Source: Rubripirellula obstinata
Lineage (GTDB): Bacteria; Planctomycetota; Planctomycetia; Pirellulales; Pirellulaceae
Direction: 5' to 3'
NCBI RefSeq assembly: GCF_001642955.1
Contig: NZ_LWSK01000025.1
Location: forward strand, 1 to 59,916
Length of the DNA stretch: 59,916 nt
Below are positions 1 to 59,916 of the stretch, in pieces (within the stretch, counting starts at the first letter, position 1; every line of letters starts with the position of its first letter). Position numbers and translations under genes: made by a program. The notes beneath the pieces are model-generated. The model was not told the origin of the DNA. It did no database searches and saw nothing but the letters and a program-made list of their open reading frames with translations.

Positions 1-213
1 GTAAATTGACCAGCAAATACCGCTTCCCAAGAATTTTCAATTTGCAATGTTCATTTTGCAATTTGCAATGTTCGACTGGTTCGCGAATAACATCACCCAC
101 CGCATTTTCATCAGCCCAGGCGATGCCTCGGAAAAAACGGGGTGGTCAGGTCCATCGAAAAGGTGTTACAGCTAACTTTCGTTCTGTCCAACCAAACTTT
201 TCGCAGGTTTATT
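1..213. other. Left-edge noncoding stretch with a short direct repeat
   Basis: No gene is supported here. Two near-identical 16-base copies (about 37-52 and 58-73) share AATTTGCAATGTTC with a 21-base period. An in-frame GTG at 142 could extend the following lipoprotein gene upstream, but the extra residues do not look like a signal peptide. Confidence 0.4.
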
Positions 214-666
214 GTGTCGCGAAGCAATTCGAATCGTGCTGCTAGCCGAGTAATCATCGCTACGATGTTTGCTGGAATCGCTTTGTTGCCGATGGGCTGC
301 GTGCGTCGTCGGATGACGGTTCGGACCAATCCGCCCGGGGCCACGGTTTCGGTGGACAACCAAGTGGTGGGCACCAGTCCCGCTGCGACCAGTTTCGTCT
401 ACTATGGGACGCGAGAGTTTCGTATCGAGAAAGACGGATACCGCACGGAAACGATTCGCAAGAAGATCAAGGCACCGTGGTACCAAATGCCCGGCATCGA
501 TTTTGTCGCCGAAACTCTGTGGCCTGGCGAGATTCGCGACGAGCGAATTATCGACGTGCAGCTTGTTCCTAAAACACTAGAGCCGACCGAGAATTTGATT
601 GAACGCGCCGACAGCCTGCGAACTCAATCCCGCGTCGGAGTCGTCACCGCGCCACCTGTTCGGTAA
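214..666 (+). CDS. PEGA-domain lipoprotein
   Basis: A predicted exported lipoprotein of about 150 residues. With the GTG start at 214 the N-terminus is short and basic, followed by a hydrophobic stretch ending in ALLPMGC, an imperfect lipobox with the Cys near residue 29. The mature part begins with a PEGA-type segment (TNPPGATVSVDNQVVGTSP, then the EFRIEKDGYR strand), a small beta domain common in planctomycete surface and envelope proteins. The start at 214 is chosen because it puts the signal peptide at the N-terminus and has CAGG about six bases upstream; a GTG at 142 is the alternative. The 3' end overlaps the next reading frame if that gene starts at 599. The specific role is unknown; membrane anchoring is inferred. 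Confidence 0.75.
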   Translation: MSRSNSNRAASRVIIATMFAGIALLPMGCVRRRMTVRTNPPGATVSVDNQVVGTSPAATSFVYYGTREFRIEKDGYRTETIRKKIKAPWYQMPGIDFVAETLWPGEIRDERIIDVQLVPKTLEPTENLIERADSLRTQSRVGVVTAPPVR

Positions 667-3091
667 ATGCCTGCTAGGGAGATACCTGGCCGACGCATGC
701 GTGTTGCCCATCTTGGTGCTGTTGTTGTTCAGTTCAGCGCTGCTGGGACGCGACCGGTTAGCGTTTCGCGACGTCAGCCATTTTTATACGCCGCTGTATC
801 ATTACGTTGCCGAGCGAACGTCGCAGCAATGGATTCCGGTTTGGAATGATCGCTGTCAAACCGGCATGCCGCTGCTTGGCGAAACCACCACCGCGGTCCT
901 GTATCCGGCGCGATATGCGATCGGATGCTTGCCGGTGTCGGCCGAGTGCCAAATCGCTTGGTACGTCGCGTTGCATTTGATCTTGGCGTCACTGCTGGCT
1001 CGCGTTGCGGCAGCGAGGATGGGCTGTGGTCGTTGGGGAAGGATGGTCGTGGGTTTGACGTATCCGTTGTCGGGCAGCGTCTTTTTTCTGTACTGCAATC
1101 CGCCATTCTTGGTCGGCGCAGCCTGGTTGCCGCTGGTGATGTCGATGCTGATCACGTCAGGCAGCACGAGTGCCGGAAGACGGATCGCTGCTTCAGCCTT
1201 CGCGCTTTCCATGATGCTGCTTGCTGGCGATCCGCAAACGGCGCTGCATGTTGTGATGCTGTGCTGTTTCGTGATCGGTGTCCGATTCACACTCAACGGA
1301 ATGCAGAAAGCCTTCCCAGTCTTTCACCTTTCCCGCTTGCGGGAGAGGTGGAAACCGCTTGACCATCTTGCAAGCGAGATCGGTATCCTGATTGCCGCTG
1401 CTGTACTTGCTGTCGCCATGACTGGCCCACAAATCGCCGCAAGCATTTCCTGGACAGCGCAAAGCGATCGAGCGTATTTTGGAATCAGTCAAAGCGAGGC
1501 GATGCAGTACAGCGTTGCACCTTGGCATTTTGCGGAACTGTTCACACCGAGTTTGTTCGGTAACCTGTTTCCGATAAATCAGCGAATCAGCGCGTTGATT
1601 CCGGGCGACGGTCAGATGTGGACTCCGACGCTTTTCATGGGTTTGTTGCCGGCGGTCATGTTATTGGACCGTCTCTTGCGTTGGCGGCGAACGCGGCACG
1701 ATGTTTGGTTGGTGGTTGCGATGCTGGCCGCTGTTTTGGCGATGGGGCACTTCGGGGTTTCATCGTGGTTGCATGAATTCTTCCCCGGCTACAGCACGCT
1801 ACGCTACCCGGCGAAGTGGTTGCCGTTCTTTGCGATTGGTGTGTCCATGGCGCTGGCCGGTTGGATGGATGACCGCTCGTTTTTGGATGCGCGAAGAGCA
1901 TTTGTGTTGGCCGGAACAATTTTAGCGCTTGCGATCATTGCCGTTTACTGGCTGCCGCTAAAACCTGGATCGATTCCAACCGACGAGTTTTGGGGACCGC
2001 TCGATTTGGACGGCGCGAGACACTCGATCATGCTATCGCTGGTGTTTTCTCTCGCCAGTTTGCTGGTGTTCTTGATTGTGTTTTGGAAGTTCCGGTCTTC
2101 AAAGCCGAAATGGATCGCTGGATCGATCGTCGTTCTATTAATGATGGAACTTTCTTGGTCAGCGTCGAATCAGGTGCAGTTGGTTTCCGTTGATGGGGAA
2201 CAGAAAGTCATGCAAGGATTAATGAACGACGACACAAAGAAGCCTGAACGTTTGTTGAGAATGCAGACTGATTCGGCGTGGCCGGAGGATTGGAAAACGT
2301 CCTCGAGCGATGACCGAATGCTTGAAGTCGAATCACACCAACGTGCCAGCCTGTTCGGACGCTGGCATTTGATGGGTGAGCATTCCGTTGTGAACAATTT
2401 TGTTTCCATCCGAAGTCGAAACCATGCGATGTTTTGGAGAGCGATCGCGAAGCTGGAACAGGACAAAGCAACAATCGATTGGAACGCGATTCAAAAATGG
2501 CTGGCGATCGATCAAGCGGTGATTCAATCGAAGGGGCAACTCTTTTGGCGTCCTACAGAGCCACGACCTGATGCGATCGAAGTGTTTTCAAGCTGGATTT
2601 GTCATCATCCCGATGAAATCGACGAAGCAGACTTTCGCGATCGAATCAAACAAATCGGCAGCGGCAAGCAATCGCCAGCTTGGTTGGCGGGAACGTGCGA
2701 TCTAAAAATTAATCCGAAGATCGAAACGGTAGAGCAAGTCGCGGTTGTAAAGGATCAATCACCGGAAGGTATGCTGGTCGAAATTTCCAGCAATCAGCCG
2801 GTCTTGTTGGTGCGTCCGGTTTACCAAGACGGACACTGGATCGCTGAGCGGCGATCATTGGAAACAGCGAACGCAACTTGGCAAATGTCCGACGTCGGGC
2901 AAGTCGATTTCTTAAAGCAAGGCACCATCGTGCCGCCCGGCCGATGGGAAGTTCGCTTCGCCTATCGACCTTGGTGGTGGATGCCGTCGATTGGCCTAGC
3001 CGGGATTGGCTGGGCAATCGCGGCGAGTTTGATTTTCACTAAGGGACGAGCGGGGAATAAGCGTCGCCTTTCGCAGGGGACGTCGTCTTAA
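599..3091 (+). CDS. YfhO-like multi-pass membrane protein
   Basis: A large integral membrane protein of about 800 residues, resembling the bacterial YfhO family (GT-C-like fold, linked in Firmicutes to glycosylation of envelope polymers). The early segment AFRDVSHFYTPLYHYVAE matches the usual first periplasmic loop of this family. Roughly a dozen hydrophobic helices fill residues 35-540, followed by a soluble C-terminal domain and a final helix near residue 805. The start is uncertain: TTG 599 overlaps the lipoprotein gene by 68 bases, while CTG 686 (AGGGAG just upstream) or GTG 701 would remove the overlap. A palindrome at 1325-1350 is read in frame as HLSRLRERW in a cytoplasmic or periplasmic loop. 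The substrate cannot be inferred. Confidence 0.8.
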   Translation: MNAPTACELNPASESSPRHLFGKCLLGRYLADACVLPILVLLLFSSALLGRDRLAFRDVSHFYTPLYHYVAERTSQQWIPVWNDRCQTGMPLLGETTTAVLYPARYAIGCLPVSAECQIAWYVALHLILASLLARVAAARMGCGRWGRMVVGLTYPLSGSVFFLYCNPPFLVGAAWLPLVMSMLITSGSTSAGRRIAASAFALSMMLLAGDPQTALHVVMLCCFVIGVRFTLNGMQKAFPVFHLSRLRERWKPLDHLASEIGILIAAAVLAVAMTGPQIAASISWTAQSDRAYFGISQSEAMQYSVAPWHFAELFTPSLFGNLFPINQRISALIPGDGQMWTPTLFMGLLPAVMLLDRLLRWRRTRHDVWLVVAMLAAVLAMGHFGVSSWLHEFFPGYSTLRYPAKWLPFFAIGVSMALAGWMDDRSFLDARRAFVLAGTILALAIIAVYWLPLKPGSIPTDEFWGPLDLDGARHSIMLSLVFSLASLLVFLIVFWKFRSSKPKWIAGSIVVLLMMELSWSASNQVQLVSVDGEQKVMQGLMNDDTKKPERLLRMQTDSAWPEDWKTSSSDDRMLEVESHQRASLFGRWHLMGEHSVVNNFVSIRSRNHAMFWRAIAKLEQDKATIDWNAIQKWLAIDQAVIQSKGQLFWRPTEPRPDAIEVFSSWICHHPDEIDEADFRDRIKQIGSGKQSPAWLAGTCDLKINPKIETVEQVAVVKDQSPEGMLVEISSNQPVLLVRPVYQDGHWIAERRSLETANATWQMSDVGQVDFLKQGTIVPPGRWEVRFAYRPWWWMPSIGLAGIGWAIAASLIFTKGRAGNKRRLSQGTSS
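1325..1350. repeat. Family B palindrome inside the YfhO-like gene
   Basis: Inverted repeat with 12-base arms (one mismatch) around a TT loop; the core CCCGCTTGCGGGAGAGG is shared with 41991-42014 in the giant gene. It is read in frame without a stop. Confidence 0.75.
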
Positions 3092-3182
3092 TTACTGCCG
3101 GATTGGTGTCGTCACTCATCCCGAGGGAAGTCGAACGAATAGATGCAAATGTGTCGTTGTCAACTTCTAGCGACCCTTGAAA

Positions 3183-3258
3183 GTAGGCCGTAGCGAGCCA
3201 TAGCGAGTTACGGCGGTGCGCAAATTGCCGTAACTCGCTATGGCTCGCTACGGCCTAC
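3183..3258. repeat. Family A palindrome, copy 1
   Basis: Long inverted repeat beginning GTAGGCCGTAGCGAGCC and ending with its complement, with a short AT-rich loop. It lies between the convergent YfhO-like and cysK genes. The left flank (about 3147-3182, containing TGTGTCGTTGTCAACTT and CGACCCTTGAAA) is also found, inverted, beside copy 3 at 22064-22100, so the repeat unit extends beyond the hairpin. Confidence 0.9.
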
Positions 3259-3298
3259 ATCACAGCATCACAACATCACAGCGGAGATAGCCTTGTGC

Positions 3299-4240
3299 TT
3301 ACAGACCCAGGTCGCCGAAAAGTGGCGTGCTGAGGTAGCGTTCGCCGAGGCTGCACATGATCGTGACGATGCGTTTGCCTTTCATGTCGGGTCGGGCTGC
3401 CACTTGTGCGGACGCCCACATGTTGGCACCGCTGCTGATGCCGCCGACGATGCCTTCTTCTTTTGCCAGTCGTCGGCCCCATTCAAACGCGTCTTCGTCA
3501 TCGACCTGGACGACTTCATCGACCAATGAGACATCCAAGTTCTTGGGAATGAACCCGGCACCGATGCCCTGGATGCGGTGTTTGCCAGGATCGCCACCGC
3601 TGATCACCGGTGAATGTTTAGGCTCGACCGCGAAGGCTTTGAAGTTCGGGTTCTTGGACTTTAGGAACTTTGCAACGCCGGTGATCGTTCCGCCCGTTCC
3701 AACGCCCGCGACGATGGCATCGATGTTGTGGCCGCTGTCTTCCCAGATTTCTGGGCCAGTGGTTGCTTCGTGAATGGCGGGGTTGGCCGGGTTTTCAAAC
3801 TGCTGGGGCATAAACGAGTTCGGTGTGCTGTCCACCAATTCAGCGGCCCTGTTGATCGCTCCTTTCATTCCGTCGCCCGCCGGAGTCAGAACCAAGGTCG
3901 CGCCCATCGCTCGCAGAAGCGCCCGACGTTCGACCGACATTGATTCGGGCATGGTCAGGGTTAGCTTGTATCCCTTTGCCGCACAAACGAACGCCAGTGC
4001 AATGCCGGTGTTGCCGCTGGTGGGCTCGATCACGTGAGTTCCCTCGACGATTTTTCCGTCGCGTTCCCCCGCTTCGATCATCGCGGCACCGATACGATCC
4101 TTGACACTGTTTAGCGGCTGAAAAAATTCGCACTTGGCAAACACCGTCGCACCACCTGCGGGTACCAAACGGTTGATTTGGATCATGGGGGTGTCGCCAA
4201 TTGCTTTGGTGACGTCGCTGAATGAGTTGCCTCGGGCCAT
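3299..4240 (-). CDS. cysK: Cysteine synthase (O-acetylserine sulfhydrylase)
   Basis: A PLP-dependent enzyme that makes L-cysteine from O-acetylserine and sulfide in the cytoplasm. The 313-residue length is typical for CysK. The PLP lysine sits in LNSVKDR (K47), the substrate loop is TSGNTG (about 74-79), and the phosphate-binding loop is GVGTGGTITG (about 178-187). The ATG at 4240 is chosen over the longer frame reaching 4321 because the extra codons read into an intergenic palindrome and are not conserved-looking; GAGAAAAG precedes this ATG. It lies downstream of korAB on the same strand, separated by family A copy 2. CysK and CysM-type enzymes cannot be separated with certainty by eye, but the motifs favour CysK. 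Confidence 0.95.
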   Translation of the reverse strand: MARGNSFSDVTKAIGDTPMIQINRLVPAGGATVFAKCEFFQPLNSVKDRIGAAMIEAGERDGKIVEGTHVIEPTSGNTGIALAFVCAAKGYKLTLTMPESMSVERRALLRAMGATLVLTPAGDGMKGAINRAAELVDSTPNSFMPQQFENPANPAIHEATTGPEIWEDSGHNIDAIVAGVGTGGTITGVAKFLKSKNPNFKAFAVEPKHSPVISGGDPGKHRIQGIGAGFIPKNLDVSLVDEVVQVDDEDAFEWGRRLAKEEGIVGGISSGANMWASAQVAARPDMKGKRIVTIMCSLGERYLSTPLFGDLGL

Positions 4241-4275
4241 AATCTTTTCTCTAGTTAGCGGTGGTGCGAAACAGG

Positions 4276-4357
4276 TAGGCCGTAGCGAGCGATAGCAAGT
4301 TACGGCATTCTCAACAATCAAAATGCCGTAACTTGCTATCGCTCGCTACGGCCTACG
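4276..4357. repeat. Family A palindrome, copy 2
   Basis: Same ends as copy 1 (GTAGGCCGTAGCGAGC), but the inner arm reads GATAGCAAG on the left and CTTGCTATC on the right. Both arms changed together relative to copy 1, so pairing is kept. It lies between korB and cysK. Confidence 0.9.
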
Positions 4358-4362
4358 GTTGG

Positions 4363-5370
<1,008 letters not shown>

Positions 5371-5509
5371 GAGTGAAGTTCGAAGTGTGAAGGGTGAAGT
5401 TTGAAATGTGGTGAAGGTTTTTTCGTAGCTGATCCCGCCAGGGTTCAGTTAAACCTGAGGTGTGTTGGGTCTGAATCGTGGCCGACCCAACTACGTTAAT
5501 GCTTGATCT
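5371..5509. other. korA-korB spacer with a family D repeat
   Basis: A 139-base spacer. At 5424-5450 it carries family D in reverse orientation (complement of TGAACCCTGGCGGGATCAGC). At about 5371-5411 there are irregular repeats of GTGAAGTT/GTGAAGG just upstream of korB. Confidence 0.7.
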
Positions 5510-7426
5510 TTAACCGGCTTTCTTGCCAGCCTTTTTGCCAGCGCTGCTGGCGGGAAGATGCTCGCTGACTTGTTCCACCAATTCGGTAACCGAGAACGGT
5601 TTGCCTTGAACCTTGTTGATGCCGATGCAATCGACCAAGTGTTCGCTGCGGAGCAACATTCGTAGTTGGCCCATGTTCAATTCTGGAACGATCACTTTCT
5701 TAAACGAACGTAGCAACTCGCCGATGTTCGATGGCATCGGGAAGATGTACCGCAGATGAATGTGGCTGACCTTGTGTCCCTGTTTCTGCAACTGAGAAAC
5801 CGCGGTGTGGCATGAACCGTAAGTGCCGCCCCAGGATACGACCAAAATGTCGCCCGAAGGTTCACCGAACACGTCCTGTTCAGGAACCCGTTCGGCAATC
5901 TTGGCAACCTTTGCGGCACGCGTGTCGGTCATGTGTTGGTGGTTGGCCGGATCGTAGCTAACGTTGCCGGTGACGTCTTCTTTTTCCAAACCACCGACGC
6001 GGTGCATCAAGCCTTCGGTGCCCGGGATCGCCCAGGGGCGGGCCAGGAATTCGTCGCGAGAATACGGCTTGTAGGCCTCGCTGCCGTCAGTTCCTTCGGG
6101 GTGCTGAATTTTGATTTCCGGCAGCTCGCTGACCTTCGGGATTTTCCAAGGTTCGCTGCCGTTAGCGATGTAACCGTCGGACAAGATGATGACGGGCACC
6201 ATGCACTCGGTCGCAATCCGCCAGGCTTCGACCGCGATGTCAAAGCAATCGCCGGGCGAACGCGGAGCCAGAATCGGCAACGGTGCTTCGCCGTTGCGAC
6301 CGTACATCGCTTGCAGCAAATCGCTCTGTTCCGTTTTGGTCGGCAAACCAGTGCTGGGACCGCCGCGTTGAACGTTGATCACGATCATGGGAATTTCCAG
6401 CATCATGCCCAAGCCCATCGCTTCGCCTTTAAGCGCGATGCCGGGGCCGCTGGATGCGGTGACCGCCATCGTTCCGCCGAATGCCGCGCCGATCGTGGAA
6501 CAGATTGCTGAGATTTCATCTTCCGCTTGAAACGTCCGCACGCCAAAGTTTTTGTACTTGGTCAGTTCGTGCAAAATATCGCTGGCGGGCGTGATCGGAT
6601 AAGTTCCGTAGAACATTTCCTTGCCGCTGCACTTTGATGCTGCGACCAATCCGAGTGCCAACGCCTGGTTGCCCATGATGTTGCGATACTTGCCCGGTTT
6701 CAATTCGGCCGCTTCGACCTGGTAGCTTTCGCCGAACGCTTCGGTGGTTTCACCAAACGCCCAGCCCGCTTTCAAGGCCGCCAAGTTGGCTGCCGCAACG
6801 TCTGGTTTTTTGCCGAACTTGTCTTCGATGAATCGCTCGGTCGGTTCAAGCGAACGACCAAACAACCAGTACACCATTCCCATCGCAAAGAAGTTTTTGC
6901 AGCGATCGGCAATCTTGTTTCCAAGCCCGAATTCGGACACGGCGTCGCGGGTCAACTTGGTCATCGAAACCTTGATCACGCGATAGGTTTCTTCGATCAC
7001 GCTGGCTTCCAGCGGGTTGGCTTCGACCTTGGCCAGTTTGAATTCTTTTTCGACAAATCCGTCTTCGTTGGCGATCAGGATGCCGCCTTTCCGCAGGTCA
7101 CCCAGGTTGGTCACCATCGCGGCGGGGTTCATTACCACCAACGCGTCGAGCGTATCGCCGGGCGTAAAGATTTCTTCGCTGGCGAATTGGACCTGGAATC
7201 CGGAAACACCGGCCCGAGTTCCACGCGGGGCGCGGATTTCGGCGGGGAAGTCGGGGAAGGTTGCGACATCGTTTCCAGCAAGCGCACTGGTGTTGGTCAA
7301 CTGTGTGCCCAGCAATTGCATGCCGTCGCCCGAATCACCGCACAAGCGAACGGTGATGCCGGAAACTGTCTGAACGGACTTTGATGATGCCACGGAGGAG
7401 GAGACAGCAGGGTCGGATTGGGCCAT
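5510..7426 (-). CDS. korA: 2-oxoacid:ferredoxin oxidoreductase, alpha subunit (gamma-alpha fusion)
   Basis: Partner of the beta subunit. Residues about 24-210 are the gamma-type domain (VRLCGDSGDGMQLLG, then GVSGFQVQFASEEI), which contributes to CoA binding and electron transfer. From about residue 250 comes the alpha domain with YPITPASD (about 277-284) and GGPSTGLPTKTEQSD (about 355-369). The 638 residues fit a fused gamma-alpha subunit. The C-terminus ends in a lysine/alanine-rich tail (AGKKAGKKAG) that looks like an extension. The ATG at 7426 gives an N-terminal leader of about 23 Ser/Val-rich residues before the first strand. It is the first gene of the korA-korB pair, and transcription probably starts in 7427-7746. 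Confidence 0.93.
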   Translation of the reverse strand: MAQSDPAVSSSVASSKSVQTVSGITVRLCGDSGDGMQLLGTQLTNTSALAGNDVATFPDFPAEIRAPRGTRAGVSGFQVQFASEEIFTPGDTLDALVVMNPAAMVTNLGDLRKGGILIANEDGFVEKEFKLAKVEANPLEASVIEETYRVIKVSMTKLTRDAVSEFGLGNKIADRCKNFFAMGMVYWLFGRSLEPTERFIEDKFGKKPDVAAANLAALKAGWAFGETTEAFGESYQVEAAELKPGKYRNIMGNQALALGLVAASKCSGKEMFYGTYPITPASDILHELTKYKNFGVRTFQAEDEISAICSTIGAAFGGTMAVTASSGPGIALKGEAMGLGMMLEIPMIVINVQRGGPSTGLPTKTEQSDLLQAMYGRNGEAPLPILAPRSPGDCFDIAVEAWRIATECMVPVIILSDGYIANGSEPWKIPKVSELPEIKIQHPEGTDGSEAYKPYSRDEFLARPWAIPGTEGLMHRVGGLEKEDVTGNVSYDPANHQHMTDTRAAKVAKIAERVPEQDVFGEPSGDILVVSWGGTYGSCHTAVSQLQKQGHKVSHIHLRYIFPMPSNIGELLRSFKKVIVPELNMGQLRMLLRSEHLVDCIGINKVQGKPFSVTELVEQVSEHLPASSAGKKAGKKAG

Positions 7427-7746
7427 GAGTATTTTTAAACGCGAGTTATTGTGAACGTTGAGCTATCCAGAACATCAGTTCAAAGGAAGGAGGCGGGACA
7501 GACTTTACCGGTTGTATCGATCAATCGGCCGGCCAAGGTTACCGAAATTCTATGAATTTGAGTGGATTTGGTAACTGCCCGTGCTGATCAGTAGAGCGAG
7601 AATTCATCAGAAAACCGCCCACAACCGCTTCAAATCCGCTAGGAACACTCAAATTGCCGCCCAAAACGCCCATGACGTCTCGATCGCCACCAATCTGGGG
7701 CGAATCAAGAATCGTGGGCAAATCGGGAATCTTTCAAGAACCGGAT
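7427..7746. other. 320-base spacer between the 2,867-residue gene and korA
   Basis: Presumably carries the korA promoter and the 3' region of the large gene, but no clear promoter or terminator is visible. A 60-codon frame on the minus strand (7539-7721) has no recognisable domain or ribosome binding site and is not called. Confidence 0.4.
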
Positions 7747-10700
7747 TTAGACCAGACTCGCAATCGCCAAATCGGTCAAAGCCTCGATGTCTTCCACCTC
7801 TGAATCGTTTCTGGTGGAATCGTTCGCAAGCAGGCTCACGATCCCTTCATCGGTAGGATGATCGCTTGGCAAGTCGTCATCAGCCAACTTGGATCGGGAA
7901 ACCGTCGTTTGAGGCGAAACAGAATCCGCAACCGTCTCGGTCTTTTCGTCGTCAACAGACTCGATCGAATTCGGCGCAATCACTACCGCGGCAGACGCGG
8001 CAACCGACTCGCTCTCGAACCTCGGATCGTTTCCTTCGATTTCACCGATCACCAAAAACGCATCCAGGCTCGAGATCGTTTGGTTGTCGTTGACGTCAAA
8101 GAAGTTGGGGCCGCGTTCAGCCGGGTCCACCGGAATTTCAGTCGATCCAGACAGTTGAATGCGGTTCAGAATCAACAACGCATCCAGCGCCGTGACCTCG
8201 CCCGATGCGTTAACGTCGAAGCGGTTTCTTGGATTGTTCAGACCGCTGGCGACCAGATTCATGTTCACCGTGACCGGAGCGCTAACGTTGCCATCGGTGT
8301 CAGTGATCGTGTACGTGAAACTGTCCGGGCCAACGTATCCGTCGGACGGCACATAAGTGATCGTGCCATCGGCTTCGATCGTTGTCGTGCCGTTGGTTGG
8401 CTCTTCGACAATCGTCAATGTGGCTAGGTCCAACTGACCCGAAACGGCAACGTCATTGCTCAGCACATCGATGTTGATGTCGTCTGCTGCTACGCCTCCG
8501 CCAAAATCATCGCCGACAACCGGCGACACATCGGGAACGATCTGTACGGTCGCGGGCAGGCTCGTTGCACCGGCGTCATCCGAAATCGTGTACTCAAACG
8601 AATCGGAACCAAGGAACGAGTCCAACGGAGTGAAAATCAGTTCAAGCTGACCGGATTGGTTCGTCTGCTGAGTGATCGTTCCAAAGTCGGGTGCATCGGT
8701 GATGGCAAATGAGCTTGCATCGAGCGTCCCATCGGAATCTTCGTCATTCAACAGTGGCAAGATGGACGTTGAGTTCGTGTTCCTTCTGGAAATCACAGTA
8801 TCGTTTCGTGCGATTGGAATGCTGTTAACATCGGCAACATTAACGGTAAACGTCTCGCTGGTGGTTTGGTTGTCCAGCGTGGTTTCCAGGTCGCCATCTT
8901 CGCCACCGTCTTCGACCGTCACCGTAATTGTCGCCGAACCGATTTGATCAGCAACCGGCGTCAGGAAAAGCTGGCCCTGCGCAGCGGGACTGACGTACGA
9001 AACGATCGGGTCGGCGATCAGCGTCGTGTCGGAACTGACCGCAGTGACACGAATGTCTTGCGATTCGTTGACGCCTGATGAAATGCCGTTCAGGTCGATG
9101 GTGACTTCGGCGGAATTCTCGTTGATGACGAAATCATCGATCGGTGAAATCGTTGGGGGATCATCGATCGGCAAAACCTCAATCACAAACGTTCGGTCAA
9201 ACGAAGCATTGTCATCCGCAGTTGATAAGTCATTGTCATCGCCTGAATCAGTCAGCGTCACGGTGATCGTTGCCGAACCAAACTGGTTGGGCAGCGGCAC
9301 AAAGCTTAACGTTCCTGTGCTGCCGATGCCGTCATAGCTAATCGTGGGATCGGCAATCAGGGTTGGGTTGTCGCTTTGCGCTGAAATGAACATTTCCTGA
9401 ACTTCGTTTGCACCTGCGTCAATCGCGGTCAAGGAAACGACCTGAGCCGGACCGCCTTCGTTGAGTCTGCGGGCGAACAGGGGTGCGAATGACGGCGATG
9501 CGTTGACTGATTGAACCGTGACATCAAACGTCTTCACAATCGAAGCGTTATCGCTAGCGGTCGCCAAGTTATTATCCGGTCCGCCATCGGTCAGCGTGAC
9601 GGTAATCGTCGCCGAGCCAAACTGGTTTGGTTCCGGCGTGAATCGCAGCGTGGCTTCGGTATCGCCTTGCGCGTATGTCACGGTTGGATCTTCTATTAAC
9701 GTCGGGTTATTGCTGGTCGCCGTGATTCGCAGAACCTGCGTTTCGATTCCACCGCCACCAGAATTGATTCCGTCCAGGACAACGGTTTGCTCGCCACTGC
9801 CTTCATCAATCACCGCGTCCGCGATGTCGTTGATTTCCGGCTGATCATTGGTCGCAGTGACCAGGATCGACGCGGAACCAAGGACACTTTCAGGCGGCGT
9901 CACAATGTCGGGACCGCCGATAGGACTGATCGCTAAGCCGTCGTCCTGCAACGTGAATTGGAAGGTGTCCAGAACGGGATCGATTGATTCGCTATCTGAT
10001 TCAGCCGAATTGAATTCGGTCGAATTGAATTCGGCGGCGGGCGTGTAAACCAGATCAATCAGAAATCCTTCCGAATCAAAACGAACGCTGTCAATCTGGC
10101 CGTGCGTTGTCACCAGCGAACCAGAATCGGCGTTTGCGAATGTCACGGAACCGGAATCAGTTTCAATCGACGTAATCCTGAACAACTGATTCGATTCATC
10201 TTGCGGCGACAGAGCCAGCGGATCGGCGTCGCCGACGGAATCGGCAACCAATTCAGCCGCAGAGATCGTCAGCGATAAATCTTCGCCAGTTTCAAACGAC
10301 TTGTCGGTCGTGTCGGGAACATCGTTCTGAGGCGTAAGCGTGACAACGAAAGTTCGCGACGATGATACATTGTCGTCGGTCGTATCGAAATCATTGTCCA
10401 GGCCTGCGTCTTCGATCGCGACGGTCACCGTCGATGTGCCGTAACGGTCAGCAACGGGCGTAAAGTCGATGGTTCCAACAGCATCACCCAACGTGTAGGT
10501 CACGATTGGATCTGCGAACAGAGTCGCGTCACTGCTGGTCGCGGTGATGCGCAAATCTTGTTGCTCACCACCACCGGCGGCGATTCCCGAAAGCACAATC
10601 GTTTGTTGCGGACTGTCTTCTTGGATTTCCAGATCAGCAATTTCAGTCAGCGTGGGCTCGTCATTGATTGGCGTGACCAGAATGCTCGCGACTTCACTTG

Positions 10701-13700
10701 CCAACTGTGGCGCTAGTTGCAAATCAGGGCCATCAATTGCGGGAATCACCAACCCGTCATCCGCGACCGTGAATCCAAACGAATCCAAGACAGTATTCCC
10801 GTCCAGATCTTCAGAAACAAAATCGGTGCCGGGTGTGTAAACCAAATCGATCAGCCGATCGTTTGCGTCGAACGAAATGGCATCAATTTTCCCATGCGTC
10901 GTGTCAACGGGGAACACGGTGGAAGCAACGTTTGCTGCGGTCAAGGGAATCACACCGGCATCAATTGCAACAATTCCCAGCGTTTGATTTGACTCGTCTT
11001 GCGGCGCGGCGGCAGATGGAACCGCGTCAGCGATCGAGCCTGCCAATAATGCTTCGGCAGTGATCGTCAACGAAGTTTCTTCGCTGGTCGTGAATGATTT
11101 CGCAGTCGCCGACGGAACGTCATTCACCGGTTCAATGATGACGTCAAACGTTCGCGATACTGACGAATTGTCAGCAACGGTGCTGAGGATTCTGTCCAGC
11201 CCCGCATCCTCCACCGTGACCGTGATCGTCCCGGTTCCGTATCGGTCGGCAAGCGGAGTGAACGTGATCGAGCCAACCGAACTGCCATTTGCAAAGCTGA
11301 CTGATGGGTTTCCAAACAGCGTCGTGTCACTGCTGGTCGCGGTCACTCGCAATTGCTGGGCTTCTGTGCCGCCGGCGGAAATCCCAGTCAAGCCAACGGT
11401 CTGTGTTCCGGAATCTTCGACGGTGAACTGATCCAAAATCAGGGCCAAGGTCGGTTGATCATTGATCGCCGCAACGAAAAGACTGGCCGTTGCATTAGTG
11501 CTGGTCGGTAACGCGCGGATATCGGGTCCGCCGTCGGCGTCGATCAACCGTCCGTCATCGATGACGGTGAATCCAAACGAATCAAGAGTTTGAGTGGAAC
11601 CAGCGGCGGGGTCTACCGAATTGAAATTCGTGTTGGGCAAGTAAACCAGGTCAATCAAATGACCGTTGGCGTCAAAGTTGACTTCGGTAATCTGACCATG
11701 ATCGGTTGCAAAAGGTGCCTCCGGTGCATTGTCACGGTTTACCAACAATCCATCCGCATTGATGGCAGTGATCAGGAACAATTGATTCGACTCATCCTGC
11801 GGCGCGGCAGCCTGCGGATCGGCATCACCCAACGAGCCTGCGATCAGTTCGCTGGCTGAAATTCTTAGCGGTGTTTCTTCGTCGGTTGAAAACGACTTGT
11901 CGGTGGTTGAAAGCGTGTCGTTGACCGGGTTGATCGTGACGACGAACGTTTTTGTCACCGAAAGATTGTCGTCCAACGTCGCAAAATTGTTGTCTGGCCC
12001 GGACTTTTCAACCGTGACTGAAACAGTCGCACTTCCGTAGCGGTCTGCGACGGGGGCGATGACAAGCGATCCTGTCGAATCGGCTGACGCGTAGGTCACG
12101 GCTGGATTTGCAAACAGAGTCGGATCGCTGGTTGTTGCCGAGACGCGAATCAGCTCGTTTTCGCCGTTGCCCGCGTTGATCCCAGTCAAGGCGACCGTTC
12201 GGTTTACGGCATCTAGCTCGTCTTCATCGAATGAAAAACCGGCGATGTCACCTAATTCAGGAGGCGTCGCAACGTCGTCGTCTTCGATCGTTAGCGTTGC
12301 TGTCGCGGTCGGTCCCGGATCGGCATTGATGACCGAATCGATTGCGACAATCAGCGTTTCGTCCGACTCATTGATCGCATCGTCTACCGCAATGACGGTC
12401 GCCAAAGCGGTAACCTGTCCGGCAAGAAACGTGACGGTCGGTGGGACGCCGGTGTAATCAACATCGCCACCAGTCGCGGTGCCGAAAGTATTCAGCGTGA
12501 CCGTGATCTCTTGGCTCGAAGGGGCAGACAACGTTAGCTGCAAGTCAACTTGGCCGCCAGTTTCTGGAATGACCAGCGAATCGAACGACAAGGAAACGGT
12601 CGGGGCAAGGTCATCGTCAATGATGGTGGTGGTCGCAACGTGGTCCGTCGCAACAACGGGAACCGGATCCGCATTGACGGTGTCAATGACGCTCATCACG
12701 ACGGTTTCATCGACTTCGTCCAGCGAATCTTCTTCTGCATCGATCGTTAATATCCCGGAAAGACTGCCCGCCGGAATCGTGATTTCCAAGGTGGCTGGTG
12801 CGGCGTAATCGTCGACCAAAGTCGCGGTGCTGGACACGTCGATTTCCAACGTCACCGACACGTCTTTTTCTGAAAGGGCGCTCAGTGTTGCCGTGTAGGT
12901 TCCAATGCCAGCCGATTCGTCAATCGTTTCCGTTGCGGTTAGCAGCACGGTCGGTGCTGCGTCGTCATCGATGATCGTGTAATCAACTTGGTTGCCGGCC
13001 GTCGGCGTGGCAAAGGTTGCACTGTCGATCGTCAGCGTCAACGATTCATCAAACTCATCAATCGAATCGTCGATGACGTTGATCGTTTTTTCGGCGAACA
13101 ACATGCCTGCGGGGATCACGATTTCGAGCATTTGCGAGGAAATCGGATCGGCGGACAATGCGTAGTCTGTATTCAGAACCGCATCGCCACCCGAAAGCAG
13201 CGTTACCGTCACGTCATGGCTGGTCACCTGCGACAATTCAGCTCGAACGGTCGTGGTACCTGCGGCGACATCCGGATCCGGTTCGCTGATCGTGTCGGAG
13301 GCGGCCGCTAGGACCAAAGTCACATTCGGTGGCAGATCGTTTGGATCATCGGTGATCGTTACGGTGACCTGTTGTTCGCCAAGTTCAACCACTGGATTGG
13401 TGATCGCGACACCTGAATCATCCAACGCGGGGATGAAGATGGAATCGATATCAACGATGATGGTTTCGTCATCTTCGTCGAGGTCATCGTTGCGTGACAA
13501 AAGAGTGAATGTCCCCGAAGTCGTTCCGGCGGGAATGACGACAGAAACGTCGGCGGTGGTTTGGTAATCGGGCGAATTGGTTGCGGAGGCGATCAGCGTG
13601 GCGGTTCCCGAATACGTCAGATTAATCGTGGTTTCATAATTGACGGCACGCGAAAGATTTGCCGTCACGATCGCTTGCGAAACGCCGTCTTCGGGAATGA

Positions 13701-16350
13701 TTGTCTGGTCAACCGAAAGCGTGACGCTGGGTTCTAGAAAGCTGCTGGCGTCTGCCAGTTTCCAAGCACCGCGACCAAGCGTTCCCAGAACAAGAACATC
13801 GTCAGCCAAGTCATAGTCCATGTCGAACACAGGCACGTTGGGCAGGTTGCTGCCTAATTGGAACCATGTTCCCACGGCATCCATCGTCATCGCATAGACG
13901 CCCGTATTGGTTCCCAACACGACGGCTTCGATCAAGGTCGTGCCCACGGTTTGCGATACGTATTCCAACGATCGAAATACCGAAGCACCAATCGACGAAA
14001 GATTGCCCGTGATCATGTCCCAAGTATCACCCGCGTCGGTCGTTCGGACGACGGTGTTGGAATCGATCGCGATCGCCTCGAACCATTCGTTGGGATTCAT
14101 TCGCACGTCGCGAATCGGTCCACCACCAAGGTTGATATTCGTCACATACGTCCCGGCTGCCTCGGTTCTCACGTGAACATTTCCCAACGTATCACCCGCG
14201 TAGATCACTGACGGATTGTCATTATTGACTTCGGACCGGCCGCCATAGGCCAGCGGGTTCGCGACACTGCCGGGGACCGAAAACGTTGATGTCTGAACCG
14301 CAGAATCACCCTGGGTTGATGATTCGTAAACACCATTACTTCCGCCAACCAGCAAGCGAGTCGGGTCCACGGCGTTAAGAACCACCGAGGTATCAAAGGT
14401 CGCCTCAAACGGTTCACCCTCGGTAACGATCAAACGACGCGCCGTTGAACTGATTCGATTGTTGTCAGCGTCCCAAACGGTTGACTGAAAACCGCCAAGG
14501 TTTTGAAAACTGCTGTAACGAATCGATTGATTTTGGTCAGCCAGCGTGATGTTATCAACCACCACGTCGCCTCCGTCACCGCCGGACAGAAGACTCCATT
14601 CCAAGCTGCCTTCGCTGAGTTGAAATTGTGTCCCGTTATCCTGACTGCCTGCCAAAATCACGTTGGAGTTTGTGTCGTAAACAACATCGTGATACTCAAA
14701 AACACTGATCGAACCGTTGATCGATACCCACGTGCCGGTGTTGTCTTGCGGGCTTGATAGACGAAAGACGCCACCATCGTTTACCTCCAACAAGTTACCG
14801 TTGGCGTCGAACGCAATGTCACGCGAATCGGCATGCGGCGCGCTGCCATTGGCGGTTCCGCCGTTGGGATCAAAAGCGTTGGAATCGTCGGTCAAGTGAT
14901 CCCATTGCGGTGAAGGCGTCACCAACGGATTTCGCCGGATTTTGATGTCGCCACGGAAGATCGAAGCTGAAAAGTCGGTCGCGCCAATCGCATTGGGGAA
15001 AGGGGCTTCTTGCCGATCACCACCGATGTAGACAATGTCCTCGTCGTTGGGATCGATGCCGATCGAAAAGTGAATTCGACCTTGGCCGCCGGGGATCGAT
15101 GTGTCTTTGAACGTGGGGCTTGGGTTTGTGATGGGCGTAATCTGTCCGGAATTTGCAACGTACTCGCCCGCTGCGGTGCCATCGGAAAGATCGAGGCTTA
15201 ACGTATCGTCGTCGATGACGGTGACGGTCCATTGCCCGTTGGCAAGGTCAGTCGCTCGCACTCCGTTGACCAACACCAAGTCTCCGTCGGCCAGCCCGTG
15301 TCCATCCGCCGTGATTTCGATCGGAGCTGTGTTGGTTGCACCGGTGATGGGAATCGAAGGCGCGATGGGCAAAATGGGAACATCCATTTCAACCCAGGTC
15401 GGTGTCGCCGTGTCACCGGAATTGGTGTGGAACAGGCCCGCCGGTTGGCCGCCTTGGACAATCCCAACAAACAAACGCCCGCTCTCTGGATGAACGACTA
15501 TCTCGGTGTTGACGATATCGCCGCCATCGAGAAGTTCCTGAAGTTCGGGACTGGACTGCGAAATGTTTTCCCAAGTCAAACCGAAATCATCCGACCGAAA
15601 GATGCCGGTGGAACTGGATGTGTACAACCGATCGTGGGTGCTTAGGTCAGCGAAAAGATCGTTGAAACCGAAACCATCCAAACCGGTCGTGATGAGATCG
15701 AAATTGGCTCCACCATCGGTGCTGCGATAGATCCCATCGTTGTCACCCGAGATCACAATCGTGCTGGCAAACTCTTTCGACGCGATTCCAGAAATTCGAA
15801 CGCCACTGATTCCGTTGCTTCCGGGATCAACCCAAGTGTCGCCACCATCCTGACTGACGTAAACGTTTCCGATCGAACCGCCTTCGCCACCAAAGCTGCT
15901 GAAATTTCCTGTCCCGGCAACCAAAGTTTGAAACGGAAGTCCGGCTGGATTAGGGAAGAACGAATCGTCTGTATCGAACTCCACCGCACCGATCGTTAGC
16001 GATGGCAAGTCCTCGGTCTTGGCAACCCAAGTTGGGTTTGGATCATTCGCATTATCGGTTCGCCAAATCCCGCCGTTGATGCTGCCCACGAACACGACAT
16101 CCGCGTTGGTCGGGTGAGCCAGCACGGATTCGATTGCACCGTTGACCCGATTGTTGGGTTCGATGTTGGTGACCTGACCGTTGCTGGTTGGCGAGCCGCC
16201 CTGTTCGACAAAAATTCCCAATTCGGGCGTAGGAGGAATGAAGGCTAACAGGCGTCGTTCTTCTAGGTTCTCAAAATTGAATTGACGAGTCCGTTGTCGT
16301 CGGCGGCTGCGTGATTCTTCTGCACGAACTCGACGTTTTGAGATTGCCAT
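7747..16350 (-). CDS. Giant exported protein: Asp-box propeller, Calx-beta, cadherin-like repeats, dockerin
   Basis: A 2,867-residue surface or secreted protein. The N-terminus is very basic and then carries NLEERRLLAF (from residue 28), the planctomycete LExRxLL signal. Residues about 45-870 look like a sortilin/Asp-box beta-propeller, with repeated phrases such as GGIWRTDNA, SQDGGDTW and TTDAGDTW. About 872-1360 holds four Calx-beta domains ending in IDDD-type strands. From about 1361 come three long units of about 260 residues (each with DPTLFANP-like, ADRYGSATVSVTVE-like and PQDESNQLF-like blocks), then three half-units, then two cadherin-like domains (PSDGYVGPDSFTYTI). A dockerin-like EF-hand pair (FDVNASGEVTALDALLILN and FFDVNDNQTISSLDAFLV) lies near 2703-2770, followed by an acidic tail. 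The composition is strongly acidic. Adhesion or matrix function is inferred. Confidence 0.92.
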   Translation of the reverse strand: MAISKRRVRAEESRSRRRQRTRQFNFENLEERRLLAFIPPTPELGIFVEQGGSPTSNGQVTNIEPNNRVNGAIESVLAHPTNADVVFVGSINGGIWRTDNANDPNPTWVAKTEDLPSLTIGAVEFDTDDSFFPNPAGLPFQTLVAGTGNFSSFGGEGGSIGNVYVSQDGGDTWVDPGSNGISGVRISGIASKEFASTIVISGDNDGIYRSTDGGANFDLITTGLDGFGFNDLFADLSTHDRLYTSSSTGIFRSDDFGLTWENISQSSPELQELLDGGDIVNTEIVVHPESGRLFVGIVQGGQPAGLFHTNSGDTATPTWVEMDVPILPIAPSIPITGATNTAPIEITADGHGLADGDLVLVNGVRATDLANGQWTVTVIDDDTLSLDLSDGTAAGEYVANSGQITPITNPSPTFKDTSIPGGQGRIHFSIGIDPNDEDIVYIGGDRQEAPFPNAIGATDFSASIFRGDIKIRRNPLVTPSPQWDHLTDDSNAFDPNGGTANGSAPHADSRDIAFDANGNLLEVNDGGVFRLSSPQDNTGTWVSINGSISVFEYHDVVYDTNSNVILAGSQDNGTQFQLSEGSLEWSLLSGGDGGDVVVDNITLADQNQSIRYSSFQNLGGFQSTVWDADNNRISSTARRLIVTEGEPFEATFDTSVVLNAVDPTRLLVGGSNGVYESSTQGDSAVQTSTFSVPGSVANPLAYGGRSEVNNDNPSVIYAGDTLGNVHVRTEAAGTYVTNINLGGGPIRDVRMNPNEWFEAIAIDSNTVVRTTDAGDTWDMITGNLSSIGASVFRSLEYVSQTVGTTLIEAVVLGTNTGVYAMTMDAVGTWFQLGSNLPNVPVFDMDYDLADDVLVLGTLGRGAWKLADASSFLEPSVTLSVDQTIIPEDGVSQAIVTANLSRAVNYETTINLTYSGTATLIASATNSPDYQTTADVSVVIPAGTTSGTFTLLSRNDDLDEDDETIIVDIDSIFIPALDDSGVAITNPVVELGEQQVTVTITDDPNDLPPNVTLVLAAASDTISEPDPDVAAGTTTVRAELSQVTSHDVTVTLLSGGDAVLNTDYALSADPISSQMLEIVIPAGMLFAEKTINVIDDSIDEFDESLTLTIDSATFATPTAGNQVDYTIIDDDAAPTVLLTATETIDESAGIGTYTATLSALSEKDVSVTLEIDVSSTATLVDDYAAPATLEITIPAGSLSGILTIDAEEDSLDEVDETVVMSVIDTVNADPVPVVATDHVATTTIIDDDLAPTVSLSFDSLVIPETGGQVDLQLTLSAPSSQEITVTLNTFGTATGGDVDYTGVPPTVTFLAGQVTALATVIAVDDAINESDETLIVAIDSVINADPGPTATATLTIEDDDVATPPELGDIAGFSFDEDELDAVNRTVALTGINAGNGENELIRVSATTSDPTLFANPAVTYASADSTGSLVIAPVADRYGSATVSVTVEKSGPDNNFATLDDNLSVTKTFVVTINPVNDTLSTTDKSFSTDEETPLRISASELIAGSLGDADPQAAAPQDESNQLFLITAINADGLLVNRDNAPEAPFATDHGQITEVNFDANGHLIDLVYLPNTNFNSVDPAAGSTQTLDSFGFTVIDDGRLIDADGGPDIRALPTSTNATASLFVAAINDQPTLALILDQFTVEDSGTQTVGLTGISAGGTEAQQLRVTATSSDTTLFGNPSVSFANGSSVGSITFTPLADRYGTGTITVTVEDAGLDRILSTVADNSSVSRTFDVIIEPVNDVPSATAKSFTTSEETSLTITAEALLAGSIADAVPSAAAPQDESNQTLGIVAIDAGVIPLTAANVASTVFPVDTTHGKIDAISFDANDRLIDLVYTPGTDFVSEDLDGNTVLDSFGFTVADDGLVIPAIDGPDLQLAPQLASEVASILVTPINDEPTLTEIADLEIQEDSPQQTIVLSGIAAGGGEQQDLRITATSSDATLFADPIVTYTLGDAVGTIDFTPVADRYGTSTVTVAIEDAGLDNDFDTTDDNVSSSRTFVVTLTPQNDVPDTTDKSFETGEDLSLTISAAELVADSVGDADPLALSPQDESNQLFRITSIETDSGSVTFANADSGSLVTTHGQIDSVRFDSEGFLIDLVYTPAAEFNSTEFNSAESDSESIDPVLDTFQFTLQDDGLAISPIGGPDIVTPPESVLGSASILVTATNDQPEINDIADAVIDEGSGEQTVVLDGINSGGGGIETQVLRITATSNNPTLIEDPTVTYAQGDTEATLRFTPEPNQFGSATITVTLTDGGPDNNLATASDNASIVKTFDVTVQSVNASPSFAPLFARRLNEGGPAQVVSLTAIDAGANEVQEMFISAQSDNPTLIADPTISYDGIGSTGTLSFVPLPNQFGSATITVTLTDSGDDNDLSTADDNASFDRTFVIEVLPIDDPPTISPIDDFVINENSAEVTIDLNGISSGVNESQDIRVTAVSSDTTLIADPIVSYVSPAAQGQLFLTPVADQIGSATITVTVEDGGEDGDLETTLDNQTTSETFTVNVADVNSIPIARNDTVISRRNTNSTSILPLLNDEDSDGTLDASSFAITDAPDFGTITQQTNQSGQLELIFTPLDSFLGSDSFEYTISDDAGATSLPATVQIVPDVSPVVGDDFGGGVAADDINIDVLSNDVAVSGQLDLATLTIVEEPTNGTTTIEADGTITYVPSDGYVGPDSFTYTITDTDGNVSAPVTVNMNLVASGLNNPRNRFDVNASGEVTALDALLILNRIQLSGSTEIPVDPAERGPNFFDVNDNQTISSLDAFLVIGEIEGNDPRFESESVAASAAVVIAPNSIESVDDEKTETVADSVSPQTTVSRSKLADDDLPSDHPTDEGIVSLLANDSTRNDSEVEDIEALTDLAIASLV
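10006..10035. repeat. 15-base tandem duplication in the giant gene
   Basis: Two adjacent copies of CGAATTGAATTCGG plus one base, encoding the repeated FNSTEFNSAE segment. The unit is five codons, so the reading frame is unchanged; replication slippage is likely. Confidence 0.75.
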
Positions 16351-16413
16351 GTGACTGATCTGCTTTGAGAGGATTAGGAATAAAAACGGCTTCTAAAATG
16401 AACGAGCGCCCGA

Positions 16414-16443
16414 GACTATTGCCACTGTGACTATTGCCACTGT
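16414..16443. repeat. 15-base tandem repeat, two copies
   Basis: Two perfect adjacent copies of GACTATTGCCACTGT, 65-95 bases upstream of the start of the large exported protein. Confidence 0.85.
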
Positions 16444-16615
16444 GACCATCACGGCCGATCCTTAGGATGGGCGGTCTGGGGGCGTTGGTATGGCAGCGGA
16501 GTATAGCGGACTTCAGGCACCGCAATTGGTCATGACCACGCTGCACGGGCGATTCTTGGGCTAGAAAGCCGAAATCGTTTCCTGGGCCTCTTCTTTCGGA
16601 GTTCAATCATGGGGA

Positions 16616-16654
16616 AAAGGTTGATCAGAAAGGTTGATCAGAAAGGTTGATCAG
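16616..16654. repeat. 13-base tandem repeat, three copies
   Basis: Three perfect adjacent copies of AAAGGTTGATCAG, each containing the palindrome TGATCA. They lie about 20 bases past the stop of the HD-domain gene and 266 bases upstream of the large exported-protein gene. They could be protein-binding sites or simple slippage. Confidence 0.85.
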
Positions 16655-16673
16655 AGAAAAAGCCGTCGCGTTG

Positions 16674-17786
16674 CTACCCGAACATGTCTTCGATGTTCTC
16701 GATGTAGTCCAACGCCTCTTCCAATTCGGGTGCCTCCGCACCGGCGACCCGGCCACCTCGGTCGCACTCGCCCAGTTCGATTAGGTCTTCGTACCACGGA
16801 CTTTCGGCGAGTCGTCGCTTTGCCCTGGCACCGATCGTGCCATCGGCGATCGCGTGAGTGTCCATGTGATGTTCGATCAACCACATCGTTCGCTCGCTGA
16901 CGAATCCTTCCAATGCTTCCATCCCAGCGGCGACGTGGTCACGCCGATCGATCGCTTTGCCGACGTCGTGCAACAAAGCTGCCAGCAGGAATTCTTCGTC
17001 GTACGGTTTGCAATCCCTGGCCAAGTCAAAGACTTGCAAACTGTGATAGAGCGCGTCGCCTTCGGGGTGATACTTCAAGTTTTGATGGACCGATTCCAGC
17101 GGCACCAACAACGATTGAAACACGGTGATGCGATCGGGTGTCAGCGTAAGCTCGTTCACTTTCGCCTCGATCGTTTCGGGTGTCACTTCGTGTTCAAGTG
17201 CGATCAATCGGTTCAGTTCGTTCAGCCCAGCGCTTTCGATCGGCTTGTTGGTGATCGAACTGCGAAATCGGTATCCCAACTGAGACGGATGATAAACGGT
17301 TAGCTCGATCTCGAATTCATCGCGGACATGAATGTGCGTGAAGACTCGCTGCTGTCCGTCTTTGACAATCTGTTTCCGTTCCAACTGATAGAACAGATTT
17401 AGATCTTCCAATTCTGTGGTGATTGAATGTGGATTGGCGGCGAAGACATGGATATCGATGTCGGATCCGTTGCGAATCGAACCGGTCAGCACACTGCCGA
17501 TTAGTTTTGGATGGAAGCCCGCCAGTTTTTCCAGCCACCAAGCCGCTCGCACTCGCATTTGCAACAACCGCTGTTGATGCCGATCGGGGCCTTCGTGCAT
17601 TCGAGCCAGCACTTGAACTTGGTCGCGAATTTCAGCGTTCGATGGCAGATCGGCTGGCTTGATCCAACCTTTGTACAAACGCGAGGCGGCTTTTTGCTTT
17701 GCCGCGTAGTACTCCGCGACGTCGCGCGAGTACATCAGACGTGCCGCCTCAAAAGCAATTTGACGGCGTAGTTTCGACGGGGTCAT
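16674..17786 (-). CDS. Nucleotidyltransferase-HD domain protein
   Basis: A 370-residue cytoplasmic protein with two enzymatic modules. The first is a nucleotidyltransferase (pol beta-like) fold with GSVLTGSIRNGSDIDIHVF; the metal-binding GSDID acids are at about residues 109 and 111. The second is an HD phosphohydrolase domain with YHSLQVFD, LLHDVGKA (about 270) and IEHHMDTHA. This order recalls tRNA nucleotidyltransferase/HD proteins, but the overall sequence is not a CCA-adding enzyme, and planctomycetes carry uncharacterised proteins of this layout. The substrate is unknown. ATG 17786 is the start. The gene is flanked downstream by short tandem repeats and upstream by family C palindromes. 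Confidence 0.85.
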   Translation of the reverse strand: MTPSKLRRQIAFEAARLMYSRDVAEYYAAKQKAASRLYKGWIKPADLPSNAEIRDQVQVLARMHEGPDRHQQRLLQMRVRAAWWLEKLAGFHPKLIGSVLTGSIRNGSDIDIHVFAANPHSITTELEDLNLFYQLERKQIVKDGQQRVFTHIHVRDEFEIELTVYHPSQLGYRFRSSITNKPIESAGLNELNRLIALEHEVTPETIEAKVNELTLTPDRITVFQSLLVPLESVHQNLKYHPEGDALYHSLQVFDLARDCKPYDEEFLLAALLHDVGKAIDRRDHVAAGMEALEGFVSERTMWLIEHHMDTHAIADGTIGARAKRRLAESPWYEDLIELGECDRGGRVAGAEAPELEEALDYIENIEDMFG

Positions 17787-17844
17787 GCAGTGGGCTAGAC
17801 GATGCTAAGCCCTGATAGAACGAGTGGGGAATCTTCACAGAATC

Positions 17845-17940
17845 GTTTAACCGCGTTGGGCATCGCCCCGCGCGTCCGGGGGACGCTGCACGCTGGACGC
17901 TGGAGGCTGCACGCGCGGGGCGATGCCCACGCGGTTAAAC
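17845..17940. repeat. Family C palindrome, copy 1
   Basis: Inverted repeat starting GTTTAACCGCGTTGGGCATC and ending GATGCCCACGCGGTTAAAC, with a GC-rich loop. It lies between trxA and the HD-domain gene, which run in the same direction. Confidence 0.9.
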
Positions 17941-17951
17941 AGTTGGGGAAT

Positions 17952-17980
17952 CGCGCGGGGCGTTGCCCACGCGGTTAAAC
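17952..17980. repeat. Family C half-element
   Basis: A second right arm only (CGCGCGGGGCGTTGCCCACG then GCGGTTAAAC), 12 bases after the complete copy and just past the stop of trxA. Confidence 0.85.
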
Positions 17981-17993
17981 AATCAATCCGAAA

Positions 17994-18314
17994 CTATGCG
18001 TCGAGTGCTTCTTGAAGCGCTGACTTCGGACGCACGCCTACGAAACTTTCGGAGACTTCGCCAGCCTTGAACACCAACAGAGTTGGGATGCTGCTGATGC
18101 CGAACTTTTGTGCGACACCAGGGTGATCGTCGATGTTTACTTTGCCGATCTTCACAGCCGGATTTTCTGAAGCAAGCTCATCAATCATGGGGGCGATTTG
18201 GCGGCAAGGACCACACCAGGGTGCCCAGAAATCGACCAACACAGGCGTGTCGGATTTCAAAACTTCGCTGTCGAAGTTGTCTTCAGTAAATTCTTTTACG
18301 GCGTCTGAAGCCAT
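17994..18314 (-). CDS. trxA: Thioredoxin
   Basis: A 106-residue cytoplasmic disulfide reductase. The active site WCGPC has its cysteines at residues 34 and 37, within the classical VDFWAPWCGPCRQIAP. The cis-proline loop GISSIPTLLVF and the closing GxxP-like VGVRPK segment are present. Length and motif spacing are those of ordinary bacterial thioredoxin. ATG 18314 is supported by GAGGA 8-12 bases upstream. It appears monocistronic, with family C elements immediately downstream. Confidence 0.97.
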   Translation of the reverse strand: MASDAVKEFTEDNFDSEVLKSDTPVLVDFWAPWCGPCRQIAPMIDELASENPAVKIGKVNIDDHPGVAQKFGISSIPTLLVFKAGEVSESFVGVRPKSALQEALDA

Positions 18315-18434
18315 GGCTGAGTCCTCGGTAGATCCGAAAGTGTTATGGTCGTGAAAGTGAAAACGGGCGTCTTCGTCGGCAGATTGTATGCTCGATTTCC
18401 TAAAATGGCAGCCCGCTGTCCAAGTTTCGCTCAG

Positions 18435-19124
18435 TTAAAGCAATAACTGGGCCAATTGATGCAACATCATCGCTGTTGCACCCCAAACGCGGTGAACCTG
18501 ATCGCGATTTCGGACTTCAATCGCCGGTGCGCTGAACTTGACTTCGCCAACATGACTGCCGTTTTCGGATACCACCAACCGGCGGTGCGAAGTCCGCTGG
18601 CGTCGATCCGGATCAATCAACTGGGAAACGGGCAACAGGATCACTTTGGCGACTTCGACCGGGTCCGGCTGCCAAGCTTGTTCCGGCGGATCCGTGACGA
18701 TCACCATTGGATGGACTTGATTGTCGCTGGCGTAGACGTAGTAGCTGGCAAGTTCGCCACACGCCCGATGCACGCGCGGCCGCACGCCTAATTCTTCGGT
18801 GTATTCACGAGTAGCCGCCTGCAACATGGTCTCGCCACGTTCGGCTCGCCCGCCGGGAAAACAGATTTGTCCGCCGTGATGCATCAGCGTTGTTGGACGC
18901 AGCGTCAGTGGGATCGTCCAGCCGAGTTGGTCGTGCTGAAACAGCGTGATGGCGACCGCTGCGATTCGCGATGACCGACGTGCCGGGCCGCGATGACGTC
19001 CATAGGCAAGCTGTGGTGCAAACGAACGGCCCGGTTTGATACGTCTCGCCAACAACCGACGGGTCAGGTGGTCAGCCAGTTCGGCCTGCGACCACTGCAG
19101 TAATTCGGTTGCGTTCGGTTTCAC
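18435..19124 (-). CDS. Nudix hydrolase (CoA pyrophosphatase-like)
   Basis: A 229-residue hydrolase of nucleoside diphosphates linked to another moiety. The Nudix box is complete: GGRAERGE at about residues 91-98 followed by REYTEELG at 106-113. The preceding HHGGQICFPGG and the following region resemble the CoA-diphosphatase (NudL/YeaB, human NUDT7/8) subgroup, which hydrolyses coenzyme A and its derivatives. The start is GTG at 19124. The N-terminal 50 residues are basic and Arg-rich. Subgroup assignment is by resemblance only. Confidence 0.88.
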   Translation of the reverse strand: MKPNATELLQWSQAELADHLTRRLLARRIKPGRSFAPQLAYGRHRGPARRSSRIAAVAITLFQHDQLGWTIPLTLRPTTLMHHGGQICFPGGRAERGETMLQAATREYTEELGVRPRVHRACGELASYYVYASDNQVHPMVIVTDPPEQAWQPDPVEVAKVILLPVSQLIDPDRRQRTSHRRLVVSENGSHVGEVKFSAPAIEVRNRDQVHRVWGATAMMLHQLAQLLL

Positions 19125-19173
19125 TCAGGCCTTACCCAAAATAACGTCATGAACTTGGATCCCACCAAATCCC

Positions 19174-19237
19174 AACCCGAACGCGTAAGCGAGGGATTTA
19201 CGAGTTAACCGGAATTCCTCGCTTACGCGTTCGGGTT
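19174..19237. repeat. Family E palindrome
   Basis: Perfect 21-base arms (AACCCGAACGCGTAAGCGAG plus one base, and its complement) around a 22-base loop, between the Nudix and isomerase genes. Only one copy is in the window. The following CGGGGCAATTCCTTGA resembles CGGGACAGTTCCTTAG at 23806-23821. Confidence 0.85.
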
Positions 19238-19283
19238 GCGAAATTGGGACATTGTTTCGGGGCAATTCCTTGATTCAAAAGTC

Positions 19284-20030
19284 TTAAATCAAAGTTTCAA
19301 GCAGGCGACGTAGTTTCCGCAGCTCCACGCGATGATCAAAACCTTCGATCGGCGACATGTGAACCGTCATCGCTCGATCGTACTTCTCGCGATTCAACTG
19401 AGTCACCAGCTTGCCGTAATCGACTTCGCCCTGACCGACGCTGACCTGAAAATCGTCGGGCCGCGAATCACGCAGGTGGGTGTTACAGACGTACTTTAGA
19501 ATCTTGTCCAGGCTCTTGTTCTTCGCCGGGCCAGCAATGTAGACGCTTGGGTCCAGCGTGATGCCAAGGCCGTCAACGTTATTGCACAGCACCATCAATG
19601 TGTCGGGATCGTCGCTCAGGCAACCCAATTGGCTGCGAACGCTGACGCGAACTCCTTCGGCTTCGCCAATTTCAACCAGCTTCTTTAGTCGCTCGACTTC
19701 TTCGTTAAACGGCGTGCCATGTTCGCCCGACGGCACGGTCATGTTGACCACTTTGGTCGTCTTCGCCATTTTGCAAAGCATGCCAAAATCGGCGTAGTGC
19801 TGATCGCCGGTGCTGGCCAATTCAACGCTGTAGCCGGAAATATCCAGGCGGTGCGTGTGGCGAAGAAGCTGTACGCCGCGGTCGAAATCCTCCAGCAATT
19901 CGCTTGGCTTGGTCTTTCCCGATTCGTGGATGGCGATCTCGACCGCTACAAATTCCAGGTCCGAGAGAATCTCGACGGCCTCAAGCAATTCAAGCTCGGG
20001 CCAGCATTCCGTTGATGCCGATACAAACAC
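19284..20030 (-). CDS. Sugar phosphate isomerase/epimerase family protein
   Basis: A 248-residue TIM-barrel protein of the xylose isomerase-like/AP endonuclease 2 superfamily. Evidence is the strand pattern (FVAVEIAIHESGK, ISGYSVELAST, VNMTVPSGEHGTPF, VRVSVRSQLG, LGITLDPSVY, YVCNTHLRDSRPDDFQVSVG) and the metal-ligand-like ExxxH and HLRD residues. Planctomycetes carry many such proteins, and most lack an assigned substrate. The start is GTG at 20030. Neighbouring aroK is in the same direction after 67 bases, but no pathway link is evident. Confidence 0.85.
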   Translation of the reverse strand: MFVSASTECWPELELLEAVEILSDLEFVAVEIAIHESGKTKPSELLEDFDRGVQLLRHTHRLDISGYSVELASTGDQHYADFGMLCKMAKTTKVVNMTVPSGEHGTPFNEEVERLKKLVEIGEAEGVRVSVRSQLGCLSDDPDTLMVLCNNVDGLGITLDPSVYIAGPAKNKSLDKILKYVCNTHLRDSRPDDFQVSVGQGEVDYGKLVTQLNREKYDRAMTVHMSPIEGFDHRVELRKLRRLLETLI

Positions 20031-20097
20031 TGTGCGTTCCTTCCGTTATCCGTTACGTCATGGCTGCAGAAATCTTAACCGGCCTAGGTTACCTTGT

Positions 20098-20679
20098 TTA
20101 CCCTTTGTTTGGCAACGTCAGCCAATTCGCAATTTGCCCTGCCACTTCGTCGATCGTCCGCCCGCTGGTGTCCACGCGAACATCCGACACCGCTTCATAG
20201 ATCGGACGTCTTTCCAGCATCAATTTTTCGACCTCTTCCGCCATCGGCAAATCAGTCAAACCCGGCCGCTGCGATTCAGTAACATTGTCTGCCGTCAAAC
20301 GAGCAACAATCTCATTCGGATCGGCATCCAGCCACACGCAAACGCCGGACTGCGAAATCACAGCTCGATTCTGCTCGCGCAGCACCGCTCCGCCACCCAG
20401 TGAGATGATGGTGGGCGATTGGGATGACGCACCGATCAAACACTGTGTTTCCAAGTCCCGAAACGCTTTCTCGCCAGCGTCACGAAAGATCTCGGCGACC
20501 GTTTTGCCTGCCGTCGAAACGATCACGGCATCGAGGTCCACGACCGGACGATCAATCAAAATCGACAAGGCGTGGGCGACCGAGGTTTTTCCGCTGCCGC
20601 GATAGCCGGTCAAATAAATTTGCCCGCGATCGAGGTGTTGTGGCCGCTGGGTGGTCGTGGTGATGCTTGGATCTGACAT
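20098..20679 (-). CDS. aroK: Shikimate kinase
   Basis: Phosphorylates shikimate at O3 with ATP in the chorismate (aromatic amino acid) pathway. The 193-residue protein has the P-loop GYRGSGKTS (residues 25-33), the DLD metal/substrate motif (48-50), the shikimate-binding FRDLE segment and the GGGA loop (ISLGGGAVLRE). The N-terminal 20 residues are an unconserved extension. ATG 20679. It is divergent from the membrane protein gene at 20767, so both promoters share an 87-base spacer. Confidence 0.95.
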   Translation of the reverse strand: MSDPSITTTTQRPQHLDRGQIYLTGYRGSGKTSVAHALSILIDRPVVDLDAVIVSTAGKTVAEIFRDAGEKAFRDLETQCLIGASSQSPTIISLGGGAVLREQNRAVISQSGVCVWLDADPNEIVARLTADNVTESQRPGLTDLPMAEEVEKLMLERRPIYEAVSDVRVDTSGRTIDEVAGQIANWLTLPNKG

Positions 20680-20766
20680 AATAGAACGGTAACTCCCCGG
20701 ATTCGAATCAACAACGATGGCTGGTCACAACTCCGGGGTCAACGGAACGACCCACGGAATGATGAA
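20680..20766. promoter_or_regulatory. Divergent promoter spacer, aroK / membrane protein
   Basis: An 87-base spacer that must hold promoters for both directions. No consensus boxes can be assigned by eye. It is free of the palindromic repeats found at most other gene junctions. Confidence 0.4.
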
Positions 20767-21960
20767 ATGAAAAAGCTAACCGTCTTCCTGTTCTTTCTCG
20801 TCTTTGTGTCGCCGCCGATCTTTCAATTTGCGTCGGCTGAAAAACCACTCAGCCCTGAATCGATTCAACGAAACCTGGATGGACCGATCGATGCCGACGA
20901 TATCGCGGCCGCCAGTAGCTGGGCAACGGCATCGGGGATCACGGATTGGTTGGGGCCGTTGGCACCGGTCGCGCTGTCACCGTTCTTTGGCGTCACCTGT
21001 CTTTCGGGCTTGGCGTTGTGGGGGCCGAGCTGGATTTCGGACAACGCAGTTCTTGGAGCGGCGGGGCCGCTGGGTAACGAATGGTTGTTTGGAATTTTTT
21101 TGGTGCTGACGTTGCTGACCAGCTTGCCGCGATTGACCAAGGTGAGCAAGCCGTTTGCACAGGCCGTCGATCGCCTGGAAACTTACGCTGTGATTGTCAT
21201 TTTGCTGGCGATCAAATTCGTGATGTCGATGGATTCCCCTGACCAGGAATCCGTCGCCGCGTTGCAGGTTCCCGTGATGCAGTTTGGCGTTATCAGCTTG
21301 ACGTTGGACACGCTTTTGTCGATCGCGATGATCGTCAACATCTTGGTGATCAACAGCGTCAAGTTCTTTTTTGAATTCATGGTCTGGCTAACGCCGGTTC
21401 CGTTTCTGGACGCGGTTTTTGAACTCTGCAACAAATCACTTTGCGCGTTGCTGATGGGGATCTACGCGTACAGTCCCACGGTGGCGACGGCAATCAACCT
21501 GGTGCTGCTGGGGATTGCGGCGCTGATGTTGCGTTGGATCAGCCGCCGAGTTCGTTTTTACCGAACGATGATTCTGGATCCGATTTTGGCAAAGTTGTGG
21601 ACAGGCTTTGGCACACCGCGGCGTCCCGAACTGATCGTGTTTCCTCAAGACGATTGCGGGCCGTTTCCTGCCAAGAGTCGTTTGAGGCTGTTTTCGACTG
21701 GCGATGGAATTTCATTGAATCAGGCAAATTGGTGGTCGCCTGAAAAGTCGCATTTGTTTTCAGCAGATTGCAAACCGATCGTGCGACGTGGTTGGGTGAT
21801 GCACACGATCGAATTGAAAGACGGCCAGCAGGTGACTCAATTAAAATTCAGTCGCCGTTACAGCGACGCCGAACTGGTGAAGCTGTTAACACGAATGGGC
21901 ATCGAACAGGATAAGGCGGAAGCGGCAGTGGAGACCGACCGCAGCGTCGAGTTTGCTTGA
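20767..21960 (+). CDS. Unrecognised membrane protein
   Basis: 397 residues and no family recognised. The N-terminus is a signal peptide or first helix (KKLTVFLFFLVFVSPPIFQF). About seven further hydrophobic segments occupy residues 60-260, including VIVILLAIKFVMS and LLSIAMIVNILVI. A soluble C-terminal domain of about 140 residues (from ISRRVRFYRTMILDPILAKL) is beta-rich with many charged residues. Start ATG 20767; GGAATGATG lies just upstream. It is divergent from aroK and followed by a cluster of palindromic repeats. A transport or envelope role is possible but unsupported. Confidence 0.8.
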   Translation: MKKLTVFLFFLVFVSPPIFQFASAEKPLSPESIQRNLDGPIDADDIAAASSWATASGITDWLGPLAPVALSPFFGVTCLSGLALWGPSWISDNAVLGAAGPLGNEWLFGIFLVLTLLTSLPRLTKVSKPFAQAVDRLETYAVIVILLAIKFVMSMDSPDQESVAALQVPVMQFGVISLTLDTLLSIAMIVNILVINSVKFFFEFMVWLTPVPFLDAVFELCNKSLCALLMGIYAYSPTVATAINLVLLGIAALMLRWISRRVRFYRTMILDPILAKLWTGFGTPRRPELIVFPQDDCGPFPAKSRLRLFSTGDGISLNQANWWSPEKSHLFSADCKPIVRRGWVMHTIELKDGQQVTQLKFSRRYSDAELVKLLTRMGIEQDKAEAAVETDRSVEFA

Positions 21961-21987
21961 GAGACTGGCCCCGAAATACAATTGAAA

Positions 21988-22063
21988 GTAGGCCGTAGCG
22001 AGCCTTAGCGAGTTACGGCGGTGCGCGAATTGCCGTAACTCGCTTTGGCTCGCTACGGCCTAC
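21988..22063. repeat. Family A palindrome, copy 3
   Basis: Same ends as the other copies, inner arms CCTTAGCGAG and CTCGCTTTGG with two mismatches. The right flank (about 22064-22100) matches, inverted, the left flank of copy 1. Confidence 0.9.
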
Positions 22064-22110
22064 TTTCAAGGGTCGTGACAAGTTGACAACGACACATTTT
22101 CATCAGGCTA

Positions 22111-22170
22111 GGCATCGCCTGGCGCGTTGGGTGCCGCACGACGCGCGGGGCGATGCCCACGCGGTTAAAC
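22111..22170. repeat. Family C palindrome, degraded copy
   Basis: The right arm CGATGCCCACGCGGTTAAAC is intact; the left arm (GGCATCGCCTGGCGCG) is diverged and shortened. Confidence 0.75.
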
Positions 22171-22223
22171 GGTTTAGAAACCCTTCACGGCGGTGGGTTC
22201 GGTTCATGCTTGGATCGGTATCC

Positions 22224-22250
22224 AACTGAACCCTGGCGGGATCAGCTACG
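22224..22250. repeat. Family D repeat
   Basis: Copy of TGAACCCTGGCGGGATCAGC followed by TACG; also present at 5424-5450 (reverse), 23761-23784 (diverged) and 23881-23908. Confidence 0.85.
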
Positions 22251-22392
22251 GGAAAACAATGCAATTAATTGCCGGAACTGCGCTGAGCTTGTTTCGGCCT
22301 ACGTTGCTGCGTTGCTGGAAAACCGCTTGTCGCTACCGTATGCTCGTTTGTCGCTCGACCTTTGCTTTTGTCTCCCCTAAACGATTAAATCG

Positions 22393-23463
22393 ATGTCACA
22401 AGAACTGCCGCCCTACGACTCTTTCCTGCTTGTTTCATTTGGTGGTCCCGAAGGCATGGACGATGTCATGCCTTTCCTGGAAAACGTTCTGCGTGGCAAA
22501 AATGTTCCTCGCGAGCGAATGTTGGAAGTGTGCGAACACTATCGACATTACGATGGCGTCAGCCCGATCAACGAGCAGAATCGCGAACTGATGAAGGCGA
22601 TCAAGGCTGAGTTCGCGTCGTCCGGTGTTGATTTGCCAATGTACTGGGGCAATCGAAATTGGAATCCGATGTTTGCCGACACGCTGCGTCAAATGCGGGA
22701 CGATGGTTGCAAACGGACGTTGGCGTTTTTCACCAGCATGTTCAGTTGCTACAGCGGGTGTCGGCAATACCGCGAAAACATCATCGAAGCTCGCAAGGAA
22801 GTTGGCGAGGACGCACCGATCGTCGAAAAAGTGCGAATGGGTTTCAACCATCCTGACTTTGTCAATTCCATGGCGGATTCGCTGGCAGCCGCCTTCGCTG
22901 AATTGGAATCTGGACCCAACGACGTGACCGTTTTCTTTACCGCTCACAGCATCCCGATGTCGATGGCGGACAATTGCGATTACGAAAAACAATTGAAAGA
23001 AACATGCCGCTTGGTCGCGGAGGCTAGCGGAGCCGACCATTGGAAACTGGTTTTCCAAAGTCGCAGCGGTCCGCCGTCGCAACCATGGTTGGAACCCGAT
23101 GTGTGCGATGAAATTACGACGATGCACGAAGCCGGCGAACTTGAAAAGCTGGTGATCTTGCCGATCGGTTTCGTCAGCGACCACATGGAAGTGATGTATG
23201 ACTTGGACGAAGAAGCTGCGGTGCTGTGCAAGGAACACGGAATCCCAATGGCACGAGCCGCGACGGCGGGAACGTCAAAGTCGTTCGTGCAAATGATTCG
23301 CAAGTTGGTCCAGGAACGATTGACTGCCGAAAGTTCAGACCAGCCCGTCAACAAAGAAGCGGTCGGCGAACTCGGCCCGTGGCATGACGTATGCCCAGCG
23401 GATTGTTGCCAGTACACACCAAGACGCCCCGCAGGTGTTGGCGGCGGACGCCCCGGAGCGTAA
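22393..23463 (+). CDS. hemH: Ferrochelatase (coproporphyrin type possible)
   Basis: Inserts ferrous iron into a porphyrin in the last steps of heme synthesis. 356 residues. The catalytic His is in FTAHSIP (H185) and the acidic partner is in GFVSDHMEVMYDLDEE (E266). That last motif is close to the actinobacterial coproporphyrin ferrochelatases (CpfC), so the substrate may be coproporphyrin III rather than protoporphyrin IX. C123 in YSGCRQY and the C-terminal C334, C338 and C339 (CPADCC) are placed like the ligands of the 2Fe-2S cluster known in some ferrochelatases. The C-terminus ends in a Pro/Gly/Arg-rich tail. ATG 22393; repeats flank both sides. Confidence 0.93.
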   Translation: MSQELPPYDSFLLVSFGGPEGMDDVMPFLENVLRGKNVPRERMLEVCEHYRHYDGVSPINEQNRELMKAIKAEFASSGVDLPMYWGNRNWNPMFADTLRQMRDDGCKRTLAFFTSMFSCYSGCRQYRENIIEARKEVGEDAPIVEKVRMGFNHPDFVNSMADSLAAAFAELESGPNDVTVFFTAHSIPMSMADNCDYEKQLKETCRLVAEASGADHWKLVFQSRSGPPSQPWLEPDVCDEITTMHEAGELEKLVILPIGFVSDHMEVMYDLDEEAAVLCKEHGIPMARAATAGTSKSFVQMIRKLVQERLTAESSDQPVNKEAVGELGPWHDVCPADCCQYTPRRPAGVGGGRPGA

Positions 23464-23498
23464 CAGTTCTTCCATGGTCCCATTTAGGCCGTTTCCCA

Positions 23499-23602
23499 GT
23501 AGGCCGTAGCGAGCGGAGCGAGTTACGGCACTCGCGCATGACGCATTCAGTTGTGCCTTTAGTCGTGCAATGCCGTAACTCGCTCCGCTCGCTACGGCCT
23601 AC
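23499..23602. repeat. Family A palindrome, copy 4 (long loop)
   Basis: Same ends, inner arms GAGCGGAGCGAG and CTCGCTCCGCTC, which again pair with each other but differ from copy 1. The loop is about 50 bases, longer than in other copies. Confidence 0.9.
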
Positions 23603-23673
23603 TTTGTTCAGTCGGGTATAGCGAATGATGGACTGAACAGGTACAGAACCCAACGCCGTGAACAGTTTCTAAG

Positions 23674-23751
23674 TTGTTTAACCGCGTGGGCATCGCCCCG
23701 CGCGTCCACCCGGAACAAAACGCGCGGGGCGATGCCCACGCGGCTAAACAA
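23674..23751. repeat. Family C palindrome, copy 3
   Basis: Near-perfect inverted repeat from TTGTTTAACCGCGTGGGCAT to its complement, with a short loop CCACCCGGAACAAAA. Confidence 0.9.
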
Positions 23752-23760
23752 GCGTTGTAC

Positions 23761-23784
23761 AGAACCCCGGCGGGCCCAGCTACG
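23761..23784. repeat. Family D repeat, diverged
   Basis: AGAACCCCGGCGGGCCCAGC followed by TACG: the family D sequence with several substitutions. Confidence 0.7.
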
Positions 23785-23816
23785 AGAAAACCGGGAAGTT
23801 ATTTCGGGACAGTTCC

Positions 23817-23864
23817 TTAGTCGTGCAATGCCGTAACTCGCTCCGCTCGCTACGGCCTACTTTG
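23817..23864. repeat. Family A half-element (duplicated arm)
   Basis: 48 bases identical to 23559-23606, comprising loop sequence, the right arm of copy 4 and the four following bases. It has no matching left arm here. Confidence 0.9.
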
Positions 23865-23880
23865 CTGGATTCGTTTATGC

Positions 23881-23908
23881 TGACTGAACCCTGGCGGGAT
23901 CAGCTACG
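23881..23908. repeat. Family D repeat
   Basis: TGACTGAACCCTGGCGGGAT followed by CAGCTACG, 52 bases before the DUF4404-like start codon, so it may sit in that gene's leader. Confidence 0.85.
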
Positions 23909-23959
23909 TTAAAATGCTTGGATTGCTCCGCCCAAAATAACACCGCCGGAAACCAGGCC

Positions 23960-24217
23960 ATGAGAACTGAACTTGAAAAGACGCTGGACCAATTGCATCT
24001 GCAACTGCAGGACGTCAGCGAACTTGACGAAGACGAACGGGAACAGCTTCGCGAGACGATCGCCAAGATCAAATCCAGCTTGGATGAGAGCGAGGTCAAT
24101 TCGCATTCGCTTGCGACTGGATTGCAAACGGCAACCCAGTCGTTTAGTGATACTCATCCAAAGTTGACTGAGAACCTGGGGCGTGTTGCGGACATGTTGT
24201 CGCAGATGGGGATCTAG
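23960..24217 (+). CDS. Small DUF4404-like protein
   Basis: 85 residues, mostly alpha-helical with heptad-like Leu/acidic spacing (LEKTLDQLHLQLQDVSELDEDEREQLRE and onward; a coiled coil is likely). The pattern of an N-terminal LxxLHxxL helix followed by DEDEREQLRETIAKI resembles the DUF4404 family of small proteins of unknown function. The ATG at 23960 is preferred to an in-frame ATG at 23918 because GGAAACCAGG precedes it and the longer N-terminus has no features. It stands alone between hemH and sdhC; no function is assigned. Confidence 0.7.
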   Translation: MRTELEKTLDQLHLQLQDVSELDEDEREQLRETIAKIKSSLDESEVNSHSLATGLQTATQSFSDTHPKLTENLGRVADMLSQMGI

Positions 24218-24405
24218 GTGTGACTTTTTGGCACATGGTTTCGGTCCATTTTGTATCGGCGTGGTCGTGACGGTGCGAAAGTTCGACGAAGTAATCCAGA
24301 AGATGCCTGTGTCTGTCTCCCATCCGAATCAATAATGCGGTAACCTTGGCGGACCAGTGTCGAAAGACATCAATGTTTCTTGCCCAATGCAATAACTAAA
24401 CCAAT

Positions 24406-25242
24406 ATGAGTGCGGCTACGACTTCCTCGGCTTCCGGTACTTCGGTCTCCGCAGGTACAGCTTTCTTTACCCAACACGAATTCGCGATTCGGCGAGTTCA
24501 TTCACTGTTGGGGCTTGTCCCGTTGGGCTTGTACATGGTCGTTCACTTGACGACCAACGCCAGCCTGCTGAACGGTAGCGAGACATTCCAACGAGCGGTC
24601 TTTCTGATCCATAGCCCCGGCAAACTGTTGCCGCTGATCGAATGGGCGTTCATTTTCCTGCCGCTGATTTTTCATGCGGTGATCGGCGTTTGGATCGCGA
24701 AGACAGCGAACTACAACGACGGCCACTACAAATTTGTCAACAACAAGCGGTACGTTTGGCAGCGTTGGACCGGCGTGATCGCAATGGTCTATCTGTTCTT
24801 CCACATTCTGCACCTGCACGGTTGGTTCCACGCCGATTTGTACTTGGCCGTCATCCAACCGGTGGGGTTCGGGCAGTTTAAGCCCTACAACGCCGCCAGT
24901 ACCCTGGTCGCCGCGATGCAGGGCTATTTTTGGCCTGCGTTCTACCTGATTGGCGTCTGGGCATGCGTTTACCACCTGGCCAACGGCCTCTGGACCGCCG
25001 GAATCACCTGGGGTTTGTGGATTTCTCCCACCGCCCAGGAACGTGCCACAAAAGTTTGTGTGGCGATCGGCATCGGTCTTGCGGTTGTAGGTACGAGCGC
25101 TTGGTATGCCGCCGTTGCACCCGGTGAAGCCGAAATTGCCGAATATGATGCCATCGAAGATCGCATGTACGAGGCTTCGGTCGAAGCGGGCCTCGTTTCG
25201 CCAAATCCTCACAAACGCACCGAGAATTCGGACTCGGAGTAA
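24406..25242 (+). CDS. sdhC: Succinate dehydrogenase cytochrome b subunit
   Basis: Membrane anchor of succinate:quinone oxidoreductase. 278 residues with five hydrophobic helices (starting near RVHSLLGLVPLGLYMVVHL, then LIEWAFIFLPLIFHAVIGVW, WTGVIAMVYLFFHILHLHGW, YFWPAFYLIGVWACVYHLANG and VCVAIGIGLAVVGT). Histidines in HLTTN, FHAVIG, FFHILHLH and YHLANG are candidate ligands of two hemes b, as in the five-helix Bacillus-type subunit. The Ser/Thr-rich N-terminus and acidic C-terminus are extensions. It is the first gene of sdhCAB; sdhA follows after 62 bases. A single fused anchor rather than separate SdhC/SdhD fits the type B enzyme. Confidence 0.94.
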   Translation: MSAATTSSASGTSVSAGTAFFTQHEFAIRRVHSLLGLVPLGLYMVVHLTTNASLLNGSETFQRAVFLIHSPGKLLPLIEWAFIFLPLIFHAVIGVWIAKTANYNDGHYKFVNNKRYVWQRWTGVIAMVYLFFHILHLHGWFHADLYLAVIQPVGFGQFKPYNAASTLVAAMQGYFWPAFYLIGVWACVYHLANGLWTAGITWGLWISPTAQERATKVCVAIGIGLAVVGTSAWYAAVAPGEAEIAEYDAIEDRMYEASVEAGLVSPNPHKRTENSDSE

Positions 25243-25304
25243 TCCGGCCGATTTTTAGTTTCAAGAACCCGACTCAAGAACCCTAAACCTGGAACGCCTT
25301 CAAT

Positions 25305-27299
25305 ATGTCTCAACAACGCGTCGTCGTCATTGGTGGTGGCCTAGCTGGCCTAGCGTCCGCCATGAAGCTTGCTGAATTAGGCACTTCGGTCGATTTGCTT
25401 TCGCTGACCCCGGTCAAACGATCGCACAGTGTTTGTGCTCAGGGAGGCATCAACAGTTGCAACGATCAGACAAGGCAACTTGGTGACAGCGAGTGGAAAC
25501 ACTTTGACGATACGGTCTACGGGGGTGACTTTCTGAATCACCAACCGCCCGTAAAGGAAATGACGGATTGGGCACCGAAGGTCATCGATTTGATGGACCG
25601 ATTGGGTGTGCCGTTCAACCGGACTGGCGAAGGCTTCTTGGATCGTCGTCGTTTCGGCGGAACACTGTACAAACGAACGGCGTTTGCCGGTGCCACGACC
25701 GGTCAGCAATTGCTTTACGGCCTGGACGAACAAGTTCGTCGCCGCGAGAGCGAAGGTTTGGTCAAGAAGTACGAGTTCTGGGATTTCCTGGGGCCGATGT
25801 TGGACGATTCGGGTCGCTGCCGTGGTGCGATCGCGCAAGACATGGTTTCGATGGAAATTCGTGCCTTCCCCGCCGATGCAGTCGTCGTTGCGACCGGTGG
25901 TTGCGGGTTGGTTTACGGCCGCAGCACGATGAGCGTGTTCTGCAACGGCGGTGCAGCGAGTCGCTGTTTCCAAGCCGGTGCAAAGTACGGCAACGGTGAG
26001 TTCATTCAGGTTCACCCGACAGCAATTCCGGGCAGCGACAAGTTGCGTTTGATGAGCGAATCGGCTCGCGGTGAAGGCGGGCGAGTTTGGGTTCCAAGGA
26101 AGCCGCAAGATCCGCGTGCTGCAGGCGACATTCCACAGAACGAGCGGTATTATTTCCTCGAAGAACGCTATCCCAAGTACGGCAACTTGGTGCCACGTGA
26201 CATCGCGACTCGCGAGATTTTCGATATCTGCGTCAATGAAGGACTCAGTATCGATGCCGAAAGAATGTCGGTCTACCTGGACCTGACCCACATTCCCAAG
26301 GCGGAATTGGATCGCAAGTTAGGCGGCATCCTGGAAATTTACGAGAAGTTCCAAGGCGTTGATCCTCGCGTTGAACCGATGCGGATTTTCCCCGCGGTTC
26401 ACTACAGCATGGGTGGACTTTGGGCCGACTACGTTAAGGATGAAACCACCGGTGGATTGGTTGCCGGAGCACCACAAAACCATATGACCAACATTCCTGG
26501 TTTGTACGCGATCGGTGAATGCGATTACCACTATCACGGTGCCAACCGTCTCGGTGCGAACTCGCTGTTGTCATGCATCTTTACTGGCCTGTTCACCGGG
26601 TCGTCGATCGTCAATTACGCTGCCGATCAATCCAGTGGTCATGCGGACGTGCCGTCTTCGCTGATCGAAGGTGCCGTTGGACTGCATCAAAAACGTCACG
26701 ACGATCTGCTTAGCGGTTCTGATTCAAACGACGAAAACCCTTACCTGATTCACCAGGAACTCGGCGACATTATGACTCGGGTCGCAACGGTGGTTCGCAA
26801 GAACGATCAATTGACCGATGCGATGGGCAAAGTCGACGACTTGCACCAACGAGTGCTGCGAGCCGGGCTTTCTGACACGGGATCTTGGTCAAACCAGAAT
26901 GTGATTTTCACCAAGGCGGTTCAGGACATGTTCCCGCTGGCGAAAACTCTGTTGAAGGGTGCGTTGCAACGTGACGAATGCCGCGGTGCTCACTACAAAC
27001 CTGAATTCGAGAAACCATCGCTGACGTCGGAGGATCCAGCCGAACGACGCCAGCAAGCCGAAGCATGGTGTGATGAGTTCGAGAAGAACAATAGCAAGTA
27101 TCTCAAGAGCACGATTGCGACTTGGAACAACGACACGATGCAGCCCGAGATTACTTACGAAGACGTTGACACGTCGTTGCTTGCTCCGCGGCCTCGACTT
27201 TACGGACTGGTCGGTGGCGAAACCATCGAACAGGTTTGGAAAGAGCGAACCGAAGCGAAGCAGAACGCAGCGAAGCAAAACGAACCAGCAATGGCCTAG
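25305..27299 (+). CDS. sdhA: Succinate dehydrogenase flavoprotein subunit
   Basis: Catalytic FAD subunit oxidising succinate to fumarate. 664 residues. The dinucleotide-binding motif VVVIGGGLAGLASAMKLAE is at the N-terminus; the covalent-FAD His lies in RSHSVCAQGGIN; the substrate-site segment HPTAIPGSDKL and catalytic-Arg region SARGEGGRVW are present, as is HYSMGGLWADY. C-terminal capping and helical domains are complete, ending in an Ala/Lys/Gln-rich tail with a small repeat (EAKQNAAKQN). GGAACG lies about nine bases before ATG 25305. The sequence type matches the menaquinone-linked Bacillus/Chlamydia-like group rather than the E. coli enzyme. Confidence 0.97.
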   Translation: MSQQRVVVIGGGLAGLASAMKLAELGTSVDLLSLTPVKRSHSVCAQGGINSCNDQTRQLGDSEWKHFDDTVYGGDFLNHQPPVKEMTDWAPKVIDLMDRLGVPFNRTGEGFLDRRRFGGTLYKRTAFAGATTGQQLLYGLDEQVRRRESEGLVKKYEFWDFLGPMLDDSGRCRGAIAQDMVSMEIRAFPADAVVVATGGCGLVYGRSTMSVFCNGGAASRCFQAGAKYGNGEFIQVHPTAIPGSDKLRLMSESARGEGGRVWVPRKPQDPRAAGDIPQNERYYFLEERYPKYGNLVPRDIATREIFDICVNEGLSIDAERMSVYLDLTHIPKAELDRKLGGILEIYEKFQGVDPRVEPMRIFPAVHYSMGGLWADYVKDETTGGLVAGAPQNHMTNIPGLYAIGECDYHYHGANRLGANSLLSCIFTGLFTGSSIVNYAADQSSGHADVPSSLIEGAVGLHQKRHDDLLSGSDSNDENPYLIHQELGDIMTRVATVVRKNDQLTDAMGKVDDLHQRVLRAGLSDTGSWSNQNVIFTKAVQDMFPLAKTLLKGALQRDECRGAHYKPEFEKPSLTSEDPAERRQQAEAWCDEFEKNNSKYLKSTIATWNNDTMQPEITYEDVDTSLLAPRPRLYGLVGGETIEQVWKERTEAKQNAAKQNEPAMA

Positions 27300-27377
27300 T
27301 TCCTACAATCCTAAGACGCGTCCACGGACGCATACTTTCATCAGTTTCAGACCAAGTTTTCATATCAGGATCGTCGC

Positions 27378-28232
27378 ATGATCGCCCTGGACCCCAACGT
27401 AAAAAATCGACCCGAGTGGATCAACGTACGTGTGCGTCGCCAAGACGCTCCGGGACAAGAACCCTACTGGGAACTGCACAAGATTGCGTATGAGCCTGAA
27501 CTCAACGTGATCACGATTTTGCAACGCATCGCTGCGCAGGCGACCACTTCGGATGGCAAAAAAGTCAACCCAGTGACATGGGATTGCGGTTGCCTAGAAG
27601 AGGTTTGCGGATCATGCACGATGGTGATCAACGGGAAGGTTCGCCAAAGCTGTAGTGCCTTGGTCGATACGCTGATGAAGGAAGATCCTGACGAACTCGT
27701 GCTGGAACCGATGAGCAAGTTTCCGGTGATCCGCGACTTGATGGTCGATCGAAAGCGATTGTTCCGTGGTCTGCAAAAGGTCAAAGCTTGGGTGCCCGTT
27801 GACAGTTATTACAACATGGGTGCAGGCGAACGGATTTTGATGGACGACCAGGAACAGAATTACCCGCTCAGCCAATGCATGAGCTGCGGTTGCTGCCTGG
27901 AAGCTTGTCCGCAATACACCAAGGTCGAATTGGTTCGCGAAGAAGGCGAAAGCGACGAAGCGTTTGAAGAGCGACAAAATAAGGCTCACGACGAGGCCTT
28001 CGTCGGAGCCAACGCGATCTCGCAGGCAGTCTTGTTCAACAATCACCCGACCGGTAAATCACTCGCGGGCGAACGCTTGGACGCCTTGATGGGACCAGGT
28101 GGAATCGCGGCTTGCGGAAACGCACAAAACTGCGTCTCGGTCTGCCCCAAGGAAATCCCGCTCACCACGTCGATCGCCAAAGCCGGCCGATCAACCACGA
28201 TCCACGCGATCAAGAAGTGGTTCGAGAAGTAG
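27378..28232 (+). CDS. sdhB: Succinate dehydrogenase iron-sulfur subunit
   Basis: Carries electrons from FAD to the quinone site. 284 residues. The 2Fe-2S ligands lie in DCGCLEEVCGSC and the later QSC; the 4Fe-4S and 3Fe-4S clusters use CMSCGCCLEACPQ and CGNAQNCVSVCPKEIPL. The start ATG 27378 has AGGA seven bases upstream. It completes sdhCAB and is followed by a family A palindrome shared with the convergent kinase gene. The protein is slightly longer than usual because of an acidic insertion (EEGESDEAFEERQNKAHDEA) after the second cluster motif. Confidence 0.97.
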   Translation: MIALDPNVKNRPEWINVRVRRQDAPGQEPYWELHKIAYEPELNVITILQRIAAQATTSDGKKVNPVTWDCGCLEEVCGSCTMVINGKVRQSCSALVDTLMKEDPDELVLEPMSKFPVIRDLMVDRKRLFRGLQKVKAWVPVDSYYNMGAGERILMDDQEQNYPLSQCMSCGCCLEACPQYTKVELVREEGESDEAFEERQNKAHDEAFVGANAISQAVLFNNHPTGKSLAGERLDALMGPGGIAACGNAQNCVSVCPKEIPLTTSIAKAGRSTTIHAIKKWFEK

Positions 28233-28286
28233 GTTCAACGCATACATAGAACGGAACAAACTAAGTTCCAACGCGGCAGAACAAAT

Positions 28287-28362
28287 GTAGGCCGTAGCGA
28301 GCCATAGCGAGTTACGGCAGTTTGCACACCGCCGTAACTCGCTATGGCTCGCTACGGCCTAC
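28287..28362. repeat. Family A palindrome, copy 5
   Basis: Nearly identical to copy 1 (inner arms GCCATAGCGAG and CTCGCTATGGC), located between the convergent sdhB and kinase genes. Confidence 0.9.
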
Positions 28363-28399
28363 AAAAACGTTCGCCGATCCGCCGTACCGCATCTGAAGT

Positions 28400-31300
28400 T
28401 CATCCGTGCAGGCTCTTCGTGGCACGCAATTCGAGTGACTTCGCGCCCTGTTTTTTGGCGATCGCGATAGCCTTTCGGTACCACGCTTTCACTTCCGAAT
28501 CGGCAGCTCCGCGGCGAAAGGCTAACTCTCCCCGCAGTCTCGCGATTTCAGATTCGTAAAATCGCTCGCCCGTTTTGTCGGCGAACTGCTGAGCCTCAGT
28601 CAGAGCTTTTTCTGTATCATCTTGTTTGTCTGCGTTGATGCAGGCTTGGGCAAGCAGCGTGTAAAGATAATGGCAACCGGCCGCACTGCCCGCGGCACAC
28701 CAATTATCGATTCCATCTTGGATCGTTTTCATCGCCGTCAACGGATCGCCGCGTTGGTCCTGCACCCAGCCTCGGATCGCCAGCGTCCAGGCATTCCAGA
28801 ATGGAAAACCATATTCCTTACCAAGTCGGTCCGACAGATCACAGGTCTTTTCCGTGCGATCAACGTCGCCACGAAACTGGTGCAACCACTGTGAAAAACC
28901 GACGGGCAAGATGTAGGCGGTCGGATGTTTTAGCTGCAGTCCTTCAGCAAGCGAACGCTCGCTCTCGGCCAGCGCTCGATCGGTGTCGCCCATCAACCAC
29001 AGTGCAAGTGACCAATAGGAACGAGATGTCACCCAAGGGTCGACGACTGCCATCGTTGCCACCTCCGCTCGCAGTTCCGATGTCGGCTCAATCGCCAAGA
29101 CTTTTTCAAAATGCTCGCTAGCAGACTGCAATTCGCCCTTGTAAACCGACGTGGACCCCATCGCGCGATGCGCGAGCACGGTCTGGCTGGCGTCGGAAGT
29201 CTGGGAAGCAAGTTCCAGTAATTGATGCGACAGCTCCGTTGCTTCGCATAGGTTTGATTGCAGCATGTGATAACGAAGCAATCCGTAGAGCACCGGAAAG
29301 GCTTCGACGGTTGCCTTCATCTTGCGGCACAACTCGGCGGCACGCTCGTAGTTTTCGGTCACTTCAGGAGCGATGTAGCCATGAATCGACTGCAGGTGAA
29401 CGCCAAGCAAGCCGCGTATCTCGACTTCGCGTTGCCTGCGTGAATTGCTGTCTTCAATTTCGTTCAAACTTTGCAAGGCAGAAATCAAATGTCGTTTCGC
29501 TTCCTCGTTGGCGGCCCGGCGGGTCGCGTGCTCGGCCGCCCGTTGCCAGTAGTCCAGTGATTCGTTCCAGCACCGTGACTGCGTGAAGTGATACGCGACC
29601 AATTCGGGGCTTCGCGCACAGAGGTCGGGAAATTCCTTTTCAATCACCGTTGCGATTCGACGATGAATGTTTAAGCGATCCGTTTCAACCATCGTCTTGT
29701 ACGCGGTATCTCGGATTAGCGCGTGCTTGAACGTGTACAGAGATTTCTGGCCATGACCGTATTGGTAAACCAAGTCGGAATTGAGCAGTAAGCCGAGTTG
29801 TTTCTTCAGATCGGGTTCAGACAATTCTGTCACGGCAGCGGCGACGTCAAATCGAAAATCGCCGCCAATCGCTGAGCCCAACTGAACCACGGTGAGATCA
29901 CTTTCGACGCGATCGAGCCGCGATAGCAACAATTCTTGCAGCGTCGCGGGAACTTCGCCCGCGACCAATTCGCTGGACTCGATCACCGACGCGAACTCCT
30001 CGACAAATAATGGCACCCCATCGGTCCGGTCGGCGATCAGTCGTTCCATTTCGATCGGAACAGTTTCCAGCGCCGAACATTCAAGGATCATTTCGCCGAT
30101 GTGCGGTCCGGTCAGCCGTTCCAGTTCGATCGAAGTGACATTGCGATCTTCTTGCCAGCGAGATTGGAACTGCGATTGAAATTCAGGACGGTAGGTTGCG
30201 ACGACCAGAATCCGATCATCTAAACCCGTTTGGATCAACCGATCAATCAGTTCTAGGCTTGATGGGTCAATCCAGTGCAGGTCTTCGACGGCAAACAAAA
30301 CTTGTTGTCGTTTTGCACAACACGAAAACCATTTCAACAACAGTTTGAACGTCTTTTCTTTCTGTTGTTGAGGCGACAATTCCAGCGGTGGGTAACAACC
30401 AGCAAGCGGCAGCGACAGCAACGATGCCATCAGCGCGACTTCCTCGTCACCTTCGATGCCCAGGTCATCCAGATGCCGAACAAGTTTGCTGAGTCGTTTG
30501 ATCGGGGGCAGGTCGTCATCAAAACCAAGGGCGGTCTGCAGCGAATCGATGGCTGGCTGTAAACTACTGGCTTGACGTTGTGGATCGGCTTGCCAATCGA
30601 CGATCATCGGACTAGAAATTTTGACTGCGGCGGATTCTCGTTGCACATGCTGACGCAACTCGTGAAGCAGGCGAGATTTTCCGATTCCTGCTTCCCCGTG
30701 AATGACCACCGCTTGCCCCCGAGCACAGCCCGTAGTGGATCTTGTTAAAGATCCGTCCAGCGCAGGATCTTTAACAAGATCCACTACGGGGTCTTCGGCC
30801 CGCTCTGGGCAAGTCGCGACGCGGGACCAGCACTCAGCCAGTGTGGCAACCTCCGAGTCTCGCCCAACCAATCGCGTCAGCTTGCCACCGGCCCTAGCGA
30901 CCTCGAACCTTCCTCGGATCCGCTGCGACAACACGATGTACGGTTTGATAACCCGGCCATCTCGCAGTCGTACAGGCTTGGCGGCCTTGGTATCAAAATA
31001 GTCTCGCACTAATCGATTGGTGCCCTCGGTCAATACGATCGCTCCACCCTGTAAATCAGTAACCTGCGAATCGATAACCTGCGCATTGACCGCAAGCTGT
31101 CGGACCACCGTTCGCACGCGACCGGACAACGAAACCGTTTCGTCTTCGTCCATTCGCAACACCGCTTCGTCGGTATGAATCGCCACCGACGCACCAAGCC
31201 GGATATTTCTGGTTCGGTACAGCTTCGCGCTCAGGTCAGCGAGCTTCTGTTGAAACTCGATCGCCATTCCGACCGCTCTTTGGGTGGCATCTTCCACGGC

Positions 31301-32428
31301 GATGGGGAAACCAAAACAGGCCAACAAGCCTTGATCGGTCAACTGCACGACTTTGCCCGAGTGAAGCGAAACAACGCGGCGACAAAGGTCCTGGAAATCT
31401 TCTAAGACTTGACACTGCTGTTCGATGTCCAGCGAACTAGAGATCTTTTCGGAATCAAACACATCGCAGGTCATCTGGACAACCGTTACTCGCCGCCGAG
31501 CGGATCGACGTGATCTACGAATTGATGAATCAGCGCGGATTGGAACCGTTGCGGGCGGTTCGGCCGGTTCATCGGTGTCTTCCAGCTTTTGATTGGGATC
31601 CCGAAGTGCACGGCGCAGATTCGTTGCAAAGTCATCAGCCGTGGTGAAGCGATCAGGAAAATCCTTCGCCATCGCCTTCATGCAAATCGCCTCCAACAGC
31701 GGCGGTAGGTCACGCACCAATTGTCTCGGCGGTTGCGGATCATCTTCTCGGATCTGGTTCATCAGGACGCTTGAATCGTCCGATCGAAATGGCAACTGCC
31801 CGGTCAACATCTGGTAAAAGATGACGCCCAGCGCATACAGATCGGTGCGTCCGTCGATGCGATGTCCTTCGCCGATCACCTGTTCAGGAGCCATGTACGC
31901 AGGCGTGCCAGCGACGATGCCTTTTTGGCGAGTCTGGTTCGGATGCAGGACATCATTGATGGCCAGATCAAAGTCGATAATCACGGGCGAGCGACCGCCG
32001 ACCATGATGATGTTGTCCGGCTTCAAATCGCGATGGACCACACGATGAGCATGAGCGTGGGCGAGTGCGTCGGCCAATGCGATCGTGATCTGAATTGCTT
32101 CGCGAACTGTCGGCCGATGATGTTGCATCCATGATTTCAAGCTGGGGCCGTCCAGGAATTCCGAAACGATGTAGCAGTCGTCGCCGATTTGCCCGGCATC
32201 CAAAATGGACACAATTCCAGCATGCGAAAGTTGGCCAAGCGATAGGGCTTCATTCAAGATGTCGCGTTGCTGATTGCCATCGACTCGCGGCACTTTGATG
32301 GCGACCTGGCGTTGACCGACAGGATCAAACGCTTGAAAAACCGACCCAAACGCACCCTGACCCACACGACGGTGGACTTCAAATCGACCGATGGTTTTGG
32401 GGATTCCGGATGCTTGCGTTGCCGTCAT
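28400..32428 (-). CDS. Ser/Thr kinase - cyclase-like - ATPase - TPR fusion
   Basis: A multidomain regulator of about 1,342 residues. Residues 14-290 are a protein kinase: P-loop VGQGAFGSVF, catalytic HRDLKPDN (about 129-136), GTPAYMAPEQ. The metal-binding DFG is DFD (IIDFDLA). About 320-510 resembles a class III nucleotide cyclase domain (GKVVQLTDQGLLACFGFPIAVEDATQRAVGMAIEF), but key metal-site residues look lost, so it is probably a non-catalytic sensor. An AAA/STAND ATPase follows, with GEAGIGKSR near 580 and LFAVEDLHWID; the C-terminal half is TPR-like helices. A 62-base palindrome is read in frame just before the Walker A. The ATG at 32428 overlaps the sigma factor stop (ATGA), which decides the start over a TTG at 32452. 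Confidence 0.92.
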   Translation of the reverse strand: MTATQASGIPKTIGRFEVHRRVGQGAFGSVFQAFDPVGQRQVAIKVPRVDGNQQRDILNEALSLGQLSHAGIVSILDAGQIGDDCYIVSEFLDGPSLKSWMQHHRPTVREAIQITIALADALAHAHAHRVVHRDLKPDNIIMVGGRSPVIIDFDLAINDVLHPNQTRQKGIVAGTPAYMAPEQVIGEGHRIDGRTDLYALGVIFYQMLTGQLPFRSDDSSVLMNQIREDDPQPPRQLVRDLPPLLEAICMKAMAKDFPDRFTTADDFATNLRRALRDPNQKLEDTDEPAEPPATVPIRADSSIRRSRRSARRRVTVVQMTCDVFDSEKISSSLDIEQQCQVLEDFQDLCRRVVSLHSGKVVQLTDQGLLACFGFPIAVEDATQRAVGMAIEFQQKLADLSAKLYRTRNIRLGASVAIHTDEAVLRMDEDETVSLSGRVRTVVRQLAVNAQVIDSQVTDLQGGAIVLTEGTNRLVRDYFDTKAAKPVRLRDGRVIKPYIVLSQRIRGRFEVARAGGKLTRLVGRDSEVATLAECWSRVATCPERAEDPVVDLVKDPALDGSLTRSTTGCARGQAVVIHGEAGIGKSRLLHELRQHVQRESAAVKISSPMIVDWQADPQRQASSLQPAIDSLQTALGFDDDLPPIKRLSKLVRHLDDLGIEGDEEVALMASLLSLPLAGCYPPLELSPQQQKEKTFKLLLKWFSCCAKRQQVLFAVEDLHWIDPSSLELIDRLIQTGLDDRILVVATYRPEFQSQFQSRWQEDRNVTSIELERLTGPHIGEMILECSALETVPIEMERLIADRTDGVPLFVEEFASVIESSELVAGEVPATLQELLLSRLDRVESDLTVVQLGSAIGGDFRFDVAAAVTELSEPDLKKQLGLLLNSDLVYQYGHGQKSLYTFKHALIRDTAYKTMVETDRLNIHRRIATVIEKEFPDLCARSPELVAYHFTQSRCWNESLDYWQRAAEHATRRAANEEAKRHLISALQSLNEIEDSNSRRQREVEIRGLLGVHLQSIHGYIAPEVTENYERAAELCRKMKATVEAFPVLYGLLRYHMLQSNLCEATELSHQLLELASQTSDASQTVLAHRAMGSTSVYKGELQSASEHFEKVLAIEPTSELRAEVATMAVVDPWVTSRSYWSLALWLMGDTDRALAESERSLAEGLQLKHPTAYILPVGFSQWLHQFRGDVDRTEKTCDLSDRLGKEYGFPFWNAWTLAIRGWVQDQRGDPLTAMKTIQDGIDNWCAAGSAAGCHYLYTLLAQACINADKQDDTEKALTEAQQFADKTGERFYESEIARLRGELAFRRGAADSEVKAWYRKAIAIAKKQGAKSLELRATKSLHG
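30729..30790. repeat. Family F palindrome inside the kinase fusion gene
   Basis: Perfect 26-base arms (left arm begins CCCGTAGTGGATCTTGTTAA) around a ten-base loop GTCCAGCGCA. Read in frame on the minus strand as DPVVDLVKDPALDGSLTRST, directly before the ATPase Walker A. Confidence 0.95.
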
Positions 32429-33030
32429 GGATCGATGCCCTCGGCGGTCCAAATCTGCCGAATCAAACTCAGGCGTCGTTCAACGCTGCGTTTTGACAAT
32501 TCGATTCGTTCCGCGATTTCGTCCACGCCGTACCCTTCAATTCGCAGCATCGCAATGGTTTGCAAGATATCGTCGTCCAGCGAGTTCATGAGATGCTGGC
32601 AGTCCATCGAAAACTGTTCCAGCGGCCCGCCGGGATCAGCGACTTGATCGATACCAGACGTCGAAACATCACCGAAAACGGATTCGCCGCTGACTTTTCC
32701 ACCGCCACGTTTCTGATTCGTTTCCGCTCGGATGTAACCCCGCGCTTTTCTTGAAGAAATGCAGAACAAAAGCCGCCACAGTTCATCGTCACCGGCGATG
32801 TCGCCGAGTGAACCGCGCACCGCACCGGCGCAAAAACTCTTGAAAGCACTGAGCGCAACATCTTCTTCGTCCAAAACACGGCGGAGTTGACGGGGAAGTT
32901 TTTGACGGGAATAGGCTAACAAGCGTGGATAAACGTACTGCCAAAGTTCCGTCGTCGCGCGCTCGTCTCCTTCCTCTACTGCACGAATGCAGCGACTGAC
33001 TTGATTGTCGGAATTGGAACGACTTGTCAT
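32425..33030 (-). CDS. ECF-type RNA polymerase sigma factor
   Basis: A 201-residue sigma-70 family factor. The N-terminal region (CIRAVEEGDERATTELWQYVYPRLLAYSRQKL) is sigma region 2, and the C-terminal EIAERIELSKRSVERRLSLIRQIW is a region 4 helix-turn-helix. The middle (GDISTSGIDQVADPGGP-like) is an extended linker. It belongs to the planctomycete group in which an ECF factor precedes a Ser/Thr kinase gene; here the stop overlaps the kinase ATG, so translation is probably coupled and the kinase is the likely regulator. No anti-sigma gene is adjacent. Start ATG 33030; a possible ECF-like promoter lies immediately upstream. Confidence 0.92.
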   Translation of the reverse strand: MTSRSNSDNQVSRCIRAVEEGDERATTELWQYVYPRLLAYSRQKLPRQLRRVLDEEDVALSAFKSFCAGAVRGSLGDIAGDDELWRLLFCISSRKARGYIRAETNQKRGGGKVSGESVFGDVSTSGIDQVADPGGPLEQFSMDCQHLMNSLDDDILQTIAMLRIEGYGVDEIAERIELSKRSVERRLSLIRQIWTAEGIDP

Positions 33031-33037
33031 GCGGTGT

Positions 33038-33066
33038 AGAGACCCACGGGAACGAAAGAGGTTTCC
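33038..33066 (-). promoter_or_regulatory. Possible ECF-type promoter of the sigma factor gene
   Basis: On the minus strand GGAAAC (33066-33061) and GTCTCT (33043-33038) are 17 bases apart, close to the usual GGAAC/GTC pattern of ECF promoters. The -10-like box ends seven bases before the ATG, so the transcript would be leaderless. The match is short and could be chance. Confidence 0.3.
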
Positions 33067-33240
33067 GAGTATATCTCATCCGCATGATGAAACGTCGAAG
33101 GTCCATCATCAAAATCATCGTCAAAAATTAAGCCCGCCTCACACCGCTGTGGCCAAGCGGTTCGTTGGCCCGCCAATCATCTTCAAAAACGATGCAAGCT
33201 TTAGCCATCGCCTATCGATTGGCCCGAACCCATGAACAGG

Positions 33241-33267
33241 GGAACACGCTTCCCTGCGAAGTTAAGC
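33241..33267 (+). promoter_or_regulatory. Possible ECF-type promoter of the giant gene
   Basis: GGAAC at 33241-33245 and GTTAAGC at 33261-33267 have roughly ECF-like spacing on the plus strand. The leader would be about 160 bases. Evidence is a weak consensus match only. Confidence 0.22.
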
Positions 33268-33435
33268 GATTCGGTGTCAATAAACGCAGAAACTTCTGAA
33301 ATCCTTTCTGTTTTTCTTTAAGTTCGCGGTTGTCATTGGCGGGCGCGGGGCGGGATTTGTCACGTCATAGATAGCACGTGGTCTTTCAAAAACCCGCTAT
33401 GCGGCTCAGTTCCTTGTCTCCAAAACGTCACTCTT

Positions 33436-36400
33436 ATGTCAGTCCACAACAGCACGCGTCTACGACGGAACCGCATTTCAGACGCCGGACGCAGCTCTGA
33501 CGCCCGAAGTGTTTTTAACAATCGCGGTTGGACCAAACGCCGCATGCTGATGGAGCAGCTTGAAAGCCGACAACTGCTCAGCGCCAATCCGCTGACCCCG
33601 CGTCAACAAACGCAGCTCGACACGCAGCTTTCGTCGCTGACGTCGTTTGCCGATCATGTCGATGATCGTGCGGAGCTGAATCGGCCGCTGGCGTTTTTGG
33701 GAACTTCGTTCAATGAACACTTGGACATCTCTGATGTTGTGCAAAGTTCGTTGGTCGAACCGTTGACGACGTTCATCGTTCCGGGGCAGTCGCAGTCGTC
33801 CGACGATGTCGCGGGACTGCTACAAGGATCCCAGGCCGGTGACTTGGTTGTCAGTTTTGCTCCCGTGGAAATCGTTGATGACGGCGAGTTGACATTTGCG
33901 ACGACGTTGTACGCGACTCGCAGCGTTCAGTACGACGTCGATCTGGGTGTGAACGGTGACAACCTGGGACTGTCACTGAGCGACGTCGAGACTCGCACGG
34001 CCGAGTTTTCGCTGAAGTTTGAGCTTCAGTTCGGTGTCGAAGCGGGAACGGACGGCGAATTCTTTACCCGCATCGAGTCGCTGCAAACGTCCGTGACCGA
34101 CACGACTCAGTTGGTCGCTGGTTCGCCCATGCCAGAGTTGGAAACGTTGACAGAAGACGTCACGTTTAGCTTGCTGATCAATGATGACACCACGATCACC
34201 GCGACTGTCCCCGCCAACACGGCTGGCAACCTGACGCCGCTGCCCGAGCGAATCACGGCGGCCTTGGCGACTCCACTGGCCGACGCCGGATTCTCCGATG
34301 CAATCGTTGGTTCGGATGATTCTGGACGGCTTGCTCTGCGAGCGATCTCCGCCGACGTTCGCAGTTTTGCGCTCGTCGATGCAGGCGGATTGGCCGCGTT
34401 GGGGTTTGCCGACGGCCAATCGTCTTCATCAAACTTCAACCCGACCTTCGACTATGGCTTAATCGCACTCGATAGCGACGACGCCGGTATCGCCATCACC
34501 GGCGTGATGGATGTCTTTGCCGACGATGGTGGCGATTCGAGGCTAAGCGCCGACGAACTCAACGCCGCACCTGTCCTGACCACCCAGGCACGACGTGGCG
34601 GTTCGCTGGAATCCAGGCTTCAGCCGTCCAGCGGCACAATCGTCGCTGGCAACCCCACGGCGCGAGCCAGCATCGCGCGTCTGTTCAGTGCCGGGCCATT
34701 GGCCGTGACACCCGATGGTTTTGACGAATTGGACCGTCTGCATGATCGCGTTAGCCAAACGCTGCGAGACGGCTTCGCAGCGATCACGCAATTCGGCGAG
34801 CGATTGGAAACTGAAACAGGACTGGGCAACGTCTTGCCGGCGCTCGACATCAGCTTCGCGGGCGCGACCGACCTGGACGCTCTGCTGCGAAGCAAGCTGC
34901 AAACCACGGTCGAGGATCTGCTTGCCGTCAACGATCGCCCGAGCTGGGAAGATGTTCGTGCTGCCTTGCAAAATCAAGGGCTGACCGTTTCGGAAGTCGA
35001 CGAGACCGGCGACGCTGCCTCGTTTGACATTGGACTTCAGCAGACGGACACCACCCAAACGCGATTGACCAACGGCGACGCAGCCGAAGACGATGGCTTT
35101 GCGGCAACCGAAGACCAGCGTCCGGAACTGACCCTGCAAACCACCAGCAATTGGGCCTTTGAAGTGACCGTCGATCGCTCTGGCGAACAGTCGCCGCTGG
35201 AAGCCTTTGTGGTCGTGTTCGATCGTGCCGATCACGGGGCGGAAGTCACAACGGGCACGATTAGCTTTGACGCAAACGTGGGGCTGCTGGGTGTGACTGC
35301 GACCGGCACGCCGGCGATGGATGCGACGTTGTCGGCGACCATTGACAATGGTCAGTCGGTGACGGCGGCACAATTGATCAACCAACCGATCGCTACGCTC
35401 GTGGCGACCAGCGAGACGGGCCAACTCGATTTGGACCTGACGCTCGCGGCGACGCTGAGCGGCGTTCCCTTCACCGCGACAATGGGCTTGTCGCCGGGCG
35501 CGGTGTTTGGTGGACAGTCGGAACTGCAAGCGGTCGACTTCGGCCAAGTCGAGGACTTCGTCAACTTCACCGCCAACGAACTGTCGGGTGGCGTTTCGCA
35601 AATCGGGCGTTGGTTGGGCGACTTTGCCGAAGCGAAGCTGACCCGCGACATGCCGTTGGCTGCGGCGCGACAGGTGTCCGAATTGCTAGATCTGCGTGGC
35701 GTGTTTGAAAGTCAGATCGCATCGCTGCTAAGCAATGACGAAGGCCAACTGAACTTTGGAACGATTCAGGAACTTGATGCGCTGACGGATTTCATTTCAA
35801 ACCCGAACTATGACCAGGCCAGCAACGAACTGACGTTTACTGTTTCGTTCGATGGCGTGCCGGAGTTCGCTGATCTGGAAATCCTGAGCCCCGAGTTTGA
35901 CTTTGATTTTGAGATCGGCGATTTCAAAGCACTGACCGCCGACGGTTCCTTCACGCTGTCGCCGTCGGTATTCGGCGAATTCGTGCTGGGCATCGACTTG
36001 ACTCCGATCGGCGCGGGCAGCGAAGCGATTGACATCGATGGATCCACGCTGTTGTCGGAATTGAATGACGGGATGGGCGTCCAGGATATCAATGACAACA
36101 ATCCCGACATCGTGATCACGCAGCGAGACGGTACCAGCCACGTCATCACGTTTGATGGCGTGACGACCGTGGACGATGTGATTGCAGCGATCAATGTCGC
36201 CACTCCGGTCGCGCTGACCGCGGCGCTCTATGATCAAAACGGGGATCAAAACGGGATCGTCACCGGCATCCGGCTGACCGACAACAGCGTTGGCGACACG
36301 GTGTTTGCCGTCGATGGCGTTGACGGTTCGCTGGCCGGGTTCGGGCTGGGGATTTTGGGGGAAACCGATGATACCAACGTTGATGACGGCCGCGCGACGA

Positions 36401-39400
36401 TCAATGGCGGCGCGCTGCACGGTGACACGCCTGCCCACCACTTGTTCGTCGAAGAGATCGCCGGCCGGCCCATCGCTGGTGGAAAGATCGAACTGACTAG
36501 CGGCGAGTTTTCGGCAACCGCGAATCTGGGCATCACCGAAGTCGAGATCACCGGCGCGAGCATCCTGGGTGCCGCCGCAGCAGCGGGTCTGGGCGACGTG
36601 CCAAGCTTCGTGCAAGCGGACGTCGGATTGCCCAAGCCAAGAATGACCGTGGCGGAGTTGTTCGACTCTCTGCGCGACAACGTTGACGAAGCGACCAAGG
36701 TGGTCGCCGACTTCACTGGATCCATCCAAGTCGAATTTCCGACCAGCTTTTTGAATGTTGGCAACTCGCAGTCAGTGGATGACGCCGCATTCGTTGCCAC
36801 GATCAACGAGTTCGGTGACGACTTGGTGGCCGATGTTTCCGGGGATATCGATTCGGTGCTGGCACAGCTAGGCGAAATCGATGCCGGTGAAATTCTGGAC
36901 GGCTTGAAGGACGGCCTTACGGACCTGTTGAACTTTGATGGTCTGAAACTGCCGATCCTGAACATCGAATTGCCCGATGCCGCGGGCTTGCAAACTCTGT
37001 TAGCCGATGTGACCGCCGCGATCGACACGATTGGTTCGGCGACGTTGGACGTGCTGTCCGATGGCATTCAACGACTCGCCAACCTGGATCCGGCGCGGCC
37101 AGAAATCGATTTCCCCGAGATCGAGATTTCGCTGCCCGATCTGTTCGGGTTCTTCGATCACGCACAAGAGATGGCACCGGAGGAAGGTTCTGGCGACACG
37201 TTCTCGCTGCCGGACTTTGAATCACTGATCCGAGACCTGTTTGACTTTGAAGTCGATCTTCCCGATGTGGAAATCCCGCCGGAAGAATTCGGCGTCTTCT
37301 TGGACGGTGTCGTCACGATTCTAGATCAATTGCAACTGTCCGGGCCGGGCAGCTTGCAGGGACTGGAAGCCAAACTGGAAGAAGCGATCGGATTGGGTGA
37401 GGAAGGTGTGACGCTGCAGATCGTCACGGACAATCCCAATGCCAGTTCGACGAGCGCGGTCGAAGTTCGTTTCGATTTGAATCTGTCCGACATGATTGAA
37501 GCCAACTATCCGATCAACATCGACTTGGCGGATCTTGGCGTTGACATTCCTGGCGTGGGCGATCTGATCGACGTCGGCGGTTCGGCCAGCGTGCGGCTTA
37601 GCGCCGGTGTCGCGGCCAACTTGGCCCTGGGTTTGGAAATTGCGTCGGGCGAATCGGTCACCGTGACGCCTTTCTTGTACACAGGGGCCGATGGAACGGC
37701 GCTGACATTGACCGCGGGTGCCGTCGCCGATGACATCGACTTCGAGGCGTCGGTCGGACCGCTGGGGATCGCGATCGTGGATGGCGTTGCGGGCGTGACC
37801 GGGAATGATACGGCGCAGGATGCATCGTTCATCGTGTCGCTGGACGATGGCACTCCGGGTGATGGTCGGTATTTGTTCGATAACACGATTGACTTCGGCA
37901 TCACGGCCGACGGACAACTTTCGGCCAGCCTGCCGATTGAATTTCCAACAGGTTCGGCGCTCGAAACCTTAGACTTGTCCGTCGATTTTGATGCGCAGAC
38001 GGCCCAGCAGCTTCGAGACGGCTTTGCGATCACGTCCAACTTTGCTGACGTGCAGACGGCACTTCAAAACCAGATCGATAGCTTCGGCGATGACATCTCC
38101 GGCAACCTGCTGGCGCTGGTCGGTGGTTGGGAAGGTGCGTTCGATCTGCTGACCGATGCCATGCGAGGCGACGTGCTGGGCGTGCCGCTGCCGATCATCG
38201 GCGAAGCGCTGGCCGACGAAGCGGACTTCCTGCAAGAGATCAAACAGTCGGTGCTGGACAACCTTCAGAGTTTTGAAACGCTGGGCGTCTCGATCGTTCA
38301 GACCGAGATTTTCAACGCGCTCGGGCCGGGCGGCTTGGACTTGCTGGATGTTTTGACCGGCGACGGCACGCTGGCCCAGCACTACGTGTTGGCGGACACC
38401 AGTGATTCGGGAAGCGTCGATTTTGACATTCGTATCGCAAAAGCAGCCGAGCCGATCGAAGTGAACCCCGACTTTGATTTGGGGCTGCCCGGATTGAATT
38501 TTGACCTGGACGCAGACGTGGTTCTGGATTTCGGATTTGCATTTGATCTTGGATTTGGCGTCAGCCTGGACGAAGGCTTTTACTTTGATACCGACGACAC
38601 AAATCTGGTGGTGTCCTTCGACGCTGCGGTGCCCAACCTTGACGCGTCCGGTCAGTTGGCTTTCCTTGGGGTTCAGGCGACCAGTGGTATCGGTGACGAT
38701 GGACTCCCCCAAACGCGATTCAGCGGGGCGTTCGACGTCACGCTGAACGATCCAACTGCCGCACCCAATAGTGCTGATGCCAAGCGTTTGACGCTAAGCG
38801 AAATGTTTGCCAGCGATCTCTCCGATGTCGTGCAACATCAACTCAATGCCAACGCGCAAGCCAACTTGCATTTGGTGGCATCGATCGGCAACCCTGATGT
38901 CTTACCCAGTATCCGCACGGACCTAATCGTTGATTGGGGATTCGGTGATGGCATCGATTCTGGGACTCCGCTTAGCGTTGAATTCACCGAAGTTGAAATG
39001 AACATTGGCGAGTTCTTCGCTGGGTTTGCTGGCGATGTCTTGGGCCGAGTCCAGGACGTACTTGAACCGGTTCAGCCAGTGATCGATGTGCTGACCACTC
39101 GCCTGCCCGTGATCAGTGATTTTGGTGGGTCCGATGTGACGCTGGTGGATCTAGCCAGAATGTTTGGCCGCGCCGATGTGGCAGACTTCCTGCAATCGAT
39201 CGTCGATGTCAACGACCTGATCAATAGTTTGCCGGACCCCAGCAGTTTCGATGAAACCAACACCTGGGTATCACTGGGTGGATTTGCCGTCGACGCCAGT
39301 GCTTTGGGCGGGTTTGATCCGGCCGCCGATCCCGATGCCCCTGTGATGATCAAGGAATTGAAGCTCCCAGAAATCCCGAATCCACAAGACATCTTGGGGC

Positions 39401-42400
39401 AAGTCGGAACCGGATCGACTCCTGGCGGAGGCTTCAAAAACAATTTGGCGGGCGCGAAAGGCGAATTGTCGTTCCCTCTGCTTGAAAGCCCAACCACTGC
39501 CTTCAATTTGCTGATCGGACGTGACGTCGACTTGTTCTTGTACGACGCACCGGCCCTTGGCATCGACTTCTCGTACAACCAAAGTTTTCCAACACCGATT
39601 CCTGGATTGTTTGCGGAGATCGGCGGACGCATTGCCGCGGTCGCCGATTTTGCATTCGGCTTTGATACGTCCGGAATCTCACAGTTTTCGGAAACTGGAT
39701 TCCTTCCCGACATCTTCGACGGGTTTTTCGTCAGCGATCGTGCCAACCCCGATGGCACCGGTGCGGATGTGGCCGAAGCCTACTTGCGTGGCAGTTTGAC
39801 CGCGGGTGGAAAGATCGATGTGTTGATCGCGGCCGCAGGCGTTCGCGGAGGCATCTTTGCCGAGGTTGATTTCAATCTGAATGACCCCGATCGAGATGGT
39901 CGAGTCCGTGCGGGCGAGATCGCAGAGAATTTTGCGTTGGGTCCGATTCACGTGTTCGATGTCGATGGCCGAGTCGACGCGGGAGTGAATGGCTTTTACC
40001 GCGTCCTGTTCTTTGAAGACGAGTTTGAAATCGCTCGAGTGAATCTGCTGAACTTTGACATCGCTCGCCCCACCGGTGCTGAACTTCCGGCACTGGCGAC
40101 CCAGTCCGCCGGCGGCGAACTGACGATCCCGTTCACCAGCGGCGATGACGACTATTCGATCATCCCGGGACAAACCGCCGGTTCGATCATCGTGCAAGGG
40201 CAAGGCCGACAATCAGGCGAATTCCTGAACGTCACCAGCATCGTTGGTAACTCGGGATCCGGCGATGACATCGTCACGATCTCGCCAAAGATCTTTGTGC
40301 CGGTCACCATCTCCGGTGGTGCGGGCAACGACCAACTCAGCGCCGGCGGCGGACCGACCGCGTTTAACGGTGGCACCGGCGACGACCGACTGACGGGCGG
40401 ACTTGGCGAAGACAATTTAGATGGTGGCGATGGCAACGACGTGATCATTGGCGGCGCAGGCGTCGACCAGCTTTCAGGCGGTGCGGGTGATGACTACATC
40501 GATGGTGGTCGCGGCGCTGACTTGATCAGTGGGGGAGACGGCAACGATCAACTCTTTGGCGGATTCGATGCCGATGTCATCGATGGCGACGCGGGCGATG
40601 ATGTGATCGAAGGCGGACGCGGCGGTGACGTGATCCGCGGCGGCGCGGGCGACGACCGTGTCTCGGGCGGTCGCGGGGATGACTCGATCGAAGGTGGGCT
40701 AGGCAGCGATGAACTCGACGGTGATGAAGGTAGTGACTTCATCGATGGCGGTGACGGATCCGATCGTGTTCGCGGCGGTGAGCGAAACGATGTGCTCCGC
40801 GGCGGCGAGGGCGATGATGAAATCGATGGCGGCAGCGGCGATGATGAAATCCGGGGTGGATCGGGTGACGATTTGCTACGCGGTGGCGTCGGTCGTGATG
40901 ATCTGTTCGGCGACGACGGTGACGATCTTATCTACGCCGTCGATGATGCAAGCGGCAACGAAACCATCGGCGGATTCATCGACGCGGGAGCTGGCAATGA
41001 TGTTGTCTATGGTTCTTTTGGCGACGACGTGATCGTCGGCGGATTGGGGGACGACGAACTTCACGGCTTGGACGGCAGCGATTTGATTTGGGGCGGCTTG
41101 GCCGCGTACGCGTCGTCGAACTTTGACATCAGCAATCCAAATTTGTTTGAGTTGCCACCGAGGTTTGTAGAAGCGTCGAACCTGGACAACAGCGACTACA
41201 GCCCGACCATCCTGGTCACTCCCAGAGTGGTTTCGGGCTTTAGTGTGCCGGGCAATGTGCCTGATGGCGATGACTTGATCGATGGCGGTGCGGGGACGGA
41301 TTTCCTGTTCGGCGGCAGCGATGCTGACACGATTTTCGGTGGCGAAGATGCCGATTACATCGACGGCGGATCAGGCGACGACGGAAACCTATTTGGCGAT
41401 GCCGGCGATGACGTCATCCGCGGTGGCAGCGGCGCGGACGTCATTCGCGGCGGTACCGGGATCGATCAAATCTACGGCGATGCGGGCCGGGATTTGTTGC
41501 GAGGCGATTCTGGCGGCGCGGGCCAACGTCTGTTCGGCGGCGATGACGTGGACACGTTATACGCGTGGAACGACGCGACAAGTGGAAGCACCGGAGAAGC
41601 CCTGTTCGGCGGTGCGGGTGGCGACTTCTTGTACGGTGCAGGTGCCAACGCATTCCTATTCGGCGAATCCGGGCCTGACTACTTGGTCGGTGGTCTCGGC
41701 GACGATGTGCTCGATGGCGGCGGAGGCCAGGACCAACTTTACGGCGGTGAAGGCGATGACGAACTACGCGGCGGCGCGGACGGAGACTGGCTGGAAGGCC
41801 AACTCGGCAGCGACACGCTTGTCGGCGGCGGCGGCATCGACTTCTTGATTCTGGATGTCGGCGCACAACACGCCAGCGGCGATCAAGAAAGTTTCGACGG
41901 CCACGGCGACGGCACGCCCGATGACAACGCGACCGACGTGTTGCTGGTCAACGGCACAAAGGGCAACGACACGATCACCCTCAGCGCAACACCTCTCCCG
42001 CTTGCGGGAGAGGTCGGGCTCTCAGGCCCGGGAGAGGGTTTGCGAGTCATCTTTGACACCCCAAACCACACTCAAACGATCAACGCCACCTGGCAATCCA
42101 CCGACGGCCCGCTGATCGAACAATTCCGCGTCTCCACCGGCAACGGCAATGACACCATCACCTTCGATCCATCCCTGGACCTATCAGAACTTTCCGAACG
42201 CAGCCGTGACTTCGTCACCGTCGTCGAAGCCGGCCCGGGCAACGACACGATCATCGGCTCCGGTGCAAGAGATCGCATTGACGGCGGACGCGGCAGCGAC
42301 ACCATCTTCGGCAACGGAGGCGATGACCGACTGTGGGGCGACCAAGGCCCCGGCGACGGCAGCAGCAATGACGTCGACACGATCTACGCGGGACAAGGCA

Positions 42401-45400
42401 ACGATGACGTGCTGGGCGGACAGGGAACGAATCGATTGTACGCGTGGTCGAGCGATCCCACAGCCTCAGCGCCGTTTGGCATCTTCAACAACAACGGCCA
42501 ACTCGAAGACACAGGCCTAAATCGCATCATCGGCGGTCCTGGCGAGGACCACCTGTACGGCGGCACGGGACTGGATTTGCTCTACGGTGGTGAAGGTGAC
42601 AATACGCTCTATTCACGAACCGGATCGAAGATGGAAGATCTGGACGCGGGTGCCGGCGACGTTGACTGGAAAGATTACGCTCGCCAGAACGACCAGGTTT
42701 GGTACGTCGGCGGCAGCAATCGCGACGACCAAATCAACTTGGAATACGTGACCGAAATCGGTTTTGCCCAAGACCACCACTTGATCACGCGGTTGACCCG
42801 CAACGTGTCAGATAACGGTACGCCGGACGAGTTCTTTACACTATCGGCAAGTGTTCGATTGGATTTTGCTGCCACCGACAACAACGGGGTTTTGATCTGG
42901 GATCCCGATGACGTCTTCGCGGACAACCGTTTGATCCAAGACGATGATCCGATTGCTCGCGCCGAAGCACTCAACACCACCTTCAGCGACGCCGAGGCGC
43001 TGAGCCGATTGTTGCCACCCGAAGATGACTTCCGCGCCATCATCATCGACGCACTCGATGGCGACGACGTGATCAACGTCGGTCCCACGGTGCAAAAGAC
43101 TGTTTGGGTCGACGCGGGTGCCGGTGATGATACGGTGTTGATCTCGTCAGGCAATGCGATCCTGATTGACCAAACCGACTTGATCGGATCCCGCAACAAC
43201 TCAATCGATCATCCTTTTGATCTGGCTTCACCAGCGGCGATCTCCGGTGAAGAAGTAGACATTTCCGATTACGTTCTGCAAGAAGACGCAACGTTCACGC
43301 TGATCGTTGATCAGTTGGAACAGCACATCACGGTGACGGTCGATTCCGGCACGACGATCGAGAATGAATCGTTGCTGGATCTGGCCGCGGACATCAACCT
43401 GGCATTGCGTCAGGCTGGTGCAGAAGGTTTGGCAGTCGCAAGCGTTTCAGGAGACATCATTGTGCTCTCGGGAATGACGGCTGATCCCACGTCGCGGTTG
43501 GCAATCAACGCCCACCCCGAAGACCCTGCCGTCACCCAATGGAAGTTACCCAGCAACGCGTCGGCCAGCGTCTCATCGATTTTGTCGTCGTCGGTCCGAT
43601 ACACCGGGCTGACAATTGACAATCCGTCGGATATCGACTTCTATCGCTTCACCACTTCGACAGCGATTGGTGACCCGAATATTGAATCGATCATTTTGGT
43701 CGACAGTCTGAGACGCGACGATGGAATGACGTTGGCCGTGTTCGTCGAAGGTGAATCAGAACCCGTCGACCCGATTGATGCGGCACAGGGAAGCTATTCG
43801 CTGCTCGCCGACACGACTTACGTCATACGAGTCGCATCGGATGCGACGCCGACCGTCTACGATCTGACGATCGACTTGGCCGCAGGTAGCGCGGCCTTGC
43901 CGGTGGATTATGCAACGAAAATTGAATTTGAACGACGTGACGTCATCTTTGGTGGTGACGGCAATGATGTCTTGCAAGGCGGTCCCGGTGAAGATTTCAT
44001 CTTTGGCGGTGCTGGAAACGACGTGCTGACTGGCGGCAGCGACCGAGGAGCCAGTGATTTGTTGTTCGGCGAAGACGGCGATGACACCTTTCAAACGATT
44101 CCCGATTTCTTGCCAACGCTTACAGGAACTACCACAACCTATTTGCCAACGCAGAGTGATCGTTTCGCGGGTGGGGAAGGCGATGATCGTGTCGTATTCC
44201 TCGGTGGCGACCTGGACAATGACCAGCAACCCATCAACGACTTAGCGGCGGTGCGGTTCAATCGATTGTTGCAGCGCTATGAAATTTCAACTTTGGTTTG
44301 GGACACCGCGGGACAGTCGTTCGCTGCGTCGGATGATCCAGATTCAACAACCAGCCTTCTTCGCGGGTATCATTTCTTTACCGCGTTGGGCGTTGATCAG
44401 ATGCAGGTTGATCTGGGTGCTGGAGATGACACGTGGCATGCGGACGGTGAGTCGTCTTATGTTTTTCCCGGCGATCAAACGGGTGCGACTTGGGGTATCA
44501 ATGAAGGCGATGTTCAATCAGGTGCTCGCATTTTCGATCAGATCGAGGTGTTGGGCGGCGCGGGCAATGATCAACTGTTTGGCGGCAGTGTTTCGGAACG
44601 GTTCGATGGCGGCACCGGGTCGGACTTCATCTCTGGCGGACTCGGCGACGACCAAATCGCTGGCGGTGAGGGCGACGATGTGTTGTTGGGTGGATCAGGC
44701 ATCGCGCCGGATGACTTGGAATTTGTGTCGCGATCGTTTGGTGCTAGCGTCAACGACACGTATGTGTTTTCCGCCGAACTGACGCCGCTGTTACAGATTG
44801 GCATTCCTCAGCATTTGAATTTTCATCAGGGCGACACCGTCGACTGGTACGCCGTTTCGCCGGGAACGCTGCCACAGTTTGACGACCGGCCAATCGCGCC
44901 GGTGACCGCTGACATGATTCGTGTTGTGGACGTGGACAATGGCGAAGACGTGCGTTTCACTTTGTTCGATGCCGAAGTGACTGGCATTGGCGATGAGTTG
45001 TTGCTGGTGCCGGTCGAAGACCCGATTGCCAATCCGCAGAACTTCTTGATTCGCGTTGACAACCAACTGGAAAGTGAAAGCAAACTACAAACCGCTTCGC
45101 GGCAATACCGAGTTGAGCTACTGGAACCGTTCACGTTGGCCGATGGAGGCGCGGGAGACGAAGTGGTTGACCCCGGCGATGACAGTAGCGTGGATCGCCA
45201 GTTCGCGGCTGCCCGATTGGCCACTCCGGTCGTGCCTTCACCACCCAGCACCGATCCGCCCGGTTTGGATCTGCGTTCTCCGACACGCTTGCGGGATGCG
45301 GTCACGATCGAAGGCACTGCGGAGGGCGACCGGCTTAGCGGTGCAAGATCGATTGGCGACGTCAATGGTGACGGCATTGAAGACGTTGTGATCGAAGGCG

Positions 45401-48400
45401 TTTCGGCCAGTTACGTCTACTTTGGCCCGTTCGACTTGGATGGCATCCAGTCGGTCGAGCAGTTTGCGAACCTGATCATTCGCGGTCGCACGGTGGCCGG
45501 CGGCAGCGGCGACTTGACCGGCGACGGCGTCGATGACCTCGTGTTGATTCGGCGCGGGTTTGATGAAGCAAATCCAAATGCGCCCGTCATGGAGATCTAC
45601 AGTGGGGGCTTTGGGGTCGATCGCGAACTGGACGTCAACTCTGCCATTTACCAAACGGCGCTCAACGGTGAGAACGATGACGCAGCGAACATTGAGTTAA
45701 TCGACTGGGATGGCGACGGGCTTTCTGAGCTGTTGGTTTCGTTCGACCCCGAATGGTTAGGTTTTCGCGGCTACATCGTGGGCTTTGACCCGGACGCGAG
45801 CGAGTCCGAAGAACTGATCGCCAGCGTGAAACTGCTTTCATTGCGGACCGACGAATTGACAGCGCCCGTTGGCACGACCGTCAATCCTGACGCACCAGTG
45901 ACAACTCGGCTGATTGGCGATGTCAACGGCGACGGAAAAGACGACATCGCTTTGGTTTCGCCCCACTTGTTCACTCGCAACTCGGACGGAATGCCGATCG
46001 GTCAAACCTTTGTCGTTCTGGGAGGAACGGTTGATATTAGCAATCCCTCTTCGCCCAACATCAATGCGACCATCGATAGTGGCGTCGTCATCAGCGGCAC
46101 GGCACTGGGGCAAGACATCTTTCCGCTTGGTGACATCAACCGAGACGGCTACGACGACTTTGCCATTTCTCGCACGCTGGAAGGCACCGGAGAATTGGAA
46201 GGCGGCCTGCTGATCTATCACGGCACGGCCGACTTTGTTGCCGACCCAGCACCGCCCATTGAGTTAACCGATTCCTACGATGATGCGGCTTACCGAGTGT
46301 CGCGCCAGGGAGTCAGCGACTTGGCAGCCGGAACCGCGCTCACGGGTCCCATCTTCGCCGCCGCGGGCGACTTCTTCGGGGCGCGGCGTGCCGATCTCGT
46401 TGTGGGCATTCCGAGTCAATCGACTTTGAATCTAACCTCCGGCGTTGTGCTTCAAATGGATCGACGTGGCCAAGTTGGAATCATCGATGATATCCACGGG
46501 GTGGGGCGTTTTTACAGCATTACGGGTGCAGGTCCGATACCCTTGGACGTGCAGTTGACTCCACTGACGGGTTCCACGTCGTCAGATTTGGCTGGGTCCA
46601 TCGCTCGCGGACCACTTTCGGATCTTAATGGTGATGGTTTGCCGGACTTGTTCATCGGTGCCGCCGGCTTCGATGGTCTACGAGACGGGGTTCAGGTCGA
46701 TGCGGGACGCGTCTACTTTATCCCGGGTCAGCCACCGTCGTTTTTGCCAAATCTGTCGACTGAAATCACCGTACTGGAAAACGATGGCGGTCGAATGATC
46801 GATCGTGGCTCTGATATGCCAGAAGTATTCGGCTCGTCTGGCAGCCAGGACGATCCCTACTTCCTGCGCGTCGGTCGTTCTTCTTGGTTCCAGTTTACGA
46901 CAGCGGGCGATGGTGGGGCATCGTCGAACCAAGCCGACCACATTCGAATTGAAATGTTGTCGGGCGAAGCGGATCGAAACAACAGTCCGATTCTTGGCGA
47001 TTTGATCACGGCCGATGGTGAAGTGATCAGCCAGAATCAGCGGATTACCGATCTAAGAAATCTAAAAGCCGGAACCTATTTCTTTCGCGTTCATCGTAGG
47101 AACCAGTTCAGTCCAAGAACCGAACTTGAATTTCAAATTCAGTTCGATGCACCCACGTTGGGCAATTCACATCCATCCACCGATCGCGATCGGATCGATG
47201 GCGGACCGGGCAAGGATCAATTGATCGGCGGCGCGGGATTGGACGTGCTGTTTGGCGATGATGGCCGGGACCGATTCCAAGCCGAAACGATTGAGATTTT
47301 TGATCTGGATCGTGCCGATGGCGAGTCGTTCACAATCGACCCAATCCGCAGCAACGAAATCATTGTCGGATCCGATCAGGTGGTCTTGGATGGACCGTCG
47401 ATCGACCACCATTTACGAGTCGGCATCGCACGTGCGCTTGGGCACGTCATCACAATGCGTCCAGACGGAGTCGAAGTCGCCAGGGAGCCGATTCTCGCCA
47501 GCGAGATGGCTCAATTGGAGCGGTTGGATTTGTCGGGTATGCAGATCGCTGATCTCAGCGGTTTAGAATTTGCCATCAACTTGCGTGTGTTGGACCTTAG
47601 CGACAATGAAATCACGGACTTGCCATCGGTCGAAGACTATCCCTACCTGCAAACATTAACACTCAGTAGCAACCGGATCACCGACCTGTATGAAATTGCC
47701 GGCGCCAGCGTCGTCGACAATATCGATGCTGGTTTCAGCGAAGTGTCCGGTGTTTGGCAAAGTCAGGTGCGAATCAGCGATGATGCCAACTTGGGTGGCT
47801 ACCGATTTACCGACACCGACGGTGGAGTCGCGGATTTCGAGCTAAATGTTCCACTTGGCGAGAGCGTCGAATTGCTGGCGACTTGGCCGATCCTTGGCGA
47901 GAACGCCGCAACCGATGCGGCTTTCAGCGTCTATGACGGTGACAACTTGATTGCGACCATTCCCGTTTTGCAGACGATTGCCCCCGATGATTCGGGAGGT
48001 GTTCCGGGATGGCTTTCGCTCGGCCAATTCACCTTTGAGACCGATTCTGCGCGGCTACAGCTATCGGCCACCAACGGGATAGTCGTCGCCGATGCAGTGA
48101 TGTTGATTGCAGGCACGCCCGCGACGGCGAACCTGACGACGTTGAACTTGGAAGACAATCCGCTGGATGATCTTTCACGTCAAGCATTGATTCCCATCGT
48201 CGAGTTTGCTGGCATCGCGGTGACGGTTTCCGCGCCAACTGCCGATTTCGTGATTGAGCCCATTGCCGATCAACTCGTCAGGCATGGCAGTCTAGCGCTG
48301 GACGATCAAGTTGCGGTGTTGCCCGCTTCGGTTCTTGATGGTGCCGGTTCGTTCTTGATCGAATTTTGGTACCAAATCGATCAGGCGAGTGACCAGACGG

Positions 48401-51400
48401 TGGTTTCATCGGTGAACCAATTCGGAAACGACGATTTGCTGATCCAGTTTACCGATTTCGGTCAATCGCTGTTGGTCGATGTTGAGTCCACCGATCGTCA
48501 ATACAGCCTTCCGGCCAGCGTCCAGCCCGGCACATGGCATCATTATGCGATTGAGCGGAACGTTGGTGACTTTCAAATCAACGTCTATGTCGATGGTACT
48601 TTGATACCAACAGATCGATTCTCAATTTTTTCGATTGGCAACCTTGATGTGGGCGATCGCGCCCTGGTCATCGGGCAAGAACAAACCGCAGTCAACGGTG
48701 GATACGTTTCCGGCACGGCAGCGATCGGTAAGATCGACGAACTGAGATTCTGGGATCCGTTTTGGGAGACCGGCGGGCCGACGATCCAGGAACACTTGGC
48801 GGCCAACCGCCATCGCACGGTGCCGCGCGATTCACCCGGACTTCGTGCCGCGTATCGCTTTGACGATCAATCCACCGTCTTTGCAGTCGATGCTTCGATC
48901 AATGGGCGCGATGCTGTCTTGGGAGATCCGACCGGCGGCGCTGGCGACCAGCGAAATGCGCCGACGCGATCTTCATCGGCTCCCGTTCATTCAGTTTTGA
49001 ATGTCGATCTAACCACCGGTGCTGACTACTACACCGCCAACAGTTCCAATCCGGACGTCATCACCAACGTGGCCGGCAATCAATTGCAGTTGGAATACCG
49101 CGCCGACCAAACCGATGATTCGGTGATTACGGTCGCAGCATTTGGAATTGACGGACAACAAACACGCACCGGGTTCAACTTGCACGTCGATACTTCTGCC
49201 AGTGGAGCTTTTGATCCTGATCAGGCGAGTGAGCTGACGTTTACCCGTAATGGCAGTTTGCAATCCTTCTTCAACACTTACGGCGATCGGCTACAGCAAA
49301 CACCCAATGTCGAGCTGGATTTTTCAAGCAATGCATCGATTAGCGGTTTTTCCTTTTCCGGCCTGGAAGACGTGCTAGTTGTCCAGAGGGGTGTGGAATC
49401 TCAGGACATCGTCGAAATCACGTTCAAGGCGGATCCAGGTTACGAGGTCGCTTTACACGGGCTGGAGTTGGGGAACGCGGCTAACTTTTCGTTTACCATT
49501 CCGCGGTTGGAAGTCTTCAATCAAGATGACACAAGTCTGTGGCTTCAATCAAATCGTCAAATTAGCGGTACAAACGTAGCCCACCAGGATCTCAATTTTC
49601 CGCAAACAGTTTTTGGCGATGAGCTGACTCTTGTTTTTGAACCGGGTACGGTCTTCGTCGGCCTTGACAATGTTCGCTTCAGCCAACGAGCCAAGTCGCT
49701 ATCTTCTTCCTATCACCACGGTCAGGTTTTCGATGACGCCAACGACGATGGCCAGCAGCAGCCAAGCGAAGTGGGGCTGCCCGGCACAACGGTCATTCTT
49801 CGCGATCAATCCAACAATGTGATCGCTAGCAGCATCACAGATTCATCCGGGTTTTACCGTTTGATTGGCACCCCAGCATTGGACGTCCGCCGAGTCGAGG
49901 TCCTTGCACCGGATAACTGGTCGCTGACCACGGCGAGCTCGATCGCGTTGCAACTTGAACCGGTGCTTCCCGTTTTGCAGTCCACCGATTTTGACTTCCA
50001 GTACGAATTCGATGTCAACCCAACGAGCGTGGATTTGGATGAGAATGGCAGCAATGACTGGGACGCCAATCCCAGCGGTTCCCTGACGGTTAGCGAAGGT
50101 CTGCTGACGACCGATCCCGGTGAAACCTTGACCGCCAATCTTCGTGAGACCACTTCATGGCAAACCTATGCACCGACGCTGGAGACCGGATTCACGGTTG
50201 AGCTTTCCGCTGCGGTTCTTTCGCAAGGAACCGGACCCAGTGCTAGACGAGGTGCCTTCCAGGTGGTGGTCTCGGCCGGTGGAACTTCGACAAGTGCCGC
50301 ACTGTTGTTGTCTGAGAATTCGGTCGGCTGGCGAAATGATCCAGCAGCGCTTGGCGTCTTTGATGATCAGGATCAACAACACGTTTACCGCATCGTTCAG
50401 ACACCCGGGGCGGATGAGTTTTACGTGTGGCGCGATAATGTCCTGCTCAATCCAGGTGGACTGCCGCTTTCATCGGGTGTTCAGAACATAACAGAAGCCC
50501 AAATCTATCTCGGCGATGGCAGCAGCACGATCTCTGGCACGACCGCTGTCGATTATTTGCGATTCACCCGCGGTGCGTTCTTACCCGAGACTGCGGAAAT
50601 AAATTTTGGACTGAGTCAGCCGGTTCGTATCGGTGACGACCGAATCGTGTCCACTGGAACGCCGCAAGTCATCAACGTGCAATCCGAAATCGCGGGTCTT
50701 AACTGGACCTGGACGATCGATGGCATCGCAGCCGAACCGGCGTCGGATAATACGTCGCTGAACTTCACGCCTGCGGTCGAAGGTGACATCGTGATCGGTG
50801 TGACGGCCACGACGCCGGGCGGAACGTTGTACTCCGACCAGATTTTGGTGCGAGCATCTGACACACCAGCTCAACCTCTGATCTCGCTTTCGCCCAATCA
50901 GGGTTCCGCACCGCTGGCCAGTTTCAATACTGGTATTCACGAAGGCGAATCGTTCACAATTTTCGCGGATCTATCAGCTATGGGACTCGAAAACACAGCG
51001 GTTGACTATCAGTGGACGTTGATCGATTCGGCAGGAAACACGGTCGACCAACAGTCCGGATCAAGCCTTGTGCCGGATTGGGAATTGACCATCGGCGACG
51101 ATGGAGAATACGAAGTTACGTTGACGGTCACTAACGGAACCAGCCAAACCACCTCCTCGCCGCTGCCGATTGCCGTAGACAATGTTGCACCGGTACTGTC
51201 CCTGCCTGCCACGCCTTCGGTACTCGGAGATTCGCCGCTGACTTTCTCGGGCAGCTTTACCGATCCTGGGGATGATGTTTGGTTGGCGACGGCGGATTTT
51301 GGGGATGGGAATCGGCGGCCTGTGGTTTTGGAAGAGGACAAGACGTTTTCGATTGAACACGAATTTGATCAGCCCGGTGTCTATCGGGTGTCGGTGACGG

Positions 51401-52356
51401 TTGACGACCAGGACGGCGGGAAGACCTCGCGGACTTTCCGCGTGGCTTACGATCCGTTCGCGCCGACGATGGTCAATGCGGCGGGACGGATCAACGAGAG
51501 TGCTGACGCTTCGCAGGGAGCGGTGTTTGTGTCGCGTTTGGATGTCGATGACAGGACCGATGACGATCGGCATGTCTTTGAATTGATCGCGGGCGAAGGT
51601 TCGACCAACAACGATCTGTTTGAAATCCAAAACGGTTCGATCTTTTGGATCGGTGACGAAACCGTGGACTCCGAAACCACACCATCGTACCAAGTTCGCG
51701 TTCGCGTGACGGATTCGGCAGGCAATGTTTTGGAACAGGCGTTGGAAATCGAAGTCAACGATGCCAACTACGTCAAAGATGTTCGCATCGGAACAGCGGG
51801 CTCCCAAGGCAGCGCTCAGCGGTCCAGGATTGACCAAGTCGAAGTCGTGATTGATGGCGAGGTGCAATTGTCGCCCGGTGCATTCAAGGTGGAACGAATC
51901 GGAGCATCGGCGGGAACAGTGGAAACGGTTGTCAGTTCGCGAACCGTCGATGGTGATACGGTCGTCACGATTACCTTTGTCAACGAATCGGATCCCGGTG
52001 AATCGGTATCACTCGTTGACGGCAACTATCGTTTGTTGATCGACGCCACCACGCTTCGCCGCGATGGCAACCGAGTCCAGTTGGACGGCGATGGTGACGG
52101 AAACACGGGTGACGATTTCGTCTTCGGTGAAATCGCCAGCGACGGTTTCTTCTCGTTGTACGCCGACACCGATGGCGACGGCAGGGTGGGACTTTCCGAC
52201 TTTGCCACGTTCCGAAGTGCCTTTGGGACGTCAGATCGAGACGCGGGCTTCTTGGACTATTTGGATGCCAACAGCGACGGCACGATCGGCTTAGCCGACT
52301 TCGCCGCCTTCCGAAGCAGCTTTGGAAACGAGCGTCCCAATGATCTGGGCCAATAG
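33436..52356 (+). CDS. 6,306-residue exported giant protein with RTX, FG-GAP, LamG, PKD, cadherin and dockerin modules
   Basis: One uninterrupted frame of 18.9 kb. QLESRQLLSA (residues 41-50) is the planctomycete LExRxLL signal. Residues 50-2240 are acidic beta-rich repeats of no clear family; a flagellar hook IN-like motif (DGVTTVDDVIAAIN) lies near 905. RTX calcium-binding GGxGxDxL repeats occupy about 2295-2560, 2608-2815 and 2932-3069, with short blocks near 3510, 3720 and 4590. FG-GAP repeats (DVNGDGIEDV) span about 3969-4430. Then come leucine-rich repeats (about 4689-4755), a golvesin-like domain ending in VVADAVMLI (4762-4894), a LamG-like domain (4949-5156), an SdrD/Cna-B-like domain (5431-5509), PKD (5816-6000), a cadherin-like domain (6009-6112) and two EF-hand/dockerin repeats (6242-6302). 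Calcium-dependent adhesion is inferred. A palindrome is inserted in frame at 41991-42038. Confidence 0.94.
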   Translation: MSVHNSTRLRRNRISDAGRSSDARSVFNNRGWTKRRMLMEQLESRQLLSANPLTPRQQTQLDTQLSSLTSFADHVDDRAELNRPLAFLGTSFNEHLDISDVVQSSLVEPLTTFIVPGQSQSSDDVAGLLQGSQAGDLVVSFAPVEIVDDGELTFATTLYATRSVQYDVDLGVNGDNLGLSLSDVETRTAEFSLKFELQFGVEAGTDGEFFTRIESLQTSVTDTTQLVAGSPMPELETLTEDVTFSLLINDDTTITATVPANTAGNLTPLPERITAALATPLADAGFSDAIVGSDDSGRLALRAISADVRSFALVDAGGLAALGFADGQSSSSNFNPTFDYGLIALDSDDAGIAITGVMDVFADDGGDSRLSADELNAAPVLTTQARRGGSLESRLQPSSGTIVAGNPTARASIARLFSAGPLAVTPDGFDELDRLHDRVSQTLRDGFAAITQFGERLETETGLGNVLPALDISFAGATDLDALLRSKLQTTVEDLLAVNDRPSWEDVRAALQNQGLTVSEVDETGDAASFDIGLQQTDTTQTRLTNGDAAEDDGFAATEDQRPELTLQTTSNWAFEVTVDRSGEQSPLEAFVVVFDRADHGAEVTTGTISFDANVGLLGVTATGTPAMDATLSATIDNGQSVTAAQLINQPIATLVATSETGQLDLDLTLAATLSGVPFTATMGLSPGAVFGGQSELQAVDFGQVEDFVNFTANELSGGVSQIGRWLGDFAEAKLTRDMPLAAARQVSELLDLRGVFESQIASLLSNDEGQLNFGTIQELDALTDFISNPNYDQASNELTFTVSFDGVPEFADLEILSPEFDFDFEIGDFKALTADGSFTLSPSVFGEFVLGIDLTPIGAGSEAIDIDGSTLLSELNDGMGVQDINDNNPDIVITQRDGTSHVITFDGVTTVDDVIAAINVATPVALTAALYDQNGDQNGIVTGIRLTDNSVGDTVFAVDGVDGSLAGFGLGILGETDDTNVDDGRATINGGALHGDTPAHHLFVEEIAGRPIAGGKIELTSGEFSATANLGITEVEITGASILGAAAAAGLGDVPSFVQADVGLPKPRMTVAELFDSLRDNVDEATKVVADFTGSIQVEFPTSFLNVGNSQSVDDAAFVATINEFGDDLVADVSGDIDSVLAQLGEIDAGEILDGLKDGLTDLLNFDGLKLPILNIELPDAAGLQTLLADVTAAIDTIGSATLDVLSDGIQRLANLDPARPEIDFPEIEISLPDLFGFFDHAQEMAPEEGSGDTFSLPDFESLIRDLFDFEVDLPDVEIPPEEFGVFLDGVVTILDQLQLSGPGSLQGLEAKLEEAIGLGEEGVTLQIVTDNPNASSTSAVEVRFDLNLSDMIEANYPINIDLADLGVDIPGVGDLIDVGGSASVRLSAGVAANLALGLEIASGESVTVTPFLYTGADGTALTLTAGAVADDIDFEASVGPLGIAIVDGVAGVTGNDTAQDASFIVSLDDGTPGDGRYLFDNTIDFGITADGQLSASLPIEFPTGSALETLDLSVDFDAQTAQQLRDGFAITSNFADVQTALQNQIDSFGDDISGNLLALVGGWEGAFDLLTDAMRGDVLGVPLPIIGEALADEADFLQEIKQSVLDNLQSFETLGVSIVQTEIFNALGPGGLDLLDVLTGDGTLAQHYVLADTSDSGSVDFDIRIAKAAEPIEVNPDFDLGLPGLNFDLDADVVLDFGFAFDLGFGVSLDEGFYFDTDDTNLVVSFDAAVPNLDASGQLAFLGVQATSGIGDDGLPQTRFSGAFDVTLNDPTAAPNSADAKRLTLSEMFASDLSDVVQHQLNANAQANLHLVASIGNPDVLPSIRTDLIVDWGFGDGIDSGTPLSVEFTEVEMNIGEFFAGFAGDVLGRVQDVLEPVQPVIDVLTTRLPVISDFGGSDVTLVDLARMFGRADVADFLQSIVDVNDLINSLPDPSSFDETNTWVSLGGFAVDASALGGFDPAADPDAPVMIKELKLPEIPNPQDILGQVGTGSTPGGGFKNNLAGAKGELSFPLLESPTTAFNLLIGRDVDLFLYDAPALGIDFSYNQSFPTPIPGLFAEIGGRIAAVADFAFGFDTSGISQFSETGFLPDIFDGFFVSDRANPDGTGADVAEAYLRGSLTAGGKIDVLIAAAGVRGGIFAEVDFNLNDPDRDGRVRAGEIAENFALGPIHVFDVDGRVDAGVNGFYRVLFFEDEFEIARVNLLNFDIARPTGAELPALATQSAGGELTIPFTSGDDDYSIIPGQTAGSIIVQGQGRQSGEFLNVTSIVGNSGSGDDIVTISPKIFVPVTISGGAGNDQLSAGGGPTAFNGGTGDDRLTGGLGEDNLDGGDGNDVIIGGAGVDQLSGGAGDDYIDGGRGADLISGGDGNDQLFGGFDADVIDGDAGDDVIEGGRGGDVIRGGAGDDRVSGGRGDDSIEGGLGSDELDGDEGSDFIDGGDGSDRVRGGERNDVLRGGEGDDEIDGGSGDDEIRGGSGDDLLRGGVGRDDLFGDDGDDLIYAVDDASGNETIGGFIDAGAGNDVVYGSFGDDVIVGGLGDDELHGLDGSDLIWGGLAAYASSNFDISNPNLFELPPRFVEASNLDNSDYSPTILVTPRVVSGFSVPGNVPDGDDLIDGGAGTDFLFGGSDADTIFGGEDADYIDGGSGDDGNLFGDAGDDVIRGGSGADVIRGGTGIDQIYGDAGRDLLRGDSGGAGQRLFGGDDVDTLYAWNDATSGSTGEALFGGAGGDFLYGAGANAFLFGESGPDYLVGGLGDDVLDGGGGQDQLYGGEGDDELRGGADGDWLEGQLGSDTLVGGGGIDFLILDVGAQHASGDQESFDGHGDGTPDDNATDVLLVNGTKGNDTITLSATPLPLAGEVGLSGPGEGLRVIFDTPNHTQTINATWQSTDGPLIEQFRVSTGNGNDTITFDPSLDLSELSERSRDFVTVVEAGPGNDTIIGSGARDRIDGGRGSDTIFGNGGDDRLWGDQGPGDGSSNDVDTIYAGQGNDDVLGGQGTNRLYAWSSDPTASAPFGIFNNNGQLEDTGLNRIIGGPGEDHLYGGTGLDLLYGGEGDNTLYSRTGSKMEDLDAGAGDVDWKDYARQNDQVWYVGGSNRDDQINLEYVTEIGFAQDHHLITRLTRNVSDNGTPDEFFTLSASVRLDFAATDNNGVLIWDPDDVFADNRLIQDDDPIARAEALNTTFSDAEALSRLLPPEDDFRAIIIDALDGDDVINVGPTVQKTVWVDAGAGDDTVLISSGNAILIDQTDLIGSRNNSIDHPFDLASPAAISGEEVDISDYVLQEDATFTLIVDQLEQHITVTVDSGTTIENESLLDLAADINLALRQAGAEGLAVASVSGDIIVLSGMTADPTSRLAINAHPEDPAVTQWKLPSNASASVSSILSSSVRYTGLTIDNPSDIDFYRFTTSTAIGDPNIESIILVDSLRRDDGMTLAVFVEGESEPVDPIDAAQGSYSLLADTTYVIRVASDATPTVYDLTIDLAAGSAALPVDYATKIEFERRDVIFGGDGNDVLQGGPGEDFIFGGAGNDVLTGGSDRGASDLLFGEDGDDTFQTIPDFLPTLTGTTTTYLPTQSDRFAGGEGDDRVVFLGGDLDNDQQPINDLAAVRFNRLLQRYEISTLVWDTAGQSFAASDDPDSTTSLLRGYHFFTALGVDQMQVDLGAGDDTWHADGESSYVFPGDQTGATWGINEGDVQSGARIFDQIEVLGGAGNDQLFGGSVSERFDGGTGSDFISGGLGDDQIAGGEGDDVLLGGSGIAPDDLEFVSRSFGASVNDTYVFSAELTPLLQIGIPQHLNFHQGDTVDWYAVSPGTLPQFDDRPIAPVTADMIRVVDVDNGEDVRFTLFDAEVTGIGDELLLVPVEDPIANPQNFLIRVDNQLESESKLQTASRQYRVELLEPFTLADGGAGDEVVDPGDDSSVDRQFAAARLATPVVPSPPSTDPPGLDLRSPTRLRDAVTIEGTAEGDRLSGARSIGDVNGDGIEDVVIEGVSASYVYFGPFDLDGIQSVEQFANLIIRGRTVAGGSGDLTGDGVDDLVLIRRGFDEANPNAPVMEIYSGGFGVDRELDVNSAIYQTALNGENDDAANIELIDWDGDGLSELLVSFDPEWLGFRGYIVGFDPDASESEELIASVKLLSLRTDELTAPVGTTVNPDAPVTTRLIGDVNGDGKDDIALVSPHLFTRNSDGMPIGQTFVVLGGTVDISNPSSPNINATIDSGVVISGTALGQDIFPLGDINRDGYDDFAISRTLEGTGELEGGLLIYHGTADFVADPAPPIELTDSYDDAAYRVSRQGVSDLAAGTALTGPIFAAAGDFFGARRADLVVGIPSQSTLNLTSGVVLQMDRRGQVGIIDDIHGVGRFYSITGAGPIPLDVQLTPLTGSTSSDLAGSIARGPLSDLNGDGLPDLFIGAAGFDGLRDGVQVDAGRVYFIPGQPPSFLPNLSTEITVLENDGGRMIDRGSDMPEVFGSSGSQDDPYFLRVGRSSWFQFTTAGDGGASSNQADHIRIEMLSGEADRNNSPILGDLITADGEVISQNQRITDLRNLKAGTYFFRVHRRNQFSPRTELEFQIQFDAPTLGNSHPSTDRDRIDGGPGKDQLIGGAGLDVLFGDDGRDRFQAETIEIFDLDRADGESFTIDPIRSNEIIVGSDQVVLDGPSIDHHLRVGIARALGHVITMRPDGVEVAREPILASEMAQLERLDLSGMQIADLSGLEFAINLRVLDLSDNEITDLPSVEDYPYLQTLTLSSNRITDLYEIAGASVVDNIDAGFSEVSGVWQSQVRISDDANLGGYRFTDTDGGVADFELNVPLGESVELLATWPILGENAATDAAFSVYDGDNLIATIPVLQTIAPDDSGGVPGWLSLGQFTFETDSARLQLSATNGIVVADAVMLIAGTPATANLTTLNLEDNPLDDLSRQALIPIVEFAGIAVTVSAPTADFVIEPIADQLVRHGSLALDDQVAVLPASVLDGAGSFLIEFWYQIDQASDQTVVSSVNQFGNDDLLIQFTDFGQSLLVDVESTDRQYSLPASVQPGTWHHYAIERNVGDFQINVYVDGTLIPTDRFSIFSIGNLDVGDRALVIGQEQTAVNGGYVSGTAAIGKIDELRFWDPFWETGGPTIQEHLAANRHRTVPRDSPGLRAAYRFDDQSTVFAVDASINGRDAVLGDPTGGAGDQRNAPTRSSSAPVHSVLNVDLTTGADYYTANSSNPDVITNVAGNQLQLEYRADQTDDSVITVAAFGIDGQQTRTGFNLHVDTSASGAFDPDQASELTFTRNGSLQSFFNTYGDRLQQTPNVELDFSSNASISGFSFSGLEDVLVVQRGVESQDIVEITFKADPGYEVALHGLELGNAANFSFTIPRLEVFNQDDTSLWLQSNRQISGTNVAHQDLNFPQTVFGDELTLVFEPGTVFVGLDNVRFSQRAKSLSSSYHHGQVFDDANDDGQQQPSEVGLPGTTVILRDQSNNVIASSITDSSGFYRLIGTPALDVRRVEVLAPDNWSLTTASSIALQLEPVLPVLQSTDFDFQYEFDVNPTSVDLDENGSNDWDANPSGSLTVSEGLLTTDPGETLTANLRETTSWQTYAPTLETGFTVELSAAVLSQGTGPSARRGAFQVVVSAGGTSTSAALLLSENSVGWRNDPAALGVFDDQDQQHVYRIVQTPGADEFYVWRDNVLLNPGGLPLSSGVQNITEAQIYLGDGSSTISGTTAVDYLRFTRGAFLPETAEINFGLSQPVRIGDDRIVSTGTPQVINVQSEIAGLNWTWTIDGIAAEPASDNTSLNFTPAVEGDIVIGVTATTPGGTLYSDQILVRASDTPAQPLISLSPNQGSAPLASFNTGIHEGESFTIFADLSAMGLENTAVDYQWTLIDSAGNTVDQQSGSSLVPDWELTIGDDGEYEVTLTVTNGTSQTTSSPLPIAVDNVAPVLSLPATPSVLGDSPLTFSGSFTDPGDDVWLATADFGDGNRRPVVLEEDKTFSIEHEFDQPGVYRVSVTVDDQDGGKTSRTFRVAYDPFAPTMVNAAGRINESADASQGAVFVSRLDVDDRTDDDRHVFELIAGEGSTNNDLFEIQNGSIFWIGDETVDSETTPSYQVRVRVTDSAGNVLEQALEIEVNDANYVKDVRIGTAGSQGSAQRSRIDQVEVVIDGEVQLSPGAFKVERIGASAGTVETVVSSRTVDGDTVVTITFVNESDPGESVSLVDGNYRLLIDATTLRRDGNRVQLDGDGDGNTGDDFVFGEIASDGFFSLYADTDGDGRVGLSDFATFRSAFGTSDRDAGFLDYLDANSDGTIGLADFAAFRSSFGNERPNDLGQ
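40320..41090 (+). other. First RTX calcium-binding block of the giant protein
   Basis: About 28 nonapeptide-type repeats of GGxGxDxLxGG form (for example GGAGNDQLSAGG, GGRGGDVIRGG). Such repeats fold as calcium-bound beta rolls outside the cell. At the DNA level they are diverged, so this is not a recent tandem array. Confidence 0.9.
41991..42038. repeat. Family B palindrome inside the giant gene
   Basis: 11-base perfect arms (ACCTCTCCCGC and complement) around TT, followed by a second CGGGCTCTCAGGCCCG hairpin and another GGGAGAGGG. Read in frame as PLPLAGEVGLSGPGEG between beta strands that flank it with ordinary repeat sequence. Confidence 0.85.
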
Positions 52357-52622
52357 AGAATGCGGCCAATGATGCTGCATTATCGTTCCGATGCTTACTT
52401 CCGCGTGCGGTCAGCATGTCGGGGACGAATTCGGCTCAAGTTATAGAAGGATACAGAGTCAAGCAAAAACTCAGTGCGAGGAATTGGCTGGCGAAAGTTT
52501 TTATCAAGAGAAGATTTTGGCAAAACCATGAAGGGGCAAAACGATGGCAAGCTGTATGCCGTTAAAAATGTCGCACCATCTTCGTGTTTTTTTGGCACTT
52601 CTCGGTGAACGCCACCCTTTAG
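52357..52622. other. Junction between the giant gene and the hsdM remnant
   Basis: 266 bases with no supported gene. Around 52517-52554 GCAAAACCATG and GCAAAACGATG form a short direct repeat. A 90-codon frame starting at 52544 overlaps the hsdM remnant in another frame and is rejected. The junction with homologous HsdM sequence falls at about 52623, right after a TAG in that frame. Confidence 0.5.
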
Positions 52623-53672
52623 GTTTCTGCCAAAGCACCGGACGAGAAATCGGGTCGCGGCCGTCAGTCTTCAACCAAGAAAAAAGCCGAGAAGAAAACG
52701 TTCGGCAGCAAGATCTTTGCGAGTCACGAATTCGGCTATCGGCGAATCACGATCGAGCGACCACTGCGTCTTTCGGTCCAGTTCTCAGGCGTCCGAATCG
52801 CCACGCTCCGCTTTGAACCCGGCAAGCTCAACGCGGCGATGCAGAAGGTCTACGAACAATTCCCGGAAGCCTTTCCCGATTCTGGCTCCCCTCGCCCCGC
52901 TTCGGGGAGAGGGGCTGGGGGTGAGGGGCCATCGAGCGCCACCTACGGCGATCTCTCCACCGTCGAAGCCGAAATCCGAGCCATGGTCAAAGCCGACTTT
53001 GCCGACCTCAAAGAAAAACAAATCAAAGATCTCCTCGACCCCAAAACATGGACGGCCCAAAAAGAGCTGCTCGACAATGCCATCAAGCTGCAAGCCGCGA
53101 TCGGAGAAAACCAGCACGACGACTTCAACGAGTTCGAGGCCACGCTGAAGCAAGCGATCAAGGACGCCGATGTCGAGTTAGACGCGAAGCAGAAAAAGCA
53201 AATCATCGCCGCCGTCAGTTGGACCAACCCCGACGCCGAGCCGGTGATCAAAAAAGTCATTAGCCGTTTGGGCGCTAGCCCCGGCTCCAAGAGCAATGGC
53301 AAACCGACCCAACCCGATCCAACCTACGGAACGTTCGAGTACAAAAACCAGATCGTCCAGTTCCAGCCCGACAGCGACTTGCGAGACAACGAAGACGTGC
53401 CGTTAACCGAAGGCACCGCACGCGGCGCAAACGTGGACGCGGTCAATGAAGCGTATTTTCACAAAGAAGTCGCCCCCCACGTCCCCGACGCCTGGATCGA
53501 CAAAGGGAAATGTGACGCCAAGGACGGCGGGGTCGGCATCGTCGGCTACGAGATCCCATTCAACCGACATTTCTACGAGTACCAGCCCCCGAGGCCACTG
53601 CAAGAGATCGACGCCGAGTTGGATGAACTAAGCAGCGAGATCATGCAGATGCTGCAGGAGGTTCACTCGTGA
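52623..53672 (+). pseudogene. hsdM: Type I methyltransferase subunit HsdM, 5'-truncated
   Basis: Only the C-terminal third of HsdM is present. The frame opens after a stop at 52620-52622, and without any good start codon it reads [20 protein letters not shown] and [20 protein letters not shown]; it ends with [33 protein letters not shown] and [17 protein letters not shown], all typical of the HsdM C-terminus. The first ATG is at 52839 (277 codons). The N-terminal helical domain, SAM-binding FxGxG and catalytic NPPY/F motifs are absent from the window, so methylation activity is not expected. A 45-base family B palindrome is read in frame ([14 protein letters not shown]). The stop overlaps the GTG of hsdS, preserving the usual operon junction. 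Confidence 0.88.
52884..52928. repeat. Family B palindrome in the hsdM remnant
   Basis: 45 bases exactly equal to the reverse complement of 56920-56964 in hsdR. Internal hairpin of 12-base arms with one mismatch around CTT (CCCCTCGCCCCG and CGGGGAGAGGGG). Its length of 15 codons keeps the frame open. Confidence 0.95.
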
Positions 53673-55081
53673 GTGAGTCACGATTCAAACCGTATGCCGA
53701 ATACGAAACAGTTGCTTGCGGCTGGATTGATTGTGTCCCGCAATCATGGGTTACTACGACTCTGGGAAAAGTGACATTGGACAAATGTGACGGACCTTTT
53801 GGCTCAGGTTTGAAGTCAGAGCACTACAGCGAGTCCGGGGTGCAAGTTGTGAGGCTTCAGAACATCAAGTCTGATGGTTACAGGACGGGGACTCCAGTTT
53901 TTATCGACTTCGACTACTATCATCGCGCTTTGTCGAATCATGACGTAGTGCCTGGTGACGTTCTCATCGCTGGGCTTGGTGACCCGAACAACCCAGTCGG
54001 AAGAGCTTGCGTCGCCCCAGATGGCATTGCTCCTGCGATGGTCAAAGCAGATTGTTTCCGATTTCGTCTAAATCAATCCAAAGTGCTACCACACTTCGTT
54101 GCGTACCAACTTTCGGCAGGTTCTTGGTTTGATTCAAAAACCATGTCTAACGGGTCGACACGTGCCAGGATTCCATTGAACTCAATGGCCAAGCGATCCT
54201 TGGTTTATTGTTCATTGCTAGACCAACAATCAATCGTCGAGTTCCTGGACTACGAGACGGCGAAGATTGATGCGTTGATTGAGAAGCAGCAGCAGCTCAT
54301 CGCCTTGCTCGGGGAGAAACGTCAGGCCGTCATCAGTCATGCGGTCACCAAAGGCTTGAACCCCGACGCCCCCATGCGAGATTCCGGCGTCGAGTGGTTG
54401 GGCGAAGTGCCCTCGCATTGGGACGTTGTAAACCTGAATGTTGTCACAGAAATCGGAAACGGTTCGACGCCGGATCGAAGTACGCCGCGATACTGGGGCG
54501 AAGAAGGTGATTTCCCATGGCTCAACAGTTCAGTTGTGAATCAAGCCGAAGTGCATGAGTCCGACCAGTTTGTTACGGAAGCTGCGATACGTGAGTGCCA
54601 CCTGCCACACATATTGCCGCCAGCAGTTTTGGTCGGAATTACCGGGCAAGGGAAGACGCGAGGGATGGCTACGATTCTCCGAACGGAAGCCACGATTAAT
54701 CAGCACGTGACTTACATCCAGCCTCGGAATGAGCGAGTTACAGTTCCTTTTATCCATCGCTTCTTTCAGATGGCCTACGATCATATCCGCTTTGAAAGTG
54801 AAGGAGCAGGAAGCACCAAGGGGGCGATTACGTGTGGACAACTTGAGAAAACGAAGATTTCACTTCCGCCTCCAGACGAACAACAACGGGTGGTGCAATA
54901 CCTTGGTGACTTCGCAACGAAATTTGCTGATCTCATTCAAAAAGCTGAAGACGCAAACAAACTTCTCCGCGAACGCCGCACCGCACTTATCTCCGCCGCC
55001 GTCACCGGCAAGATCGACGTGCGTGGCTGGCAGCGTCCTTCCGCTGATCCCAAAAAAGAAACCGAAATGGAGGTCGCATGA
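53669..55081 (+). CDS. hsdS: Type I restriction specificity subunit HsdS
   Basis: DNA-recognition subunit of the HsdR2M2S complex. 470 residues with two target recognition domains: the first ([23 protein letters not shown]) and second ([26 protein letters not shown]) each begin with the typical PxxW(x)TLG-like start. Each is followed by a conserved helical spacer ([48 protein letters not shown] and [22 protein letters not shown] with [19 protein letters not shown]). Both halves look intact. It starts with GTG 53669 overlapping the hsdM stop (GTGA) and ends in ATGA with the next frame. Without HsdM it is not expected to act. Confidence 0.93.
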
Positions 55082-55430
55082 ACGCTGACTTCCACTTGAG
55101 ATGCAGGGCGCAGGGCCAAAACTCAACAGCCAAAACTCAACAACCGATGTTGGCACATTGTCGTTCAGCATGCAGCGGCAGTTTGGCGGCTGGATCGGTT
55201 TTCATTTCATTCCAAACCCGCCGAATGGGATCTGCCGGTCGTAAGTCCATACGCCGGCTGGGTTTGCTTATTTCATCGCAACCCGTACTTGCGATCTTCG
55301 CTGGTAGATGTTGGTGGGGCGTGGGTAAAGAATCCGAAGAAGCACCCTTCGTGCAGGCCGTCATGGACCCAATGGAAGTTGGGCGTAGGGAGCCCATGGA
55401 TTGTGCCCTAGGCGAGGGTGGCTGCTGACG
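55082..55430. other. 349-base region between hsdS and the DUF3800 gene
   Basis: Holds a direct repeat CCAAAACTCAACA (twice, about 55117-55143) and a 116-codon frame starting at the ATGA overlap with hsdS. That frame has no domain and an odd composition, and is not called. Its first codons ATGAACGCTGACTTCCA resemble the true hsdR start GTGAACGCAGACTCCA at 56468. Confidence 0.55.
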
Positions 55431-56270
55431 ATGGCAACCGAGTTTGTGATCTATACCGATGAGTCCGTGAAAGATGGAGCCTACTTCTCCAATTTCTATG
55501 GGGGCGTGCTGGTCCGGTCGCGTGATCTATTGCGTGTGACCGCCCAACTTTCACAGTGCAAGGCGGAACTAAACCTTCACGGTGAATTGAAGTGGACGAA
55601 GGTGACCGAGAACTACCTGAACAAGTACAAGACGGTGATGGACGCTTTCTTCGATCTGGTGGCCGCTGACTTGGCCAAGGTCAGAATCATGTTCACCAAC
55701 AACACCTTCGTTCCGCAGGGACTGACATCGGAACAACGTCAGTCGGAGTATCACCGACTGTACTACCAATTTATCAAACATGGCTTTGGGCTGGCGTTCT
55801 CAAACGAGCAGCACGACGGGCCGAAGCGGGTCCGGTTGAACATAGATCAAATGCCCACCAGCCGGGAAGAAACCGCTAAGTTTAAATCCTTCATCGAGGC
55901 TTTGTCGCGCAACCCCGAAATGCGTCGAGCGAATGTCGACTTCGATAAGCAGCAAATCGCGGAGGTAGATTCCAAGGACCACGATCTTTTGCAATGCCTC
56001 GACGTTGTCCTGGGGGCGATGACGTTCCGACTGAACAACTTGCACCTGGTCAAGCCCGCGGGGCAAAGCAGGCGAGGCAAACGCACGGTCGCCAAGGAAA
56101 AACTCTACAAGCATATCTCTGCGAGGGTGCGATTGATCTACCCGCACTTTAACATCGGTGAGTCGACCGGCACGCAGGGTGATTTGGCGAACCGCTGGAG
56201 GCACCCTTACCGACACTGGAAGCTGGTGCCGCGGGATCACGATCGCGACATGACCCGCACCAAACCATGA
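55431..56270 (+). CDS. DUF3800-family protein inserted in the RM operon
   Basis: 279 residues with the DUF3800 hallmark near the N-terminus, FVIYTDESVKDG, followed by the typical GGVLVRS strand and a C-terminal ELDxxxHDLLQCLDVVLGAM-like region (VDSKDHDLLQCLDVVLG). The family has an RNase H-like fold by prediction and is often found next to restriction-modification and other defence genes; its biochemical role is not established. ATG 55431 is preferred over an upstream GTG/TTG start because YTDES then begins at residue 8 and GAGGG precedes it. It lies between hsdS and hsdR on the same strand and splits an otherwise standard hsdMSR order. Confidence 0.85.
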   Translation: MATEFVIYTDESVKDGAYFSNFYGGVLVRSRDLLRVTAQLSQCKAELNLHGELKWTKVTENYLNKYKTVMDAFFDLVAADLAKVRIMFTNNTFVPQGLTSEQRQSEYHRLYYQFIKHGFGLAFSNEQHDGPKRVRLNIDQMPTSREETAKFKSFIEALSRNPEMRRANVDFDKQQIAEVDSKDHDLLQCLDVVLGAMTFRLNNLHLVKPAGQSRRGKRTVAKEKLYKHISARVRLIYPHFNIGESTGTQGDLANRWRHPYRHWKLVPRDHDRDMTRTKP

Positions 56271-56467
56271 TTCCGTCACTGCATAAAAAAACCCCGTGCT
56301 CACTATGTCTTGCGACGTGCCCCAAGTGGAACTTGAGCCTTCGAGAGCGACAGGGCCTACGAAAATGATCGGCTAGAACCAACGGTAAGTCAAGTCTGAC
56401 CGGAAATTCAGGACCAAGAAAAAATGCCGTCAAAGTTAAATGGCACCAAATCACAAGAGAAAACAAC

Positions 56468-59400
56468 GTGAACGCAGACTCCAAAGAAGCCGCTTTTCAA
56501 CAGGACATCATCGACCAAATGGTCGCTGGCGGTTGGAAGCTGGGTGATCCGGCCAAGTACGACCGCCGGCTGGCGCTCTACACCGATGATTGCCTGCAGT
56601 ACGTTAAATCGACTCAGCCCAAGATGTGGGAAAAGTACACCAAGCTTTACCCGGCCGGCCCCGAGCAAGCGTTCATCGACAAGCTGGCCTCGCAGCTTTC
56701 CAAGGCTGATCCGCAGGCGAGCGATAAATCACTTCGCACCTTCGGGACGCTGGGTGTGCTGCGGCACGAACTGCGCGACAAATCGGCGTCGTTCAAGATG
56801 TGCCAGTTCAAACCCGAGCACGGTTTGAACCCGGACACGCTGGCGATGTACGAAGGCAACATTCTGCGAGTGGTGCCGGAGTTGGTTTACAGTCCGTGGA
56901 CGAAAGCCGAGGCTGAAAACCCCTCACCCCCAGCCCCTCTCCCCGAAGCGGGGCGAGGGGAGCCCGGCTCATTGAAGGTCGCCAAGGCATGGCGGATCGA
57001 CCTGGTGTTGTTCGTCAATGGCATCCCGGTTGCGACAATGGAACTGAAAAGTGAGTTCAAACAGGCGGTCGATCGAGCGATCACGCAGTACCGAAAAACT
57101 CGGCTGCCCAAAGATCCTGAAACCAACAAGCCTGAACCGCTGCTAACCTTCAAACGTGGTGCTCTGGTTCATTTTGCTGTTAGCCAGTACGAAGCCGCGA
57201 TGACGACACGGTTGGCGGGAAGTGAAACCCGTTTCCTGCCCTTCAACAAAGGCACCAAGGATGGCGGTGCGGGCAATGATACGCCCGGCGACGTCAATGA
57301 ATACGCGACGGGTTATCTGTGGAACGAAGTGCTGGCACCAGCGAATCTGTTGCAGATCATCGGTCGGTTTATTCACCTGGAAATCAAAACCGATGAGGAT
57401 TGGGACGGACGGAAAAAGAAGACGGAAACATTGATCTTCCCCCGCTATCACCAATGGGACCTGGTCCGCAAACTGATCCAGTCCAGCCGCGATGAAGGCC
57501 CCGGCCACAAGTATCTGGCGCAGCACAGTGCCGGATCGGGCAAGTCCAACAGCATTGCCTGGACGGCACACCAATTGTCGTCGCTCTACAACGATGCCGG
57601 CGACAAGGTTTTCCATAGCGTGATCGTGGTCACCGACCGCACCGTGCTGGACGATCAATTGCAGGACACGATCTACCAGTTCGAGCACGCCGATGGCGTC
57701 GTCGGTCGCATCAACCGCGACGAGGGCCAGGGATCAAAGTCCGAAAAACTGGCCGCTGCACTGGAGAATAGCCAGCCGATCGTGATCGTGACGATCCAAA
57801 CGTTTCCGTTTGTTCTCAAAGCAATCGAAAACAGCGTCAGCCTGAAAGAACGCTGCTACGCCATCATCGCCGACGAAGCCCACAGTTCGCAGTCGGGTCG
57901 TACCGCGGGGCAGCTAAAAGAAGTGCTGTCGACCGAGGCAACCCATGAAGATGCAGAGACCACCGCCGAAGATGCACTCGCCGCCAGCGTTCAGGCTCGC
58001 AGGTCTTCCGCTAACCTCAGCTACTACGCCTTCACAGCGACACCCAAAAGCAAAACCCTGGAATTGTTTGGGCGACGTCCCAAACCGGATGAACCGGTGG
58101 CGAAGCGAAATAAACCGGTGGCGTTCCATGTCTACAGCATGCGACAGGCGATCGAGGAGGGCTACATTCTGGACGTGCTGCAGAATTACACCAGCTACAA
58201 GGTGGCTTACAACTTGGCACAAAAGATTGCCAAGCCTGATTACGAAGTTGACGCCAAGAAGGCCAAGGTGCGGCTGGGCCAGTGGGTGCGACTGCACGAT
58301 TACAACATCGCTCAAAAAGTGATGGTGATCGTCGAACACTATCGCACGACCGTGATGGGGCTGCTGGGTGGGCATGCCAAAGCGATGGTGGTGACGGGGT
58401 CACGCAAGGAAGCGGTCCGATACAAATTGGAATTTGATAAGTACATCAAAAAAAAGAAGTACAGCCAGTTGGCGGCGATGGTCGCGTTCTCGGGTGAAGT
58501 GACGTTCAACAACGATGATCCCAACGCGGCAGCATTGGTTGGCGAAAAGTTTACCGAGTCAGGCATGAACCCTGGCCTGAAAGGTCGCGATATGCGGAAG
58601 GCATTCGATACCGGTGAATACCACTTGATGATCGTCGCGAAGAAGTTTCAAACGGGATTCGATCAACCAAAGTTGTGTGCGATGTACGTCGACAAAAAGC
58701 TTGGCGGGCTGGAGTGCGTGCAGACTCTGTCGCGGTTGAATCGAACCTTCAAAGGCAAAACGGACACCTATGTGCTGGACTTTTTCAACGAGCCAGCGGA
58801 GATTCTGGAAGCGTTCCAGGAGTACTACGAAACCGCCACGCTGCTGGACGTGTCGGACCCGAACCTGATTTGGGATCTGTTTGACAAGCTGCGGGGATCC
58901 GGCGTTTTTCAGTGGTCCGAGGTGACTCAGTTTAGCGAAGTGTTCTTCGTCAAGAGCAAGAGTAACGCGGCGATCAGCAACGTGTGTCGGCCAGCGGTGG
59001 ACCGTTGGCAACACCGTCACCAGGCGGCACGAAGCGAATACGAAAAGCACAAGAAACTTTTCGTTCATGCCAAAACACTGGGGGATCCGACCTTCATCGC
59101 CAATGCCGAAGGCGACATGAACGAAGCGAAAAAGGAGTTGGACGCACTGGGCATGTTCAAGGCCGACTTGATGTCGTTCACCCGGTACTACGAATTCATG
59201 TCTCAGATCGTTGACTACGACAGCACCGATCTGGAAAAGCTAAGCCTCTTCGCTCGGCACTTGGCACCGCTGTTGCGAGAAGAAGCCCCGCTGGACGACC
59301 CCATCGACCTGACGTCGGTTGCACTGAGCCACTACCGATTGTCCAAGATCAAACAGCAAGACTTGACGTTGGTTAAAGAGGGCGGCGAGGGGCTTCGCGT

Positions 59401-59755
59401 TTCGGCTGATCTTGGCACAGGCAAAGCCAAATCGAAGCAGGAAGAATTGCTTTCACAGATCATCGCCCGCCTGAACGAGCTGTTCGTCACCGATCAATTG
59501 ACCAACAAAGACTTGGTAAATTATCTGTACACGATCCGCGACAAGGTCAACGAAAACCAACGCGTCATGCATCAGCTCGAAAACAATTCGCCCGAACAAG
59601 CATTGCTAGGCGATTTCGCCGGTGCAGTCGACGATGCCGTGATGAACAGCGGCGAAGCCCATCAAAACCAAATGACGCAGTACCTAAACAACCCAGAACT
59701 CGCGACCAAGTTCCAACGACTGGTCTTCGACCTGCTGCTGGCCAAGGGAGCGTAG
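56468..59755 (+). CDS. hsdR: Type I restriction endonuclease subunit HsdR
   Basis: Motor and nuclease subunit of a type I restriction enzyme. 1,095 residues. The PD-ExK nuclease site is seen in WRIDLVLFVNGIPVATMELKS (D178, E192, K194). The helicase has Walker A SAGSGKSNSIAW (about 355-366) and the DEAH box ADEAHSSQSG (D469), then YYAFTATPKSKTL, VVTGSRKEAV and a QTGFDQPKLCAMYVDKKLGG motif VI region. The C-terminal helical domain that contacts HsdM is present to the end. GTG 56468 is the start. A 45-base palindrome is read in frame ([16 protein letters not shown], about 151-166) just ahead of the nuclease core. The gene looks intact, but its methylase partner is truncated. Confidence 0.95.
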   Translation: MNADSKEAAFQQDIIDQMVAGGWKLGDPAKYDRRLALYTDDCLQYVKSTQPKMWEKYTKLYPAGPEQAFIDKLASQLSKADPQASDKSLRTFGTLGVLRHELRDKSASFKMCQFKPEHGLNPDTLAMYEGNILRVVPELVYSPWTKAEAENPSPPAPLPEAGRGEPGSLKVAKAWRIDLVLFVNGIPVATMELKSEFKQAVDRAITQYRKTRLPKDPETNKPEPLLTFKRGALVHFAVSQYEAAMTTRLAGSETRFLPFNKGTKDGGAGNDTPGDVNEYATGYLWNEVLAPANLLQIIGRFIHLEIKTDEDWDGRKKKTETLIFPRYHQWDLVRKLIQSSRDEGPGHKYLAQHSAGSGKSNSIAWTAHQLSSLYNDAGDKVFHSVIVVTDRTVLDDQLQDTIYQFEHADGVVGRINRDEGQGSKSEKLAAALENSQPIVIVTIQTFPFVLKAIENSVSLKERCYAIIADEAHSSQSGRTAGQLKEVLSTEATHEDAETTAEDALAASVQARRSSANLSYYAFTATPKSKTLELFGRRPKPDEPVAKRNKPVAFHVYSMRQAIEEGYILDVLQNYTSYKVAYNLAQKIAKPDYEVDAKKAKVRLGQWVRLHDYNIAQKVMVIVEHYRTTVMGLLGGHAKAMVVTGSRKEAVRYKLEFDKYIKKKKYSQLAAMVAFSGEVTFNNDDPNAAALVGEKFTESGMNPGLKGRDMRKAFDTGEYHLMIVAKKFQTGFDQPKLCAMYVDKKLGGLECVQTLSRLNRTFKGKTDTYVLDFFNEPAEILEAFQEYYETATLLDVSDPNLIWDLFDKLRGSGVFQWSEVTQFSEVFFVKSKSNAAISNVCRPAVDRWQHRHQAARSEYEKHKKLFVHAKTLGDPTFIANAEGDMNEAKKELDALGMFKADLMSFTRYYEFMSQIVDYDSTDLEKLSLFARHLAPLLREEAPLDDPIDLTSVALSHYRLSKIKQQDLTLVKEGGEGLRVSADLGTGKAKSKQEELLSQIIARLNELFVTDQLTNKDLVNYLYTIRDKVNENQRVMHQLENNSPEQALLGDFAGAVDDAVMNSGEAHQNQMTQYLNNPELATKFQRLVFDLLLAKGA
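56920..56964. repeat. Family B palindrome in hsdR
   Basis: Exact reverse complement of 52884-52928. Inserted between residues 151 and 166, N-terminal to the nuclease Asp. It encodes a Pro/Gly/Arg-rich linker. Confidence 0.95.
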
Positions 59756-59859
59756 GCGACTTATAAGGAATTGTCGGAACAATTAGTGACGAAAAAGCTG
59801 CACGAACTGGAACGCTGTAAAACATTGTAGCAACGGCACATTTCCCTGATCGCCAGCAT

Positions 59860-59916
59860 GTAGGCCGTAGCGAGCCAAAGCGAGTTACGGCATTTTGCGC
59901 ACCGCCGTAACTCACA
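59860..59916. repeat. Family A palindrome, copy 6, cut by the window edge
   Basis: Begins GTAGGCCGTAGCGAGCC downstream of hsdR, with loop CATTTTGCGCACC and the start of the right arm GCCGTAACTC. The last bases diverge from other copies, or the element is shorter here. Confidence 0.8.

What the first reader, a model, noticed from the sequence alone, without database searches (positions are those of the whole stretch)
52884..56964. Identical 45-base palindromic element in two RM genes, opposite orientation, both in frame
Seen directly: 52884-52928 and 56920-56964 are exact reverse complements. Each is open in its host frame and encodes a different low-complexity Pro/Gly/Arg segment (in HsdM and in HsdR). 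The length is exactly 15 codons. Known parallel: Rickettsia palindromic elements insert in frame in coding genes. Inference: a mobile or gene-converting palindrome that tolerates insertion in proteins, active after the RM operon formed, since both copies are still identical.
Basis: partly seen in the sequence, partly recalled or inferred. Interest (0 to 1): 0.75.

Follow-up and report, generated by a model that had tools for sequence, protein, structure and literature searches.

The report
Palindromic repeats invading restriction genes in-frame
Two identical 45-base hairpin repeats sit in frame inside two genes of a bacterial restriction system, and related enzymes from distant bacteria carry other short palindromic repeats in the same protein loop, which suggests that restriction genes collect such repeats as they move between hosts.

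Summary
Observation confirmed: 52884-52928 and 56920-56964 are exact reverse complements, in frame in hsdM (only its 3' part here) and hsdR. In HsdR it is an insertion: the loop is 31 residues in the window and 16 in 63 of 79 homologues, exactly 15 codons less. Of five relatives read, four (G469, G514, G443, G436) have the 16-residue loop and G460 holds a different repeat there. The HsdM copy recurs at the same place in G469 and G460. Identity does not date the copies: the exact 45-mer occurs in six other Pirellulaceae genomes. The host genome shows only these two. The family is a REP-like hairpin repeat, mostly outside large ORFs, with no Y1/RAYT transposase beside it in the genomes compared. 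The unexpected result is recurrence: this HsdR loop, just before the catalytic Asp, holds other palindrome-type repeats in 7 of 79 homologues from two phyla, and in-gene copies of the 45-mer family recur in adenine methyltransferases (other HsdM genes, one BREX PglX). Best reading: mobile restriction operons pick up palindromes in repeat-rich hosts, keep those in tolerant loops in frame, and carry them on. Some non-RM genes, DNA-acting ones among them, are hit too. Transposition mechanism and function are not shown.

The parts
52884..52928 (-). Repeat copy 1, in frame in hsdM (encodes [15 protein letters not shown]); family match extends to about 52881-52929
   Evidence: 44 of 45 identical at the same place in G469 and in G460
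56920..56964 (+). Repeat copy 2, in frame in hsdR (encodes [14 protein letters not shown])
   Evidence: absent in G469, G514, G443, G436; G460 has another repeat there
56897..56989 (+). HsdR loop of 31 codons between ..VPELVYSP and WRIDLVLF.., 16 codons in 63 of 79 homologues; recurrent insertion site just before the PD-(D/E)XK Asp
52626..53672 (+). hsdM, 3' part only (C-terminal about 348 aa; no Pfam match by itself); the N6_Mtase half is on contig C18
53669..55081 (+). hsdS (PF01420 Methylase_S)
55401..56270 (+). DUF3800 protein (PF12686) inside the operon
56468..59755 (+). hsdR (PF04313 HSDR_N, PF18766, PF04851, PF22679)
52631..52757 (.). 127-bp exact overlap with the end of contig C18, which carries the hsdM N-terminal half: assembly fork or strain variant

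Best explanation
The two 45-mers are copies of a small REP-like hairpin repeat of Pirellulaceae, inserted in frame into tolerant loops of type I restriction-modification proteins. The HsdR copy was found in this genome only; the HsdM copy sits at a site also occupied in two relatives. RM operons move between hosts. In repeat-rich hosts they are hit by whichever palindromes abound there. Selection removes hits that break the enzyme and leaves in-frame hits in a few loops (one in HsdR just before the catalytic Asp, several in HsdM). The operon then carries these to hosts where the repeat is rare or of another type. Shown: insertion in HsdR, recurrence at the same loop, few or no other pattern matches in several present hosts, in-gene copies recurring in adenine methyltransferases. 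Inferred: that transfer explains the concentration in RM genes. Unknown: the enzyme that inserts the repeats.
For: Net 15 codons: the HsdR loop is 16 aa in 63 of 79 parsed homologues (80 fetched) and in G469 (89% identical), G514 = Stieleria tagensis, G443 and G436. Recurrence: 7 of 79 loci (L038, L041, L051, L055, L069, L092, L102) carry palindrome-type inserts, by my reading, in that loop, as does G460 with four copies of another repeat. In 112 HsdR rows (three of them duplicates) the inserts of at least 8 aa that I judge palindrome-type fall in this loop except one, L178. On the tree of 107 the 10 inserted rows need 9 changes and are no more clustered than shuffled labels (133 of 500 as low). 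Iodobacter L055 and L069 are 94.3% identical in hsdR DNA but hold different inserts. In 80 loci a palindrome regex hits 4 times, all in that HsdR loop; 0 in 414 kb of other ORFs and 0 in 246 kb outside ORFs. Few other copies in hosts: own genome 2 of 2 in this operon; G295, G296 and G297 have one exact pattern hit each, the HsdR one. In G460 the only exact hits of the second repeat are two in the HsdR loop, while 29 of its 40 hits end GAGGAA instead of GAGGGA. Methyltransferases: HsdM at L259, L260, L294, L261 (G469), L262 (own), HsdM in G436 (L194), PglX in L307; G460 has 3 of its 9 family places in HsdM genes. Patchy distribution: HsdR of at least 82% identity in 8 of 241 family genomes over six genera, own included, three of them partial matches.
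Against: Donor and order of events are inferred. The 45-mer pattern came from an RM copy, which may bias the sample toward RM genes. Non-RM genes are hit in frame too: OEP, CpaB and amidohydrolase ORFs, and, with related palindromes, DNA- or RNA-acting genes: RecC, SMC, TmcA and UDG ORFs in Thiothrix G300 and an Lhr helicase ORF in L015 with two copies. So the bias may be toward DNA-acting enzymes, not RM alone. Some copies in the G460 RM locus have the host-like ending (at C1:210356), and in G514 the second repeat is abundant (375 hits), so those inserts may be local. The regex has 0 hits in 128 kb of hsdM. A generic hairpin scan showed no excess: hsdR 3 in 261 kb, hsdM 1 in 128 kb, other ORFs 25 in 414 kb. 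The pattern allowed no mismatch, so variant copies could be missed; whether the inserts of L069, L092 and L102 are repeats in their genomes was not established. The HsdM copy is more conserved (44 of 45) than its flanks (107-132 of 150), which a single old neutral insertion does not predict.
Confidence: 0.55

Rival explanations
1. Local copying: the HsdR copy was made from the HsdM copy inside this operon by gene conversion, template switching or transposition.
For: The two copies are identical and the only two found in a 6.58-Mb genome; the HsdR copy is absent in four relatives read.
Against: The exact 45-mer is found also in G306, G391, G445, G453, G455 and G460, so an outside source gives the same result. 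Identity stops at the 45-nt core; the family flanks TCT and C of the HsdM copy are not shared by the HsdR copy.
Confidence: 0.2
2. Targeted or adaptive decoration: RM and other DNA-acting genes are preferred or selected because the inserts change the enzyme (for example lower restriction, or spoil binding by anti-restriction proteins).
For: Same loop beside the active site used repeatedly by unlike repeats; 3 of 7 N6_Mtase genes of G460 carry the family repeat; HsdM copy better conserved than its flanks; other DNA-acting genes hit in frame.
Against: No functional data. Loops that merely tolerate insertions explain the sites. Genes without a link to DNA are also hit.
Confidence: 0.18
3. Ordinary RAYT-driven REP transposition in the present host.
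For: Hairpin repeat with family-wide ends; 11 Y1_Tnp matches in the host genome.
Against: No other copy in the host by the pattern. Comparing listed coordinates, no 45-mer copy lies within 10 kb of a Y1_Tnp match in G306, G381, G453, G507, G396, G407, G400, nor a family place in G460. In G470, which has many family hits, two lie 8-10 kb from Y1_Tnp matches, about what their number would give. G274 has 10 hits of the family 23-mer and no Y1_Tnp match.
Confidence: 0.04
4. Native low-complexity Pro/Gly/Arg coding sequence, alike by chance.
For: GC-rich, low complexity.
Against: Exact 45-nt match, the same 45-mer outside large ORFs in other genomes, gap of exactly 15 codons in homologues.
Confidence: 0.01

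Closest known systems
Intragenic GTAG and CGTC REPs (Di Nocera et al. 2013, PMC3733652; section 15 seen whole, passages elsewhere)
   Same: Small palindromic repeats, mostly intergenic, some wholly inside ORFs; many of the hit genes act in DNA synthesis and repair (uvrA, recBCD, dnaE2); recB of two Xanthomonas species is hit at about the same site by different REPs.
   Different: The element here has neither GTAG nor CGTC at its ends; the words restriction, methyltransferase and hsd do not occur in that paper's main text.
Rickettsia palindromic elements (RPE; recalled, and described in passages of PMC3733652)
   Same: In-frame insertion in protein-coding genes.
   Different: Sequence not compared. 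Here unlike repeats in two phyla share one loop of one enzyme family, and the inserts can be the only copies found in the host.
REPINs and RAYT-associated REPs (Nunvar 2010 PMC2817692, Bertels and Rainey 2011 PMC3116915; start of abstracts in a listing, and one find without hits in the first)
   Same: Short hairpin repeats in many copies in some genomes, homogeneous within a genome (14 of 15 copies in G306 and 9 of 11 in G381 end AGCA).
   Different: No Y1/RAYT gene found beside copies.

Membership tests
REP / RAYT-associated repeat | short hairpin repeat, many copies in a genome | tested here: inconclusive
   G306 15 copies, G381 11, but only 2 in the own genome
REP / RAYT-associated repeat | GTAG or CGTC terminal tetranucleotide | tested here: not met
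   family ends read GCCCCTCACC...GGGGAGCCAGA in many copies
REP / RAYT-associated repeat | RAYT (Y1 transposase) gene flanked by the repeat | tested here: not met
   coordinates against in nine genomes, nearest 8 kb (G470); G274 has hits but no Y1_Tnp match; the other genomes with copies were not searched for Y1_Tnp
Rickettsia-type in-frame palindromic element | inserted in ORFs in frame, absent at the site in homologues | tested here: met
Rickettsia-type in-frame palindromic element | sequence homology to RPE families | not tested
   no RPE sequence was compared
Rickettsia-type in-frame palindromic element | host protein still made and functional | not testable with these tools
   reading frames intact; needs expression data
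Type I restriction-modification system | HsdR, HsdM, HsdS together | tested here: met
   hsdM N-terminal half on contig C18

The most novel reading that the evidence does not exclude
Type I RM genes, and perhaps defence methyltransferases and other DNA-acting enzymes in general, are a cross-phylum in-frame landing zone for unlike palindromic repeats, with a hot loop beside the HsdR catalytic Asp. The inserts record earlier hosts of the operon and may tune restriction.
Probability: 0.42. Interest if true: 0.8.

Novelty: new variant of a known kind. Interest (0 to 1): 0.65.

Why it matters
In-frame palindromic insertions are known mostly genome by genome. Here one loop of one enzyme family is hit by unlike repeats in Planctomycetota and Pseudomonadota, a natural experiment on tolerated protein insertions. 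If the inserts mark earlier hosts, they give a way to trace the travel of defence genes beside phylogeny. If they change activity, they are a simple route by which restriction is tuned.

Tried and rejected
Gene conversion as the necessary reason for identity: weakened by exact 45-mers in six other genomes. Frame-0 length bias: not informative, because 45 nt is the commonest form of the family in general. Invertible switch between the two inverted copies: considered on reading the sequence and dropped, since inversion would join the first part of each gene to antisense of the other; not tested. RAYT link: not found. Generic hairpin scan: no excess in hsdR or hsdM; the stems of these inserts are mostly under 11 bp. 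The narrower regex was written after seeing the inserts, so it is a description with a within-locus control, not an independent test. The chance values (9e-7 for 3 of 9, 9e-8 for 6 of 85) rest on target fractions of 0.22% and 0.25% that I assumed, and the 6 of 85 counts two orthologues (own and G469) apart. The reversed-pattern control is of no use, because the pattern resembles its own reversal; many of its G443 and some of its G470 and G436 hits are simple-sequence runs. Rows dropped: L086 not parsed; 8 short HsdR left out of 120; L120, L124, L167 and two duplicates left out of the tree. L026 and G514 are the same genome and counted once. Not every hit was fetched: one of G306 and several clustered ones of G381 were read only if they fell in a fetched locus. 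Three of the 18 large ORFs (L282, L237, L263) were not scanned against family libraries. The structure model has mean pLDDT 63.6 and is used only to say that residues 151-174 are unstructured between two strands. Paper searches without a report of palindromes in RM genes: (listings only; others showed 15 of 140, 12 of 464 and 10 of 1,935).
Full report
Observation. The two 45-base copies are exact reverse complements at the stated places and in frame in both genes. The operon is hsdM (3' part here), hsdS, a DUF3800 gene and hsdR. The copy is a hairpin with a 14-nt tail rather than a perfect palindrome. The N-terminal half of hsdM is on another contig of the same assembly, C18, whose end matches window 52631-52757 over 127 bp at 100%. 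I read this as a k-mer overlap at an assembly fork (recalled habit of short-read assemblers) or as a strain variant; the join to the upstream 6306-aa ORF should not be trusted without reads.

Insertion. HsdR homologues were fetched from 80 loci of named genomes. In 79 of 80 the stretch between ..PELVYSP and WRIDLVLF could be read: 16 residues in 63, longer in 16. In the window it is 31, exactly 15 more. The relatives G469 (same genus, 89% identical HsdR), G514 (which is Stieleria tagensis, locus L026), G443 and G436 have 16; G460 has a different, longer insert. G404 and G430 gave only partial matches that do not reach the loop. So the HsdR copy is an insertion seen in this genome only. The HsdM copy is at the same place in G469 and G460, each 44 of 45 identical, and absent in G514 and G443. 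The 150 bases on either side are 71-88% identical in G469 and G460. On the HsdR tree G460 pairs with G443, and the window and G469 pair with G514. A single old insertion therefore needs losses or recombination, and the high conservation is odd for it; parallel insertion at one site fits better. This is not settled.

The family. In the own genome a 23-base family pattern with up to 2 mismatches is found only at these two places. In 241 genomes of the family the 45-mer with up to 3 mismatches is found in 35, and the exact 45-mer in six others (G306, G391, G445, G453, G455, G460). So identity of the two copies says little about age. Of 85 distinct copies read in context, 67 are not in an ORF of 250 aa or more and 18 are; these 85 leave out the window's HsdR copy and the G460 orthologue of the HsdM copy. 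Of the 18, six are in adenine methyltransferases: HsdM in L259, L260, L294, L261 (G469) and L262 (own), and a BREX-2 PglX in L307. The other twelve are OEP, CpaB, amidohydrolase, esterase-like (weak) and DEAD/IS3 ORFs, an ORF without match (L302), copies beside Tad, Band_7 and epimerase domains, and three at ORF ends that were not scanned. G436 has a related copy in the HsdM of the same RM operon but in another loop. In G460, three of nine family places lie in HsdM genes, out of seven N6_Mtase genes by my reading of the list, a fragment left aside. Two of these HsdM genes are hit at a similar spot, after LWFL(S/D) and before LFIDAR.

The hot loop. In the 79 HsdR read, seven have inserts in this loop that I judge palindrome-type from the sequence: L038 (Brocadiaceae), L041 (Sedimenticola), L051 (Endozoicomonas), L102 (Marinobacterium), L055 and L069 (Iodobacter), L092 (Thiothrix, short). 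The other nine longer loops are not palindrome-type by eye. G460 has four copies of a different planctomycete repeat there. Among 112 HsdR rows, inserts of this type and at least 8 aa lie in the loop except one, L178, at residue 261. The tree needs 9 changes for 10 inserted rows (quick tree), with L051 and L102 possibly one event. L055 and L069 are 94.3% identical in hsdR DNA yet have different inserts. By alignment to EcoR124I HsdR (weak by itself) the loop ends just before RYD, whose Asp is the catalytic D151 (recalled). A model of the first 264 residues leaves 151-174 unstructured between two strands. HsdM has comparable loops: KMRDYD..GGRIGIIL is hit by the CTCACCCC-type repeat in G436 and by another repeat in G460; a second loop by that other repeat in G514 and G460; a third by it in G460.

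Foreign inserts. In G295, G296 and G297 the only genome match of the insert pattern is the HsdR one. G294 has three matches, one of them HsdR; G300 has eight, none of them its HsdR insert; G298, G299 and G301 have none, and the pattern does not fit the inserts of L102, L092 and L069. In G460 the second repeat has 40 hits with up to 1 mismatch: 29 end GAGGAA, and the only two exact GAGGGA hits are in the HsdR loop; 6 of the 40 lie in the 12.5-kb RM region, one of them with the GAGGAA ending. With up to 4 mismatches the region has 23 matches of mixed endings. In G514 the same repeat has 375 hits, in the own genome 9, in G469 none. The RM family is patchy: HsdR of at least 82% identity in 8 of 241 genomes, six genera, 2 of 22 in the own genus. 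This fits an operon that gathers repeats in repeat-rich hosts and moves on. It does not exclude targeting or selection, and part of the G460 and G514 inserts may be local.

Not only RM. With related palindromes, ORFs with RecC, SMC, TmcA and UDG domains in Thiothrix G300 are hit (residues 499 of 809, 500 of 1009, 308 of 508, 48 of 269), and an Lhr helicase ORF of L015 twice. This matches the DNA-repair bias in PMC3733652 and suggests that DNA-acting enzymes in general may be the wider class.

Mechanism. The step shown is insertion of a repeat into loops without loss of frame. The inserting enzyme is not identified. Y1 transposases are in most of these genomes but not beside the repeats, and G274 has family copies without any Y1 match. 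Replication slippage or template switching at hairpins is possible but untested.

Literature. Intragenic REPs, many in DNA repair genes, and one case of a shared site in recB are described in PMC3733652 (section 15 seen whole; passages). Rickettsia elements are the in-frame precedent (passage there, and recalled). Six searches of the library listed no paper that by title or start of abstract treats palindromes in RM genes; lists were capped and most subscription journals are not in the library.

Verdict. Interest 0.65.

Noticed in passing
L357 (G436 contig C5); ORF L194:3-2747:-, about aa 823-889: The HsdM of the sister operon has a GIY-YIG nuclease domain (PF01541) inserted in frame near its C-terminus, absent in the relatives aligned.
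   Followed up: partly
window 52631-52757: Exact 127-bp overlap with the end of contig C18, which carries the hsdM N-terminal half: assembly fork or strain variant, so the join of hsdM to the 6306-aa ORF upstream is doubtful.
   Followed up: partly
L110, L115, L117, L119 (genome G300, Thiothrix) and L015: Related palindromes in frame in ORFs with TmcA, UDG, SMC, RecC and Lhr helicase domains, in line with the reported bias of intragenic REPs to DNA-repair genes.
   Followed up: partly
window 41990-42014: Another hairpin repeat (CCTCTCCCGCTTGCGGGAGAGG) in frame in the giant ORF 33436-52356, peptide ATPLPLAGEVGLSGPGEGL; 10 places in the genome with up to 3 mismatches.
   Followed up: partly
window 3183-3258, 4275-4356, 21988-22063, 28287-28362, 59860-59913: A separate family of long inverted repeats beginning GTAGGCCGTAGCGAGC, with GTAG at the end as in GTAG-type REPs.
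   Followed up: no
window 17911-18005, 22141-22195, 23674-23774: Repeat family with GCGCGGGGCGATGCCCACGCGG, in both orientations.
   Followed up: no
window 19175-19236: Inverted pair of a variant of the second repeat family (ACCCGAACGCGTAAGCGAGGGA), the one that fills the HsdR loop of G460.
   Followed up: no
L153 (G460), 12.5 kb: 23 matches of the second repeat (up to 4 mismatches) in one RM locus, inside and between genes.
   Followed up: partly
L150 (G469), hsdM: A second, degenerate copy of the repeat lies 17 codons before the intact one in HsdM.
   Followed up: no
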